Origin: Astropecten irregularis
Lineage: Eukaryota; Echinodermata; Asteroidea; Paxillosida; Astropectinidae
Direction: 5' to 3'
Assembly (NCBI GenBank): GCA_963971285.1
Contig: OZ020262.1
Location: 9,244,745 to 9,308,744, forward strand
Length of the DNA: 64,000 nucleotides
Below, piece after piece: positions 1 through 64,000 of the stretch. A model generated the notes under the pieces. That model was not told the DNA's origin and did no database searches. It worked only from the letters and a program-made list of their open reading frames with translations. Within the stretch, counting starts at the first letter, position 1. Every line of letters starts with the position of its first letter. The position numbers and the translations under genes were made by a program.

Positions 1-245
1 TCCGCCTGAAATGGTGTATTTATCCAGAAATTAGTAAAACAACGACCGAAAATCTTTTTGATCTTTAAAAAAATAAAAAATAACAGAGAAAAGACTTAAA
101 AAGTGGCCGTTTTTCACTGTTTTCTCAAAAAGTGGGCACCGTATGGGGCTGAAATGTTCACAGATGACTGTTACTGTATCTGTCTTGATATTTTTGCCCA
201 TGAATCTGTACTTCTTTGACAAAAACCAAAGTATGAAATTACTTT
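1..245 (+). mobile_element. Inverted-repeat element family A, truncated by the window edge
   Basis: Family A is a roughly 300-600 bp element with termini related to AAAGGTARTATCATACTTTG and its complement, and a conserved inside (CAGATGACTGTTACTGTATC). Here the left part is missing. Other copies lie near 1.1, 10.7, 24.7, 51.5 and 63.3 kb. No coding capacity. Confidence 0.6.
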
Positions 246-362
246 ATGAAGCAGGCGGACCAGGGTTAAATTATTTCTCTGTGCATATGGTAATAACACT
301 GGTTGCTGTTCTTTGTTTTCAATCCTAGCTCAGATATTTATCCGAATTGGATCCATTTTCCA
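231..362 (+). pseudogene. Inverted duplicate of the class C receptor intron 4/exon 5 junction
   Basis: The plus strand here repeats, with few differences, the reverse complement of about 10576-10703. It includes the branch/polypyrimidine tract, the acceptor CTCAG, and the first 29 nt of exon 5 (334-362), which reads YLSELDPFS against YLSKLDPFS in the intact gene. Similarity then stops abruptly, so no usable exon remains. The flanking 1-230 is a copy of the same small transposon that also flanks exon 5. This is a piece of a second, inverted copy, either a fragment or the edge of a larger duplication lying to the left of the window. Confidence 0.75.
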
Positions 363-2290
363 CAGTTATTGTTTATACAAACATAGACAGCTTTGAAAAA
401 AAAAACCCGAAAACATTGTACTCGTTAAGAAAACAAAAACATCGAAGGGTACACATCACATTTTTAGCATTGTTTGTTTCAGCAAACAAAAACATGCAGC
501 GCTCGGGAATCCAGAATCACAACATAACGAAAACATTCACCGATATAACTTCATTATTTATTTCATGAGATTCATATTTACTGACTAAAACATCCATGCT
601 AATTCGAGTTGAGAAACTGGACTAAAAATTCACACGTAAGTACACTGAAGGCAGTGTCAATATAATCAAATATTATAGAAGAAATATGTCAATACATGAA
701 TAAAATACAAAAATATCTATTCTTATAGATTACTATAAATATCCATATTTGTTCATATAAGAACTTCGATAAACTGAAGAAAAAAAAGTTTTAGTGTCTT
801 TTAAAAAAATAACTCAACAGCGGAAAATGTGAGTAATATATTATTATTACTATAAAGCTCTGAAATATTTTACTGCAGTGACCGACAATACTGAACATAG
901 AAGAATAAAGAATAAAAATAATATCATATAGTACATATTATATCTATGATATACAAATAAAGGTACTTTTTAACTTTGAAGTATTTTTCAATGGAATTGT
1001 CATTAAAATAAACGCGTAACCTTTTTCTCATCAGTACAAAGACGTAAATGTTCGGAAACATGCAAAAACAGTTAGGCAGACTTTTTTATTATGGGAAGTA
1101 TGGCAGTGTAAGAGTCGCTTAAAAGTACTATCATACTTTGGTAGCATACCAAAACAGAAATCTTCACAGATTTACCTGTAACTTAAAGGGTGTAAAGATG
1201 GTGATGGTAAAAACATACTGTTAGAATTGTTCTGCCTGACATGCTGTATTTATCCAGAAAAGTGTAGAATCCAAAATGACCCCCAAAAATGTTTTTATCT
1301 CAGAGATCATAAAAAATCCTGCATGTGAACAGATTTCAAATACCGTGACAGTTTTTCACTGTTTTCTCAAAAAGTGGCCACCGTATGGGACTGGAAATTT
1401 CACAGATGACTGTTACTGTATCTTTCTTGGTATTTGTGCCAACGAATATCAGCATTTCTTTGACAAAGACCAAAGTATGATCAAGTTTAAACCAACTAAG
1501 TTTGAAAGAACATTTAAATTTGTCACAGACTACTTTCAATTGGTTACTATGGAAATTGCACATTATTAATGAAATAAATTGATCATATTTAAATGAAGTA
1601 ATAATACTAATATAATATGCAAGTTCAAAAAGCATCTTAAAATAATCATCAGCACGCAACTATACATTAAGTATACTTTATCAACATTCAAAATTTGATT
1701 AATAAATTCAATACATCGTTGAAAGCAGTAGATTGTACAATTACAAGGTGACTTATGATCAAGGTGTATATATTTCAGTGCATATAGTAATTAATTAAAC
1801 ATTGTTAATTAACAATGTTCAAAGGCAAGTTGTATTTTGAACATTACAATTTAAGTACTTAGCATAGTACAGTCATAATTTTCTTATAATTTCACAATTC
1901 GAGTGCCAATGCAACTAATGAATGACTTGTTTCATCGCTCAAAATGTTTAACAAAAATTAATAGGTGACTAAAATGTTCGTTGTATTTCAGTGCATTAAC
2001 TTTCTTATAACTAATTAATTAAAAATTGTTAATTAATAACTGAAAATGGCAAGTTGTTTTTTGAACATTAACATTCAAAAGCTTAGCATTAGACATATTC
2101 CTAATTTCTTCATAATCTCATAATGGACAGTTCCGGCTTAGCTCTAAAGCCCCGCCCACTTTAAAAAATGCCACATGTTTTACCCCTGTGACGGAGTTTG
2201 ACCGAGTTAATGGACGACAATGAGTCCAATTGGTCAATGCACACAGTTTGATTGACAGGCTGGAAGAGTCCATTCAAGTGCCAATGCAAC
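363..2290. other. AT-rich 3' flank of the class C receptor gene
   Basis: No gene is recognised. It holds a family A repeat (about 1114-1485) and a two-copy tandem duplication (about 1735-1935 and 1960-2130) built around TTAATTAATTAAACATTG-like palindromes. The part next to 2290 should be the receptor's 3' UTR. I could not choose a poly(A) site; TTTATT (AATAAA on the minus strand) occurs near 1085. Confidence 0.5.
1114..1485 (+). mobile_element. Inverted-repeat element family A
   Basis: Begins near AGTACTATCATACTTTGGTA and ends at CAAAGTATGATCAAG. The inside has the shared CAGATGACTGTTACTGTATC block and the shared TTATCCAGAAAAG block. The open frames that cross it on both strands recur in other copies and are not genes. 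Confidence 0.6.
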
Positions 2291-5200
2291 TCAAACAAAG
2301 GTTATATTGGGGTCAGTTGAGAAACTGTCGTCATGGACACCATTATTAATCGTGCTGGACGATAACTCGGCATCTTGCGATCTGAAATCAAAATAAATCA
2401 AAATACCATGACAACACAAATAAAAAACTAATTCATGTTTGAAAGTTGAAAATTATTCAACCACCAAAATCATCATTGATTAAAAAGCCGCATCCTCTTT
2501 GAGTGATCCCCCATGTACTGTTTCTCAGGTTACAGCATTGCTGCGAGTATCGATGATAATTGGGGTATTGCGGTGTGTGAGTGGTTCCATGGCTTCTGAC
2601 TGCCAAACGAACAAAGATAATTGACCATTAGGGACACCACCAACATTGGGCTGGGTAGCTCAGTTGGTAAGAGCGCTGGTATGGTATTCCAGAGGTTGCT
2701 GGTTCGAATCCCACTCCAGTCAATTATTCTTTGAATGGCTTCTAATTGCCAAATAAACAAAGATAATTGACTATTAGGGACACCACAGGCTGGGTAGCTC
2801 AGTTGGTAAGAGCGCCAGTATGGTATACCAGAGGTTACTGGTTCGAATCCTGCTCCTGAAATTATTTGTTGAGATATTTGAAGGGAATATATTTCTCGTG
2901 AACTTACATGACGTTCCTCCAGTGCTGGCATTCCTCTTTCAGTTCCTTGATCTGCTTATTGAGTTTATTTCGTTCGTTGAGGATGGTTTCTAGCTTAGTG
3001 ATCAGCTCGTCAACCTACAGAGCAATCCAGCAAATGTTCAAGAAAAGATCAGATGAATACCAGTTCAAAGCAATACACAGCACAATGAATTTTAGCCGGT
3101 GACCTGCATTTGCTAGGTAGAACTTTGATTAGAGCACATATGAGGAGTGCTATGGCCTAGTGGTGTGTCATACTCAAGATCATGAGGCAAGTGGTGCTTG
3201 TGTCTTTGGGCAAGACGCTTTGTCACATATTGCTTCTCTTAACCCAGGTGTAAATGGGTACCTGCGAGGGTAGAGATAGCGTTGTGGTTTGATTAGCCTC
3301 TGTGTGCCTTACAGCAGGCGAGGCTGTATATATTCCCCAGGGAGTTGTGATGGTTTGAGGAATGTAAATATAGCCCAATGACCAGGGATGTACATAGAGA
3401 CATCATCATTGAGTATTAAGTGCTTTATAAAAGCTGAACTTTATTATTTCTATTATCATTATTCCATCGATCTTTCTTAAGACCCATCCAATGAGTTGCC
3501 CTGACTCAGGTGTGTTCAAACTTGCAACGCTTTTGTATCAACTGAAGCCACCAGCGGCCATCTTACCATGCCAGACACAATGGAATAACTATTGTTGGCA
3601 GATGGATTTAACTAACAATGGTGAGAGCATCTTTGTATTACCTTTGTATTTGGCCCTCCAAGATGGATACTTTTGGTTTCAGTGACCTATGTAGGTTTAT
3701 ATGGGGTATTGGGAGTCCAGATTTTTTTATAAGACGTCCGTGGTTCAAACCCTCCATTTCCAATTTCTAGCTCAAATGTCTTCACAACAAAAATGATCAA
3801 TTTTTTCTGTGCTTGACAAATCTGCCCTCGATCAGACAAGACTCCGATTTGTCATGATGTCTGTATAAACCGCCCTCTTGTGGTCTGTTTTGTGGAACGA
3901 CCGGCGACTTCCTACCTTCAACTGAGTGTCTCTCATTGTGATGTCGTTGTCAGTCTCGGCCTCGTCTGGATTCACTCCTTCTGACTTCTGAAGTTCTGCC
4001 AAGACGCCTCTCTCTCGACTAATATCTCGATCCAGCTTCTCCAACTCTTCCTCTTGCCTGAAATATTGTCCAAAAAGTCAGATTATGTCACAAAATTATC
4101 TATGGGAACTTTCCCAAAAACCCAAGACCAAAAATGGTTGACCAGACAGCGACTTACATTGTCTGGATCTTAATCATCTCCTGATAAACCTCGTCGGCCT
4201 TAGCGACAGCCTCATCCCGTTCCGTCTCTGCAACTTTCAAATTGTCTTCCATCTCTGCAATTTCCTCCAGGATTCGTTGTTCTTCCTCCTCTGCGCCGTT
4301 GCTGATCTGCGACAGACTCTCCCTGTCCGGGTTGGAGCTGTGACTGTGGGCGGGACTCACGTTACCCCCGGTAAGATTGGACGATCCAGGGACGCAATTC
4401 TAAAAGAGATTGAGAAAGAATGGTGGGTAGAGAGACCTACTCCTGCTATCTCTGATTCTTATACACCTGATATCTTTGATTCTATCAAACGTTTCAGCCT
4501 CACCCATGGAGTACCGTAATCATTTACGGAGGCAGAAACGTACCTTGTTCACAACGCCACTCACAGTCCCGACAGTCTGAGAGCTCAGTGTAGTCGTCTT
4601 GAGTTTCATTGTAGATTGGCGGATGTTCAGCTCTGGTCTCATGGTAACGATCCATATCTTAGGCACAAACATACAGATAAGGCCTGACGTACCACTAGCA
4701 ATGAAGGCCAAACTGCAGATGATGGAGTTGGTGATACCATTGGTCGTGAAGTAACAGGAGAAGAAAATAAACCTGAAAAAGACAAAGCAAGAATCGGTCA
4801 AATATATGGCAAGATACCATATAAGGCAATATATTAGCAACATACCATATAAGGCAATATATTAGCAACACACCATATAAGGCAATATATTAGCAACATA
4901 CCATATAAGGAAAGATACTTGCAACATACCATATAAGGCAATCAATATACCATATAAGGCAATATATTAGCAACTTACCATATAAGGCAACATGTCAGCA
5001 TGGCAAAACAGATGCCCCTTGAATCGTTGAACTGTCCCGGCAGCTTACGAGTCCTGAATGCTTTGTACAGACACAAGATGGCTAACACCACATTAAAACC
5101 TGAAAAAAGGATACAAAATAAACTAGACCTGTGTTTGTTGACAAACACTGAGCTGTTTCGCGTATGTTTTAAAAATAATATGAAAAACAAACATGAACGC

Positions 5201-8200
5201 AATTGGCCCAGTACAGAGAAATAGCGGTGTTTAAATTGTCGTAAACAACTACATGTATCAGGAGCGTCGTCACTCGTCCATCAATACTCGTACACTGTAT
5301 ACAGATTGGTGTACATACACATGCCCATGAGAAACATTGAATAGCCGAGTCTATTATAGACCAGCGCGCGTAGTATGTATGGTTGTGCATATGGGCGGTG
5401 GAAAAAACAAAATGAGTGATTTTCTAGCTATGTCGTGCTCCGTTCACGTGTACACAATTGGCGCACTACTATAGATAGCCTTATCAGCAGTCCAAAAAGT
5501 TCCAAAGCACGTGTTTTGTGTTATGTTTGACTCTAAATGGCAAAATTAATTATTCAAAAAAAATTAATAAAAAATCAGGCGATGACGTAATCGTGACGTC
5601 ACTTCACATAAGGGATACTAACATCATTTCCTACCTACCCACCAAGTTTCATTACGATCAGATATTCGCTTATATGCGTTTCTGGGAAAAAATGGCAAAA
5701 TTAAATATTCAAAAATCAATAAAAAATCAGCCGATGACGTCATCGTGACGTCACTTCAGATTTAGGATACCAGTACCATTCCCTACATATCCACCAAGTT
5801 TCATGACCATTGGATATTCCCTTATATGTGAATCAGAAAATCGGCTTTTTGATGACGTCATCATGACGTCACCACTTTTTGGTATTTTATGGCACGTGCC
5901 TATAGCCTAACAAACATTTTACCGAAAGAATTTCGAAAATACGATTTGTCGTTCATGAGATATAAAGAAAAGGTCCAAAAATTTAACAATTCGTATAAAA
6001 TCGCACGATGACGTCATCAACACTTGACTGCAATTTGTGTCTATAACACGTCCCCATATACTTACATACCAAGTTTGAGTTGCATCGGACTTGCCGTTCC
6101 GGAGATAAAGAGCCCTAAAATTTGCACTTTTATGATTACGTAACTGTGCACGTGATGACGTCATGATGACGAAATTGTTCGGCATGCGATTCAGGGTGGT
6201 GGTCTAACTATGTGCCAAGTATGAAGTTGATCGGAATTAGCGTTAGGGTAGAAGTGACTTGTAGAAAAAAACATGTGCATTGTCTATGGGAAAAAAGTGG
6301 AAAAAAAAAAAATAAGAAAAAAAAAAATAAGAAAAACAAAAGCTGTTCCGCTGCATGCGAAACAGCTAAAAAACCTTGTGAACATTTTTATCTCCCTTTC
6401 CATGTTAACGGTTGAGAAAAGCAACATCATTTAATATTCTTCACATCATGTTTTATGAGCCCGTCAGGAAAAGATAGTTGTGCAAATCAAGCGATGCTTC
6501 TGTCTTTCGCACTCAGTCATGCAGCACAAACTTGCTATGTACTACAGATATTCATGGAAACACCAAGATCAACTAAAAACAAACGGCCACACAAGCTAGG
6601 ATGATATACTCAGAAGATATTCCCTGGGTTGAACGTTCGCCGAGCATGACGTGACTCACCCACTGCAATACCGGGCCCAAGGTAGGAGGAATATGCACAC
6701 TGTAACAATGTGACCTCAGGGTCAGTGGTATCCTTGACAACGACCCCTGGCTCCAGCTGTAACCAAACAACTTGCAATGCAATCTGTATGGCTACGATAC
6801 CCAGTGCAAACATCAGCTGGTACTGTTAGGAGAAAGAAAAAATATATTATATCTTATATTTATATCTTGTGTATCCTGGGTTTACCTGCTCAGTGAGATA
6901 CACTGTTTTCCAGAGGTTCCCAGCAACTACAATATGAATTATGAAGGATGGTGCTACACGTGACCGAGTAGCAGGCTTTCATGGGCGCCCTTGGCTGCCA
7001 GCCACATCAACCCATATGATCATGAAGCACAGCTTAAGATCGAAAGTGTTTGGTTTTTGTGGAGGGAGGAAAACCGGAGAAAAACCCTCGAAGCATAGGA
7101 GAGAACCAAACGCACAACTCTACTAACATATGACCCAAGCCGGGATCGAACCCGGGCCACATTGGTGAGAGGCGAGTGCCCAACGCAATTTGCCACCTAT
7201 GCCCCCCTAAAAAGAAATACAGCATCAAACAAGAAAGACTCAAACAGAGGAATCAAGCAAAAGAATTATCGTCGTCAGCGTTACTGCTTTTTTTTTTGTC
7301 CTGATTTAATAGGTTTTAAAGAGATGATTCACGAAATCGAACCTGGATATTCAGGAACATTGAGGGCGCCCCATCTGACAGCTTGCGATTGAAGATGCAG
7401 GATATCCGATTGGTCTTCGTCAGCAGAGCGCCAACAAACACAGCAAAGCTCGTACCGACCATGACGATCTTAGCACTGCAGATTTCATCCGTCGGCATGG
7501 CAATGAAGAGAAACGTGGAGGAGTAACTCATAGCGATGCCAACCAGGAGGAGATAGCTTAGTTCGGTGCTGGTTGCTTTAATCGTTGCAGAGTGTCTGTA
7601 CCTGGGGATGAAAACACAATGAGTGTCAGGGTGCTAGACCTTGAAACGAAACTCAAACACACTCGTTCGGTTTCCCTTGTATTTTCTGAATCTATTTGTG
7701 TTGTAAAATCCTTGTGATACACGAGCTGCCTAGACTTTAAACTTGTAAAGTGGCTTCTGACTGGCACCCTGAACAAAGATAGTTGTCTATAGGGAGGCCC
7801 CATCATAGGGCTGGATAGCTCAGATGGTAGAGCACTGGTATGGCAGTTAATGGGTTATATGGCTTCTGACTGGAACCCTGAGCAAAGATACAGTTAACTA
7901 TAGGGAGGCCCCATCATAGGCCTGGATAGCTCAGATGGTAGAGCACTAGTATGGTAGTTAATGGGTTATATGGCTTCAGACTGACACCCTGAGCAAAGAT
8001 ATTTGACTCATAGGGAGGACCCATCATAGGCCTGGATAGCTCAGATGGTAGAGTACTGGTATGGCAGTTAATGGGTTATATGGCTTCTGACTGGCACCCT
8101 GAACAAAGATAGTTGTCTATAGGGAGGCCCCATCATAGGGCTGGATAGCTCAGATGGTAGAACACTGGTATGGCAGTTAATGGGTTATATGGCTTCTGAC

Positions 8201-11200
8201 TGGAACCCTGAGCAAAGATATTTGACTATAGGGAGGACCCATCATAGGCCTGGATAGCTCAGATGGTAGAGTGCTGGTATGGCAGTGAATGGGTTATATG
8301 GCTTCTGACTGGCACCCTGAGCAAAGATAGTTGACTATAGGGAGGACCCATCATAGGGCTGGATAGCTCAGATGGTAGAGTACTGGTATGGCAGTTAATG
8401 GGTTATATGGCTTCTGACTGGCACCCTGAGCAAAGATAGTTGACTATAGGGAGGACCCATCATAGGGCTGGATAGCTCAGATGGTAGAGCGCTGGTATGG
8501 CAGTTAAAGGGTTATATGGCTTCTGACTGGCACCCTGAGCAAAGACAGTTGACTATAGAGAGGGCCCATCATAGGGCTGGATAGCTCAGATGGTAGAGCA
8601 CTGGTATAGCAGTGACTGGTGTCCTGAGCAAAGTTAGTCGATTGCAAGAAAGCCCAACCCATCATGCCGATCCCAAAACCTCAGATTCCCAGTGCAGTTA
8701 AAATTATTCTCTGCTCGGGCCAAAATGATCTACCTCTCCATGGCCATGTCCAAAAGAAAGCTCCGGCCAAATTTACACCTACCTGATGTAGATGGCCAAA
8801 GTGAATCCCGTTGCCAGGAGACCAACAATGGTCAAGATGACCACAAGGATGGCCATAGCATGATCCCATTTCAGAAATACGACGGGATTGATCAGACAAA
8901 CTGTCTGATTCTCGTTGGTCCGTTCACCGTCTTGACACTCCAAGCACTGCAGGGAATTCTGGGTAGTGCTGATGCTGCCGGCTGGTCAAGAGGAAATGAT
9001 ATTTGAAACAATTTTAATCTCGGAAAAATTCCACCGTGGAAAATTGATGCAAATTGAGTCATGTGAAGTGATACTTACCCTCGCACTGATGACATTCCCA
9101 GCAGCATTTCGGTATTTGCAACGTGATATAGTTACCAGCAGCGCAATCTTCAGAGCATCTGGACACTGGGGGTGCTCTTTCATTCTGCCAATCAACATCC
9201 AGCCACGGACCGAATTTCAATGCTGGATCCCAATCAGTGACTTTCACAAAGGAATACTTGTCGTCGTGATACTGAGATTGAAAAAGAAAAGACAACAAAA
9301 TCCATTTCTCATTCCAAATATTTTAGTAATAACAGAAAAAATTAGGTGCTGGAGAAACTACAATTAATTTTCAGACTTTTTTCTTCTTCTTTTATGTGAA
9401 GCCTCTAACACGAATTGAGTTATGTTTCACTTGGAGCTATTAGACAAGATAGTAACGCAAACTGATCAGAACGTACACCAGGGGCAAATTTCATAAAGCT
9501 GCTTAGCACAATAAATTGCTTAGCACAAAAATAGCTTGCCCAATAAAACAAACCACCATAGAAAATTTCATTTGATATTCATGGTCAGCGAACAACAGCC
9601 AATTTGGTTGTTAATCCTGTTTTTGCTAAGACAGAAATGTCATGCTTAGCAAATTTTTGTGCTATAAGCAGCTCTATGAAATTGGCCCGAGGGTGTTTGT
9701 TATCTTACCTGTAAGTTGTGAATATCGTACTGCCCCATAGGGTCACCGTTTTCATCAAACATAAAGTTAGGATTAGTCAATCCACTGAAATTACAGCTCT
9801 TGACATAATCCAGATAACTCTCCAGATTAATGGTTCTTGATCCGCTCCAACAATCTACAAAAAAGATTACAGGAAACAATTTGCAGAACTCATCGTTATT
9901 GAAATGCCACAATTTCAGCCAGTTTATAATTTTTACAAATAGTTGCATTTTTCACCCACTTTTATTTTGACAAGTAATAAACTACTGCAAACTGCCCATC
10001 AACCAAAATGACTTGAAATATATCAAATGCTTTGAGTTAGAAGGGCCTGACATGTTTCAATTCTAGCAGGATCATTCTCAAAGAAAGATCCTGCTAGGAA
10101 CAAAATGTGTCACTCAGGCCCTCATATTAACTCCAAGCACTTTTATTTTTTAAGAAATTCAGAAATATTTCCGTCACAAATGCAGGGGTCACAAATTGCA
10201 AATCCAATGAAACTTCCAGCAATTACAATGACTCGATCTTCTGTCACCATCAAACCACAAATAATTACACAAAAGAGAACTTTTTCCAATAATTGTTTGA
10301 TAATTATCCAAAATCTTTGTTTTACAAAATATTTAGCTTACTAGCATCAAAGAAATCAAATTGAGCCTATGCATTACCTGTACAAGCTGAGATCATGTTG
10401 TGCAGTCCGTGCGCTAATGCATACACTGCGTCAATTACAAATCTGGCATGTGTGTCATCAATATTAGCGAATGTTTCTGTCCCTGTACAAAGTTTTCGTT
10501 TCGTCGTCTCAGCCGGGTCATAGGTGCAGTTAAAGAGCTCCCCCAATGTTAGCTGGTACCATGGATTACGCAGATTGGAAAATGGATCCAATTTGGATAA
10601 ATATCTGAGCAAGGATTGAAAACAAAGAACAGCAACCAGAGTTGTTACCATACAGAGAAATAATTTAACCCTGGTCCGCCTGCTTCATAAAGTAATTTCA
10701 TACTTTGGTTTTTGTTAAAGAAATACAGATTCATGGGCAAAACTATCAAGGAAGATACAGTAACAGTCATCTGTGAAAATTTCAGTCACATACGGTGCCC
10801 ACTTTTTGAGAAAACAGTGAAAAACATCCATGGTAATTAAAAAAATCTTTTCAACGTTATTTTTGAAGATCAAAATTGTTTTTGGCAATTGGTTTCACTC
10901 TTTTCTGGATAAATACAGCATTTCAGGTTGAAAAATGTTAACGGTATGTTTCTACCATCACCATCTTTATACCCTGTTAGTTAGGTAAATCTGTGGAGAT
11001 TTCTGTTTTGGTATGCTACCAAAGTATGCTAGGGCCTTTCTCAAAGCTGAGCTCTGGCTCAGGCTCCATTTCTTGCATCCGTTCTTAAATAACGGGTATC
11101 AAAATACGGTATGGCTGCGGTTCGGAAGTAGATTCTCTAGTTTGAAAAGTAAGACAGAGCTTCAGCTTCAATGCAAAACCACAACCTACATTTTCAGTGT

Positions 11201-13890
11201 ATGGATGACATGTCCAAGACGAAGTTGGAGCCTGAGCCGAAGCCGAGCTTTGAGAAAGGCCCATAGTACCTTTAGCAGGTGTGGAAGGAAGATATAACAG
11301 CATCTCAATCAGGATATGTCTCCACATCGTCAAGACTTACCTTTCAAATTGCTCATCCCGGCTGGACTTAGGGCTGATACCCAGCATGCCTGTGACCACC
11401 TGTTCCACACCCTCAACAGTCTGCAGTGATTGACCCCAAGAATCGCTAGCAATCCACGTTCTGTCCATCAAACCTTCTTCTTTGGCCTCCTTCAAGACAC
11501 GTCGGATGTCGTGCTTCAGGCAGAACGTGAAGATCACCTGGAATTGAAACGGAAACCAGCAAAGTCACAAATGTTTCTAATATTACTTAAGAGAAACCAG
11601 ATGAAGTACAGGCCTTGAGCTAACTTTTGTTCCTGGCGAGCCCACGGCCAGCTTACTTCAGATTTTACTAGCCCATTTAGATTTTTACTAGCCCGTACAC
11701 ATGTTGATCCATACCTTAACATGTAGGTTCTTGTTTTTTTTACTAGCCCAACGGGCAACCAAGGAAGTGAGTCTTGCTAGCCCGGAGTGGATTTTGCTAG
11801 ACATTGTACGCTGGGCTAGTACTAATTCGAACCCTGATGAAGAACACAAAAAAAGTGACTGGAAATACGACAAGAACTACCGATATCTTTGTGTCCATCG
11901 ATAACGTCTTCACAATATTGATGACCACATCATCCGGGCTGTTACGGTTTAAGCTCAGTGTATGGGCGATGCAGACATTCTTCGCTCCCAGTAAATCGCT
12001 TAACAACTCCATGCCAGATGTTCCGTAATTATCCGTCGTGAAGATAATAGCTACGTAGTTCCATCCCATGTCCACGGCTAGATCCGCCATCACGGCTGCC
12101 TGGTTTTTGTCCGATGCCACGGTGCGTAGGAAATAAGGATAGAGGTTCTTGTCACTTAGAACGGGACTGGAGGCAGAGTAGCTGACTTGAGGTACCTGGA
12201 ATAAACCTGGAGGAACAGAAGAGGAATTTGAGGTCAAAATCAATCTCCAAATAAGAACAGATTTATTATCAAATCACCATGGAAACCAGTGACCAAATCT
12301 AACAACTAAGGGCCTGTTTGTTTATGGCGAATCCTGCGGATCCGGATCCCATTTTTCGGATCCACGTCCTATGCAGGGTACGCTAAAACGGGATCCGGAT
12401 TCGCAGGAATCGTCATAAACAAACAGGCCCTAAGATCTGCAGCTATTCTATTGCCACAATTCAGTAGTAAACACAGAACCACCATCACCTTAGCAACTCT
12501 CAGTCTCAGTGATAGCATCACCGTGGTAACCATCACCACAGTAACCATCACTACAGTAACCATCATCCAACCAGGAACCTATATAATTCTTACCCAGCAG
12601 GTTAGCAACACCAGTTGAAGTGGCACTCGATCCTGTGCCTACGACTCCAATCGTCTGAGCATTTTCATTTGTGCAGGACTCTCCTCTTCGCGCTGTGATG
12701 AAGTTAAGAGCTTCCTACAAACATAAATTCAGGTTTTACAATTAATCATACATGATGGGTTTGTTGATACTTTTGCACACCATAACTATTCAAAACCCTC
12801 TACTTTTGTTTAATTTACCTTCACCACTTTTTCAAGCTTATTCTCAAGATTTTGAAAACAAATCGGCATCAAAATGCTACATAATAATAATAATAATAAT
12901 ATAATAATAATTTGGGCATTTATATAGCGTTCTTACACACAAGAAAGGTATCACAACGCTTTATACATTATTATTATCCCTGGTCATCGGGCCCATTTAC
13001 ATTCCTGAAACAATCTCAGCTCCCTGGGGAGTATATAGCCTGCAGCTGCCTGCAAAGCGCGCAGGGCTAATCAAACACACAAAGCCATCTCTACCCTCAC
13101 AGGTAAAAGCTTACATATACGTCTGATGCATTATATACGTTACTTGAGCCAGTATGAGTACACGTACATATTATGACATGTATGAAGAATTAGACACATC
13201 TAGAATCATATTCCAACATTGTATCCAGGTTACTGTAGTTACCATGGTTACTAATACTATAGTAGGCTGTGGTTATGAAATTTTCTATCAAATTCTGAAA
13301 TTCCAATTGTATCGATAAATTTCACAAATTACCCTCAACGCTTTATTTGGATCGGAGCAATCGTTCCTGATTTCAAATCCAAGCTTGACACCCGGTAAAA
13401 TATCAGATCGATTGTTGATGACATCCACAGCATACATCATGCTTTCCATTCTCAATCCAGTCAGCTTAAGAATCTTGGAGCAGGGATTAGATTCCCCATC
13501 TGGAATGAGAACGGCAAACATGCCGCCCAAAATGAAATCTCCATCTTGGTAGGCCACTAGCTGATCTGTGATGTCGGTTTCCTCAGTGGAAGTTAAGTCT
13601 GAGGGTAGTGAATCGGGAGCATTTCTACGATGTCTTGATTTGACACTGTTCATGGAACTTGAAGATTGTCTAACGTTAATCGCTCCCCATGTTGTGTTCA
13701 TGTCATCGCCAGTATCGTCGGCTGAAAACACAGACGATGAAAACATCCAATTTGCTGCCAGATTTTCCGGTCCAAATTTAGCCTTTTGGAATGTGAAAGA
13801 TTGACATAATGGGCACAGAATGATTAGCAACAAAATGTGCCCACTGAGATATGCCATGATTGGCAATAAAAGACGGTAAAAAACAAACAA
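2291..13890 (-). CDS. Class C GPCR, mGluR-like, with coiled-coil tail (16 exons)
   Basis: Spliced model of 1,106 residues. Exons in transcript order: 13890-13333, 12714-12594, 12206-11881, 11537-11341, 10604-10378, 9854-9709, 9271-9079, 8981-8783, 7601-7343, 6822-6660, 5099-4979, 4772-4544, 4399-4158, 4057-3916, 3014-2908, 2381-2291; all have GT-AG borders and matching phases. Order of parts: signal peptide about 1-32; linker with RHRR at 86-89; Venus flytrap domain from about 114 (GSSATS, QVPQVSYS, NYGTSGM, AHGLHNM); nine-cysteine NCD3G domain about 560-625 with CCWEC; TM1-TM7 about 630-890 (ELSYLLLVGIAMSY, LLTKTNRI, RTRKLPGQFND, RPELN); heptad-rich coiled coil about 944-1075. The 7TM and cysteine-rich parts are mGluR/CaSR-type, not GABA-B-type, whereas the tail recalls GABA-B receptors. 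It should sit in the plasma membrane as a dimer and signal through G proteins. Ligand unknown: the mGluR1 K409 equivalent is His453. MAYLSGH at residue 12 is an alternative start. Confidence 0.9.
2470..2725 (+). mobile_element. tRNA-derived SINE, family S1
   Basis: A 5' unique part (ATCCTCTTTGAGTGATCCC) is followed by a tRNA-like body from about 2648 with an A box (TAGCTCAGTTGG) and a B box (GGTTCGAATCC). The D arm and anticodon loop are recognisable, but the T stem is poorly paired, so this is a SINE head rather than a working tRNA. The same arrangement occurs at 58750-59015. It lies in intron 15 of the receptor gene. Confidence 0.65.
2787..2862 (+). mobile_element. tRNA-like SINE head, family S1, second copy
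   Basis: Repeats the tRNA-like body of 2648-2720 after a copy of the linker AAAGATAATTGACTATTAGG. A and B boxes are both intact. It is a tandem head duplication just downstream of exon 15 in transcript sense. Confidence 0.6.
3146..3466 (+). mobile_element. SINE with LINE-like tail, family S3
   Basis: About 320 bp starting with GGCCTAGTGG and containing CTTTGGGCAAGACGCTTTG and AAATGGGTACCTGCGAGGG. It ends in AAGTGCTTTATAAAAGC followed by ATTATT-type simple sequence, the usual form of a SINE that borrowed a LINE 3' end. An inverted partial copy is at 12945-13108. Intron 14 of the receptor gene. Confidence 0.55.
4805..4978 (-). repeat. Tandem array of copied 5' splice sites in receptor intron 11
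   Basis: Six units of about 26 bp abut the 3' end of exon 11. Read on the minus strand, every unit contains CCTTATATG followed by GTAT or GTGT. The true exon 11 end is the same CCTTATATG followed by GTAAGTTGC. The array therefore looks like repeated duplication of the exon/intron border, leaving six decoy donors (mostly GTATGT) downstream of the real one. Confidence 0.85.
5530..6185. promoter_or_regulatory. Cluster of CRE-type TGACGTCA octamers in receptor intron 10
   Basis: Seven perfect TGACGTCA palindromes are seen at 5594, 5735, 5746, 5853, 5864, 6009 and 6156, several as GATGACGTCATC. They sit in diverged tandem modules of about 120-140 bp that share an ATTCAAAA...CACCAAGTTTCAT frame. 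TGACGTCA is the classic CREB/ATF site. Whether it acts as an enhancer or is simply repeat-family sequence cannot be told from here. Confidence 0.5.
6294..6350 (+). repeat. Poly(A)-rich low-complexity tract
   Basis: A-runs interrupted by single T, G or C bases, followed by a short hairpin around AGCTGTTCCGCTGCATGCG and its near complement AACAGCT. No coding sense. Confidence 0.6.
7745..8640 (+). repeat. Eight-copy tandem array of tRNA-like SINE head (period 109-110 bp)
   Basis: Heads beginning CTGGATAGCTCAGATGG occur at 7811, 7922, 8032, 8141, 8250, 8359, 8468 and 8577. Each carries a polymerase III A box-like segment, then CTGGTATGGCAGTTAATGGG, and never a B box. The linker contains GGCTTCTGACTGGCACCCTG. 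The array fills most of intron 8 of the receptor gene. A shorter array of the same unit is at 59400-59850. Confidence 0.8.
9480..9689 (+). mobile_element. Inverted-repeat element family B
   Basis: Terminal inverted repeat GGGGCAAATTTCATAAAGCT against AGCTCTATGAAATTGGCCC. The inside contains the GACCATGAATATCAAATG-type block in inverse form. Family copies occur near 23.05, 28.5, 49.6, 56.8 and 62.6 kb. Intron 6 of the receptor gene. Confidence 0.65.
10690..11034 (-). mobile_element. Inverted-repeat element family A beside exon 5
   Basis: Runs from TAATTTCATACTTTGGTTTT to TATGCTACCAAAGTATG. It contains the shared ATACAGTAACAGTCATCTG and TTTCTGGATAAATACAGC blocks. It adjoins the segment that is duplicated at the left window edge. 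Confidence 0.6.
11029..11266 (+). mobile_element. Inverted-repeat element family D (GGCTCC-hexamer ends)
   Basis: Ends GGGCCTTTCTCAAAGCTGAG and its complement flank hexamer-like (GGCTCC)n sequence. The conserved core is AAACCACAACCTA with TTTTCAGTGTATGGATGAC. Other copies are near 31.9, 33.0, 35.7, 54.3, 57.8 and 61.7 kb. Intron 4 of the receptor gene. Confidence 0.65.
12310..12430. mobile_element. Harbinger-like MITE with TAA target duplication
   Basis: A 121-bp element with inverted ends GGGCCTGTTTGTTTATG and CATAAACAAACAGGCCC, flanked by TAA at 12307-12309 and 12431-12433. A 3-bp TAA/TTA duplication is typical of PIF/Harbinger elements. Related ends occur at 45878-46013 and near 50619. 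Intron 2 of the receptor gene. Confidence 0.7.
12945..13108 (-). mobile_element. Partial SINE family S3, inverted copy
   Basis: Reverse complement of the 3' half of 3146-3466: AACGCTTTATACATTATTAT, then CCCTGGTCATCGGGCCCA and CTCCCTGGGGAGTATATA. It is preceded by an (ATA/AAT)n tail around 12883-12925. Intron 1 of the receptor gene. Confidence 0.55.
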
Positions 13891-13934
13891 TCTGCACTTC
13901 CACCCTTTGCCGAAAAACAGACCTGCATCATAGC

Positions 13935-14477
13935 GGTCACACTAATCAAAGTCAACTCTTTTTTCTCGGCGTCAACTTCAGACAGAGGCGTCAACTCGGC
14001 GTCAACTCATACCAAATTATATTCTACATTGAAAATATATATACAATACTTCAATTAGTAGTATAAGATAGAATTTGCATTGGTTTCAGGTTATATCTCA
14101 TCTAGGAAAGGGAGATTTTTCCCTCGAAAAAAATCACCTTAAGCAACAAATCCGGAGGCCGCCATCTTGCCATTTACGGCACATGGACGATACCATTCAT
14201 GCATGGGTGTGCAAGTTATGCCTTGGACAATAGAGGGCACCTTTCTGCAGAGTTAATTACTTAAATTTTTATTTTTTTTCGAGGGAAAAATCTCCCTTTC
14301 CTAGATGAGATATAACCTGAAACCAATGCAAATTCTCTCTTATACTACTACATGTAATTGAATTACTGTATGTATATTTTCAATGTAGAATATAATTTGG
14401 TATGAGTTGACGCCGAGTTGACGCCTCTGTCTGAAGTTGACGCCGAGAAAAAAGAGTTGACTTTGATTAGTATGACC
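13935..14477. repeat. Long inverted repeat (about 200-bp arms) between head-to-head genes
   Basis: Left arm about 13935-14133, right arm about 14273-14477, spacer about 140 bp. The arms match almost throughout, including the GGCGTCAACT motifs and GGGAGATTTTTCCCTCG. It starts only 45 bp upstream of the receptor ATG and therefore lies in the presumed receptor promoter or 5' UTR. It looks like a foldback transposon; no coding capacity. Confidence 0.85.
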
Positions 14478-15137
14478 CCATCATAGGCCTAATTATAATT
14501 TTTTTGACAACTGATCACAAAATATATTGCACGCGTCCCCAGACTCCCCTCGCACAAAACCATGCATAACAATAATTCATTTTTGGTACCAATCTAAATT
14601 ATATGGAGAGCCAATAGAAACATAATAATTCCTCACACATTTTATGTACTAAAAAAGTTGATTTAATTTTAAGTCTACAAAATGAAAGCCATATATTGTG
14701 AATCAAATCAATACTTTAAAGTGTATTTATGCATACGGTGCACGGACGTCATAATGACGTCTGTAAGCTCCATGGTGATGGCACATCCATGAGGAAGTTT
14801 ATTTTTTTATAGACCTTGTACATTATCCAAAATTGGGGGTCTATAGGTCAGGTGATCGTCATGTGACTGAATAATTGTGGCGACGTTCGTTTAGCATACA
14901 CAGGGCAGTACTGGCCTGAGAACGGTCCTGTTTACTGCACAAAACCTGCGAGATGGTGCGGACGAGATTGACTCTGTTCGACTCGTGGATACTAATCGAG
15001 CTTGTCATAGAACGTACCACCAGTCACGTCACGCGCTAACTAGTACTACTTGACTTATGTACTGTGCTGATGCAAGTTGATTGTGAAATCGTTTTTGTGT
15101 GTGGGTATTTTATTTAAAGAAGAAACAGTTGAAAACG
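14478..15137 (+). promoter_or_regulatory. Presumed LAMTOR4 promoter and 5' UTR region
   Basis: The single-copy-looking stretch between the inverted repeat and the LAMTOR4 start codon. It holds ACGGACGTCATAATGACGTC around 14743-14762, a CRE-like pair. No clear TATA box was found and the transcription start cannot be placed. Confidence 0.4.
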
Positions 15138-18100
15138 ATGGTAAGAATCATTCATTGCGTGTGACGGTAACAACTAACATTTTGGTAATAGATTTGATTC
15201 TGCTAATAGGCCTATTTCGTAATTTTAGTACAAATTAAATAAAATTAAAATCATCAAATAACCACAAACACAACAAGCTAACGTTAGGGAAACTCTAACG
15301 TTAGGCCCAGTAACTGGGGCGCTGAACTCCCTTTTTTGACTTTTGGGGTTGACGTTTTGGGGAAACTCACTGAATCTTTAACAATACTCAAATCTCAATA
15401 GACAATAGTCCTTGAAATGACTGTGCTTATTTGATGATTTTATTTCAATTTTACAATTTTGGGGTTTGTGTGCATTAGTCCACAAGGATTATTTTCAGAC
15501 GTGCACAATGATGGCTTCTAAAAAAGTTCTACTCTAGTTCTACAATTTTAAATTTAGACTAGGCCTACTATAAAGTACTAGGGCAGGCCTACAAAAGTAC
15601 ATACATGTTCTAAACTACAATAAACTATTATAGTATTATCTAACTCGCCTAAATATATTGGCCAGTGCAGTTGTGATTTCATCTTCAATAGGGCTCCGCG
15701 CTCGTGACGTCACATTCAGATGTTCGGACAAACAAGTCACACGTTGCCCAATTAACTTACATGTAAATGTTTTGAAATTTGTCCGAACATCCGGGTAAGT
15801 ATAGCTGTCAATATAAAGGGCGTATTAACTATTAAATGGCTCAAGCGCGGAGTCCTATTATTTTATATTAATTAATGGAGTGCAGGGCTTTGATTTTTGA
15901 GGGATATTGTGGGGGTCTGAAAAGAATCCTTGTCTCGGTATTTCAGGACCGATGCACACTAACCCCCAGAATAATCTGATGCTTTTTGTTTTGCAGTGAA
16001 TATTTTTCTTTCATCATGTTCATTGGCCATGCTGGCATTCTTTCCGCAATTAAAGCTATTTTACCGTTCTTACTCATATTCCATTTGCAGTATTTGACAA
16101 ACCTCCGGCAAAATAACATTTTAGGGAAAGAAGGCATGACGTATCGAGAATTGGCCGATCAACCATTTGTCCACAATTATCCTTTTTGTTTTGTTCACTA
16201 CTTAGTCTTAGTCTTACTCCTTAATTTTGACTGATTGCCTTACCAACATGCACATTCATTAGAAACTAGACATCGGCTCCAATAAATTGAATTTGGGGAG
16301 TCAGGTTGGCATAGCGGTTCTTTCCTCGCCTTTCACCTCTGTGGACCGGGTTCAAGTCAGGCTCAGTCCACAAGTGGATTGGGTTTTCAGTCCCTACCTG
16401 ATTCTGTGGGTTTTGCCCAGAATATTACTCTGGGGTTTTCTTATTCCTCCCACCTCTAAAACTGTATCTTCTTCTCCGCATCACCTTTCCTTAAAAAAGG
16501 TTTCATCAGGCTTTCGAGCTACAGTGCCTTGGGCACTTTTGAGGAATCCTCGGTGTCATTACCAGAAATAAATAATAATAATTTGTTGATTTATCTGTTT
16601 TTACTTCTGTAGAGTGGTCCAGGACCTCATAATCTGGACAGAGTACCAGACCAAGATGGCTACCTCATCATTAACGGAGATGGTGCTGTAATGGCCGTAA
16701 GTTTCTTCATATACTTGTCTACTGACCTCTTTGAGTCTTTAAGGGCCAGTGGACAATTTCATGGAGCTGCTAAGAACAAACAAATGCTTAGCACAAAAGT
16801 GTGTTTTTTATTTTCCAGTCATCTGGTGAGTTAGAAAACGACGAGAGAATTGCCGGAATTTTGATGAATATGGTACGCCTGGCCAGCAGAGTCAAGATTA
16901 ATCCAGACAAGCCTGAAACATTCAAGAGACTATCAGGTAATTATGTAGTCTGAGTATAACTCGTTAAGTACAAAAACAGAACAAACATACTACCGGTACT
17001 TACAAACGTCTGATACATACATGTGTGCATGCAAATTTCATGCAACGTGGCACATCAGCCAATCAGATGTGTTTTGAGAACATTTCCGTCTGGGTTGTGA
17101 TCAGGGTTGTTTGATTTAAATCACTCGATTTAAATCATTGATTTAAATCATGATTTAAATCAATGGAAAAAAATCCAAAAAATCGGTCATAAAAATCAAT
17201 CATGATTTTTTTCATTATTTCATGATTTTTTTTAACGAAAATCAGAATATCTTACTGAAAGAACACTTGCATTAACTTTTGGCTTAGTTTTTCCACTACC
17301 GGGGGTAAAACAGGGTGTCTTAAAACAGTTTATGTTGTGTTTTTACAATGAAATTTTATTGTACAAAATACGCATGCATGTATACACATATGTATGAAAA
17401 ATGAGGCAGTATCCTGAAGCAAAGTACAATGTATACAGCATTACTTGTAATTTACAAGTATCTATACAATGAATAGAATTACACAGTAAAATAATACGTA
17501 CATGTACATGTATGCAACTGCAAAGAATTATCTTTTGTTTTTGTACATCACTACATCTTGACTTTGCACAATAATACTGCCATTATTAGCTCTAATACAC
17601 ATGTACTGAGATGCAAATGGACCACTGGTACGTACATGTACAAGCCATGAAACATCTTTGAATGTGGTCTTAAACATCCCATCAGCAAGGAAGCAATAGA
17701 GTATGCCTGTAGTGACAGTCAGTAACATTTTCTGTTTTTTGTTGCTTTGGATTTTTTTGCTACATTTTAATGACCACAATGCCCAAGCGACAAGAAGATG
17801 CAATTTGGCATCATTTATGATTTTTTTAAGCAAAATGTTATGATAGGAAAATGTTATTACGTAAAAACAATTAAGATTTTAATTTAAATCAAAAAAATCG
17901 ATTTAAATCAAAAAAATCTGATTTAAATCAAATAAATCTGATTTATTTGATTTTTTTATAAAAATCATGATTTTTATCAACCCTGGTTGTGATGGAGGCT
18001 GAGGATGTTGATTGGTCAAAACTTAGAGGTCAGTGCTGGCTTGCTTGCATAATTAATCAGAACATCTGCATGCATGTGATAGACGCTTGCTCGCTGTACG

Positions 18101-19177
18101 GCGAATGCATCTATCATAATTATAGACTAGTAATAAATGCAGAAAGTTACAGTTGTCTGCAAAATCTTCAAATGAGAGAATAACTTTATCCTTCTTCCAC
18201 TGTCAACCCCCCCCCCAAAAAAAAAGAAGAAAAAAAAAAGAAGGAGAATAACTAGAATTGATAAGTAATTACAAAAATTACAAAAGATTAAAGGTACAGT
18301 ACAGGATTGGTGTAACATACCCAAACAGAAATGTTCACAGATTTACGTATTATAACTTTAGGATATGAATATGGTGGTGGTAGAAACATACCCTTAAAAT
18401 ATTTCTGCCTGAAATGGTATATTTATCCAGAAATTAGTAAAACATCAAGAGATATAGATATAGATATTTATTCAGCCAACAGTATCATAAAAATACAGTG
18501 GAAATTAAACGATATGAGCTCAAAAAGACGAACAAATGTAAAACGATCAATATGCAAAACAAGAAATACGTAAAAGACAATATAAAATGTAAAACCGTGC
18601 AGTAAAATAGATAAAAATGGATAAATGGAACATTAAAAGGGATAAAAAAATTAAAGTTTAAAAGAAATTGCTGACTGGAAGTATGATCAATGGCAAGAGC
18701 ACCGGTGATATAACGGATAAATGTCAAAATATTGAAGCTTAAAATTACATGTATAACAAAAAATACACAGCACACTCACACACAAAGTGCACAGCACAGA
18801 GAGAATAAAATAATAAAGAGAATAAAACGACTGAAAACAGTTTTGATCTCCGTTAAGATCAAAACCAATCTTTTTAATTTTACAAGAAAAATTTAGTCGG
18901 GTTTTCGCTATTTTCTTGTGACTCAGATGTCCGATTGAGCTCAAATTTTCACAGGTTTATTATTTCATGTACATGTTGGATCAGACAAAGTTTGAGTGCT
19001 GTTCTGTGACCTTTACCAATCATGTATTATACTTCTAAGCATTAATTATTTGAACTCTTCTTTTTTCTTCTGATTGCAGTTGTGTTTGAGGACTTGATGT
19101 ACGTGGTGACTATATCAAACAACAAGGTGTACGTCAGCCAACGGCAACACAGACCTCGGGAACCTGTCATTGCATAG
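15138..19177 (+). CDS. LAMTOR4: Ragulator complex protein LAMTOR4 (4 exons)
   Basis: Exons 15138-15140, 16613-16696, 16819-16936 and 19080-19177 give 100 residues; human LAMTOR4 has 99. The match runs along the whole protein: HNLDRVPDQDGYLIINGDGA near the start, ASSGELENDE, FKRLSVVFEDLMYVVTISNN and the ending RQHRPREPVIA. It is a small roadblock-fold protein of the pentameric Ragulator, which anchors Rag GTPases on lysosomes for amino-acid signalling to mTORC1. Exon 1 contributes only the start codon (ATG then GTAAGA), so intron 1 lies directly after the initiator Met. Intron 3 carries an 884-bp hAT-like element. It is convergent with TRAPPC14 downstream. Confidence 0.94.
15690..15856. mobile_element. 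Small inverted-repeat element, AGGGCTCCGCGC family
   Basis: A 167-bp element in LAMTOR4 intron 1. Ends are AGGGCTCCGCGCTCGTGACG and AGCGCGGAGTCCT, with an inner inverted pair ATGTTCGGACAAAC/TTTGTCCGAACAT. Three further copies are at 41601, 44484 and 45435. The last two and this one keep both ends. Confidence 0.7.
16291..16580 (+). mobile_element. tRNA-derived SINE, family S2
   Basis: About 290 bp: GGGGAGTCAGGTTGGCATAG (A box region), GACCGGGTTCAAGTC (B box), a body with CCCAGAATATTACTCTGGGG, and an AATAATAAT tail. A second, slightly longer copy is at 46352-46672. It sits directly before LAMTOR4 exon 2 without touching its acceptor. Confidence 0.7.
17102..17985. mobile_element. Non-autonomous hAT-like transposon in LAMTOR4 intron 3
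   Basis: An 884-bp element with ends CAGGGTTG and CAACCCTG. It is flanked by a perfect 8-bp target duplication GTTGTGAT (17094-17101 and 17986-17993), the hAT signature. Subterminal regions are strings of GATTTAAATCA-type palindromes. The 101-codon reading frame inside has no transposase features, so the element depends on a transposase from elsewhere. Confidence 0.88.
18300..18440 (+). mobile_element. Family A element, 5' fragment
   Basis: Contains CAGAAATGTTCACAGATTTA, GGTAGAAACATACCC and TATTTATCCAGAAATTAG, the outer half of family A. The rest is missing. LAMTOR4 intron 3. Confidence 0.5.
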
Positions 19178-20087
19178 TCATCAGATTCTTCCATTTTGTC
19201 CGTAGTATATTTGTTAACTTGTTGTCTAGTTTCAGTTTTACTGAACAACTTTCCTGAGAGTTTCGGGTTCGGGCGGAGACACATAGGCTGCGTTCGAGCG
19301 AGGTACTCGTGTTAACACGAGTATACTCCTGAGCGCTCGAACGGCCGGAGTACGACACTCCGGTCAGCGAGAGTATACTCTCCAGCGTTGGGGAGTATAC
19401 TCCTGCACCGGAGAGTATTGCGCGCGCATCACACTCGTGTTACCGGGAGTAACCGCTCGAACGCAGCCTAAAGGTGTTTCTAGTAACTCTACTTGGAACG
19501 GGTATTGATTCTGTAGGAACTGGAGGTTATGATTCAGCCGTCTTCAGTTGTAGGTTTGACCTTTAACCCCTGTCCATTATTTCCATTATATATATAAAGA
19601 TAACCACGCCCACTTCAGGCTCAATCCCTGTGCCACATACAGTCTATAGTCCCCATAATTTATATCCAGACAGAATACAGGCTTGTGTCAAGACTACACA
19701 TGTACATGGTAGGAACGTTTTGTTTTTTACTGAAAGTTGTTGTATGTGTACATGTTACAGGATCTTAACTGTTGACTCTGAACCGTTTATCACAAGCCCT
19801 GGCTATGCTAGATTGATTGTAGACATCAGACCAGTTGTTGCAAAATTAGTTGAAGTATTACTGTAAGGGAGCTTTAGATTTTCATGTTGACTATATACGT
19901 CGACGGATACACAATTGCCGAGTCTTTGCGCACGCGTCGCAAGTCGTCACCGGCAACGTTGTCAGATTGAGACGAGGACACACACTACGGTTTTAACGTT
20001 CAGCACGACGTTCTCGCATTTGTGGTCTATGTTGTGAACAACGTTCACGCTAATCTAAAGCACACTAGTAGCATTTTTGATATTTGT
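19178..20087. other. LAMTOR4 3' flank and CpG-rich upstream region of the intronless ORF
   Basis: After the MITE this is ordinary AT-rich DNA up to about 19880. From 19890 to 20080 CpG dinucleotides become frequent (GTCGACGG, CGCACGCGTCGC, GCACGACG), unlike the rest of the interval. That would fit a promoter or 5' UTR for the ORF that follows. No LAMTOR4 poly(A) signal was identified with confidence. Confidence 0.45.
19284..19470. mobile_element. Palindromic MITE in the LAMTOR4 3' UTR region
   Basis: Inverted ends TAGGCTGCGTTCGAGCG and CGCTCGAACGCAGCCTA. The inside holds repeated GAGTATACTC palindromes and is much more GC-rich than its surroundings. It begins 107 bp after the LAMTOR4 stop codon. 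Confidence 0.75.
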
Positions 20088-20132
20088 ATGCTGATAAGGT
20101 GTCTTGCTTGCCAATACACAAACATCCAATGA
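20088..20132 (+). CDS. Short uORF overlapping the main start codon
   Basis: ATG at 20088 opens a 14-codon frame that stops with TGA at 20130-20132. The main ATG is at 20129-20131, so stop and start overlap as ATGA. Such an overlap can allow termination-coupled reinitiation or dampen the main ORF. Whether the uORF is in the mature transcript is not known. Confidence 0.4.
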   Translation: MLIRCLACQYTNIQ

Positions 20133-21343
20133 GTATTGCTGATTCGCAGCCAAAGGAAGAAAAGTGTGAAAATAAAGAGTGTGAATTTGGGAATGATGAG
20201 CCAGTTATTCCTCCAATTAGTGGTAATGATCCATTGCTTTGTGTGGGATGTATGCTTCAGTCAAATGTGAAGAAATTGAAGGATGAGAAAGACAAGTTTA
20301 AGCAATCAGGGCTAAAGGACAAAGATGTTAAGAAGTTAAAAGAAAGGGCCCCGGGGATCATCAGACATATGATGAAATTACATTTTCCCAAAGATGTGGG
20401 CTCAAATAAGGAAGAAACCGCCAAATTCGGACCAACAAATGGAGACATCAGGGTGATTGAAGCACTCGCTCCCGATTTTTGCCTTCAACTTAGAAAGGCC
20501 ACTCTCAAGCAGTTTCATGACATACTGTACCCTAAAAAGGATAGATGTGGTAATTATAAGGATTTAAAGGGGACACTTTATGAAGTGTTTGATGAAGAGA
20601 ACCAAAATATGACTGAGTTTATTGACCAAAATAAACGAGCAAAAAGATTGGTAGATGTGGTAGCAGATGAAGAAAACAAAGAGAGGAAAATTTACCTCCT
20701 GGACGGTCATGGTAGGATGCTTTTGGCCATTATCCATGCCATGATTGAAAAGGAGAAAGATCCATCAGGTTTCGACTTCATAGTGGTGGATATTGATAAA
20801 GAGTGTGACCGCTTTCATGAACACTTCTTTCCTAAATCAGTTGAACAACGGTGCATGGATGTTTTGGGCATTGACTTGGGCACGAATGACATGGTTTACC
20901 TGAACTTCTGTAGTGTACCCTCAAGTCGGGATAATAAAATCTTCAATAAAAAAAAATTATTGAAGTGGATTTGGGAAAAAATGAAAGTGGTGGATTGTCC
21001 GATGATGATTTCCATTGTTATCCGAGACTCACGCTCAGTTGAAGATAAAAAGAACGAAAGAATAACAACACCATGTAAAAAAGCAGAAGGCAATCATTTT
21101 TTACCAGCTGGTTTTGAAATCTACATACAAAACAAAGATCTCTTTCAAGCTGATGAAGTTTCAATACGTAACAAAGGTGCAGCTTCTGAATTTAAAACAT
21201 GGCTCATTGATCCCAAAAAATGCCAAGCTAAAGGACACCCCAACAAGCTTAAAGAGCACTTTAGAAAGGATGGCATTCCATGGGACTATGGGCCTGAAGA
21301 GGGTTCAGCTGCAGAACTTGAAGAGGATTTCCAAGACATGTAA
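20129..21343 (+). CDS. Intronless 404-residue protein of unknown family
   Basis: A single open frame far longer than chance for this AT content. I do not recognise the family. Visible: a Lys/Glu-rich N-terminus with Cys13, Cys18, Cys38 and Cys41 (C-x4-C ... C-x2-C, a possible zinc knuckle); charged helices about 45-75; a core with KIYLLDGHGRML (187-198), FDFIVVDID (215-223) and DMVYLNFCSVP (254-264). The alternation of hydrophobic strands ending in Asp or Gly recalls a Rossmann-type fold, loosely a class I methyltransferase, but no diagnostic motif is perfect. The acidic C-terminus ends EEDFQDM. The nearest in-frame ATG is at 20129; the frame opens earlier but without ATG. The lack of introns between two intron-rich genes suggests retroposition or acquisition from a virus, transposon or microbe. 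Confidence 0.7.
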   Translation: MSIADSQPKEEKCENKECEFGNDEPVIPPISGNDPLLCVGCMLQSNVKKLKDEKDKFKQSGLKDKDVKKLKERAPGIIRHMMKLHFPKDVGSNKEETAKFGPTNGDIRVIEALAPDFCLQLRKATLKQFHDILYPKKDRCGNYKDLKGTLYEVFDEENQNMTEFIDQNKRAKRLVDVVADEENKERKIYLLDGHGRMLLAIIHAMIEKEKDPSGFDFIVVDIDKECDRFHEHFFPKSVEQRCMDVLGIDLGTNDMVYLNFCSVPSSRDNKIFNKKKLLKWIWEKMKVVDCPMMISIVIRDSRSVEDKKNERITTPCKKAEGNHFLPAGFEIYIQNKDLFQADEVSIRNKGAASEFKTWLIDPKKCQAKGHPNKLKEHFRKDGIPWDYGPEEGSAAELEEDFQDM

Positions 21344-21913
21344 TTAATTCATGAGTCTGCTGCTGAGTAAAAGGTTGAACAGAACTTGGACTTTAATGAG
21401 TCTATGTAGCTGGTGGTGATCATGTTGGTAGGGGTGGTAGTCATGGCGATGTTAAGGTCAAACAAGAAATAAGCCAGAAGCCAAGAGTAAAACAAAAAGT
21501 AAAGGGTCAATTAATCTTTCATTGGACGAGTGATTCAACCGACCTGTGAATTGAAATTGCCTTTCCTTGTCTGGAAACAAGACATTCAAAATGTCGTATC
21601 CTTGTAAAATAGACATCTGCATATACAGGAGACTCAAGTAGAAACTGATATTGATTATTCTATCAATCAATTAACACAATTGCAAAAACAAAAGAATATG
21701 TTTGGCCAACTGGCTTGATTTATTTATATAAAGATCAATGTTTTCCTTGGGCATAGATGCACACAGGTGAATATTCGTCTATCAACTAAGAATTGTTTAA
21801 CAGGTGTATTTAAATGAAAGATGTAGAGACTTGATTGATACAGTTAAGGTTATAAGTCCTCAGATGTAAGTAACCCTTTTGCTCGGATGATATTGTACAA
21901 AGTATGGGCGAGT

Positions 21914-22412
21914 AAATGCTTTTTCACACAACGTTAAAAAAAAACTCTCAACCATTGAGAAATTCTCGAACGGTTGCAAAATCTTTAATACAAAAGTGTT
22001 ATCGTGTTAAAGGACACCAATGCTTGAGTGACCGACGTCCCTGGTGAATCCTTGAGAGATTTTGACCGAGGTCCAGACCTATGACAACATTTCTCAAGGG
22101 ACCCATGCGAAGTGCTTTGCAATGCGCATGCGAGTGTTTTCTATGTGTAACATGGTCTTTGCAGACCGCGTGCACTTTACACGCAACCTCAGCGTCGTGA
22201 TGGTACTAGCAGCGTTTTACATTCATAAAATGCATAGTTTATCAATAATCCGCGTTCCGTCTCAAGGGAGGCTCGCGAAATGTTACACTGTACCGTGTAA
22301 AAGGATGCAAAAGCTGGGCCAGCGTAAAACCGTTTAGTTAGATTTTGCAACCATTAGAAAATTTCTCAATGGTTGAGAGGTTTTTTTTTAGTGTCGTGTG
22401 GAATGGCCTTAA
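21914..22412. mobile_element. Foldback element with CTCTCAACCATTGAGAAA arms
   Basis: Left arm about 21914-21990 and right arm about 22335-22412 are inverted copies: TTCTCACACAACG-type ends, a poly(A)/poly(T) run, CTCTCAACCATTGAGAAA and GGTTGCAAAATCT. The interior is not repetitive within the window. Confidence 0.6.
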
Positions 22413-22732
22413 GATGGGTTGACTCATGAAATATTTTGTCTAATATGAAATTTGGAGGCAAATCAGTCAAAACTGGGATTGGTTCCATGCTAATCATGTC
22501 CATACAATGGATATTTGGCAGTTCGTATGGACAAGAAAAGCATTGTAGATGAATGTACATTATACATGGATAATTAGGAATAGTATAAGACTATAAGATT
22601 GGTATACAAAGTGATCATAGCATTGATAATTATATGTACATGTCAATGACACATTCAGATTATGAACATTCTGTTAATTCTTCAAATAAATCCTGCATCA
22701 CGCCATTGTAATTGGTGGTATCGTGTAAATAA

Positions 22733-22861
22733 CAGGCATGCAACTTTAATTTTCCTCGGATCGGCCGATTTCCTCTCTTTTTTTCACGTACACTCTTATG
22801 CCATTGAAAACACTGTAGTGACTTTCCTTATTTTTGTTTATATGTTTAAGTTGCATGCCTG
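22733..22861. mobile_element. Small inverted-repeat element (CAGGCATGCAACTT ends)
   Basis: A 129-bp element with ends CAGGCATGCAACTTTAA and TTAAGTTGCATGCCTG. A CAG start is hAT-like, but the flanking 8 bases do not match, so the target duplication is lost or absent. Confidence 0.55.
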
Positions 22862-23050
22862 TAGTATCAATGATTTTCACAAACTTGCCGTCTTTTTCTT
22901 ATAAAACATGACGAGTTTTATACACAATGTATTTCCTGAACTATGTACTGAACGCATATTTAATGAATCCAAAAAAACAATGTAGATATTGCATTATAAT
23001 CTCGGTGTGTGGTTAGGCCATTATTTAATACCACTTGTTATCACTGTACA

Positions 23051-23300
23051 GGGGCCAATTTCACGGCCCTGCTTAGCAGAAGATTTTGCTACTAACCATG
23101 AAATTTCTGTCTTAATAAAAAATAGGATCTCAACAACCAAATTTCCATGTGATGTGTATCACTTGTGATTGTTCTTTGACCATTGTTCGCTGACCATGAA
23201 TATCAAATGAAATGTTTTAATGGTGGTTTGTTTTATTGAGCAAGAGATTTTGTGCTAAGCATTTTTTGTTTGTGCTTAACAGCTCCATGAAATTGGCCCA
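23051..23300 (+). mobile_element. Inverted-repeat element family B
   Basis: GGGGCCAATTTCACGGCCCT to AGCTCCATGAAATTGGCCC, with the full inside CACTTGTGATTGTTCTTTG and GACCATGAATATCAAATG. One of the best-preserved copies, alongside 28498-28738. Confidence 0.7.
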
Positions 23301-23649
23301 ACATGGCTTTATGCTTGTATATAAATAAAATGCATTGATAAATAAGATACCTTTGGCAGTGATGCTTGGTCGGCTCAATATAAGAAATAACATATTTTAC
23401 AAGAAAAATACTGTTCTTTTTATTATTCGGCAGGCCTTAAATTATGGAGTCGCTATTTCTGTTTTGCCAGTAGTTAATAAGAAATGTTTGAAAGGCCTTG
23501 ATGACTGGCCCCTGGGTACCTTGTGACATGATAAAGGGTATATAGTATAATATACTATGTATCAGAGAAGGTTGTGCAAGAGGTTGTAAATTTAACTTTG
23601 CTATGCCATTAGTTAACCAGACAGTTGATCAGCTACTTGGCAAGTGACC

Positions 23650-23953
23650 TGGGCCCAATTTCATGGAATCCGTTACCGTTAACAAAAATTCTTTGCTTAC
23701 GACGGTAGCAGATTTTTTTTTTGCTTATGGTTAGCGTATTTCACGGGAGAGTTTTCTTTTTGGTAACGGCATTCCAGAACTTTCTGCAGAATGCATATGA
23801 CATGGCGTTAGCACAAAATAGCCACGAATTTAATAGCCAAAATATTCTTCGCTAACCGAAAGTCTTGCTTATGGATTCCATGAAATAGATTTCACGCGAA
23901 GCAGTGCCCTTAAGTACAAAAAGAGGCCGTAATGGATTCCATGAAATTGGGCC
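23650..23953. mobile_element. Inverted-repeat element related to family B
   Basis: Ends TGGGCCCAATTTCATGGAAT and ATTCCATGAAATTGGGCCA enclose about 260 bp with a different inside from family B (GTTACCGTTAACAAAAATTC). Probably a sister family that uses similar ends. Confidence 0.6.
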
Positions 23954-24711
23954 AAGATCACCAGTAGTTAAGCAATAATTTTGATATCATGATATCTGTT
24001 TTGTAAATAAAACAAACAATGTAATGTTTTTACAATCAGTACAAATATTAGGATGTTACAGATTTTTTATTAAAATGTCCAGCGCTTTGTAGAAAATTAC
24101 TTTTGCTAAAATATGCAAAGCAATTTTGGTACCATATCATGTGACAATATAATAGGCTTCTCATTGGCTAGTGCTTAAAGGTTTATCAAATTATGCACAT
24201 TATTTTGCATAATTACATAAGTGTCACTAGACTTCTATGTCTGTTTGAAAACAGAGCACAGGGCTTTTCCGTAAGATGTTGTGTGTGCCATGTTCTGTCA
24301 ATCAAACTCAAAAATGTGTATTCTGTTTTGCAAATGCTATACTGGCAAATATGATGAAGGAACGTTTCAACGCTTAGTGGAAAGAATTTAACATAAAATG
24401 ATGCGATTTTATGCAAAGAAATCGTCTGAGATGCTTTTAACAATGAATTTTCACAATAGTTTTTCTTACAGAATTTTCCCCGTTCATTCCAATATACATG
24501 TATAATAACAAAACCACCCCTTAAAATTGTACGTAAAGATTTTAATTACGTTGATTCAGTTTCAGAAATATTTGATTTTGGCCGAGATTAGTTTACATGT
24601 ACTGTGGAATGTTGCTATAACAAAGACTGCTATACTGAGCGTTTGACTATACCGAACATCATCCTTGGCTCCCAATTTGTGTGTAAAACCATGCCAAATA
24701 GCCTGTGTGGT

Positions 24712-25019
24712 TTAAAGGTAATATCATACTTTAGTTTTTGTCAAAGAAATACAGATTCATGGGCAAAAATATCAAGAAAGATAACAGTGAAAAACGGCTA
24801 CTGTATTTTCAAAAAATGTTCACCGTTATTTTTTATCTTTAAAAGATCAAAATTTATTTGGTCATTGGTTTTAATCCTTTCTGGATAAATACAGCATTTC
24901 AAGCAGAAAAATTGTAACAGTATGTTTCTACCATCACCATCTTTATACCCTGTAAGTTATAGGTAAATCTGTGAAGTTTTCTAATCCAGTATGCTACCAA
25001 AGTATGATACAACCTTTAA
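24712..25019 (-). mobile_element. Inverted-repeat element family A, complete
   Basis: AAAGGTAATATCATACTTTA to AAAGTATGATACAACCTTT, bordered on both sides by TTTAAA or TTAA. It contains the ACATCTTTATACCCTGTAAG-type and TTTCTGGATAAATACAGC blocks. TTAA at both borders may be the target duplication. Confidence 0.65.
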
Positions 25020-25423
25020 AACTGCAGTGGGCCCCACTGTGTTCGTTATAGCAGCATTTCACGGTAAATTTGTATATTAGGAAGATACTTTCATTGGCAA
25101 TGGTATGGTTTAATATTGGTAATAATATTAATGCTTTGTATGTGCAGTCTTCAAATGACTATTGCAGATTCTTGATCTTATAACCAACTACAACTAATTT
25201 GCAATTTGTTGAACAGTTTGACAAAACAAGAACAGAGCAAAATTGACTACCGACTCAAAAACTATTTTCTTTAAATTGTCGATCAATGATTTAAACCTGA
25301 CTTCGGAACAAAACTTGTCAATAAAATTTAAAGAATAAAAGTAATTAACTGCTGCAAACTGCTGATCGGCCAAAAAAATGACCCGGAATTAAAATGCAAG
25401 CAGAATTAGGAGAGCCTGACGCC

Positions 25424-25531
25424 GATGCGTATCGATCCTAGCAGGATTTTTATCGAAGGCCTGACGTGTTTCGATCCTAGCAGGATCTTTATCGAAGGCT
25501 CTGATAAAGATCCTGCTGGAATTGGAACGTG
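25424..25531. repeat. Hairpin repeat around GATCCTAGCAGGATCTTTAT
   Basis: Two direct copies of GATCCTAGCAGGAT-TTTATCGAAGG are followed by an inverted copy (GATAAAGATCCTGCTGGAAT). The same hairpin occurs near 10060-10100, 33300-33370 and 50005-50055, usually beside AAACTGCTGATC-type sequence, so it is part of a dispersed element. Confidence 0.55.
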
Positions 25532-26724
25532 GAAGGCCCTCCCAACTTCAAAAATCGAAAGAAAACTGGATGACGTCTTCAACCACAGCAAGATTCAAGT
25601 CATATCTACAACCTTTCAATATAAACGGTATAAACTCATTTAATCTATTCATGGCATAATTAATAACGATATTTCATTAAATATTATTCTACAACATTGC
25701 ACCTTTTTGTCTAAATTTTACGTTAATATTCTTCTATTCCACTGCATTCACACAAAATAAATTAAATCTGGAATAATTATACTTTTAAATAAAAACATTG
25801 CAAATGAAGGACTTCTTGTCTATGAGATGTAAAATAAAAACAAGTTTCTACCGAAACTACGACAGCCTCTGTCTCAATTTGAAACTCACCGACCAAATGG
25901 CTCCAGTTCGGATGCTAAAAAATTTTTTTTTTTTTTTAAAGAAAGCTTGAAATATTTTAAGTTGTAAAAACCTTGCATAAACCTCATTGCACATTCCGAT
26001 CCATTTGTATTAAAAACATTTTAATATGCTGTTATTAATTAACTAGAACAGACATGAGACGGCACTCATGTCAACTGTCATCCCTTCAACGAAGACTTGG
26101 CTTGGCTAATGATCACCCTCTGCAAGTGAACACCATCTGGGACCACTTTCTTACTGTGATGAATGGTTGACTGCTTCCATAGAGCCCAATGTATACGGAA
26201 GAGGGAAGCTAGTGAAACTTACAAGAGCACGCGTGGACAGTCCTATCAGGTATTACGATTGAGCAAACTCTGGTTAATCTGAATGTGTAGGCTTTTAATG
26301 ATCGCTATGGTGATAACAGTTGTCATGGCAACACCTTAATGACCTGAATATTAGCACAAATGCAGCAGGAAATGGTGACCTTGACAATTGACCTGTGACC
26401 TTTAACCTATGACCTTTGTGACCCTACATTCAGGAATATTATTTAACCTGATTTGAGCATTTCATAACCAGTAAGCAAATTACACACCTAGCTAGGCTTG
26501 ATTTCACAAAACGCGACGAGCAATCTTGAAACGATTCATTTGGATTGTCATGCCGATTTTGTATTGTGACATCACACTTTGCTTAACAATTATCAGACAG
26601 TCACGTCTTGGTGCTTTGTGAAATCAACTCATGATTTGGTATTCATTGTATTTCAAACAGCTTCAAGCAGTGTGACCTGACCTCATGACCTATGACCTTT
26701 AACTTCATGGTAAACTGGAAGTAA

Positions 26725-27238
26725 GGCCGTGTCCGAAACGACTGTCTAGAGCTAGGTCTACAGCTATTGTCTACGGTGGCCATTTTGAAGCGCTGTCCAA
26801 AATGCTGTCAACAGCTAGAGCTATGGCTACAACGTCATCAAAATCTAGCCGTAAGAAGTGTTGTCTTGATCCGCGCAAACAAAATGGCGACCGATCATGC
26901 CAAGTTTTTCGGGGTCAACGGAAACACACAAATGAGAGCTGTTGTTTGGTTCTGGTTTTACTGTCAGACTTACTGTTCTTGGAAAGAGTTCATCATATCA
27001 TTATCCATACTGATGAAGTCGATCGCCCGTTTTAAACAAACATTTGCTCAACGCGGACCCGTAACGATCGAGCAGACGATAATTCGATGACGTCAGAAAA
27101 ATTAACTTAAAATATCACTTGAGGGCGTAATACGTAGCCGAAGCTGCGTCCGAATTCCAATGGCTAAATCGCTTCCCTAGACGCAGCTGTAGCTGTAGAC
27201 CTAGACCATAGCTCTAGACAACAATTTCGGACACGGCC
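26725..27238. mobile_element. Harbinger-like MITE with TAA target duplication
   Basis: A 514-bp element with ends GGCCGTGTCCGAAA and TTTCGGACACGGCC. Subterminal CTAGAGCTAGGTCTACAGCT is repeated in inverse form at the other end. TAA lies at 26722-26724 and 27239-27241. It lies just downstream of the TRAPPC14 stop codon in transcript sense, possibly in the 3' UTR. Confidence 0.75.
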
Positions 27239-27306
27239 TAAGCCTCCCTCAACCTATGGATAACTAGATTAACTGGTTTGACACCATGACCTTTGACCTA
27301 TGACCT

Positions 27307-30300
27307 TCATATAATGTAGACTTTGCTTCTTCTCTTGGCAATCTTGTCGATGCTGACCGATGGCTTCGGAGGTTGCTGATTGGTTGGCAGTTGCTGGGTC
27401 TTCACTGGGCTGTTAGTTACGCTGGCAGACCTGTATGAACCAAACAAGATCACACCAACACTATCAACTTGATGGAAGGCAGACATCTTTATTTTCACTG
27501 CATGACCCCGACACTCGGACGGGTCTCTTATAGTGAGTGTCACAAACCAACAGGACTGCTTGTACATTACTTTTGTGTATGTGTCTTATTTCACAGGTGA
27601 TTTCTGATTGGAACCACAGACCAGAACCACACACTCTCACAGAAGAGATTACATGGTGTCACCGCAAAACTTCCTTATTTGAGAACTTCCCCCATGCATA
27701 GCTTTATGTCTTATTTGCCCCTTGTGAAGTTGATGTTTTCATGGCTGAAACTGTGCTGGTCTTTTCTTTCTTGATTCAGACCATCCAGCGTAATTGCTAC
27801 TCACCCGTTGAGTGAGGCACAGGAAGCCGAGTCGCCCCTCTCGGCCAAGTCTCCGGGAAGAGAGTGGGTATCGTCATCGCTGGTGAAGGAGTTGGACCGG
27901 GAGCGGTTGCCGGACATCTGAAAGCGCTGGTAGAGCGAGGAGAAGGAGTGCTGGCGCGGCAGCATGGACCGCTTGAAACGGCGACGATCGCGCCGTGGAA
28001 ACGTGTTGGTCTGCGACTCCTCGGCCGTGGTTGACGTGGCAACCGGAGGTAGGATAGACGGGGAGGAGGGGGCTGTGTTGGGCTGGGGTTGCTGCTGACT
28101 GGGAGGCGTTGCGTATTGAAGCTTCAGCTTCATAAACTTCCCAATCTGACCAACCAACAAAACAAAACAAACACAGATCATTAATCCTAATTGCTAAGCA
28201 GGATAACCAGCCCGCTAAAAAACAAAATCTGAATATCTAATATTCAAATTAGGCTTGCCCTTCACCGACGTGAATGAGCACTGTATACTCAATGCTTGTG
28301 AGTGCTGGCTCAGGTGGGATTCGAACCCATGACCTCCGTCCCACTAGTGCAGATGCCGAAAACTGAATATCTGAAACTATTAACCAAGAATCGGAGCTTA
28401 ATTCCCAGGAAAGGAGTAACCAACCCCAGCAACACGAACCCATTTTTTTTTATCAAATGACCTGTTTTTGTTGCCCCATCGATCAATAAATCAAACAGGG
28501 ACCAATTTCATAAAACTGTTAAGCACAAACGTTTGCTAAGCATGACATTTCTGTCTTAATAAAAACAGGGTTAACAACCAAATTTCCATATGTTGTGTAT
28601 CACTTGTGATTGTTCTTTGGCTGTTGTTCGCTGACCATGAATATCAAATGGAATTTTCAATGGTGGTTTGTTTTATTGGGCGAGACATTTTTGTGCTAAG
28701 CAAATTTTTGTGCTTAACAGTTTTATGAAATTGGCCCCTGGTGTATACAGGCAGGTGGATCTCTGGATAAGATACCGTTTGAACAAAGTGTATTTCTTGA
28801 ATGCCAGACTCACCTCATGCACACCTGACCTCACAGCCTGGAAGGTGACTGACACGTCAGTCGTTGACCCCTTATGGCACACACCTAGATCAATGGTTGG
28901 CTGTTCACATACAACAGCTTCTTCAATAAATCTTGAAGACGTTTCGTCTGATGAGAAGAAAGTTGCGAGAAAACCATAACAAAAGTAAAAACGGCGCTTA
29001 AAGTTTTCCTCTCGGGATAAGATCAAAACCATTCTATATGTTTTATAAGAAAAAGCGAGTCAGATTTTCACTAATTTCTCATGACTCTGATATCCAATTG
29101 AGCTAAAATTTTTATAGGTTTATTATTTTATGTACGTGCTGTTCTGTGACCTTTACCAATCATGTATTATATCTTTAACTCTCATTAAAACAAGTCAGGC
29201 TGGCATCAGCTATATAAACTCATCATTAATATTTAAGGGAGCAAATAGGATTAGGAATAATACTGTGTTTATTTATCAAGGTTTGGGTGCTTAAGCAAAT
29301 TTTAGTGCTTTGTGAAATTGGCCCCAGATTAACAGGAACACAAGTGGACACAAGAACTTTTAGTTTAAAAACTTGTGATATTAGTAATTTAGTATCGTGC
29401 TATTTATTGTGTTCTAGAACAGCATTCTTATTGAGTAGCATTTGATTCAACCATTTGATTGCTTTAAAAGCAAAATCTGCATACATGACATTTCATAATT
29501 ACAAGGTAATTTACATAATTATCTTCATACTAAGAGTGAGTAATTAGCCAAATCCTACCATATTTGAAAAAATTAGCCCAAGATTAATTTGCAATTGTTT
29601 ATTGTTAACTTATCAATAGAAACACAAAAGCCCCCCCCCCCCAAAAAAAAAAAGAAGAAGAAAAAAAGAACAACAAATTGAATATTTCACAATAATGGTA
29701 ATTAGCATTGTTAATAATGTGTAGTATAGGAAATATGACTGATGAAGTACAATACGATACATGTATGGTACAATAATGGATTCAACTACGTGTTCCATTA
29801 GGCAACCTGTACCTGTATCTGTCATAGAGCGATTGCCGGGCATCCAGAGTAATGTTATTCCCAAGAAGTCCTGAAGATTGTTAAGTAACGTGTAGTTCAC
29901 GTTAAAACTGCAACATGAAGGAAAGATGAGTGAGCGGTGTTAGCATTTCAAGGGATGGAAAGAAAGAAGAGTGAAAACGCAAAACGGGATTTATCTGGAA
30001 ATTTGGGATATTTCCCTTCACACAAAAAGATTCATGACCACATTGCCCCTTAGTCACTACATTAGTGCACCATCGTCGCTACCTTAAGGTACCCCTAGAA
30101 CAGACCATAGTGTCTATGGTCATTGTCTACATGGAATCATTTAAAGGTTCCAGCACAAACTCCAGTTTAGTACGGATTTCACTCAAAACTAAAATTAATC
30201 TGAAGATGAGTTGTCAGTATCACCATAGTGATTTGTATTGTGACATCACACGTTGCTTAGCAATGGGAGACTTTGGAGAACCGGTCTTCAAGTCAACAGC

Positions 30301-33300
30301 GCACGCGCAAGCAATTGTGAGCATGCGCGCGTTGTTTTGCGCATGCGTGCGCTGTTGACTTGAAGACCGGTTCTCCAAAGTCTCCCATTAAGATAAATTC
30401 ACACTTAAGATCAATCTTAGTGCTTTGTGAAATCGGCCCCATGTATGAACACAGTGTGACAGGTGCAATATATGACAGGTGTGTTATTATTATTACCCCA
30501 CAGATTACTCAGGCAGAAATGTTATATGCTATGAATGGTAGGATGGGATGAATGGAGCGAACATTGTGGAATGAGTGGACAGGGTGAGGTGAGTAGAACT
30601 GGCTCAGGTTCATTACGTTCAGGGATTGGAGTTATATGGTGGATTTTAAACCTGGGGTCGATTTCATCAAGCCCTACGATCGCTCGAGTTACAAAGGATG
30701 ACCCTTCATATCCTACGAAGGGCTGCAATGCATCATAAGTCCTACGATTGATAGAAAGTTACGATGAGTTTGGTGAAATTGACCCCTGGTCAGACAGAGA
30801 ATGGAGTGCTTTAGAGGATTGACTCAACTTCAGTTTACATTAAATAAGCAGGTTATGGATTCAAACTCAGGTGCTTCAAAACAATAACAGGTGGATTTAG
30901 ACAAAACAAACAATGACAGTAACAATGAGCAAGTCAAGGTAAGGACCAAGTGTCTACTATTACGCATTGTGCTAAGCAAAGAAGGGTTACCAACCAAAAT
31001 CCCATGAAATATATATACTGATTGGAACCGGTTCTCTACTGAGAACATCTGCTAAGCAATGTGCTTAGCAAACAAGGATTACCAATCAAAATCCAACACA
31101 ATGTACAGAATGATTGGAACCGGTTCTCCACTGATGAGGACATCTGCTAAGCAATGTGCTTAGCAAACAAGGATTAACAATCCAAAATCCAACACAATGT
31201 ACAGAATGATTTGAACCGGTTCTCCACTGATGAGGACATCTGCTAAGCAATGTGCTTAGCAAACAAGGATTACCAATCCAAAATCCAACACAATGTACAG
31301 AATGATTTGAACCGGTTCTCCACTGATGAGGACATCTGCTAAGCAATGTGCTTAGCAAAGAAGGGTTACCAACCAAAATCCAATGTAACGTATACTGTTT
31401 GGCGCCGGTTATTGGCTGAGAACATCAGCTAAGCATTGTGTTTGTAAAGAAGGGTTACCAACCAAAGTTCAATGCAATGTATACTGATTGGAGCTGGTTC
31501 TCTGCTGATGAGGGACACCTGCTATTAAGCATATTTAATTCTTATGATACTGCCGCCCTTGGCATGCTTCACGCTTGGTCTCGCCCCTTAACTTGCTACC
31601 TAGCCTGGGCACGAACCTGTTACCAGCCTGTATGGGTGATGGGCACTGTGCAGACATGATGAACGAAGGGAAGTCCAATCTCAGGCTAGGCAGGGAGTAG
31701 TGTGTGCAGACTGTTTGCTTACCAGCCATAGATTGCACATACCACGTGACACTCAGTGACAGAGGTAACTCAATGCCCTAGGTTAATGTACATAATGGAT
31801 AATGGAGTAGCAGGTTTAGTTTCATTATGGTTAATGGTTAATGAGATGATGAGCCCTACCCTCAGCACCTACCATACAAGACAAGGGTCCTTTTCCAACC
31901 CTCGGCTCTGGCTCAGGCTACGGCTTCAGCCCCATTTTGTGAATCCATTCTATTAATATCAGGTATCAGGTATTTTTGCTGTGGTTTGGAAGTAGATTCT
32001 CTGGTTTGAACAACAAAACAGAGCTTCAATGAAAAACCACAACCTATATTTTCAGCCATATGGATGACTGAGATGAAGCCGGAGCCTGAGCTGGAGCCTA
32101 GATTTGGAAAAGGGCCCTGAGCTGCTTACCGCAGTCTCCACAGGGAGATCATAATAAGCCATGTGCATTACCACAAAAAAACACACTGTGGTCTATTGTG
32201 GTATTCAGGATTTGAGTACCTGTAATCTAATTCGTGCAACGCAAAAGCCATATAGAGGTAAAATGTGGCGTTAAACAGTAACGTCATTGGGGTGAGGAAA
32301 GTCTTGTTCCTAGACACGTACGCATGCCAAATGCATGGATTATAATATCTATCTTGGTTATCAGACTAGACGATTGCATTCACACGTCAATGATAATGCA
32401 ATGGTTGATATACAATGGGCGAGTATTAATTACCTCCTTATGCAATGAGAGTAATATAGCGCCCTCTATAGGGTGCGTAAGGAGCTAAAAAATAGCCACA
32501 TGGATTAATATGAAAAATGAATACAAAAAAAAAAATTGAGACGTGTGATTCGCTTTATATGGTGAAAATGTCAGCAATACAATTATGTGTCAAAAAAGCT
32601 CAAATATCAGACCGGGGGTCGATTTCACGAAGCCCTACTATCGATCGTAACTCCAGTGACGAAGGATAACCCATCATATTCTCGTAGGACTGCAATACAT
32701 CATAAGTCCTACGATTGATAGTAAGTTACGATGAGTTTGGGGAAATCGACCCCAGGTAGTGATCCAAATAGACGATCACCATGACAACCGGCATTCAGTG
32801 AGGTTCGTTTTGTTCATACCTTTACAGGTTTATTTCTCCAGAACTGGCTGAAGTGAAACTGGAAGACAAAAGCGTGTTGTTCTATCGGCTGGAGTGAGGA
32901 GGGCACGCCGTGTGATTGGCTTGGAACCATCTCAATGAAGGTGCTATCCATCTCATCTAGAATACTGACAATAAGACACAACAATTCAATCTATTGGCTC
33001 CGGCTATGGCTCCGGCTCAGGCTCCGGCTCCATTTCGTGAATCCATTCTGAAATATCTGGTATCAAAATAGAGGCTTTTGGCTGCGGTTCTGAAGTAGAT
33101 TCTCTGGTTTGAAAAGGAACACAGAGCTTCAGCTTCAACGAAAAACCACAACCTATATTTTCAGCATATGGATGTCAGAGCTGGAGCCTGAGCCTAAGCC
33201 TCCGTTTTGTAAACGCCCAGTGATTATAATCTATGGAACGCCTATGGCTACAAAAGAAACACGTTGTAATATTCATAACCAGAGTAAGGAGGGCCTGACA

Positions 33301-35897
33301 TGTTTTGATTCTAGCAGGATCTTTATCAAAGGCTTTGATAAAGATCCTGCTAGGATCGAAACGTGTCTGGCCCTCCTAACTTACCCAAAGCATTTTCAAA
33401 CTTACAGGTCATTATTTTTGCTGATGAGCAGTTTGCAGCAGATTCTCTGCTACGCAAGTGTGTGAAATTGGGACCATAATAGTGACCATGTAATCCCCAC
33501 GCTAAGCATTAAATCATTACCTGCCAAGGATTCTAATTTACAGCAACCTACATGTATTTGTGATACATAAATCTCTGTGCCAAGCAATCATTGGGGAGGG
33601 TTTAGCAGCCCCAAGACATGGGCCTAAGATGCAACCCTGTTGAACAGGTCTCTAGTTCAAATCGGAATGCAAGTTAAGCCACACCATTGGAGCATAGCCT
33701 GTAACTGCCGTCATAGCAAAGTTTGATACATACTCTTGAACTGACGCCTGAGCAGTCCTGTTGAGCCAGGCTGGATGGGCTCCGTGTTGCAGACTGTGAT
33801 TCTTATTCCATAATACTCCAACATGGTCTAGTATCAGCCTCTCTGCATAGTCATTGCTAACTGTATTAAGATGATGACACATCAGAGTGATCTTATTGTT
33901 ACGTTATATTTGACTTCCTGCTCCAATTAAAGAAGGCATTGATGCTCAACTTTTCTTCCAGATATGACTTAGTACTTGATACCAATACAAAATGACACAA
34001 TCTTTGACAAACTGTTTCATGCAAAAGATCGTCACTTCTATATCGAGCTGCAGCCTTACGTGCAGTTACAAACATGATAGCAAACACCCATCCATCACAC
34101 ACACACACCCATCCAAAAAAAACTTCAACATTTTGAAACAATAGAAAAAACTTCAACATTTTGAAACAATAAAATAAACTTCAACATTTTCCATTTACAA
34201 TAATAACAACATTATTTTGGACAACGCACCCATCAAAAAAAAAAGCGTACTACTACATAGGCTTCGCTTTGCTTCGCAGCTCGCCAAAAACTTCTACACA
34301 GGCAACAAAATTGGGACAATTTAAGTCAAAATGAATTCAATCTTGTTGGATTGATTCAACTGGCGATTTATATTCTCGTCTTATACTCACCCTTGATAAT
34401 AAGGAAATGTTTGCCAGCCACTGCTATATGCTGGCATCTTATTTCAGGTGGAGGTAGGACAGTCAATTCTGCTTTTACTGAGAGAAAAATGGACAAATAT
34501 TCCTCTTTTTTAGATTGTGGATATTATATCAAATGCTTGATGCCCCTGGTCATTGCCTCGGTGCCCCTGGTCATTGCCTTGCTGCCCCTGGTTATTGCCT
34601 TGGTGCCCCTGGTCATTGCCTTGGTACCCCTGGTCATTGCCTTGGTGCTCCTGGTCATTGCCTTGGTGCCAATGGTCATTGCCTTGCTGCCCCTGGTCAT
34701 TGCCGTGCTGCCCCTGGTCATTGCCTTGGTGCCAATGGTCATTGCCTTGATGCCAATGGTCATTACCATGGTACCCCTGGTCATTGCCTTGGTGCCCCTG
34801 GTCATTGCCTTGCTGCCCCTGGTCATTGCCTTGCTGCCCCTGGTCATTGCCTTGCTGCCCCTGGTCATTGCCTTGCTGCCCCTGGTCATTGCCTTGCTGC
34901 CCTTGGTCATTGCCTTGTTGTCCCTGGTTATTGCCTTGGTGTGATGGTGCCCCTGGCCCCCTGGTCATTGCCTTAGTGCCCCCGGATACTACCTTAGTGC
35001 CCCTGGTCACTCCCTTTAACAGTGATCCTGTATTTATAGCCTTACTGTCTTAGGTCATTGCATCAGTCAATCATGTAGACATTTCATTTAATTGAATCAG
35101 AGTGCCGACATCTAAAACAATGCATTGACGTCCATTTTGAGTAAAAGTAAAAAAAATACTAAAAATCATCCTGACATTTTTACCAGTGCATTTCAACAGA
35201 GGGCGCTGTAACTGAAAGACATCCTCCATGGGTAGTTGCATTAGGAGATCCAAGAAGTTGTTATCTCGTGGGTATCTGCGTGACGTGGCCTGGCTCGTCA
35301 AGTGAACGGCTACCGTCAGTGTGCGTAGTGAACTTGGCAAGGCGTTCACACAAGCACTCAAGGGAAATATGACTGTGTCATCTAGGACAATGGGCTCGCT
35401 CTAAAAGGGAAATTGGGAAGTAAAAGATACGAAGAATTGATATTACCTACAGGAATATTTTGACCATGTGTCCACATTTTACTTATAATAACAGCTTTGT
35501 ATCTCTAACCCTCTGCACCTATCACACAAGACAAGAACTGCTTACCACACATTAACAGTCTCCACAAAGGGGAACTGGATAATAAACCACGTATTACCAC
35601 ACAAACTACACTTAATACACTGTGGTGACTGTGGTATTTAGGATATGATACAACACGTACCAAAGGGGAAAAACCATGGCCCTTTTCCAAACCTCTGCCC
35701 CGGCTCAAGCTCCGGCTTCATTTCGTGTATCCATTTTTAAATAAAAGGTAGCAAAATAAAGGCTTTTGGCTGCGGTACAGAAACTACACTGTAGTAGATT
35801 CTCTGGCTGAAGAAAGAAAACAGATTTTCAGCTTCAATGAAAAACCACAACCTATATTTCCAGCATATGGATGACAGAGCTGGAGCCGGAGCTGGAG

Positions 35898-35928
<31 letters not shown>

Positions 35929-38162
35929 CAAGGTTTGGAAAATGGCTCAGGAGTGGTAAACACTGTGGTAATGCAGGTGGGTTAGGGTTAAATAATGTTA
36001 TGGTATTCCACTGTATAGTTAAATATACGTGCACCAATATTCCATTGTGACCTTGCTATAAATAATGTTACACACTCTGAAGGATCCTTGTTCATCTGTA
36101 CATGTGCCTTCACAGATACATATCATTACAACAGTACATGTATACATGTGTAGTATTAAATGCTGGTATTGATTCTACCTACTTGTACCACGTCCACAGT
36201 ACACGGTATACGCCAATAGTCAATATCAATCTGCTACTGGAGTAATGAAATGCACTAAGCCAATGCTTCTAACTCAAGCACCCGCTTGTAAAGTAATCCT
36301 CTTTCCGTAATAACAGACCGACCACTACAGCAATCACGGTATTGCTTTTAACAACACAACCACCGTGCTCACCAAGTAATGTAAATTAGTAGTACACAAC
36401 AACAACATTAATTGATGCTGCTGGTACATGTTTATATTGATTCAATTTGATCGAATGTTTAAAAATGTCGTCAGTGGCATAAGCCCATTTAAAAGTCTCA
36501 AGTATTGATTGCGGCTTCAATTTCATGTTGAAAATTTTTCAATTTTCTTGATCAAAATTTCATATTAAGTTACCATTGAACAAAAATTATGTACTAATAT
36601 TCTTAACCAATTTACCATTTAACATATCAAAATAATAATAATATTACAAATTTAATTTCTTTCATTATAATTTCAAATTATCTCAAAGTCTAAATTACAA
36701 ATTATGTTTTTTTTTTTTTTTAAGAACATTACAATTGAAATATAATAAATCTGTAGACTGGAAATTATGGTTACTCATTAGAAACATACATTACAAGAAA
36801 AAACAGCATAAATCCTGGTCTGAATTAACAAATTTCAATTTGACAGTAGGCCCCTAATTCAAATTTTGACAATAGGCATAGGCCAGGCTATTGTTTAATG
36901 TTCAAGTTAAACAAATTAGAACGACTCCCCATCCATGGTTTGTACAAAAACACCAAATATTTCTTTTATACATGACATTATTTATTGTACAATTGTGTAA
37001 TCTGTTGTTTTCTAAATTTGATATTAATATGCCTATGGGGACTAGGGCCTATAAATTTGAGATTAAAAAATAATTAGGGCCTAGGGCCTAGTATTACTAC
37101 TATTAGTAATATATTTCTTAAGTTATCATTCTTATTATGGAGAGAATTCCACTGATGACCATTACGGAAAAAGCATTATATCCTCCAAGAGTTAACTTAT
37201 TGGATACAAAGGAAAGAATTCCACTGATGACCATTATTTGTGCACAACTCTATGGAACCAACAGAGGGCGTTTTGAGCAAAATGGCACCGCTGTATTGGA
37301 AGTGTACAATTTGTAGGTAAAAAACCCTGTAAAACTCACTTTTCAGATATGCTACCCAAGTTTTCCACACCTGAGATTGAAGTTCATCATAATTTGTATC
37401 CAATAAGTTAACTTTTGGAGGATATAATCCTTTTTCAGTAATGGTCATCAGTGGAATTCTTTCCCTTATTATTATTATTATCTATTTATATAAAAAACAT
37501 CACAATACAACTTGGGTAAAGGAGAAGCGAAAGGGATAACAATCACTACCACTCCACATCAAGTACAGGAAACATTCAATAAATACAAATTATAAAAATT
37601 ATATTAATAGAAGTTAACAAAATAATAAAGGCCCTAAATAAAATAAATAACAATATTTTAAGTTAAGTTCTTTAGAAAAACAAAAACATGAAAAAAGCCT
37701 GCTGAAAATGAAAATAGAAATTTAATTTGGAAATTAAATTTGTAGGAATCTTCTTACCTCACGGTTGGTTGTTTTACTCGTGTTGAATGTTGCAAATGGT
37801 TTACAAATCCTAGCCGATCTGCTTAATGAGTTGGACGGTCTGTGGTTTCGGCCCCCTGATTTCGATCGGCCGGGTGATTTCGTCACGCATGACAGGATCA
37901 CATTGTTTTCTGTTGTTGTCAAGCACCCAATGTGTGCCTTGCAGTGTACCGATCGTACGGCCGATTGCCACTCTTGGATCCGATCTTTGCAGCCATTTTC
38001 ACCGACATATTGCACCAAAAGAGCGAAATTAATTCGCTCACCTGCGTATATTCTACATCTGGGCGAAACGTTGCGAATTTCGAGCCAATCTGCTGGCTCT
38101 TCCGAGGGAAAAATTAACTCGAATTTACAGTCCTTTTGCAACACGTCCAAATCGTCCGCCAT
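27307..38162 (-). CDS. TRAPPC14: TRAPP complex subunit TRAPPC14 / MAP11 (10 exons)
   Basis: Exons 38162-37758, 35400-35184, 34477-34391, 33860-33734, 32964-32820, 31777-31617, 29907-29813, 28947-28814, 28145-27805 and 27430-27307 give 611 residues; the human protein has 580. Collinear matches to remembered human sequence: EPIVLDDTVIFPL, LTVLPPPEIRCQHIAVAGKH, THYSLPSLRLD, NYTLLNNLQDFLGITLLW, VTFQAVRSGVHE, MKLKLQ and the ending SIDKIAKRRSK. Exon 4 is the least similar but fits in phase and pattern. TRAPPC14 belongs to the metazoan TRAPPII complex, and links RABIN8 trafficking to ciliogenesis and microtubules. The Ser/Arg-rich stretch in exon 9 looks like a regulated linker. I start at MADDLDVLQKD; an upstream in-frame Met at 38249 (MKWPIKQ) is less family-like. 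Intron 2 holds a 21-bp minisatellite. Confidence 0.92.
28498..28738 (+). mobile_element. Inverted-repeat element family B, complete
   Basis: GGGACCAATTTCATAAAACT to AGTTTTATGAAATTGGCCCC. It stands in TRAPPC14 intron 8, about 75 bp downstream of exon 8 in transcript sense. Confidence 0.7.
29629..29680 (+). repeat. Poly(C)-poly(A) low-complexity tract
   Basis: Eleven or more C followed by A-rich sequence with AAGAAG. A similar C-run/A-run is at 18209-18240. Confidence 0.7.
30262..30389. repeat. Near-perfect 128-bp palindromic element inserted in another repeat
   Basis: Arms of about 47 bp run from AATGGGAGACTTTGGAGAAC to its complement, closing on a GCGCATGCG-rich centre. The flanks CATCACACGTTGCTTAGC and GTGCTTTGTGAAATCGGCCC match a different dispersed element at 26505-26640 that lacks this insert, so the palindrome was inserted into it. 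TRAPPC14 intron 6. Confidence 0.75.
30654..30786. mobile_element. Small MITE family C (GGGGTCGATTTCAC ends)
   Basis: A 133-bp element with ends GGGGTCGATTTCATCAAGCC and TTTGGTGAAATTGACCCC. Inside: CCTACGATCGCTCGAGTTAC and an inverse. Copies also at 32615-32753, 46932-47230 (interrupted) and 62197-62332. TRAPPC14 intron 6. Confidence 0.7.
31000..31480. repeat. Tandem repeat, about 90-bp units with GCTAAGCAATGTGCTTAGCA
   Basis: Four to five diverged direct copies of a unit with the palindrome GCTAAGCAATGTGCTTAGCA, then AAGGATTACCAAT, AATCCAACACAATGTACAG and GAACCGGTTCTCCACTGATG. The best copies start near 31063, 31153 and 31243. The palindrome resembles the ends of family B, so this may be an amplified piece of it. 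TRAPPC14 intron 6. Confidence 0.65.
31888..32118 (+). mobile_element. Inverted-repeat element family D
   Basis: AGGGTCCTTTTCCAACCCTC to TTTGGAAAAGGGCCCT, with the shared core AAAACCACAACCTATATTTT and GGAGCC hexamers near both ends. TRAPPC14 intron 5. Confidence 0.65.
32615..32753. mobile_element. Small MITE family C
   Basis: GGGGTCGATTTCACGAAGCC to TTTGGGGAAATCGACCCC. TRAPPC14 intron 5, about 65 bp downstream of exon 5 in transcript sense. Confidence 0.7.
32996..33220 (+). mobile_element. Inverted-repeat element family D
   Basis: GGCTCCGGCTATGGCTCCGG at one end and GGAGCCTGAGCCTAAGCCTC at the other, with the family core AAAACCACAACCTATATTTT. TRAPPC14 intron 4. Confidence 0.65.
34540..34990 (-). 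repeat. 21-bp minisatellite in TRAPPC14 intron 2
   Basis: About 21 copies of a 21-bp unit whose minus-strand (transcript-sense) core is GGCAATGACCAGGGGCACCA. Because 21 is divisible by three and the unit has few stops, long frames open on both strands; they are artefacts. The array starts about 60 bp upstream of exon 3 in transcript sense. The same unit forms the array at 48138-48795. Confidence 0.9.
35683..35945 (+). mobile_element. Inverted-repeat element family D with GAGCCA expansion
   Basis: Family D core AAAACCACAACCTATATTTC. At its right end (35880-35930) the hexamer has expanded to about six perfect AGAGCC units. TRAPPC14 intron 1. Confidence 0.65.
37141..37467. repeat. Inverted repeat with GAATTCCACTGATGACCATT arms
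   Basis: Left arm about 37141-37209 and right arm about 37396-37467 are inverted copies (GAATTCCACTGATGACCATT and AATGGTCATCAGTGGAATTC). A third, partial copy of the arm lies at 37214-37240. TRAPPC14 intron 1. Confidence 0.7.
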
Positions 38163-38602
38163 GTTAAAGGGATCATACGCATGCGTATTTGTGGCGAAGT
38201 GGTGTGTCCTGAATCTATTTCTTACGTGTTGTTTGATTGGCCACTTCACCTAAATTTGTGACATTACAGCGAATCAAATCGGTTTTATTTTTAGTAGCAG
38301 TGCCGATTGGGCAAGGTACATGAAAGATTAAAGCCCATTGGTTGATTAATTCATTAGAGGCCGGTCCGAGCTGTAATCCGGAAGTATTTTGCTCTAAATT
38401 GAATACAATTTATCCGGTTTATTTCTACCGGCGGTAGTTTGTCCATTTGTTGTGACTGATTGTGCCATGTCAACAAACCGAGGTGTTCCTTGCAGAATAA
38501 AGGTATGTTGTGTTGATTATGGAGGGAATTCATTGTTATTTTTCTGAAATAACTGTGCACTTGTTTTATGAAATTTTTTATGACCGGTTGGCACAAACGC
38601 AG

Positions 38603-39587
38603 GGGTGCCAGTCAACTCGGTCCGTGACCAACTCGGTCCGAGTCAACTCGGTCCGTGACCAACTCGGTCCGAGACCAACTCGGTCCGAAGCCAACTCGGT
38701 CCGTGACCAACTCGGTCCGTGGCCAACTCGGTCCGAGGCCAACTCGGTCCGTGACCAACTCGGTCCGTAACCAACTCGGTCCGTGACCAACTCGGTCCCT
38801 ATGGGAAAACGTGCACAAGCAAGAATGCAGTTTGCAGAAGCAGCGTACAACATGTAGGCTACTTGCATTAATGTTTTTTAATGTCATCATATCATAATAT
38901 GTTTTGCTTGTGGCTGAAACCGTGAAGAAATAAATTATGTCTTATCATGCTGATACCATAATTATTTGATAAAATGTTAAAAGGCACAATACAATTTTAA
39001 TTAAAATATCATTATACACGAAGTCAAATGCCTTATGAAAACGTGCTTTTTATGTTTAAAATTAATAAATCAATTAATGAATAATAATGATTTATTGTTT
39101 TGTGTTTTTGGTTTTTATTTTTTAGCTTTGTTTTAATTAATCTGTGTATAATTGGCAGGTGTTTGGGGCCGGGAAGGCACGTCTTTTGATGACAGGATTT
39201 TTTTTTTTTTTTTTTTTTAACTTTTTGTCATCCCTGGGCAGCACCTGCCAATGTATTTTTTATTTATTCTTATAATGTTTTAAGATAATAAATGAATAAA
39301 TAAATAGATAGGCCTAAATAAATAGTTAAATTCAAGCAATTCGCGAGACTACGTGCTCGTTTTGCTGCAACAAAATTACCAGACGTTTTTGCGTGCATTT
39401 TCCCATAGGGACCGAGTTGGTCACGGACCGAGTTGGTCACGGACCGAGTTGGTTACGGACCGAGTTGGCCTCGGACCGAGTTGGTAACGGACCGAGTTGG
39501 TCATGGACCGAGTTGGTTACGGACCGAGTTGGTCACGGACCGAGTTGACTCGGACCGAGTTGGTTACGGACCGAGTTGACCTGAAAC
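38603..39587. mobile_element. Foldback transposon with 16-bp tandem repeats in its inverted ends
   Basis: Left end: 12 tandem copies of about ACCAACTCGGTCCGTG, then CCCTATGGGAAAACGTGCAC. Right end: the inverse (GTGCATTTTCCCATAGGG), then 11 copies of the complementary unit. The centre (about 560 bp) is AT-rich with a T-run and no coding capacity. The 9-bp sequence CAAACGCAG flanks it directly on both sides (38594-38602 and 39588-39596), as expected for a target duplication. Structure fits foldback/MULE-like elements. Confidence 0.8.
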
Positions 39588-40449
39588 CAAACGCAGTACC
39601 TATTTAAAATACACACGTAGACGCATGGCAAGGCCTACGTTAGTGGCTAAGCTACACAGTGTCGCACACTGCAGATTCGTCTGAATGATATGCAAGGACG
39701 TGCCGCGGTTTGTTTGGTATAAATCCTCTGCGAAATTCATTGGCTTCCCAAAGATATTCTTGCTAATTAAATTAATTACTAAATTAGGCATAGGCCCCTG
39801 CTTAACGTTAGTACTTGTACAGTAACGTTAGTTGTTATAATTAATATAGCCCCTAGGCCTTATTAATATTAAATTATTATAATTTAAAATATCTTGTGTT
39901 TAGTTGTTTAATTCGTTCAGTTTCAATAGGCCTATGGACCTAAGATTTAGTTATCGAAAGAAACGCAAATTATGAATCACTTTGTTTGGTTTGAAACATG
40001 CTGTGATTGTTATTTGAAATGGCTTAAAAGTATTATTAGTACTATTTTTAGAAAAATTACCATGATTACATATCACACAGATTTCCACAGAGGGGGGCGG
40101 AGCATTTAAACAGGCTTAGTCAATATTTGGTTCAAATTGGTTGCCTCAACATGTGTTTCTCGTTTTAATACTTGTGCTATTATAAAAATCACCAAAGGAA
40201 TTTAAGACTTTTTTTTCTATAAACTTTTAACTTTTATTAAATTTTAATAATTTTGATAATGGAAACTGTACAGCTGCAAGTGCAAGGTAATAATATGCAA
40301 ATTACATGTATCTGGTTTCCTTCATGTTTTACAGCCTCATCTACATGTACTTAGTATTGATTCTGCTAAAGAAATAATAAAGTGTTTGCATGTCTTCACA
40401 GATTTTTCAATATAATTTTTTCAAGAATATTTCAATATGAACCTGAACT

Positions 40450-40640
40450 AACATGCATACCACAGTCTTTAGTGAGTCTACCACACACAATTTTTCCTGT
40501 GGTAAGTTTGGTATCCTGAATACCACAATACACCACAGTGTGGCTTTTGTGGTACATGTAATCCAAGGTCTATGATTCATTGCCCCTGTGGAGAATGGAG
40601 ACTGTGGTAATATGTGGTAAGCGGCACAGTTTGTATTTTT
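40450..40640. repeat. Dispersed repeat rich in CCACAGTGTGG/TGTGGTA
   Basis: Shares GTATCCTGAATACCACAATA, ACCACAGTGTG and CTGTGGAGA-GGAGACTGTGG blocks with 32115-32230 and 35520-35660 in inverse orientation. Probably another inverted-repeat element; its borders are unclear. Confidence 0.45.
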
Positions 40641-40701
40641 TTTCTTTAATTCCTTTGAGTAACCCCTATAAACATAAATACTGTACAGTGTATGTATACC
40701 A

Positions 40702-40860
40702 GGCCTTGAATTTGGTTCCGAAGGGGGCAAGGCCACTTTTCTATTACAAGGGGCACTTCCATTGGAAAATCATAATGTCTATGGAAACTTTTGAAGGGGG
40801 CACCAAGGCCAAGAACCAGGGCAATGAAGGCCATGGCCTCTGTGGCCTCCATCAAATAAA
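40702..40860 (+). mobile_element. Dispersed element E (AGGCCTTGAATTTGG end)
   Basis: AGGCCTTGAATTTGGTTCCG, GGCAAGGCCACTTTTC, AATCATAATGTCTATGG, then GGGGGCACCAAGGCC and CCAGGGCAATGAAGGCC. Complete copies are at 42753-42915 and 47005-47167. The last segment is the likely seed of the 21-bp minisatellite. Confidence 0.6.
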
Positions 40861-41263
40861 AAGAATCTCCAAACACCATGATTCAACTTGTGAAAATTAC
40901 ATGGATACATACATGTATGCACACGAACATGTGTGTACAGTGTACACTGTACATTACGTCCTTCAAAATCAGGCAGTATTTTTTTTTCCTAGCAGTTAAC
41001 TGCATAAACACTGTGTACTGTAATGTCATATAAATCCCACCAACCCGGCCAACAAAAAAGATTACTGAAAAAAAAATAGATCAATTCATCTGATCCCTTT
41101 GAAATTGTACATGTTGTAAGATTAAGTGTAAAATTTCAAAACAACTAAACAAGTGCTTGGTTTCTGTTTTTCATTCATTTTATATAATTCCTGCTGGTAA
41201 ATTAGGGCCTATGCATGCACCTTGACACTGGGTTTGCCAAATGGAATCTGCATTGGAGGTCAA

Positions 41264-41925
41264 ATTCTTCATTTGGTATTCATTGGTCGTTATGCATAAT
41301 ATACATAAGGGAGCATAGGATTTGCAAATAAATCATGAAGCTGGATTTATCTTTGTGTTTTCATTTCAGGAATATCAAATGTTGTTGTCAGAGTTTCAAT
41401 ATAATGTGGATCGGTTTGCAGAAACACCATGTAAGAATCATTTGACTTCTCGTAAGGTCTCAACGTTTCGACTATTCTGCTCTAGTCATCATCAGGCTAG
41501 TCAAAACGTTGAGACCTTACGAGAAGTGCGAACGAAATAGAAGTGCGAAAGTACAAACAATTCTGACATGGTGTTTCCGCAAACCGATCCACATACCAAT
41601 AGGGCTCAGCGCTCGTGACGTCACATTCAGATGTTCGGACAAACAAGTCTTACGTCGCCCAATTAACAGTACACGTAAACGTTGTGAAATTTGTCCGTAC
41701 TGTGACTGTCGATATGAAGGGCGTATTCTATAAATAAGTCAAGCGTGGAGCCCTATTGTCACCATGCAAAGCCTCATATTTTTTTTCAAGTTTCAATATT
41801 GTTTGTTGTTCTCTTTCCATAGACAATCTCGGAATGGACTGATTCTGTTGAAACAAATTCTTCATTTGGTATTCATTGGTCGTTATGCATAATATACATT
41901 TAAGGGAGCATAGGATTTGCAAATG
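41264..41925 (+). repeat. Composite repeat flanked by about 65-bp direct repeats
   Basis: Direct copies of AAATTCTTCATTTGGTATTC...GGATTTGCAAAT are at about 41264-41329 and 41853-41922. Between them is an element with the inverted motif GGTCTCAACGTTTCGAC/GTCGAAACGTTGAGACC-type arms and, inside it, an AGGGCTC element (41601-41754). The inner part recurs at 44218-44755. Confidence 0.6.
41601..41754. mobile_element. AGGGCTCCGCGC-family element, nested
   Basis: AGGGCTCAGCGCTCGTGACG to AAGCGTGGAGCCCT. It sits at exactly the same place inside the larger repeat as the copy at 44484, so it was present before the larger repeat was copied. Confidence 0.65.
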
Positions 41926-42752
41926 TGTGCGTTTTGACTGAATTTGGTAAGTGAAGGTCTTAAACTTCCTTGCAGACGTTTTTTCATGTACATTTTTACG
42001 CTTTGTTCATCTGGATAGCAGAAATACGGCCGAAATAATCTTGCCCCCTCTTGGAATCCTTCACGGTTATACTGCGCTTTCGAAATGCTACTTAATTGTT
42101 CGGACGAACAATCTTTTTAAAAGACACTAGAGGCAGAAATCATGATCTCTTTGAAAAATCCAGCATCTGATGAACCAAGATTTCCCATGGTGACTGTTTG
42201 CACTGTTTACGAACTGTTGAGTCCATTTCCTGTCTCAAACTCAATAACTCTTTTTGGGAGGCCTTGCAAATCTTATGCTCCCTTTAAACCTTTTAGTTTT
42301 TACATACATCGTCTTAATACATTGTACATTATATGAAATATTTCCATAACCTTGCCCTACTTAAAATCAGTACTTCATCACACACCCTTGGATTATGCTG
42401 ACCTTTAACCTTGAGCTTTTTTTTTTTTTCATTCACAGTCTATGACTCATTGCTTGTATGTGCTAGTTTCCATAGAAATAAACAATTTAGAATGTTTCAC
42501 TTTCAACTCTGCTCCTTTCCTGTGTTTTACTGCCTGGCAGTTCCATCAGTGACAAATGGTCACCTGCTGTGCATTATCATTCATCACATCGGAGTTCGTA
42601 AAATCTGACTTCGTAAAAAAAAATATTTAAAAAAATTGGGTAAGGGGGTTTGTTTTTTATCAATAAATTTACATAATTTATTTGAATCAATGTTCACCTT
42701 GAAAATGCAACATTTAGTCATTTTGAACAAACTGCTGATCACAATTTACATA

Positions 42753-42915
42753 ATAAGGCCTTGAATTTGGTTCTGAAGGGGCAAGGCCAGTTTTCCATAG
42801 CAAGAGGCACTTACATTGAAAAATCATAATGTCTAATGGAAACATTTGAAGGGGGCACAAAGGCCAAGAACCAGGGCAACGAAGGCCATGGCCTCCGTTA
42901 AATTCAAGCCTTGCA
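42753..42915 (+). mobile_element. Dispersed element E, complete
   Basis: AAGGCCTTGAATTTGGTTCT to AAATTCAAGCCTTG. Terminal inverted repeat of about 14 bp. Confidence 0.6.
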
Positions 42916-44217
42916 TGTATTGTACAGTCCAGGCTCCATACAGGTGTATATTATGCACGATCCTGCACAAGGCCTAATTAATTGATTCCAGACAATTGCT
43001 TATTCCCGACTCGTGGGCCCATCAAAAAGCAGGTGTTCAGCACTCGGCCTGTGTCCATGCACACATGTTCTGTTGTTGTTTTTTTGTCACTGAATACACA
43101 CTGACATAGGAAGGAAAATGTAATGCTATGTAGTGCTTGGAGCACACACACAGTGTGTAAAGCCCTCACGTGGCTTCATCCGTAGAGCTGCTTCATCAAA
43201 CTGAAATGCTAATTCATCTACTACACTATAGCCAATGACTCATCACTTGCAAGGAATGATGGAATCATTCTTAATGTCCCCCCAGGAACATCCTCGGCGC
43301 ATTATGAGCAAGAGTATACAGTCTATCTATGAACGCGGCACATGCACGCATCATGCCAAAAATCAAAACATCTACATAGTACATTCAAGATGCTAGGTGT
43401 TTTAGTCACCGGTCGTTCGTGCCGTGGGGAAATGTGAGTGATTGTGTCGGAGAGAAACATTCTTCCTGATGATTATTCATCAGAATCCTTAGTGGAAATT
43501 TACTGATCAAGTCTGCATTGAGGAAGGCTGACATTATTCCAGCAGGTGCATGCATATGTAGAGTATACTGCAGCGTAGGCCTATTCGTGGAAGCAATAAT
43601 TGATCGATTGGGTGATTAAAATTTCACCTGTCTGCATTGTAATGTAATACAGGTACAGTGTATATACACGCTTGTACGTCTGGTCTGACGTACATGTGTG
43701 TTTTGTACTCGAGGATTGCTAGTATACTCTGATTAAGATGCAGATCAATGTACACGTATGTAGATCATTGTCTGTGTGCGTGAATAGATAAAATCCGAAT
43801 TATTAATTCATCCATACAGTGTAAGTATTTTACTTAAATTTAGGGGCGAAGATGTTTGCTTCATGAGGAAACAAATAGTGTGTGATCATTGTGATATCAT
43901 TTTCATAATCATATATTGTTTTTTAAAGCATTTCTCTTCAGTTGATTAGAGCAAACTGGTTTCCAGTGGAACTCCTAATTTAACGAATATGGTGGGATGT
44001 ACAGATATTGTCCGTTAGAGTGGTTGTTCGTTGTAGTGATTTTTAAAGAATCATATTCGATAAGTACTGACAGACTGAACACAAAAATTGGGAGTCAAGG
44101 ATGATGTTCGGTTTAGCCAAATGTTTGGTATAGCAGTGTTTTTTGCGGTGTTCCTTATTGCTGTGTTCCTTATTGCGGTGTTCCACTATTTTTATATACA
44201 TGTAGGACCCCCTTGGA

Positions 44218-44755
44218 TTGTGAAGCTGGATTTATCTTTGTGTTTTCATTTCAGGAATATGAAATGTTGTTGTCAGAGTTTAAATATTATGTGGATCGGT
44301 TTGTGGAAACACCATATAAGAATCGTTTGACTTCTCGTAAGGTCTCAACGTTTCGACTATTCTGCTCTAGTCATCATCCGGCTAGTCGAAACGTTGAGAC
44401 CTTACGAGAAGTGCGAACGAAACTTGTGCGAAAGTACGAACAATTCTGACATGGTGTTTCCGCAAACCGATCCACATACCAATAGGGCTCCGCGCTTGTG
44501 ACGTCACATTCAGATGTTCGGACAAACAAGTCTAACGTCGCCCAATTAACAGTACACGTATACGTTGTGAAATTTGTCCCTACATCCGGGTAACTATAAC
44601 TGTCGATATGAAGGGCGTATCCTATAAATAAAGTCAAGCTCGGAGCCCTATTGTCACCATGCAAAGCCTCATATTTTTTTTCAAGTTTCAATATTGTTTG
44701 TTGTTCTCTTTCCATAGACGATCTCGGAATGGACTGATTCTGTTGAAACAATCCA
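44218..44755 (+). repeat. Second copy of the composite repeat at 41.3-41.85 kb
   Basis: Same order of parts as at 41334-41850: GAAGCTGGATTTATCTTTGT, inverted GTCTCAACGTTTCGAC arms, TTCCGCAAACCGATCCACAT, the nested AGGGCTC element, and TCTCGGAATGGACTGATTCT. Here it lacks the 65-bp flanking direct repeats. Partial copies are at 50070-50335 (inverted plus direct parts) and 60095-60210. Confidence 0.7.
44484..44649. mobile_element. AGGGCTCCGCGC-family element, nested
   Basis: AGGGCTCCGCGCTTGTGACG to CTCGGAGCCCT. AT borders both sides (CCAAT before, ATTGTC after). The un-inserted sequence ACCAATTGTCACC is preserved in inverse form near 50086-50098, proving the insertion and an AT duplication. Confidence 0.75.
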
Positions 44756-44933
44756 GGACACATTATACAGACGACTGACATGAGTGAGTGTGCGTAATCA
44801 CTGGAGGACCCCCTACTCTAGCGACATCGTAGCCAACCGAACCCAGACTTCAGGAAACTGAGTTACTGATGACGTCATCCTTTCCCACTTAGGGAGGCCC
44901 TGGCCTAAGAAGACAAGTCATCATTCCTTGTAT

Positions 44934-44940
44934 TATAAAA
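44934..44940 (+). promoter_or_regulatory. Possible TATA box of the GDPD5-like gene
   Basis: TATAAAA about 260 bp upstream of the start codon, the only such motif close by. A start about 30 bp downstream would put ATG 44968 (a 10-codon uORF ending in TGA at 44998-45000) in the 5' leader. A more distal start with an upstream noncoding exon is equally possible. Confidence 0.3.
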
Positions 44941-45193
44941 ACCTAGCTCTGGACAGCAGTTGGCACCATGACCTATGTGCAGGTGTCGATCCTAACTTGA
45001 ACGATCGGGACACCAATTAGACTCGTACCGGATGAACTTGGCCAACCTGAGCCAATTCCAGTATATTCCTCATGAATCCGGCACCTTCAACAAGATCTTG
45101 ATAGTCTGGAAAACCCCTGCTGCGTCTTTTATACACATGTAAAAAATCCTTGCGGTGTTTTGGTTGCATTGAGACAACTACAAGTCTAGCAAC

Positions 45194-48100
45194 ATGGTGT
45201 CTCATATACGGCTGGAGAACACTCAGAATTACAAACAGCAGGTGTGCTTGTCTTTCATGACTGGACTCTATGGATGCCGATGGAAACGATATCAACGATC
45301 TACAGAGCCAACCACAAAGGTATTTACATGTATATCTGCTCCGTGTGTGCACAAGCGAGGGCGCTCTTTATTATTATTTACCTGATTTGCATGCTGTAGG
45401 CCTACCCTGTGCCATTTGGATAAGGTCTGGAAATAGGGCTCTGCGCTTGTGACGTCACATTGTACATATGTATTTAGAAGTTAGGACAAACAAGTTGCAC
45501 GTTGCCCCATTAACTTACACGTAAACATTGCACGTTTGTCCGAACATCCGGGTAACTATAGCTGTCGATATAAAGGACGTATTCTATAAATAGCTCAAGC
45601 GCGGAACCCTATTCAAAGCTGAGATATTTTGTTACCGCTTTAAGGAGTTGGAAAGTATGTATACATCAGTATGATAATCACATGAGGTAATAAATTGTAA
45701 ATAATACATGAACTGAAAAAAATCTTAGATAATTCACATCAAATTTTTGTAGAAAAAGTCGGGAAAATGTTGGCCCTTGAAGGTACTGTGTACACATTTA
45801 CTAATCTGCCTTTTAAGGATGAAAATCCATTGCACTACAATGGTAACCTGTACTCAAGTACATTAACCCCACACCCTGGGCCTGATTGTTTCAGGCATGC
45901 GATCAATGATCCTGTGAGCAAAAGCTGCTCCGGATCCCATTTTAGCCGGCTTATCCTGCCTGGGAACGTGGGGTTGCAAGATCACTGATCGTGTGCCTGA
46001 AACAAACATGCCCTATATTAACTCAAATATGTATACCTATGGGTCTATAATACATTTCTTCAATGCAAGAATTGGGATAGAATGGCTGAGTATCATACAT
46101 GAAATAGCGCAATAGTCGCATGCTCTACAATGACCGAGGCTGCTAATACTGTTACCATCATCCAGTGTCACATTCTGGTCAATACTTGAGGGCAAGGAAC
46201 AAGACACTCTGATTCACACCGTTCAATGATGGACAAGCTGCCCTCAGGAGGAGCTTCTCAGCCAAAAAATACTAAAAGGTTTTCACACGACTTAACTCAA
46301 AAAGATTCAATTAAATCCCTAGGCCACTGTCATCTCTCTAGCTCTTGTCTTATTTGATATGGGAGTCAGGTTGCCGTAGGGGAGTCAGGTTGGCGAAGCA
46401 GATCTTTCCTCGCCTTTCACCTAGCTGCGGACCGGGTTCGAGTCCGGTTCGGTCCACAAGTGGATTGGGTTTTCAGTCCCTGCCTGATTCTGGACATGGG
46501 TTTTACCCAGAATATTACTCTGGGGTTTTCCTCCCACCTCTAAAAACTGTATCTTCTCCGCATCATCTTTCCATTAAAAAAGGTTTCATCAGGCTTTCAA
46601 GTTACAGTGCCTAGGGCGCTTTTGAGGAATCCTTGGTGTCATTACCAGAAATAAATAATAATAATAATTGCATTATTTTGTTTTGTCCATCGTCAGTTTG
46701 AAAAAGCATGGGTACTTCTTGTCGCTTTGTCTTTTGCCTTCATCGTCACGTTGCTTTACTACTGGGTCATGGCTGAGAATGACGTTGCTTTTTTCAATAG
46801 GTAAGCCCAGACTAAATCTATCAGTTCACATCCTCAGATTGACAGCTTGAAACTTCCTAGGATCGGATTATTAAATACCAAAGAGGGAATAATACAGAGT
46901 ACTTGGAAAATGGATTTAAGCAAATTGACAAGGGGTCGATTTCACCAAACTCATTGTAACTTACTGTCAGTCGTAGGACGTATGATGCATTGCAGTTCTA
47001 TGTACAGGCCTGGAATTAAGTTCTGAAAGGGGCAAGGCCACTTTTCCATTGCAAGGGGCACTCTGCCATTGGAAAATCATAATGTCTATGGAAATATATG
47101 AAGGGGCACCAAGAACAAGGGCAACGAAGGCCATGGCCGCCGTAGCCTCCATTTAATTCCAGGCTTGTATGTAGGATCTGATGAGTTAGGCCTATCCTAC
47201 GATCGATGGTAGGGCTTTGTGAATCGACCCTAGACTGTGTAACAGTGTGACATTGTCACATAATTTAATAAACAATGTAACAGCAGTGTGCGGCCGTGTT
47301 TTTAACAAGTTTTTGTGTTTTAAAAAATCCTGTTTTCTGTTTTATCAGAAAAAAATCTGTCCCCGGAAATCATAGCTCAATATAGCACTCTTCCTATTCA
47401 TCTCGAAAACACATTGTGTCCAATGGCGCTCCGCACTTCCCTTAAAAATAGCACCGGATCTCAGACAAACATTGCAACCATGCAATCGTGTGTGCGCGTA
47501 CACTATTATACGTGTGTGAGACAATGTTTGTCTGACATCCGGGGATTTTGTGACATCATTAATGCGGAGCGCTATTGGTGACATATGACTCAATTGCACA
47601 GAGCAGATCACAGACCATCAGTGCATTGTACTGTGTGTACAATGTATCATTGCTCATCGTGTCCGATACTGCACCTGTTTCACTCGTCATGTCGGAGGAA
47701 ACAATTTGAGATTGAAAGCTTAAGATTGAGAGCACAAAAAGCCTGTGCAGGGATTTGGGGAAATGAGATAGTACCTTCAGCTGTCTGGGCGATCGGTATT
47801 AGTATAATAAATTCAGTCCTTTGTCGTGTCCCTGCTGTCTGTTTTTGATATGATTGTCTAAGAGTTCATTCTTCTTTTTTCTTTGATTTTCTTTCTTTTT
47901 TTTAAATTCGGTTAATTAGGCCCCCTATTCAACTCAATTTCTGGATAAAATGCCCCCAGGATTTGAGGTTGATAAATCTCAGTTGTAGTTGTGAATGATT
48001 ATAATAGGGTGAAACTGTCTTGTACGTGTATCGTGCAGAGCAGGGATGTCATCCTTTAAAAGGCAAGGCACTTTTTCCTTGCCAAGGGGCGATTCCATAA

Positions 48101-51100
48101 GAGGAACTGTGTCTATTAGATCATTTGAAGGGCATTTAGGCAATGACCAGGGGCACCAAGGCAATGACTATTGGAGCACCAAGGCAATAACCAGGGGCAC
48201 CAAGGCAATGGCCAGGGGCACTAAGGTAATGGCCAGGAGCACCAAGGTAATGGCCAGGGGCACCAAGGTAATAACCAGGGGCGCCAAGGTAATGACCAGG
48301 GGCACCAAGGCAATGACCAGGGGCACCAAGGCAATGGCCAGGGGCACCAAGGCAATGACTATTGGAGCACCAAGGCAATGACCAGGGGCACCAAGGCAAT
48401 GACCAGGAGCACCAAGGCAATGACCAGGGGCACCAAGGCAATGACCAGGGGGCACCAAGGCAATGACCAGGGGTACCAAGGCAATGACCAGGGGCACCAA
48501 GGCAATGACCAGGGGCACAAAGGCAATGACTATTGGAGCACCAAGGCAATAACCAGGGGCACCAAGGCAATGCCTAGGTGCACCAAGGTAATAACCAGGG
48601 GGCACCAAGGCAATAACCAGGAGCACCAAGGCAATGACCAGGAGCTCCAAGGCAATGACCAGGGGCACCAAGGCAATGACCAGGGGGCACCAAGGTAATA
48701 AACAGGGGCACCAAGGCAATGACCAGGGGCACGAAGACAAGGACCAGGGGCACCAAGACAATAACCAGGGGCACCAAGGCAATGACCCTAGGGGCAACAT
48801 ATCCATTTACTTTTCTTGCCTTCATGAAGTCCCTGCCCAGTTAAAACCCTCATGTTTCGATCCTTAACCCCTTGAATATAGATTTCACCCATTGACATTG
48901 TGTTCATGTTTCTTGTTTCTAGATTTATGTATCGTCACATCGGAAGTTGGTTTGACTGGTTCATGTTGCTGTACATACTAACCATACTGACACTCATCTA
49001 TGTAGGAACACTTATGGTGAGTAATCTTCATCTTCACCAGTTCCCAATTTTGTAACTCTGCTTACTGCAGATTTTACCGCTTATGATTCTCATTCTACGC
49101 TTACTGGGTTAGCGTCAACAGGGATGTGAGACTTCAGATTGAAATCTGAATTTTTTTTTTTATTTTTTTTTTCAATTTAATTTAGATTTTAACTCTGAAT
49201 TTCAGCTTTGTTTGTATACACCTGCTCTGTTTCAGCTTTTTCCTTCATGTACTTGGTGTTTCCAGGTGTACATAATAAACCCTTACTTTATAAATTTTTT
49301 ATAAAATTTCAATAATTAATACCTCCATTTGGTCAATTTTACCATTTTATCCCAAATGCTTCAATTTATTCTTTATAAAAATCTATTGAGTTATTATATA
49401 TCCCATTTGGAGTATATTTGCATTAATTATAATACTCAACCTTGTTTTATACCTCCTTCTAGGTATTAGCAATAGCTCATGGTGTGACGGGACGTCAGCT
49501 ATACCTCCATTGGGTCCATAAAATCCCCATCGTCCTAACACTAATAGGTTGCATTGTGTCTGTGATCATTCTCAACAAGTTTTGGGGGAGCGAATGGGTC
49601 TTAATTGCAATTACGCTACAGGTGGGTAACCACGGGCCAATTTCATAGAGCTGCTCAAAGCGCAACATTTGCTTAAGCATGAAAAGTCTTTGTTGATCAA
49701 ACTTGATTACCAACCAAATCTTCATGTGATGTTTACTGCTTTTGACTTATATTCGGCCGTTGTTTGCTGAGCAGCATATTCATGAGGAGTTTTGGTTGGC
49801 ATACTGATTTTATTTATCAGGGTTTTTTGGTGCTTAGCATATTTTGGTGCTTAAGCAGCTCTATGAAATCGGACCCATTATGCTGTCCCAGAATACGTCA
49901 TACATGTGTGTTGTTTTACTCAGTACAAGTAATAAACAACTGCTCATCAGTCGAAATAATGACCTGAAATATATAATGCTTGGAGTTAGGAGAGCCTGAC
50001 GTTTCGATCCTAGCAGGATCTTTCTCAAAGGCTAAAGAGCCTGCTAGAATTGAAATAGCCCTAAGCAAAGATTTGAGGCTTTGCATGGTGACAATTGGTA
50101 TGTGGATCAGTTTGTGGAAACCTGACCATGTAAAAATCGTTCTTACTTTTGCACTTTGTCTCGTTCGCACTTATTGTAAGGTCTCAACATTTCGACTAGC
50201 CTGCTCTAGAGCTAGCCTGCTCTAGAGCAGGCTAGTCGAAGCGTTGAGACCTTACTCTAATTGCGAACAAAATAGAAGTGTGAAAGTATGAACAATTCTT
50301 ACATGGTGTTTCCGCAAACCGATCCACATACCAATTGTTTTATTATTAACAAAAGTCTACATTGAGAATACAATATCCTATGCCACTACAAAGTGACCGA
50401 GGAAATGGAAAAAAACACACTCCAAAGTCATGACCTTAGATGACCTTCTATTTATCCATACTGATATGACGTTTCCTCTCTGTAGGTTACGGCACCTGTT
50501 CTACAGATAGTCGCTGTGGTGGTCCTGACGGTCATTACGTGGCCACTGGCTGGTCTGTGGTGGAGGAATGGCCATATTGGTTAGTACACAAGACATTCTA
50601 ATAATGGTTAAATCAAGGGCCTGTTTGTTTCAGGCACACACTCAGTGATCCGGCGGGCAAAAGCTGCTGCGGATCGCATTTAAGAAAAATTGAGTCAGAT
50701 TGTTTGCTTATTTTCTCGTGACTCAGATGTCCAATTGAACTCAAATTTTCACAGGTTTATTATTTCATGTACATGCTTGATCAGACAAAGTGTGAGTGTT
50801 GTTCTGTGATCTTTACCAATCATGTATTAGTGTGCCCCTTTTTATTACTGTGGTTCTCATTTCTGACCGACCCATATTTTGGGCTCCATCCAAAGAAAAA
50901 AAACAACTTTTTTTTGCACCGCCGACCCTGTCCAGAATGACATAATATAAATTCAAGAAAAACAATCAAAATTCCAGAATTTCTGGATACAAATTTTGCC
51001 AAAAGGCCTAAATATTTTTACTTTCTATCACAGAAATAATAAAGAAAATATTCAAACGAGATTACAGTGAATACAATGAACATTTCTCATCTTTTTCTTT

Positions 51101-54100
51101 AGGTTTTTGTGTATTCAGCCAGATTTTTTTTTCCACCAAACTTTTTTTTTGTCCGACCGACCGACCCTTTCTCAAGGTGAAAAAGAAATGAGAACCACAG
51201 TAATAAAAAGGGGCGCCCTTATACCTTTAAGTTAAGATCGGCCCTGGAAGTCCATGTGCAGTTGAAATCGGCCCTGGATATCTTGCCTTTGTCAGTTCAT
51301 TTCCTGTAATTCCCAGGGGAGGATTGTCACCTTGTCCTCTTTGTTCCTGAAAATTCCCAGCGCAGTCGTAGATCATTGATCAGTGTCCATACAGATTATA
51401 TGCAGAACGAGGACACTAAACAATGGAAAGGAGACCTGAAATAAACTTGAGATATTGCCCATCGAGAGATATGATAATGGTTTAAAGGTAGTATCATACT
51501 TTGGTAAGACACCGAAACAGAAATCTTCACAGATTTACCTATAACTTACAGGGTATAAAGATGGCGATGGTAGAAACATACCGTTTACATTTTTCTGCTG
51601 GAAATGCCGTATTTATCCAGAAAAGAGTAAAACCAATGATCAAAAATAAAAAATAATGGTGACAAGATTTGGGAAATTTAAACTGGGATGTTTATTTGCA
51701 TACTTTGGTTTTTATCAAAGAAATACAGATTCATGGGCAAAAATATCAAGACAGATACAGTAACAGTCATCTGCGAAAATTTCAGTCCCATACGGCACCC
51801 ACTTTTTGAGAAAACAGTGAAAAACAGCTGCGGTATTTCTTAAGTCTTTTCTCTTTTATTTTTGATCTTTTAAAAGATCAAAAAGATTTTCGGTCGTTCT
51901 TTTACTAATTTCTGGATAAATACACCGTTTCAGGCAGAACAATTTTAATGTAAATAATCTAATAATAATGGTGGATACTTATAAAGGGCGCATATTCACA
52001 TGGTATGATTCTACCAGCACCATCTTCATGCCCTGTAAGTTATACGTAAATCTGTGAACATCTGCATCAAAGTATGATACTACCTTTAACTTTTTTTATA
52101 CGTGAAATAACCACAAGGGAAACTGACTGAGTTTGAAAAGTCATTGAAAAGTGAACAAAGAAAAATTGACTGGAGCGGGATTCGAACCGGCGACCTCCTG
52201 AATACCGTACAGGCGCTATACCAACTGAGCCATCCAGCCCTACGTTGGTGGTGACCCCAATAGTGAACTATCTTTGTTCGTTTGGCAGTCAGAAGCCAGG
52301 AAACCACGCACACACCGCACACACTTTTTTTGGTAAATATTATAATTTTGTCTCCTGACTTTTCAGCATGTCAGTGCATCTCGCTGATATTATACGCTGT
52401 CTTGCTGCTGTTTGTGTATCTAAGTCCGTTACTCATGCAAACTCCGTGTGTCCTGGAGGAGGCGGACCTTCCTCCTAAACCACCAATCATGGCTCACAGA
52501 GGAGCAGAACAGGTCAGTATATGCTACTTTACTCATCAATATGCAGGTCATATGCAAATGAGTTCATTCAAAATTTCAAATGGTCATGATAGAACAGGGA
52601 TCTCATGGAGATCAAAACTCCTGCATGTGGATAGATTTCAAAATAACGTGAGCGTTTTTCACTTTTTTCTCATAAAGTGGGCACCATATGGGACTGGGAA
52701 TTTCACAGATGACTGTTACTGTATCTTCCTTGATATTTTTGCCCATGAATCTGTATTTCATTGACAAAAACAAAAGTATGATATACTCTTTAAGATTTGT
52801 GTGGGTATGAGAAGAGCCAGATGTTAACTTGACATCTAGGTCGTTAATCCGGTATCCTCTGGCGGTCTTCTGGAGGAGAACACTCGGACTGCAGCTCAGC
52901 AAGGTGGAGACAGAGCATTCTATCATAATCAGAGAGAGACCTTCCAGGATGCTGAACTAGTTTTCTCATTTTTGGGGTTTTGTTTTCAGATTGCCCCCGA
53001 GAACACAATCATTTCCTTTGAGACGGCAGCAAATTATTCGGTTTATGGATTTGAAACTGATGTCAGAATAAGGTAAGAGGTGTTTATTAAACATTTTGTC
53101 CAGTTTATGTCATCCAACCGTTTGGAAAGTTCTCTCTTTTGGGTCTCATTTTTCTCCTGTCTGTGGCGTTGCTTGCCTATATTTTCTGTCTTTATATGTG
53201 TCAGGATTGCAAACATATTTTCACGAAGAAAATTAGCAAAAGATGTGTTGAAATAATCGTATGGAAGACAAGAAGAGGAGTTGTTGTCGTGGTGTCTGTT
53301 TGAATCTTGCTGCATCTTGACGTCTTTCTTCCATCTTTGCCTGAGCCTCTCTCTCTTTTCCTTCCAGTCGGGACGGCGTACCCTTCTTATTGCATGACAG
53401 TACTCTGGAGAGAACGACCAATGTGCATGAGATTTTCCCCAACAGAACCAAGGACAGGGCGGAGAGTTTCACCTGGAAGGAGCTACAGAGACTAGACGCT
53501 GGCTCCTGGTTTCTTCAGGTATTCAGACTGGGGAGTATTTTGAACTGGGGCCAATTTCATGGAGCTGCTGAGCACAAAAATGTGCTAAGCATGACATTTC
53601 TGTCTTAATTAAAACAGTACAAGTAATAAACTGCTGCAAACTGCTCATCAGCCAAAATGACCTGAAATATATCAAACGCTTAAAGTTAGGAGGGCCTAAA
53701 ATTAAATTAAATGAATTAAAACAGGGTTAATCATGGGCGTACACCCTGCAATTATATATTTTGTTGCTGGACAAAATGGGGGTGGGGACACTGCAGTAAT
53801 GGTGGACAGTATATCATGCTGTCGGATCGGTCTATAAACACTCATAGTACACAAGCACCAACTGCCATGCCCACTGCAACGATTCAGTCTGGTACCCTGA
53901 CCCCTCTTTGACAATCAAGCGAGTTTTGCATAACGTGAACTTTTGTTTTTTGCTTCTAGCGGGATCCACATCATAAACTGAGATTTGTTTCAGAGAAGAC
54001 AAAGGAGAAGTTTAAACTGCAGAAAGTGCCGAGTTTGGTGGAATTTCTCCAGCTGGCGATAAAGTACAACAAATCCATAGTATTTGACTTATTCTGGCCA

Positions 54101-55162
54101 ACATACCATAATAAGTTCATCAGTAACATCACCGAGGTGGTGGTTGATGTCATCTTAGCATCGGGAATTCGACAAGATAAGGTAAGTCCTAAGGAAATTT
54201 CCTCATTTGTGTCTTCATAAAGCACCAAAGGTTTCATAATACATGTAAAATTGCAACATTGGGATTATAACCAATCACCGTCGATTCAACGGCACAGGTG
54301 TCTCAGCCACTTATCTATGTGGGTTTACGAACCGGAGGCTCAGGCTCAGGCTCCAGCTCTGATATCCATATGCTAAAAATAGGTTGTGGTTTTTCATTGA
54401 AGCTGAAGCATTTTTCCTTTTCAAACCAGAGAATCTACCGCTGCCAAAAGTCTCTATTTTGATAGCCCTTATTTTAAAATGGATTCACGAAATGGATTCA
54501 CGAGCCTGGGCCTCCGTTTCATAAACCCCCATACCCCAATCTGACAGCGTGACATACATCCGCCATTACTGCAGTGTCCCCACCCGCCTTTTCCCGACAA
54601 CAAAGGAATTTACGTTCGCCGTACTCTATACTGCAGGGTGTACGTCCCCTAATCATGGCACGTACACCCTGCAATTATAGAGTGCGGCGGAGCTTAAATT
54701 CTTCTATTGCCGGACTAAAGGCTGGCGGGGACACTGCAGTAATGGCGGTTGTTTTCTCCCTCCATGGTCGCGCCGTCAGATCGGTGTATAGATCCATCTG
54801 ACATGTCTGAAGTGATCTTTGATATGCAATTGTTGAACGTTTTTGTATCTTGGATTATCTGGAAAGGTATGGTGGCTAGCCGAATATAACACAAGTTGGG
54901 TTGAAGAGAAAGCGCCTGGATTCATAATGACAGCTGAAGGACGTTACAGTTTAGAGTCGCTGAAAAGAGACAATCTCGTCAACGTCAATGCTAAATACAC
55001 TGAGGTCGATCAGAATGATATCAGGTACGTACGTCAATCACACAAAGTCTGTCGCTGCTGGTTCTGTTGTTGTAATTGTTATTGCTGGAGGCTGCTGTTG
55101 TTTCTTTGATTCAGCCGTTGTGTAGTTGCTTCTGTTACTGCTGCAAACACAAGGTCTGCTGT

Positions 55163-55197
<35 letters not shown>

Positions 55198-58100
55198 CTG
55201 TTGCTGTTGCTGCTGTAGCTTCTGCTGTAGCTTCTGCTGATCCTGTTGCTGCTGTCGCTCCTTTGACAGCTGTTGTGTAGTTGCTGACATTGTTGCTTCT
55301 GTTGCTGCTGCAAACATTAATTCTGCTGTTCCTGTTGCTGCTGATGTTGCTGCTACTGCCACTGGTGCTGTTCTTGCTTCTGCTGGCGCTGTTGCTGCTC
55401 TTGCTGCTGCTGTTGCTAATCCTGTTGTTGCTGTTGTTGATGTTGTTGCTGCTGCTGTCATTGCTGTCATTGCTGCTGTTGCTGCTGTTGCTGCTGTTGA
55501 TGATGTTGATGATGTTGCTGCTGCTGCTGCTGTTGCTGATCATGTTGCTGATTCTGTTTCTGATTCTGTTGCTGCTGCTGCTGCTATTGTTGCTTCTGCT
55601 GACACTGTTCCTGCTGCTATTGCTGCTTCTGCTGCTGTGTCTGTGTTTCTCATAGCTCAGTGTTGTCATAAATGTTCTGGTCCTGACTTGATATCCCCCA
55701 TGGTCCCATCGCTTTCCATTTTTAAACGTCCAAACTCCCTGTCCTTCCTTTCTTGGCCTACTAGAATCTGAAAACAATCTTGTCTTCTCACATCCCTTAC
55801 AGATTATACAAAGAGAATTCAGTTACAAGCAACATCTATCTTCTTAACACCCTGGGCCTGTACTCCATCTATTGGTGTGTTGGAGCACATACCGTAACGA
55901 GCGGCGCGTGTCAAGATTTATATGACGTCAAGGCACCAATTTGGCACATGGTAAGTCAAGTATTTATTATATTGGTTGTAATTCTGGAAGTTGGAAATCC
56001 ATTGCTTCCAGAGAACGGCCGGCTATCCCGCTTCTTGTAAGAACGGAGAGGGTTGAGTAAGAGAACTTACAGGCGCCATTATGGGTGTGGTCGCCAAATA
56101 TTATATCGTGTTGTACTGCACATGCATGATACGTGTCGTAGTAGTAGTTGTGATAGCAGTCAAGCATGTAAAGTACACAATAAGGAAAGGACACCCGGCC
56201 GTATAAGTGGTCTAAACTCAACTCCTTTATTACACTCAAACTGTCGCATTTATAGTGCCTTCTGCACAGTGCTAATTTACATAATTATTAACATAATTAA
56301 CAGTGGATACCACAGTATTTTCAGTCAATAGATGATTGATTTCAGGGTAACACCATGACACTTAAATTATACCCTTCTGGCCTTCTTTGAGTTGTGTGGC
56401 TCTAAAAAGAGCAGGTTGACTTGACGTTTCGGTCAGTATACTCTGGTCGTCTTCAGGAGAATGCTGCAGCTGTGAGGTGGAGACTGGCTTAGTAGTTCTA
56501 TTGCAGACTACTGAATTTCGATCATTATAAAGATTGTACGTGTACGTCCTAATAATCTCAACACCTGTTATCAATAACAGGTGTTGTTTACATCATAAAT
56601 ATTCAATTGACTGTATTCAATTCCAAACTAAAATGAGAAATGAATAAGATGTTGACGCTATTTCTGGTATGTTGTTTTGAATGCAGACACCAACAGCATT
56701 TCTGGTTATATGCATTGTGCTGGGTGTATCCTCTGCAGCCTGTGTTACTGCTATATTTTTCATCCAGAGGTAAGTGATACGTAGGACATTCTTGAAACCT
56801 TGGCGCTGATTTAGGTTCTGGCTTTGGCTTCGGCTCCATTCAGGGGCCAATTTCATAGAGCTGCTTAAGCACTAAAATTTGCTTAAACACCAAAATTTGC
56901 TTAAGCATTAAAATTTTCTCAAGCACCAAAATTTGCTTAAGCACCAAGAACCTTGATAAAAAAAATAAGTATGCCAGCCAAAACTCCTTGTCAATGTTAT
57001 GCTCAGTAACCAGATACACATCAAAAGCAGTAAACATCACATGAAAATTTGGTTGGTAATCCTGTTTGACCAAGGAATTTTTTATGCTTAAACAAATTTT
57101 GTGCCTAAGCAGCTCAGTGAAATTGGCCCCAGTGTTCATCTATTTCAAAGTATGGTGTGGTATTAGTGCACCTTCCCTCGATTCATGTCAAAAACAAGTG
57201 TCCTATTGCTATTAGGGAAACCACAAACATAGGGCTGGATAGCATAGTTGGTAAGAGCACCGGTACGGTGTTCTGGAGGTCGCTGGTTCGAATCCCATCT
57301 CCATACAAAAACACTTGACCTCCTCCTTTTCTCCTTCTTCGTTTAATTACTTGAATGATTGATTCCACGATCCTACTCATCCTCCAGGTGTCGTCATCCA
57401 GTCAGAGAAGTCAACCCTGAATCCATATCTCTGCATTCTCCTCGTCATTTTGCCGGGAGTACGACCAAGAAAAGCGACCGCGAATTACTGTATCGAACGA
57501 ACGAGGACACGATGTTTAGTCCAGGGCTTGCTGCTGGTAAAAATATACAGGCAAGTTGATCTGAGGTTACCATGGGAACTGTATACAAGATGATGACCAT
57601 CTCAATGGCCATCTTTGACGATTGAATATAAGGGAATACAAATGAGACATGTGCAGTCAAAATAGTCTGGTACCCATGATGTCATCATCCAGTATGTGAC
57701 TATCTGTGATATGTCTTCAGGGAGCATGACTACAATGGCTGCACATGTCAACATTACAGGGGTTTACGGAACAGAGGCTCAGGCTCTGTCATCCATATGC
57801 TGAAAATATAGGTTGTGGTTTTTCATCGAAGCTGAAGCTCTGTTTTCCTTTTCAAACCAGAGAATCTACTTCGGAATCGCAGCCAAAAGCTTTTTAATTT
57901 GATACCCATTATTTTAGAATTCGTCTTGAGCCTCCATTTCGTAAACCCCCTATGGTTGAGAAATTATCAACGTATGTAACAGACTGGCCAATTACAATAA
58001 TTTATTACTTCAAAAACCTGATTTTAGGCTTTTTTTTCACCAAACAAGGACAGGTAATGCTGAACCACTTTCTTATCATTTTTCTACGTCATTTTGATAT

Positions 58101-61028
58101 GAGAAAATGCCGTCTTTGTGTTTTGATGTCAACTTCTTTCATTGCCCATGATTCATTTATTTATTTATTTATATGTTTATTTATTTATTTGTGTTTATAA
58201 TCACCCACCCACGTCAATATTTTTGTAAAGTATACATTTGTCTTATTATTTTATTTTTTGTTTTGATCATCTGCTTCAGTTGTTAATTTCTTTACGTTTC
58301 TTTTGTTTTTAGCACATATATTTGATGGTTATATTATTTGCACTGTGTATTTTTGTTCTTTTTACTAACAGCAAGATCAAACCCAAAATCAGTCTCAGAC
58401 TCAGACTCAAAGTTCCACAGAGGAAGCTGCCCCTGCCCCACCAGTGTCGGTACGCCCCGTTTCAAAACCAAAAATCATCATTTTCATCCTCAAATTATTC
58501 CATTCTAATTTGTTTGCAGTGAGATTAACCAGAATTGATCCCATTCAGAAGTCTAGTTAAAAAAGATTTCACAAGGGAAACTGGCTGAATTTTAAGTCAT
58601 TGAAAAGTGAACCAAGAAAAATTGACTGGAGTGGGATTCGAACCAGCGACCTCTGGAATACCGTACCGGAGCTCTTACCAACTGAGCTATCCAGTGCTAT
58701 ATCGGTGGTGTCCCAAAATGTCAATTATCTTAGTCCCTTATGGTTATTTGATGATCTTGATTAAAAAGCTGTATCCTCTTTGAGTGATCCCAAACATATC
58801 GTTTCTCAGGTTGCAGCATTGCTAATACTGCTTGTATCTTAAATGATCCTTGGGACATAGCAGTTTGTGCGTGGTTTCATGGCTTCTGACTGCCAAACGA
58901 ACTAAGATAATTGACTATTAGGGACACCACCAACATAAGGCTGGATAGCTCAGTTGGTAAGAGTGCCTGTACGCTATTCTGGTGGTCGCTGGTTCAAATC
59001 TCACTCCAGTCAATTTTTCTTGTTAATTTTTCAATGACAAAAAAATTCACAAACAAATGCTGTGATTTAATCCGCTTTCACTCTTTTTCGGTTAATTTTC
59101 CAAATTATGCTCCTAATACACTCTGCTAGTGTAATGTTTTCTATGCAAAAATAACCAAATAACTTTGCAGTGATTTTCATGCAGTGCCTACCACTAAGAA
59201 TATTGCTACATTTTCCTGAGGTAGTCGGGTGGTGGAATACTCAAACACTTGTTATGATTCCTAATCTATTTTCTGAGCTAACACTTTTTCAAAATCTATG
59301 CAGCATTCTTTTACTGGATATCAGACCAATCCAATATCAGTAGTTGTAGCTGGCTTCTAACTGGTTCTGGTGAATATGGTTTACTATAAGAAGGCCACAT
59401 CTCAGTGTCTTTGGCTTCTAACTGGTACCCTGAATAAAGATAGTTGACTTTAGGGAGGCACCATCATAGGGCTGGATAGCTCAGATGGTAGAGTACTGGT
59501 TTGGCAGTTAATGGGTTATATGGCTTCTGACTGGCACCCAGAGCAAAGATAGTTGACTAAAGGGAGGCCCCATCGTAGGGCTGGATAGCTCAGATGGTAG
59601 AGCACTGGTATGGCAGTTAATGGGTTATTTGGCTTCTGACTGGCACCCTGAGCAAAGATATTTGACTATAGGGAGGCCCCATCATAGGGCTGGATAGCTC
59701 AGATGGTAGAGCAGTGGTATGGCAGTTAATGGGTTATGGCTTCTGACTGGCACCCTGAGCAAAGACAGTTGAGTATAGGGCTGGATAGCTCAGATGGTAG
59801 AGTGCTGGTATGGCAATTAATCGGTTATGGGTGAACAGATAGCTGACAATGGGGCTAGATAGATTAAATGGTCACTAATGGGTCTCTGGGCATTCTACCG
59901 GTGTGGGATACTAGTCCCATTTCCATTGTATTGTGTTTAGAAATAAATTCTTCAAGAAGTTAACCCGATATGATGTCCATTAGTTTGAAGTTCCAAAAAC
60001 AGCTCAGACTTTCAGTTTATAACTCTGATTAACATGATCCCAAGTAATCATATAAGGAACTCACATCCCTCATTTCAATCGTCTCCTGATGATGACTAGA
60101 GTAGGCTAGTCAAAACGTTGAGACCTTACGAGAAGTGAGAACGAAATAGAAGTGCGAAAGTATGAAGGAATATTACATGGTGTTTCCGCAAACCGATCCA
60201 CATACTCGTATTTCTATCCTGAAACCTCTACCATTCCCAGCGCCATTTTTGCTTCTTCTAATAACTATTTTCATGAATTGTTTTATTATCATGATCTTTT
60301 CTCAACTTCTTTCCTCTCTCCCTATAAAGGCTTTGCATGCTGTTGAGATGGATGTTCTGTTGAAAAGGAAAGATGGAACTTCAACCTGCTAATTATGCAA
60401 ATTATGCGCATTATGCAAATAAGGGTAGACGAATATTTTTCCTTGACATTCATTCCAGTTTAGTTCATAAGAACAGTTGATCAATCAAATTTGGGTTGTC
60501 TGAAAATTTTCAGTTTTTTTTTTAACACAATTCTAACATTTGCAACACTTTTCTGGAGATTTTCCGTGCACATTTTGCTGTGGACTGGATCCATTTTCAA
60601 TTTTAACGAGCGTCCTAATGCATTTATATGTATATGATTTATAATGCATGCATCATTTTGCTGTTTAAAGTACTTGCTGCATTTTCCTTTGCAACTTTTT
60701 GTTCTGATTTTTTTTTCTAAATTTTCTGTTTGGAGCCCCCCCCCCCCCCCCCTTTTCATCTCTTTTTACTAATGAAGCAAATGAAAGTGTCATACTTTGT
60801 TATTTTATAGTTACTAATTCTTTTTAATAGTTCTTATGATTTTAAGCTTTTTTTTTTATTATGTGCTTTCCAGCTTTACATTGTGGCTAATTTTCTTCAT
60901 GATTTTTCCTTTTAAAGATGGAAGAAAATGAGCCTCCTTTATACCAAGATGATTTGGATGAAATGGGAGTAAGTGCCATCACTGGATCAGCCAACCTCCA
61001 CCAGGAAGTCAAGATGCAGCTGGAGTGA
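45194..61028 (+). CDS. GDPD5: Six-TM glycerophosphodiester phosphodiesterase, GDPD5/GDE2-like (15 exons)
   Basis: Exons 45194-45319, 46697-46800, 48923-49016, 49463-49621, 50486-50579, 52367-52512, 52990-53072, 53368-53518, 53960-54181, 54867-55024, 55803-55950, 56687-56769, 57388-57550, 58372-58449 and 60918-61028 give 639 residues (human GDPD5 has 605). The N-terminus has the family signature GLYGCRWKRYQRS; about five membrane segments follow (about 45-215), then an extracellular GDPD domain with AHRGAEQIAPENT (His236), FETDVR (Glu263, Asp265) and LLHDSTLERTT (His278), and a last membrane segment about 497-520. GDE2-type enzymes act at the cell surface, releasing GPI-anchored proteins or cleaving glycerophosphodiesters. 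GDPD2 is the other candidate paralogue. Intron 13 has a GC donor. The Gln/Thr-rich exon 14 and the final exon are unlike the human tail. A GTAAGT at 60970 could be an alternative donor inside the last exon. Confidence 0.92.
45435..45610. mobile_element. AGGGCTCCGCGC-family element
   Basis: AGGGCTCTGCGCTTGTGACG to AAGCGCGGAACCCT in GDPD5-like intron 1, about 115 bp after exon 1. Both ends and the inner GTCCGAACATCCGGG block are present. Confidence 0.7.
45878..46013. mobile_element. GGGCCTGTTTGTTTC-type MITE
   Basis: Ends GGGCCTGATTGTTTCAGGCA and TGCCTGAAACAAACATGCCC; inside GCAAAAGCTGCTCCGGATCC. A half copy is at 50617-50680. Related to the TAA-flanked element at 12310. Confidence 0.6.
46352..46672 (+). 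mobile_element. tRNA-derived SINE, family S2
   Basis: Full copy with GGGAGTCAGGTTG (partly duplicated at the start), GACCGGGTTCGAGTC, CCCAGAATATTACTCTGGGG and an (AAT)n tail. It ends about 25 bp before GDPD5-like exon 2, so it supplies much of that acceptor's upstream context. Confidence 0.7.
46932..47230. mobile_element. MITE family C interrupted by element E
   Basis: GGGGTCGATTTCACCAAACT ... GAATCGACCC is a family C copy. It is split by element E at 47005-47167, with TATGTA on both sides (46999-47004 and 47168-47173). The intact family C copy at 62197 has a single CCTATGTAGG at this spot, confirming a 6-bp target duplication. GDPD5-like intron 2. Confidence 0.8.
47420..47578. mobile_element. 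MITE with CCAATGGCGCTCCGCA ends
   Basis: CCAATGGCGCTCCGCACTTC to AATGCGGAGCGCTATTGG, with an inner inverted pair AGACAAACATTG/CAATGTTTGTCTGACATCC. A cousin of the AGGGCTCCGCGC family. GDPD5-like intron 2. Confidence 0.65.
48030..48800 (+). repeat. 21-bp minisatellite grown from dispersed element E
   Basis: A degenerate element E (AAAAGGCAAGGCACTTTTTC at 48058, ATCATTTGAAGGGCATTTAG at 48120) runs directly into about 30 copies of the unit containing GGCAATGACCAGGGGCACCA (48138-48795), with variants such as GACTATTGGAGCACC. Same unit and same sense relative to transcription as the TRAPPC14 intron 2 array. GDPD5-like intron 2, about 125 bp before exon 3. Confidence 0.9.
49634..49876 (+). mobile_element. 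Inverted-repeat element family B
   Basis: GGGCCAATTTCATAGAGCTG to CAGCTCTATGAAATCGGACCC. GDPD5-like intron 4, starting about 12 bp after exon 4. Confidence 0.65.
51482..52089. mobile_element. Inverted-repeat element family A, largest copy
   Basis: AAAGGTAGTATCATACTTTG to AAAGTATGATACTACCTTT with TTTAA on both borders. Two half-elements in inverse orientation are visible inside, so the transcript of this intron could fold into a long hairpin. GDPD5-like intron 5. Confidence 0.7.
52120..52290 (-). mobile_element. tRNA-derived SINE, family S1, inverted
   Basis: GGGATTCGAACCGGCGACCT (B box complement) and ACTGAGCCATCCAGCCCTAC (A box complement), preceded by AGTGAACAAAGAAAAATTGA. The tRNA-like body is 52170-52240. 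It sits in GDPD5-like intron 5 close to exon 6. Confidence 0.65.
52600..52795 (+). mobile_element. Family A fragment
   Basis: Contains GGGACTGGGAATTTCACAGA, GATGACTGTTACTGTATC and GCCCATGAATCTGTATTTC, ending CAAAAGTATGATAT. GDPD5-like intron 6. Confidence 0.5.
54325..54533 (-). mobile_element. Inverted-repeat element family D
   Basis: GGAGGCTCAGGCTCAGGCTC ... AAATAGGTTGTGGTTTTTCA ... ATTCACGAGCCTGGGCCTCC. GDPD5-like intron 9. Confidence 0.6.
54542..54785. repeat. Imperfect palindromic element (CTGCAGTGTCCCC arms)
   Basis: CATCCGCCATTACTGCAGTG and its inverse CACTGCAGTAATGGCGG, plus ATACTGCAGGGTGTACGTCC against GCACGTACACCCTGCAATTA, form nested inverted pairs. Related fragments are at 53735-53900. 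GDPD5-like intron 9. Confidence 0.6.
55045..55650 (+). repeat. CTG/CAG-type trinucleotide-rich tract in GDPD5-like intron 10
   Basis: About 600 bp dominated by TGCTGT and TGCTGC triplets with CTTCTG interruptions, beginning about 20 bp after exon 10. All three plus frames give Leu-, Cys- or Ala-rich and the minus frames Ser-, Gln- or Ala-rich products; these are repeat artefacts. Confidence 0.9.
56559..56586. repeat. Short perfect hairpin CAACACCTGTTAT
   Basis: CAACACCTGTTAT and ATAACAGGTGTTG separated by two bases, in GDPD5-like intron 11. It lies at the end of an inverted-repeat-like stretch. No other sign of an RNA gene. Confidence 0.5.
56843..57130 (+). mobile_element. Inverted-repeat element family B with amplified end
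   Basis: GGGGCCAATTTCATAGAGCT to TCAGTGAAATTGGCCCC. The segment AAATTTGCTTAAGCAC is repeated about five times near the left end (56873-56945). GDPD5-like intron 12. Confidence 0.65.
57228..57305 (+). mobile_element. tRNA-like SINE head, family S1
   Basis: AGGGCTGGATAGCATAGTTG (A box damaged) and GCTGGTTCGAATCCCATCTC (B box intact). GDPD5-like intron 12. Confidence 0.55.
57551..57556 (+). promoter_or_regulatory. Non-canonical GC splice donor of GDPD5-like intron 13
   Basis: Exon 13 ends ATACAG followed by GCAAGT, the consensus of the rare GC-AG class. Only this donor joins exon 14 (58372) in frame; the GT at 57537 would shift the frame and run into a stop soon after exon 14. Confidence 0.75.
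57765..57950 (-). mobile_element. Inverted-repeat element family D
   Basis: ACAGAGGCTCAGGCTCTGTC, AATATAGGTTGTGGTTTTTC, GAGCCTCCATTTCGTAAACC. GDPD5-like intron 13. Confidence 0.6.
58570..59015. mobile_element. Inverted pair of tRNA-derived SINEs, family S1
   Basis: Left copy on the minus strand (GGGATTCGAACCAGCGACCT, ACTGAGCTATCCAG; body 58625-58700), right copy on the plus strand with the full 5' part (58750-59015; CTGGATAGCTCAGTTGG, TGGTTCAAATCTCACTCC). The pair can fold on itself in the intron 14 transcript of the GDPD5-like gene. Confidence 0.65.
59345..59880 (+). repeat. Tandem array of tRNA-like SINE head, second site
   Basis: Four main copies of the 109-bp unit seen at 7745-8640 (heads at about 59472, 59581, 59690 and 59780), with decayed units at both ends. 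A box-like segment present, B box absent. GDPD5-like intron 14. Confidence 0.75.
60735..60754 (+). repeat. Poly(C) run of about 18-20
   Basis: A pure C run followed by CTTTTC in GDPD5-like intron 14. Its exact length is prone to sequencing error. Confidence 0.85.
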
Positions 61029-61534
61029 AACACACAGAGATTTAGCCATTCCAGTTACGGCCATTACGCCCACTGGTGGCCAGAAGACAAACAAGAGGGC
61101 CGAGTCGCCGGCGAGTCTGCCATTGGTTTTGCTATGCATGTGGAGAAAAAAATAATAATATATTCATTTTCATGTTTCAAGTTGTGACATCATAGTGACA
61201 TCATCACCAGTAAAGAATTCTTGAAGTCTGATACGTAAACCTAAAATTTTATCAAAACTCTTGCACAGATATTTGTAGATGATTACCAATACCAGCTCAA
61301 ATCTCCAGACGTCAGTTTGTTTATGTTCAAGTAGCTACAGTTTCTACAGTTGAAGTGTTTGCTATATTCAAATTTAAACTCCAGACAGGTTGACCACGGC
61401 TTTGCTTTCCTCAGGTTGAATTACCTTGCCACCATTATACATGTATGAGTTGCTATCATCATTTATTAAGAAAACTTCTTTGCTGCTAGATTTTTGTTTT
61501 ATCAGGTATTATTTATATTTTGAGCAAAGCCTGA

Positions 61535-61540
61535 AATAAA
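61535..61540 (+). terminator. Likely poly(A) signal of the GDPD5-like gene
   Basis: AATAAA in CTGAAATAAAAGTC, 507 bp after the stop codon and the first clear canonical signal downstream. A cleavage site would follow within about 30 bp. Confidence 0.5.
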
Positions 61541-62196
61541 AGTCTTGAGCGCCCATAAAATGTCGGGAATGGCACCATACAACAACAACAAAATTATTTT
61601 AGTAGATGATGAGATCAAATTGAATTAGTAAGCATCACATTTTGGGGTGTTTATGAAACAGAGCCTCGGGCTCCGGCTCCATTTTGTGAATCCATTCTAA
61701 AATGGATTTTAGAAATCGGGTTTCAAAATAGAGGCTTTTGACTGCGGTTAGGTAGTAGATTATCTGGTTTGAAAAGGGAAACAGAGCTTCACCTTCAATG
61801 AAAAACCACAACCTATATTTTGAGCATATGGATGACAGAGCCGAAGCCTGAGCCGGAGCCTGAGCCTCTGTTTTATAAACCATACAATTCAGATGAGTGG
61901 ATTAAGTCTTTCTGTAATGTTCACACACCATTGTTGCCTAGGTTCGAATCCCACTGTGGGTGATATGTGGATTGATTCGTCAGTCACTTCCCAACTTGAT
62001 TTCTTGGGTTCCCAAGAATATTTATCTCCAATTTTTCCTCTGCTCCTGCTTCTTAAATTACCTCACGGTTCAATCAGTCTTGTTTGCTTCGATGTGAGTC
62101 ACTTTCAATGAATCCTCTTGATTCTGAACTGGAAATGAATTGTAATGAAATTATTGGTTGGTCAATCACTAAATCTAAGGCCCATGCTGCACCAGG

Positions 62197-62332
62197 GGTG
62201 GATTTCACCAAACTCACCGTAACTTACTCTCAATTTTCACAGGACATATATGATGCATTGCAGCCCTATGTAGGATACGATGGGTTATCCTTCCTAACTT
62301 TATATCGTTGGGCTTCGTGAAATCGACCCCTA
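62197..62332. mobile_element. MITE family C, intact
   Basis: GGGTGGATTTCACCAAACTC to GCTTCGTGAAATCGACCCC. It keeps the un-inserted CCCTATGTAGGATACG site used to date the insertion at 47005. Confidence 0.65.
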
Positions 62333-63299
62333 GCAATTTACAGGCAACCAGTTCCAGTCAATCTACACAAAGAAATAGTATTCATCTTTACGTTTTCAAA
62401 TACTTTTCTTTGGGATAGGGAAAAACTACCATAAACATGACTTTAAAATAGTGTATACAAGCAAGTAAGGCATTCCTTTTTGCAGGTAGTGTGGCCGGTT
62501 GCTCTCAAGTTGGCTTTGAAAATTGCTTGGTCTGGCATGGCCCTAAAGCCATCGAGGGCTTCAGATGGTGTATTTCAGCCAAGTCTTAGATCAAAGCTCG
62601 GGGGCCAATTTCATAGAGCTGCTTAAAGCACAACAATTTGCTTAAGCATGAAAACTCTTCCTTGATCAAACAGGATTGCCAACCAAATGTTCATGTGATG
62701 TTGACTGCTTTTGACTCGTATTCGGCCATTGCTTGCTGGGCACAACATTCACAAGGAGTTTTGGCTGGCATACTGATTTTATTTACCGAGGTTTTGGCTG
62801 CTTAAGCAAAATTGAATGCTTAAGCAGCTGATATCCCTGACCCCTGATATCAGCTCCGCATTCGATTAATTTCTCAACTATTCATAAAGATTCTCTAAAT
62901 GATTTTTTTTATTCACTTTGAAAAGGTACGATTAATTCTTTCTGTGGAGGAATGCGGTACTTAACAGTGGAAAACATCGATATATATTGCATATTAATGT
63001 GTCGTGATTTTTTTATATTCTATTGTCAGCAATATGTACTTCGTTAGCAATCCAAGATACTTCATGTTCATATTGATCGATTTTTTTCAAAAAGACTAAT
63101 GAATATTTGTAAAACAATATCTTGTGAAAAAATTATTAATATATTGTCTTACCATTTTTGTGAAATCAAACAAAAATGCCAAATCTTTAATGAGTATAAG
63201 TTTGTATTTTTTTATGATTATCTTATTTAGTAATTCAATGATATGATGAATGACCTTTGGTAATGTGTTGAAGAATCGGAATGAAAGTAACTCGAATTC

Positions 63300-63661
63300 T
63301 CGAAGGTGCGATCATACTTTGGTAGCATACTTAAACAAAAATCTTCACAAATTTACCTTTAACTTACAGGGTATGAAGATGGTGATGGCAGAAACATACC
63401 GTTAAAAATGTTCTGCCGGAAATGCTGTATTTTATCCAGAAAGGAGTAAGGCCGATTGACCAAAAACAATTTTGATCTTCGGGAGATCAAAAATAACGGT
63501 GAAAAGATTTGAACGTGGGAATTTTTCACTGTTTTCTCAAAAAGTGCGCACCGTATGGGACTGGAAATTTCATAGATGACTGTTACTGTATCTCTCTAGA
63601 TATTTTTGCCCATGAATCTGCATTTCTTTGACAAAAACCAAAGTATGATATTACCTTTAAA
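63300..63661 (+). mobile_element. Inverted-repeat element family A, complete
   Basis: AGGTGCGATCATACTTTGGT to CAAAGTATGATATTACCTTT followed by AA. Contains TTATCCAGAAAGGAGTAAGG and CATAGATGACTGTTACTGTA. Confidence 0.65.
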
Positions 63662-64000
63662 CATATTCATTCTTGAAATGAAACTACATTATTATAGGCA
63701 AATTATTATTCATTAGAATAATTAGATTAAACGTAACTTATTTGTACGGGTGGCGTTTGAATAGTGAACTGCACTTGTGGCACATAGCCGTGATATTAAT
63801 TTTGGTCACAAAATAAGAGTCTTGGGGTTTAGAATGTAGAATTTGGTAAATATGGCGAAAAAGCCATCGATGAACATAGTACAATCTGACCATTATTTAG
63901 GTTTATGATAATTTTAATGCAATATGCCTTTTTATTTTCGGATTATTCAGGTTTCTATATTAGGGTATGACTTATGCATTATTTGCAAATCTATTGTTTG

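Follow-up and report, generated by a model that had tools for sequence, protein, structure and literature searches.

A cysteine-rich class C receptor gene of the sea star Astropecten irregularis with a predicted coiled-coil tail

Background

Can a class C receptor that carries the nine-cysteine domain (NCD3G) of mGluR/CaSR-type receptors also end in a natural coiled-coil tail, and what would such a tail do? GABA-B receptors, whose coiled-coil tails are well known, lack NCD3G. The question is raised by one gene in a window of Astropecten irregularis DNA (the whole stretch analysed here, 64 kb of contig OZ020262.1), for which a preliminary description, made from the sequence alone, proposed an mGluR-type head and seven-transmembrane (7TM) region followed by a GABA-B-like coiled coil. 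To study how cysteine-rich class C receptors pair, GABA-B coiled coils have been grafted onto them (PMC5582870). A natural coiled-coil-tailed receptor that is probably already paired through its head would let the role of the tail itself be asked, be it the choice of partner, the holding of an effector or the resting state.

Results

A sixteen-exon gene with three class C domains

The receptor gene runs on the minus strand from 13857 to 2291 of the window, in 16 exons that join into a single open frame of 1095 amino acids (first codon at 13857, stop at 2291-2293, no internal stop). Splice sites were picked manually from site listings; all 15 junctions are GT-AG with matching phases, and the donor of exon 9, GTTCGA, fits the consensus weakly and was absent from the filtered listing. 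Introns measure 97 to 1560 bp, those entering the tail being 144 (intron 12), 100 (intron 13), 901 (intron 14) and 526 bp (intron 15). The features are given below; assignments for exon 1 and exons 3 to 12 come from the gene model and Pfam.

13333..13857, minus strand: exon 1, aa 1-175; start codon, signal-like hydrophobic stretch, N-terminal extension, start of the Venus-flytrap domain
13624..13635, minus strand: candidate furin-like site RHRR, aa 75-78, in the N-terminal extension (pattern R-X-K/R-R)
12594..12714, minus strand: exon 2, aa 176-216; Venus-flytrap, with C189 as candidate inter-subunit cysteine in the LB1 loop
11881..12206, minus strand: exon 3, aa 216-324; Venus-flytrap
11341..11537, minus strand: exon 4, aa 325-390; Venus-flytrap
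10378..10604, minus strand: exon 5, aa 390-466; Venus-flytrap
9709..9854, minus strand: exon 6, aa 466-514; end of the Venus-flytrap
9079..9271, minus strand: exon 7, aa 515-579; first part of the nine-cysteine domain NCD3G
8783..8981, minus strand: exon 8, aa 579-645; remainder of NCD3G and TM1
7343..7601, minus strand: exon 9, aa 645-731; TM2-TM3, motif LLTKTNRI
6660..6822, minus strand: exon 10, aa 732-786; TM4 and ECL2
4979..5099, minus strand: exon 11, aa 786-826; TM5 and ICL3 motif RTRKLPGQFND
4544..4772, minus strand: exon 12, aa 826-902; TM6-TM7, RPELN, start of the tail
4158..4399, minus strand: exon 13, aa 903-983; Ser-rich linker, then first part of predicted coiled coil 1 (4327..4158)
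3916..4057, minus strand: exon 14, aa 983-1030; remainder of predicted coiled coil 1 (to 3973), linker, start of predicted coiled coil 2 (from 3945)
2908..3014, minus strand: exon 15, aa 1031-1066; core of predicted coiled coil 2
2291..2381, minus strand: exon 16, aa 1066-1095 and stop; end of predicted coiled coil 2, C terminus
2294..2305, minus strand: C-terminal ITFV, candidate class I PDZ ligand (pattern S/T-X-V)

Hydrophobic windows in exon 1, at aa 1-24 and 8-26, are signal-like by hydrophobicity only, and the N-terminal extension comprises about 100 residues. Three Pfam families lie above their cut-offs in the one protein: ANF_receptor (136-514, E 4.7e-76), NCD3G (549-598, E 4.1e-11, 43.0 bits against a cut-off of 38.9) and 7tm_3 (615-864, E 1.2e-59). 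The nine-cysteine domain announced in the preliminary description is borne out by this Pfam match and by nine cysteines in the region, C553, 557, 570, 571, 574, 577, 591, 594 and 607, and the three 7TM motifs that it named are all present on the minus strand at the places listed above. Among the best 60 of 182 PDB sequences, the highest scores went to mGlu8 (455.2 bits), mGlu3 (451.5) and mGlu5 (441.4), with E-values of 3.6e-135 to 5.1e-131, followed by CaSR (399.8; 1.9e-118) and TAS1R3 (255.1). At the C terminus, ITFV fits S/T-X-V, which we take to be the class I PDZ ligand pattern; the broader [ST]-X-[VIL] would occur at a random end with a chance of ~3.7%, given the composition of this protein.

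Several repeats occur in and around the gene. A near-perfect inverted repeat resembling a foldback or MITE-type element stands shortly upstream of the start codon (window 13935-14477), with arms of 123 nt (97%) and 78 nt (99%). A 109-bp unit is tandemly repeated at 7751-8613 (7.9 copies, within intron 8) and at 59412-59780 (3.4 copies); the unit carries a tRNA-like stretch, GGATAGCTCAGATGGTAGAGC, and looks like a tRNA-derived SINE turned satellite. Rfam calls tRNA at all four of the matches at 2649-2722, 52167-52239, 58623-58696 and 58939-59012, and ARAGORN reports tRNA-Thr(GGT) at 2649-2722 and 52167-52239. Since the match at 2649-2722 falls in one of two tandem copies (2589-2850) within intron 15, it is likelier SINE-derived than a gene. 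Arrays of a 21-bp unit (GGCAATGACCAGGGGCACCAA) stand in opposite orientations at 34536-35016 (23 copies) and 48138-48796 (31 copies). A divergent neighbour gene on the plus strand covers about 16613-16935, its first exon perhaps near 15138; two exon translations give weak matches to Roadblock/LC7 and LAMTOR5, below cut-off, and we presume the gene to be LAMTOR4-like.

Tail exons in the receptor frame

Exons 13-16 look coding, in the same frame as the receptor. With a codon-usage score trained on 10,317 codons from other receptors of the same genome, the values of exons 13, 14, 15 and 16 in the receptor frame were reached by 0, 0, 0 and 1.6% of 2000 intron segments. Exons 5 and 6 have homology in their favour, yet their scores were reached by ~23% of segments, so the measure is imperfect, and the tail exons are not the weak ones. 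These values bear on the proposal that exons 13-16 are a separate coiled-coil gene and that the receptor ends near residue 902-909, which we hold to be extremely improbable. Read-through of intron 12 would add only 7 aa before a stop; a tail-less form is therefore possible, and its product would be near the usual length for the mGluR/CaSR-type family. A separate gene is nevertheless hard to reconcile with introns 12 and 13 of so few base pairs, with splice sites and phases that join unbroken, with the lack of AATAAA or ATTAAA in intron 12 and of a start codon at the beginning of exon 13, and with four exons on the same strand that are coding in the same frame. Short introns and same-frame coding exons also make unlikely the case that the preliminary description had named against itself, in which exons 13-15 come from another gene.

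Two predicted coiled coils

The tail (870-1095) comprises a Ser-rich linker, predicted coiled coil 1 (927-1011), a proline-containing break, predicted coiled coil 2 (1021-1072) and the end STDPNITFV. Coiled coil 1 has a best 28-residue score of 1.72 and breaks register near the join of exons 13 and 14; coiled coil 2, which follows a gap at 1012-1020, reaches 1.99. Weight was placed less on the absolute scores than on controls run through the same script, GCN4 (2.00) and GABA-B2 (1.88). When 929-1064 was shuffled, the maximum was reached by 2 of 500 shuffles and the length by none of 500 (mean shuffle maximum 1.46), and 127 of the 136 residues exceeded P 0.5 against a shuffle mean of 37. A coiled-coil predictor run over the tail, as the preliminary description had suggested, therefore returns two coiled coils that shuffles rarely match. 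AlphaFold2 models each of two tail exons, taken alone as a single-sequence monomer, as one helix: residues 27-79 of exon 13 (mean pLDDT 74 for residues 31-40, then 94, 96, 96 and 89 in the next ten-residue blocks) and residues 2-35 of exon 15 (mean pLDDT 97.6); as monomers, these models are uninformative on pairing.

It is very unlikely, in our estimation, that the heptad pattern is merely that of a charged single helix or an effect of composition. Coiled coil 1 is very acidic, with a net charge of -12 over 929-980, and the shuffles already score high, which would fit such an effect; the rarity of shuffles that reach the maximum or the length argues against it, as does coiled coil 2, which is net neutral and in which L, I, V or M fill 9 of the 13 a and d positions. 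The hydrophobic residues of coiled coil 2 extend beyond a and d to e, at I1035 and L1042. Among the 14 g-e' pairs listed, E948-E953 and E987-D992 are repulsive and D994-R999 and E1058-R1063 attractive; charged or bulky residues occupy core positions at E942, R963, E998, R1045 and W1062. On this predicted register, the heptad charges leave the choice between self-pairing and pairing with a partner undecided. The sole R-X-R of the tail is RER, at 997-999.

By these sequence tests the receptor gene looks real and the original observation is sound: one frame in 16 exons joins an mGluR/CaSR-type receptor to a tail that scores near GCN4 and GABA-B2.

Position within class C and predicted ligand

In a 7TM tree of 20 rows, the receptor groups with CaSR and two receptors of the same genome (98/96), and once four long-branch rows (own_L008, GABBR2, own_L006 and par_L036) were dropped it stands with CaSR and L005 (99/97; L numbers label loci of this genome). 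GABA-B2 sits apart on a long branch in the 7TM tree and is not grouped with the receptor's 7TM. Placement inside the mGluRs was rejected with AU p 0.024 (7TM) and p 0.008 (full length), values that are weakened because the groups were named and the tests set up after the first tree had appeared. The full-length tree (17 rows, with 10 of 19 aligned paralogue rows and partial sequences for L014 and L017) pairs the receptor with CaSR at 90/96, which is not firm, the composition of CaSR being flagged; mGlu5, L015, L005 and L006 are in the 7TM trees only. In a tree without CaSR, built from the extracellular part and half of the 7TM, the receptor falls with mGlu3, mGlu8 and L016, and its identity is 33.6% to mGlu3, 32.6% to mGlu8 and 29.9% to CaSR. 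The trees that include CaSR place the receptor outside the mGluRs and on the CaSR side, its exact place being unsure. The mGluR-type label first given to it thus holds for extracellular and 7TM parts of mGluR/CaSR type and is lost in the strict sense; likewise the 7TM, for which a class C phylogeny had been proposed, is of the CaSR/mGluR kind and branches outside the mGluRs, towards CaSR.

The same genome holds likely mGluRs of class I (L015, 100/99 with mGlu5), class II (L016, 99/99 with mGlu3, keeping 8 of 8 glutamate-site residues checked) and class III (L014, 98/96 with mGlu8). L017 is a tentative class IV candidate, within the mGluR group, apart from the three classes and with Q at the K409 site; in the full-length tree the receptor lies outside the group that holds it.

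For the ligand, we compared the receptor with mGlu3 at R64, R68, S151, T174, D194, Y222, D301 and K389, which we take to be its glutamate-site residues. S151, D194, Y222 and D301 are kept, T174 is replaced by S (as in CaSR), and in the glutamate pocket R64 becomes T and K389 becomes H. R68 is matched by R in one alignment; in another, that R matches a CaSR arginine one place earlier, the stretch being one residue short. In the receptor alignments the K409 site is H and the R78 site is ambiguous. From these aligned residues we infer an amino-acid-like ligand, and glutamate is doubtful. In the LB1 loop, C189 is like the cysteine of disulphide-linked mGluR dimers, in a variable loop whose alignment is ambiguous.

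Searching the genome with the first 902 residues gave at least 51 matches (50 of 140 candidates scored), 27 of which start at or before query residue 121 and end at or beyond 717, with 23 of those on C18; a PF00003 search gave at least 135 matches (150 of 235 candidates scored). On C18, C14, C16, C21 and C29 there are at least 27 long single-frame receptors with a flytrap, NCD3G and about half of a 7TM, many of them in tandem clusters; where the second 7TM half was covered too, it lay in another frame or exon. Across 19 paralogue rows, most of the three residues that contact the glutamate side chain have gone, and a chemoreceptor expansion is possible. The cox1 on contig C168 contains 10 in-frame TGA and is free of stops under the echinoderm mitochondrial code, with AAA read as Asn at conserved Asn sites; this agrees with an echinoderm, although flatworms and hemichordates use a similar code. 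Two further cox1 loci came to light: one outside the mitochondrial contig and free of in-frame TGA (L038, G000:C131:32162-33484) is probably from a bacterial contaminant or associate, and a partial mitochondrial-type copy (L040, G000:C25:9951047-9952018), which has 7 TGA and lies in a contig no shorter than 9.9 Mb, is probably a nuclear insertion of mitochondrial DNA.

Uniqueness and origin of the tail

Searched exon by exon, a procedure that a diverged copy could escape, the 475.7-Mb genome returned five matches to the tail at E up to 1 (25 of 25 candidates scored), all of them exons of this gene, and a tail borrowed from another gene of the genome was therefore rejected. A phmmer search of the 226-aa tail against PDB sequences gave seven matches up to E 10 (best E 0.31), none of them GABA-B; as the library includes GABA-B coiled coils, a GABA-B origin was also set aside. 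In Pfam, the tail met 15 families up to E 1, all below cut-off, the best being PUMA_CC (E 0.0029). The expanded receptor family was rejected as a source, too, since the receptor lies outside it in the tree and the family tails examined are short, with no coiled coil predicted.

Coiled-coil scores for other receptors of the genome were computed on the open frame containing the end of the 7TM, so that later exons may be missed, and the TM7 exon and tail of L001/L014 were left out. Within that scope, 12 of 13 receptor fragments scored 1.14 or less, and an extracellular exon of L016 reached 1.43 (P 0.825), likely a false positive. Three further class C tails scored 0.87, 0.94 and, for L006, 1.57 in one 28-residue window; of the 14 other class C tails scored to the end of the open frame, 13 stood at 1.12 or less, with L006 as a short candidate. 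The class C 7TM of L006 (G000:C18:33344-37084) belongs to the CaSR side, and its open frame continues into a tail of 451 aa, which is unusually long.

In the open-access literature we found no natural NCD3G receptor described as having a coiled-coil tail; "coiled" and "C-terminal" are absent from the main text of PMC6307864, as is "coiled" from PMC6267866. Relatives with the same layout may sit unremarked in databases. What is new is the combination of domains, a long coiled-coil tail joined to a cysteine-rich class C receptor; the parts themselves are known.

Discussion

The reading we prefer, with a probability of about 0.6, is that of one intact cysteine-rich class C receptor whose tail is mainly a homodimeric, semi-rigid stalk. 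The flytrap would bind an alpha-amino acid or a related ligand, as backbone-holding residues are kept or conservatively changed and glutamate side-chain residues partly changed. Two subunits would pair through their heads, probably with a disulphide at C189; head closure would draw the two membrane domains together, and rearrangement of the 7TM would lead to G-protein coupling, as expected from the family. Beneath the membrane the two tails may zip into a coiled coil, and the resulting stalk would offer cytosolic partners its binding surfaces as well as the PDZ-type ligand at its end. Its role would lie in support and display more than in the selection of a different partner subunit, the function of the tail being an inference from sequence throughout. 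The preference for a homodimer comes from finding no paralogous tail and has no positive signal behind it; the two repulsive g-e' pairs and the charged or bulky core residues are points against it.

Two other roles for the tail deserve weight. In GABA-B receptors the coiled coil masks an R-x-R retention signal and helps the heterodimer reach the surface; GB1 of the fly receptor carries GB2 there via the coiled coil (PMC12499500). Chimeras of mGlu2 and mGlu4 that bear complementary GABA-B coiled coils and a KKXX retention signal were used so that only heterodimers surface (PMC5582870). By the same device, the coiled coil of the sea star receptor could join a different class C subunit and mask a retention signal so that only the pair surfaces, which we judge unlikely. 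RER would supply the R-X-R, the charged core residues could disfavour self-pairing, and the 1.57 window in the L006 tail keeps a different partner subunit possible. Yet no second locus with a similar tail appeared among the 25 candidates scored, L006 was alone among the 14 other class C tails, scored to the open-frame end, in exceeding 1.12, and the search of PDB sequences matched the tail to no GABA-B coiled coil. With an acidic residue at its X position, RER makes for a poor retention signal, and the candidate loop cysteine C189 resembles that of disulphide-linked mGluR dimers. The heterodimer pairing or trafficking control suggested in the preliminary description finds no firm positive support in these results.

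Alternatively, and in our view rather unlikely, the helices might fold on each other or bundle to recruit RGS-Gb5 or another effector, after the manner of GPR158, whose tail has coiled-coil helices of 27 and 22 residues joined by an eight-residue linker, recruits RGS7-Gb5 and is conserved in GPR179 (PMC8611064). The two coiled coils of the receptor are separated as well, by a proline-containing linker, and I1035 and L1042 lie at e positions as in multi-helix packing; set against this, coiled coil 1 spans ~85 residues, far more than either GPR158 helix, the tail has no PDB match at E below 0.3, and GPR158 lacks the flytrap head that the receptor has. The homodimeric stalk stays our preferred account of the tail.

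On a wider scale, it is a tentative possibility, with the odds against it, that a distinct class C lineage of echinoderms, sister to the CaSR side, gained a coiled-coil tail independently, and that this tail fixes dimer make-up or effector choice. If true, the receptor would be a natural counterpart of the laboratory mGlu and CaSR chimeras tailed with GABA-B coiled coils. Should the tail prove real and independent, more than one class C branch would have acquired a coiled-coil tail.

Comparison with known systems

CaSR shares with the receptor the flytrap, nine-cysteine and 7TM parts, a THxR stretch and a STxVANLLGLF run in the head, and joins it in the trees that contain CaSR; it differs in sequence, identity being 29.9%, and we know of no natural coiled-coil tail on CaSR. 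PDB chains of CaSR, in entries such as 8szf and 8szi, do include GABA-B coiled-coil sequence, which is taken to be engineered. The mGluRs of classes I-IV have the same domain order and gave the highest PDB scores (best 60 of 182 sequences), but the receptor falls outside them, has T and H in place of R64 and K389 and carries a coiled-coil tail; its 7TM is spread over five exons, whereas five other class C 7TMs of the genome are each one open frame. GABA-B subunits resemble the receptor in having a class C 7TM followed by a coiled-coil tail, predicted in the receptor; unlike them, it has NCD3G, and its tail does not match GABA-B chains. GPR158 and GPR179 likewise join a class C 7TM to a two-helix cytoplasmic coiled coil, so that the view of such tails as a GABA-B hallmark, on which the preliminary description drew, was too narrow; GPR158 itself has no flytrap domain, its helices are shorter (PMC8611064), and the PDB search gave no sequence match between it and the receptor tail. 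Nearest in layout are the engineered mGlu2/mGlu4 and CaSR chimeras, NCD3G-type receptors with a coiled-coil tail (PMC5582870; PDB chains). These are man-made, whereas the receptor is a genomic gene with a coiled coil of non-GABA-B sequence, and within the open-access literature its layout is otherwise met only in such laboratory-made receptors.
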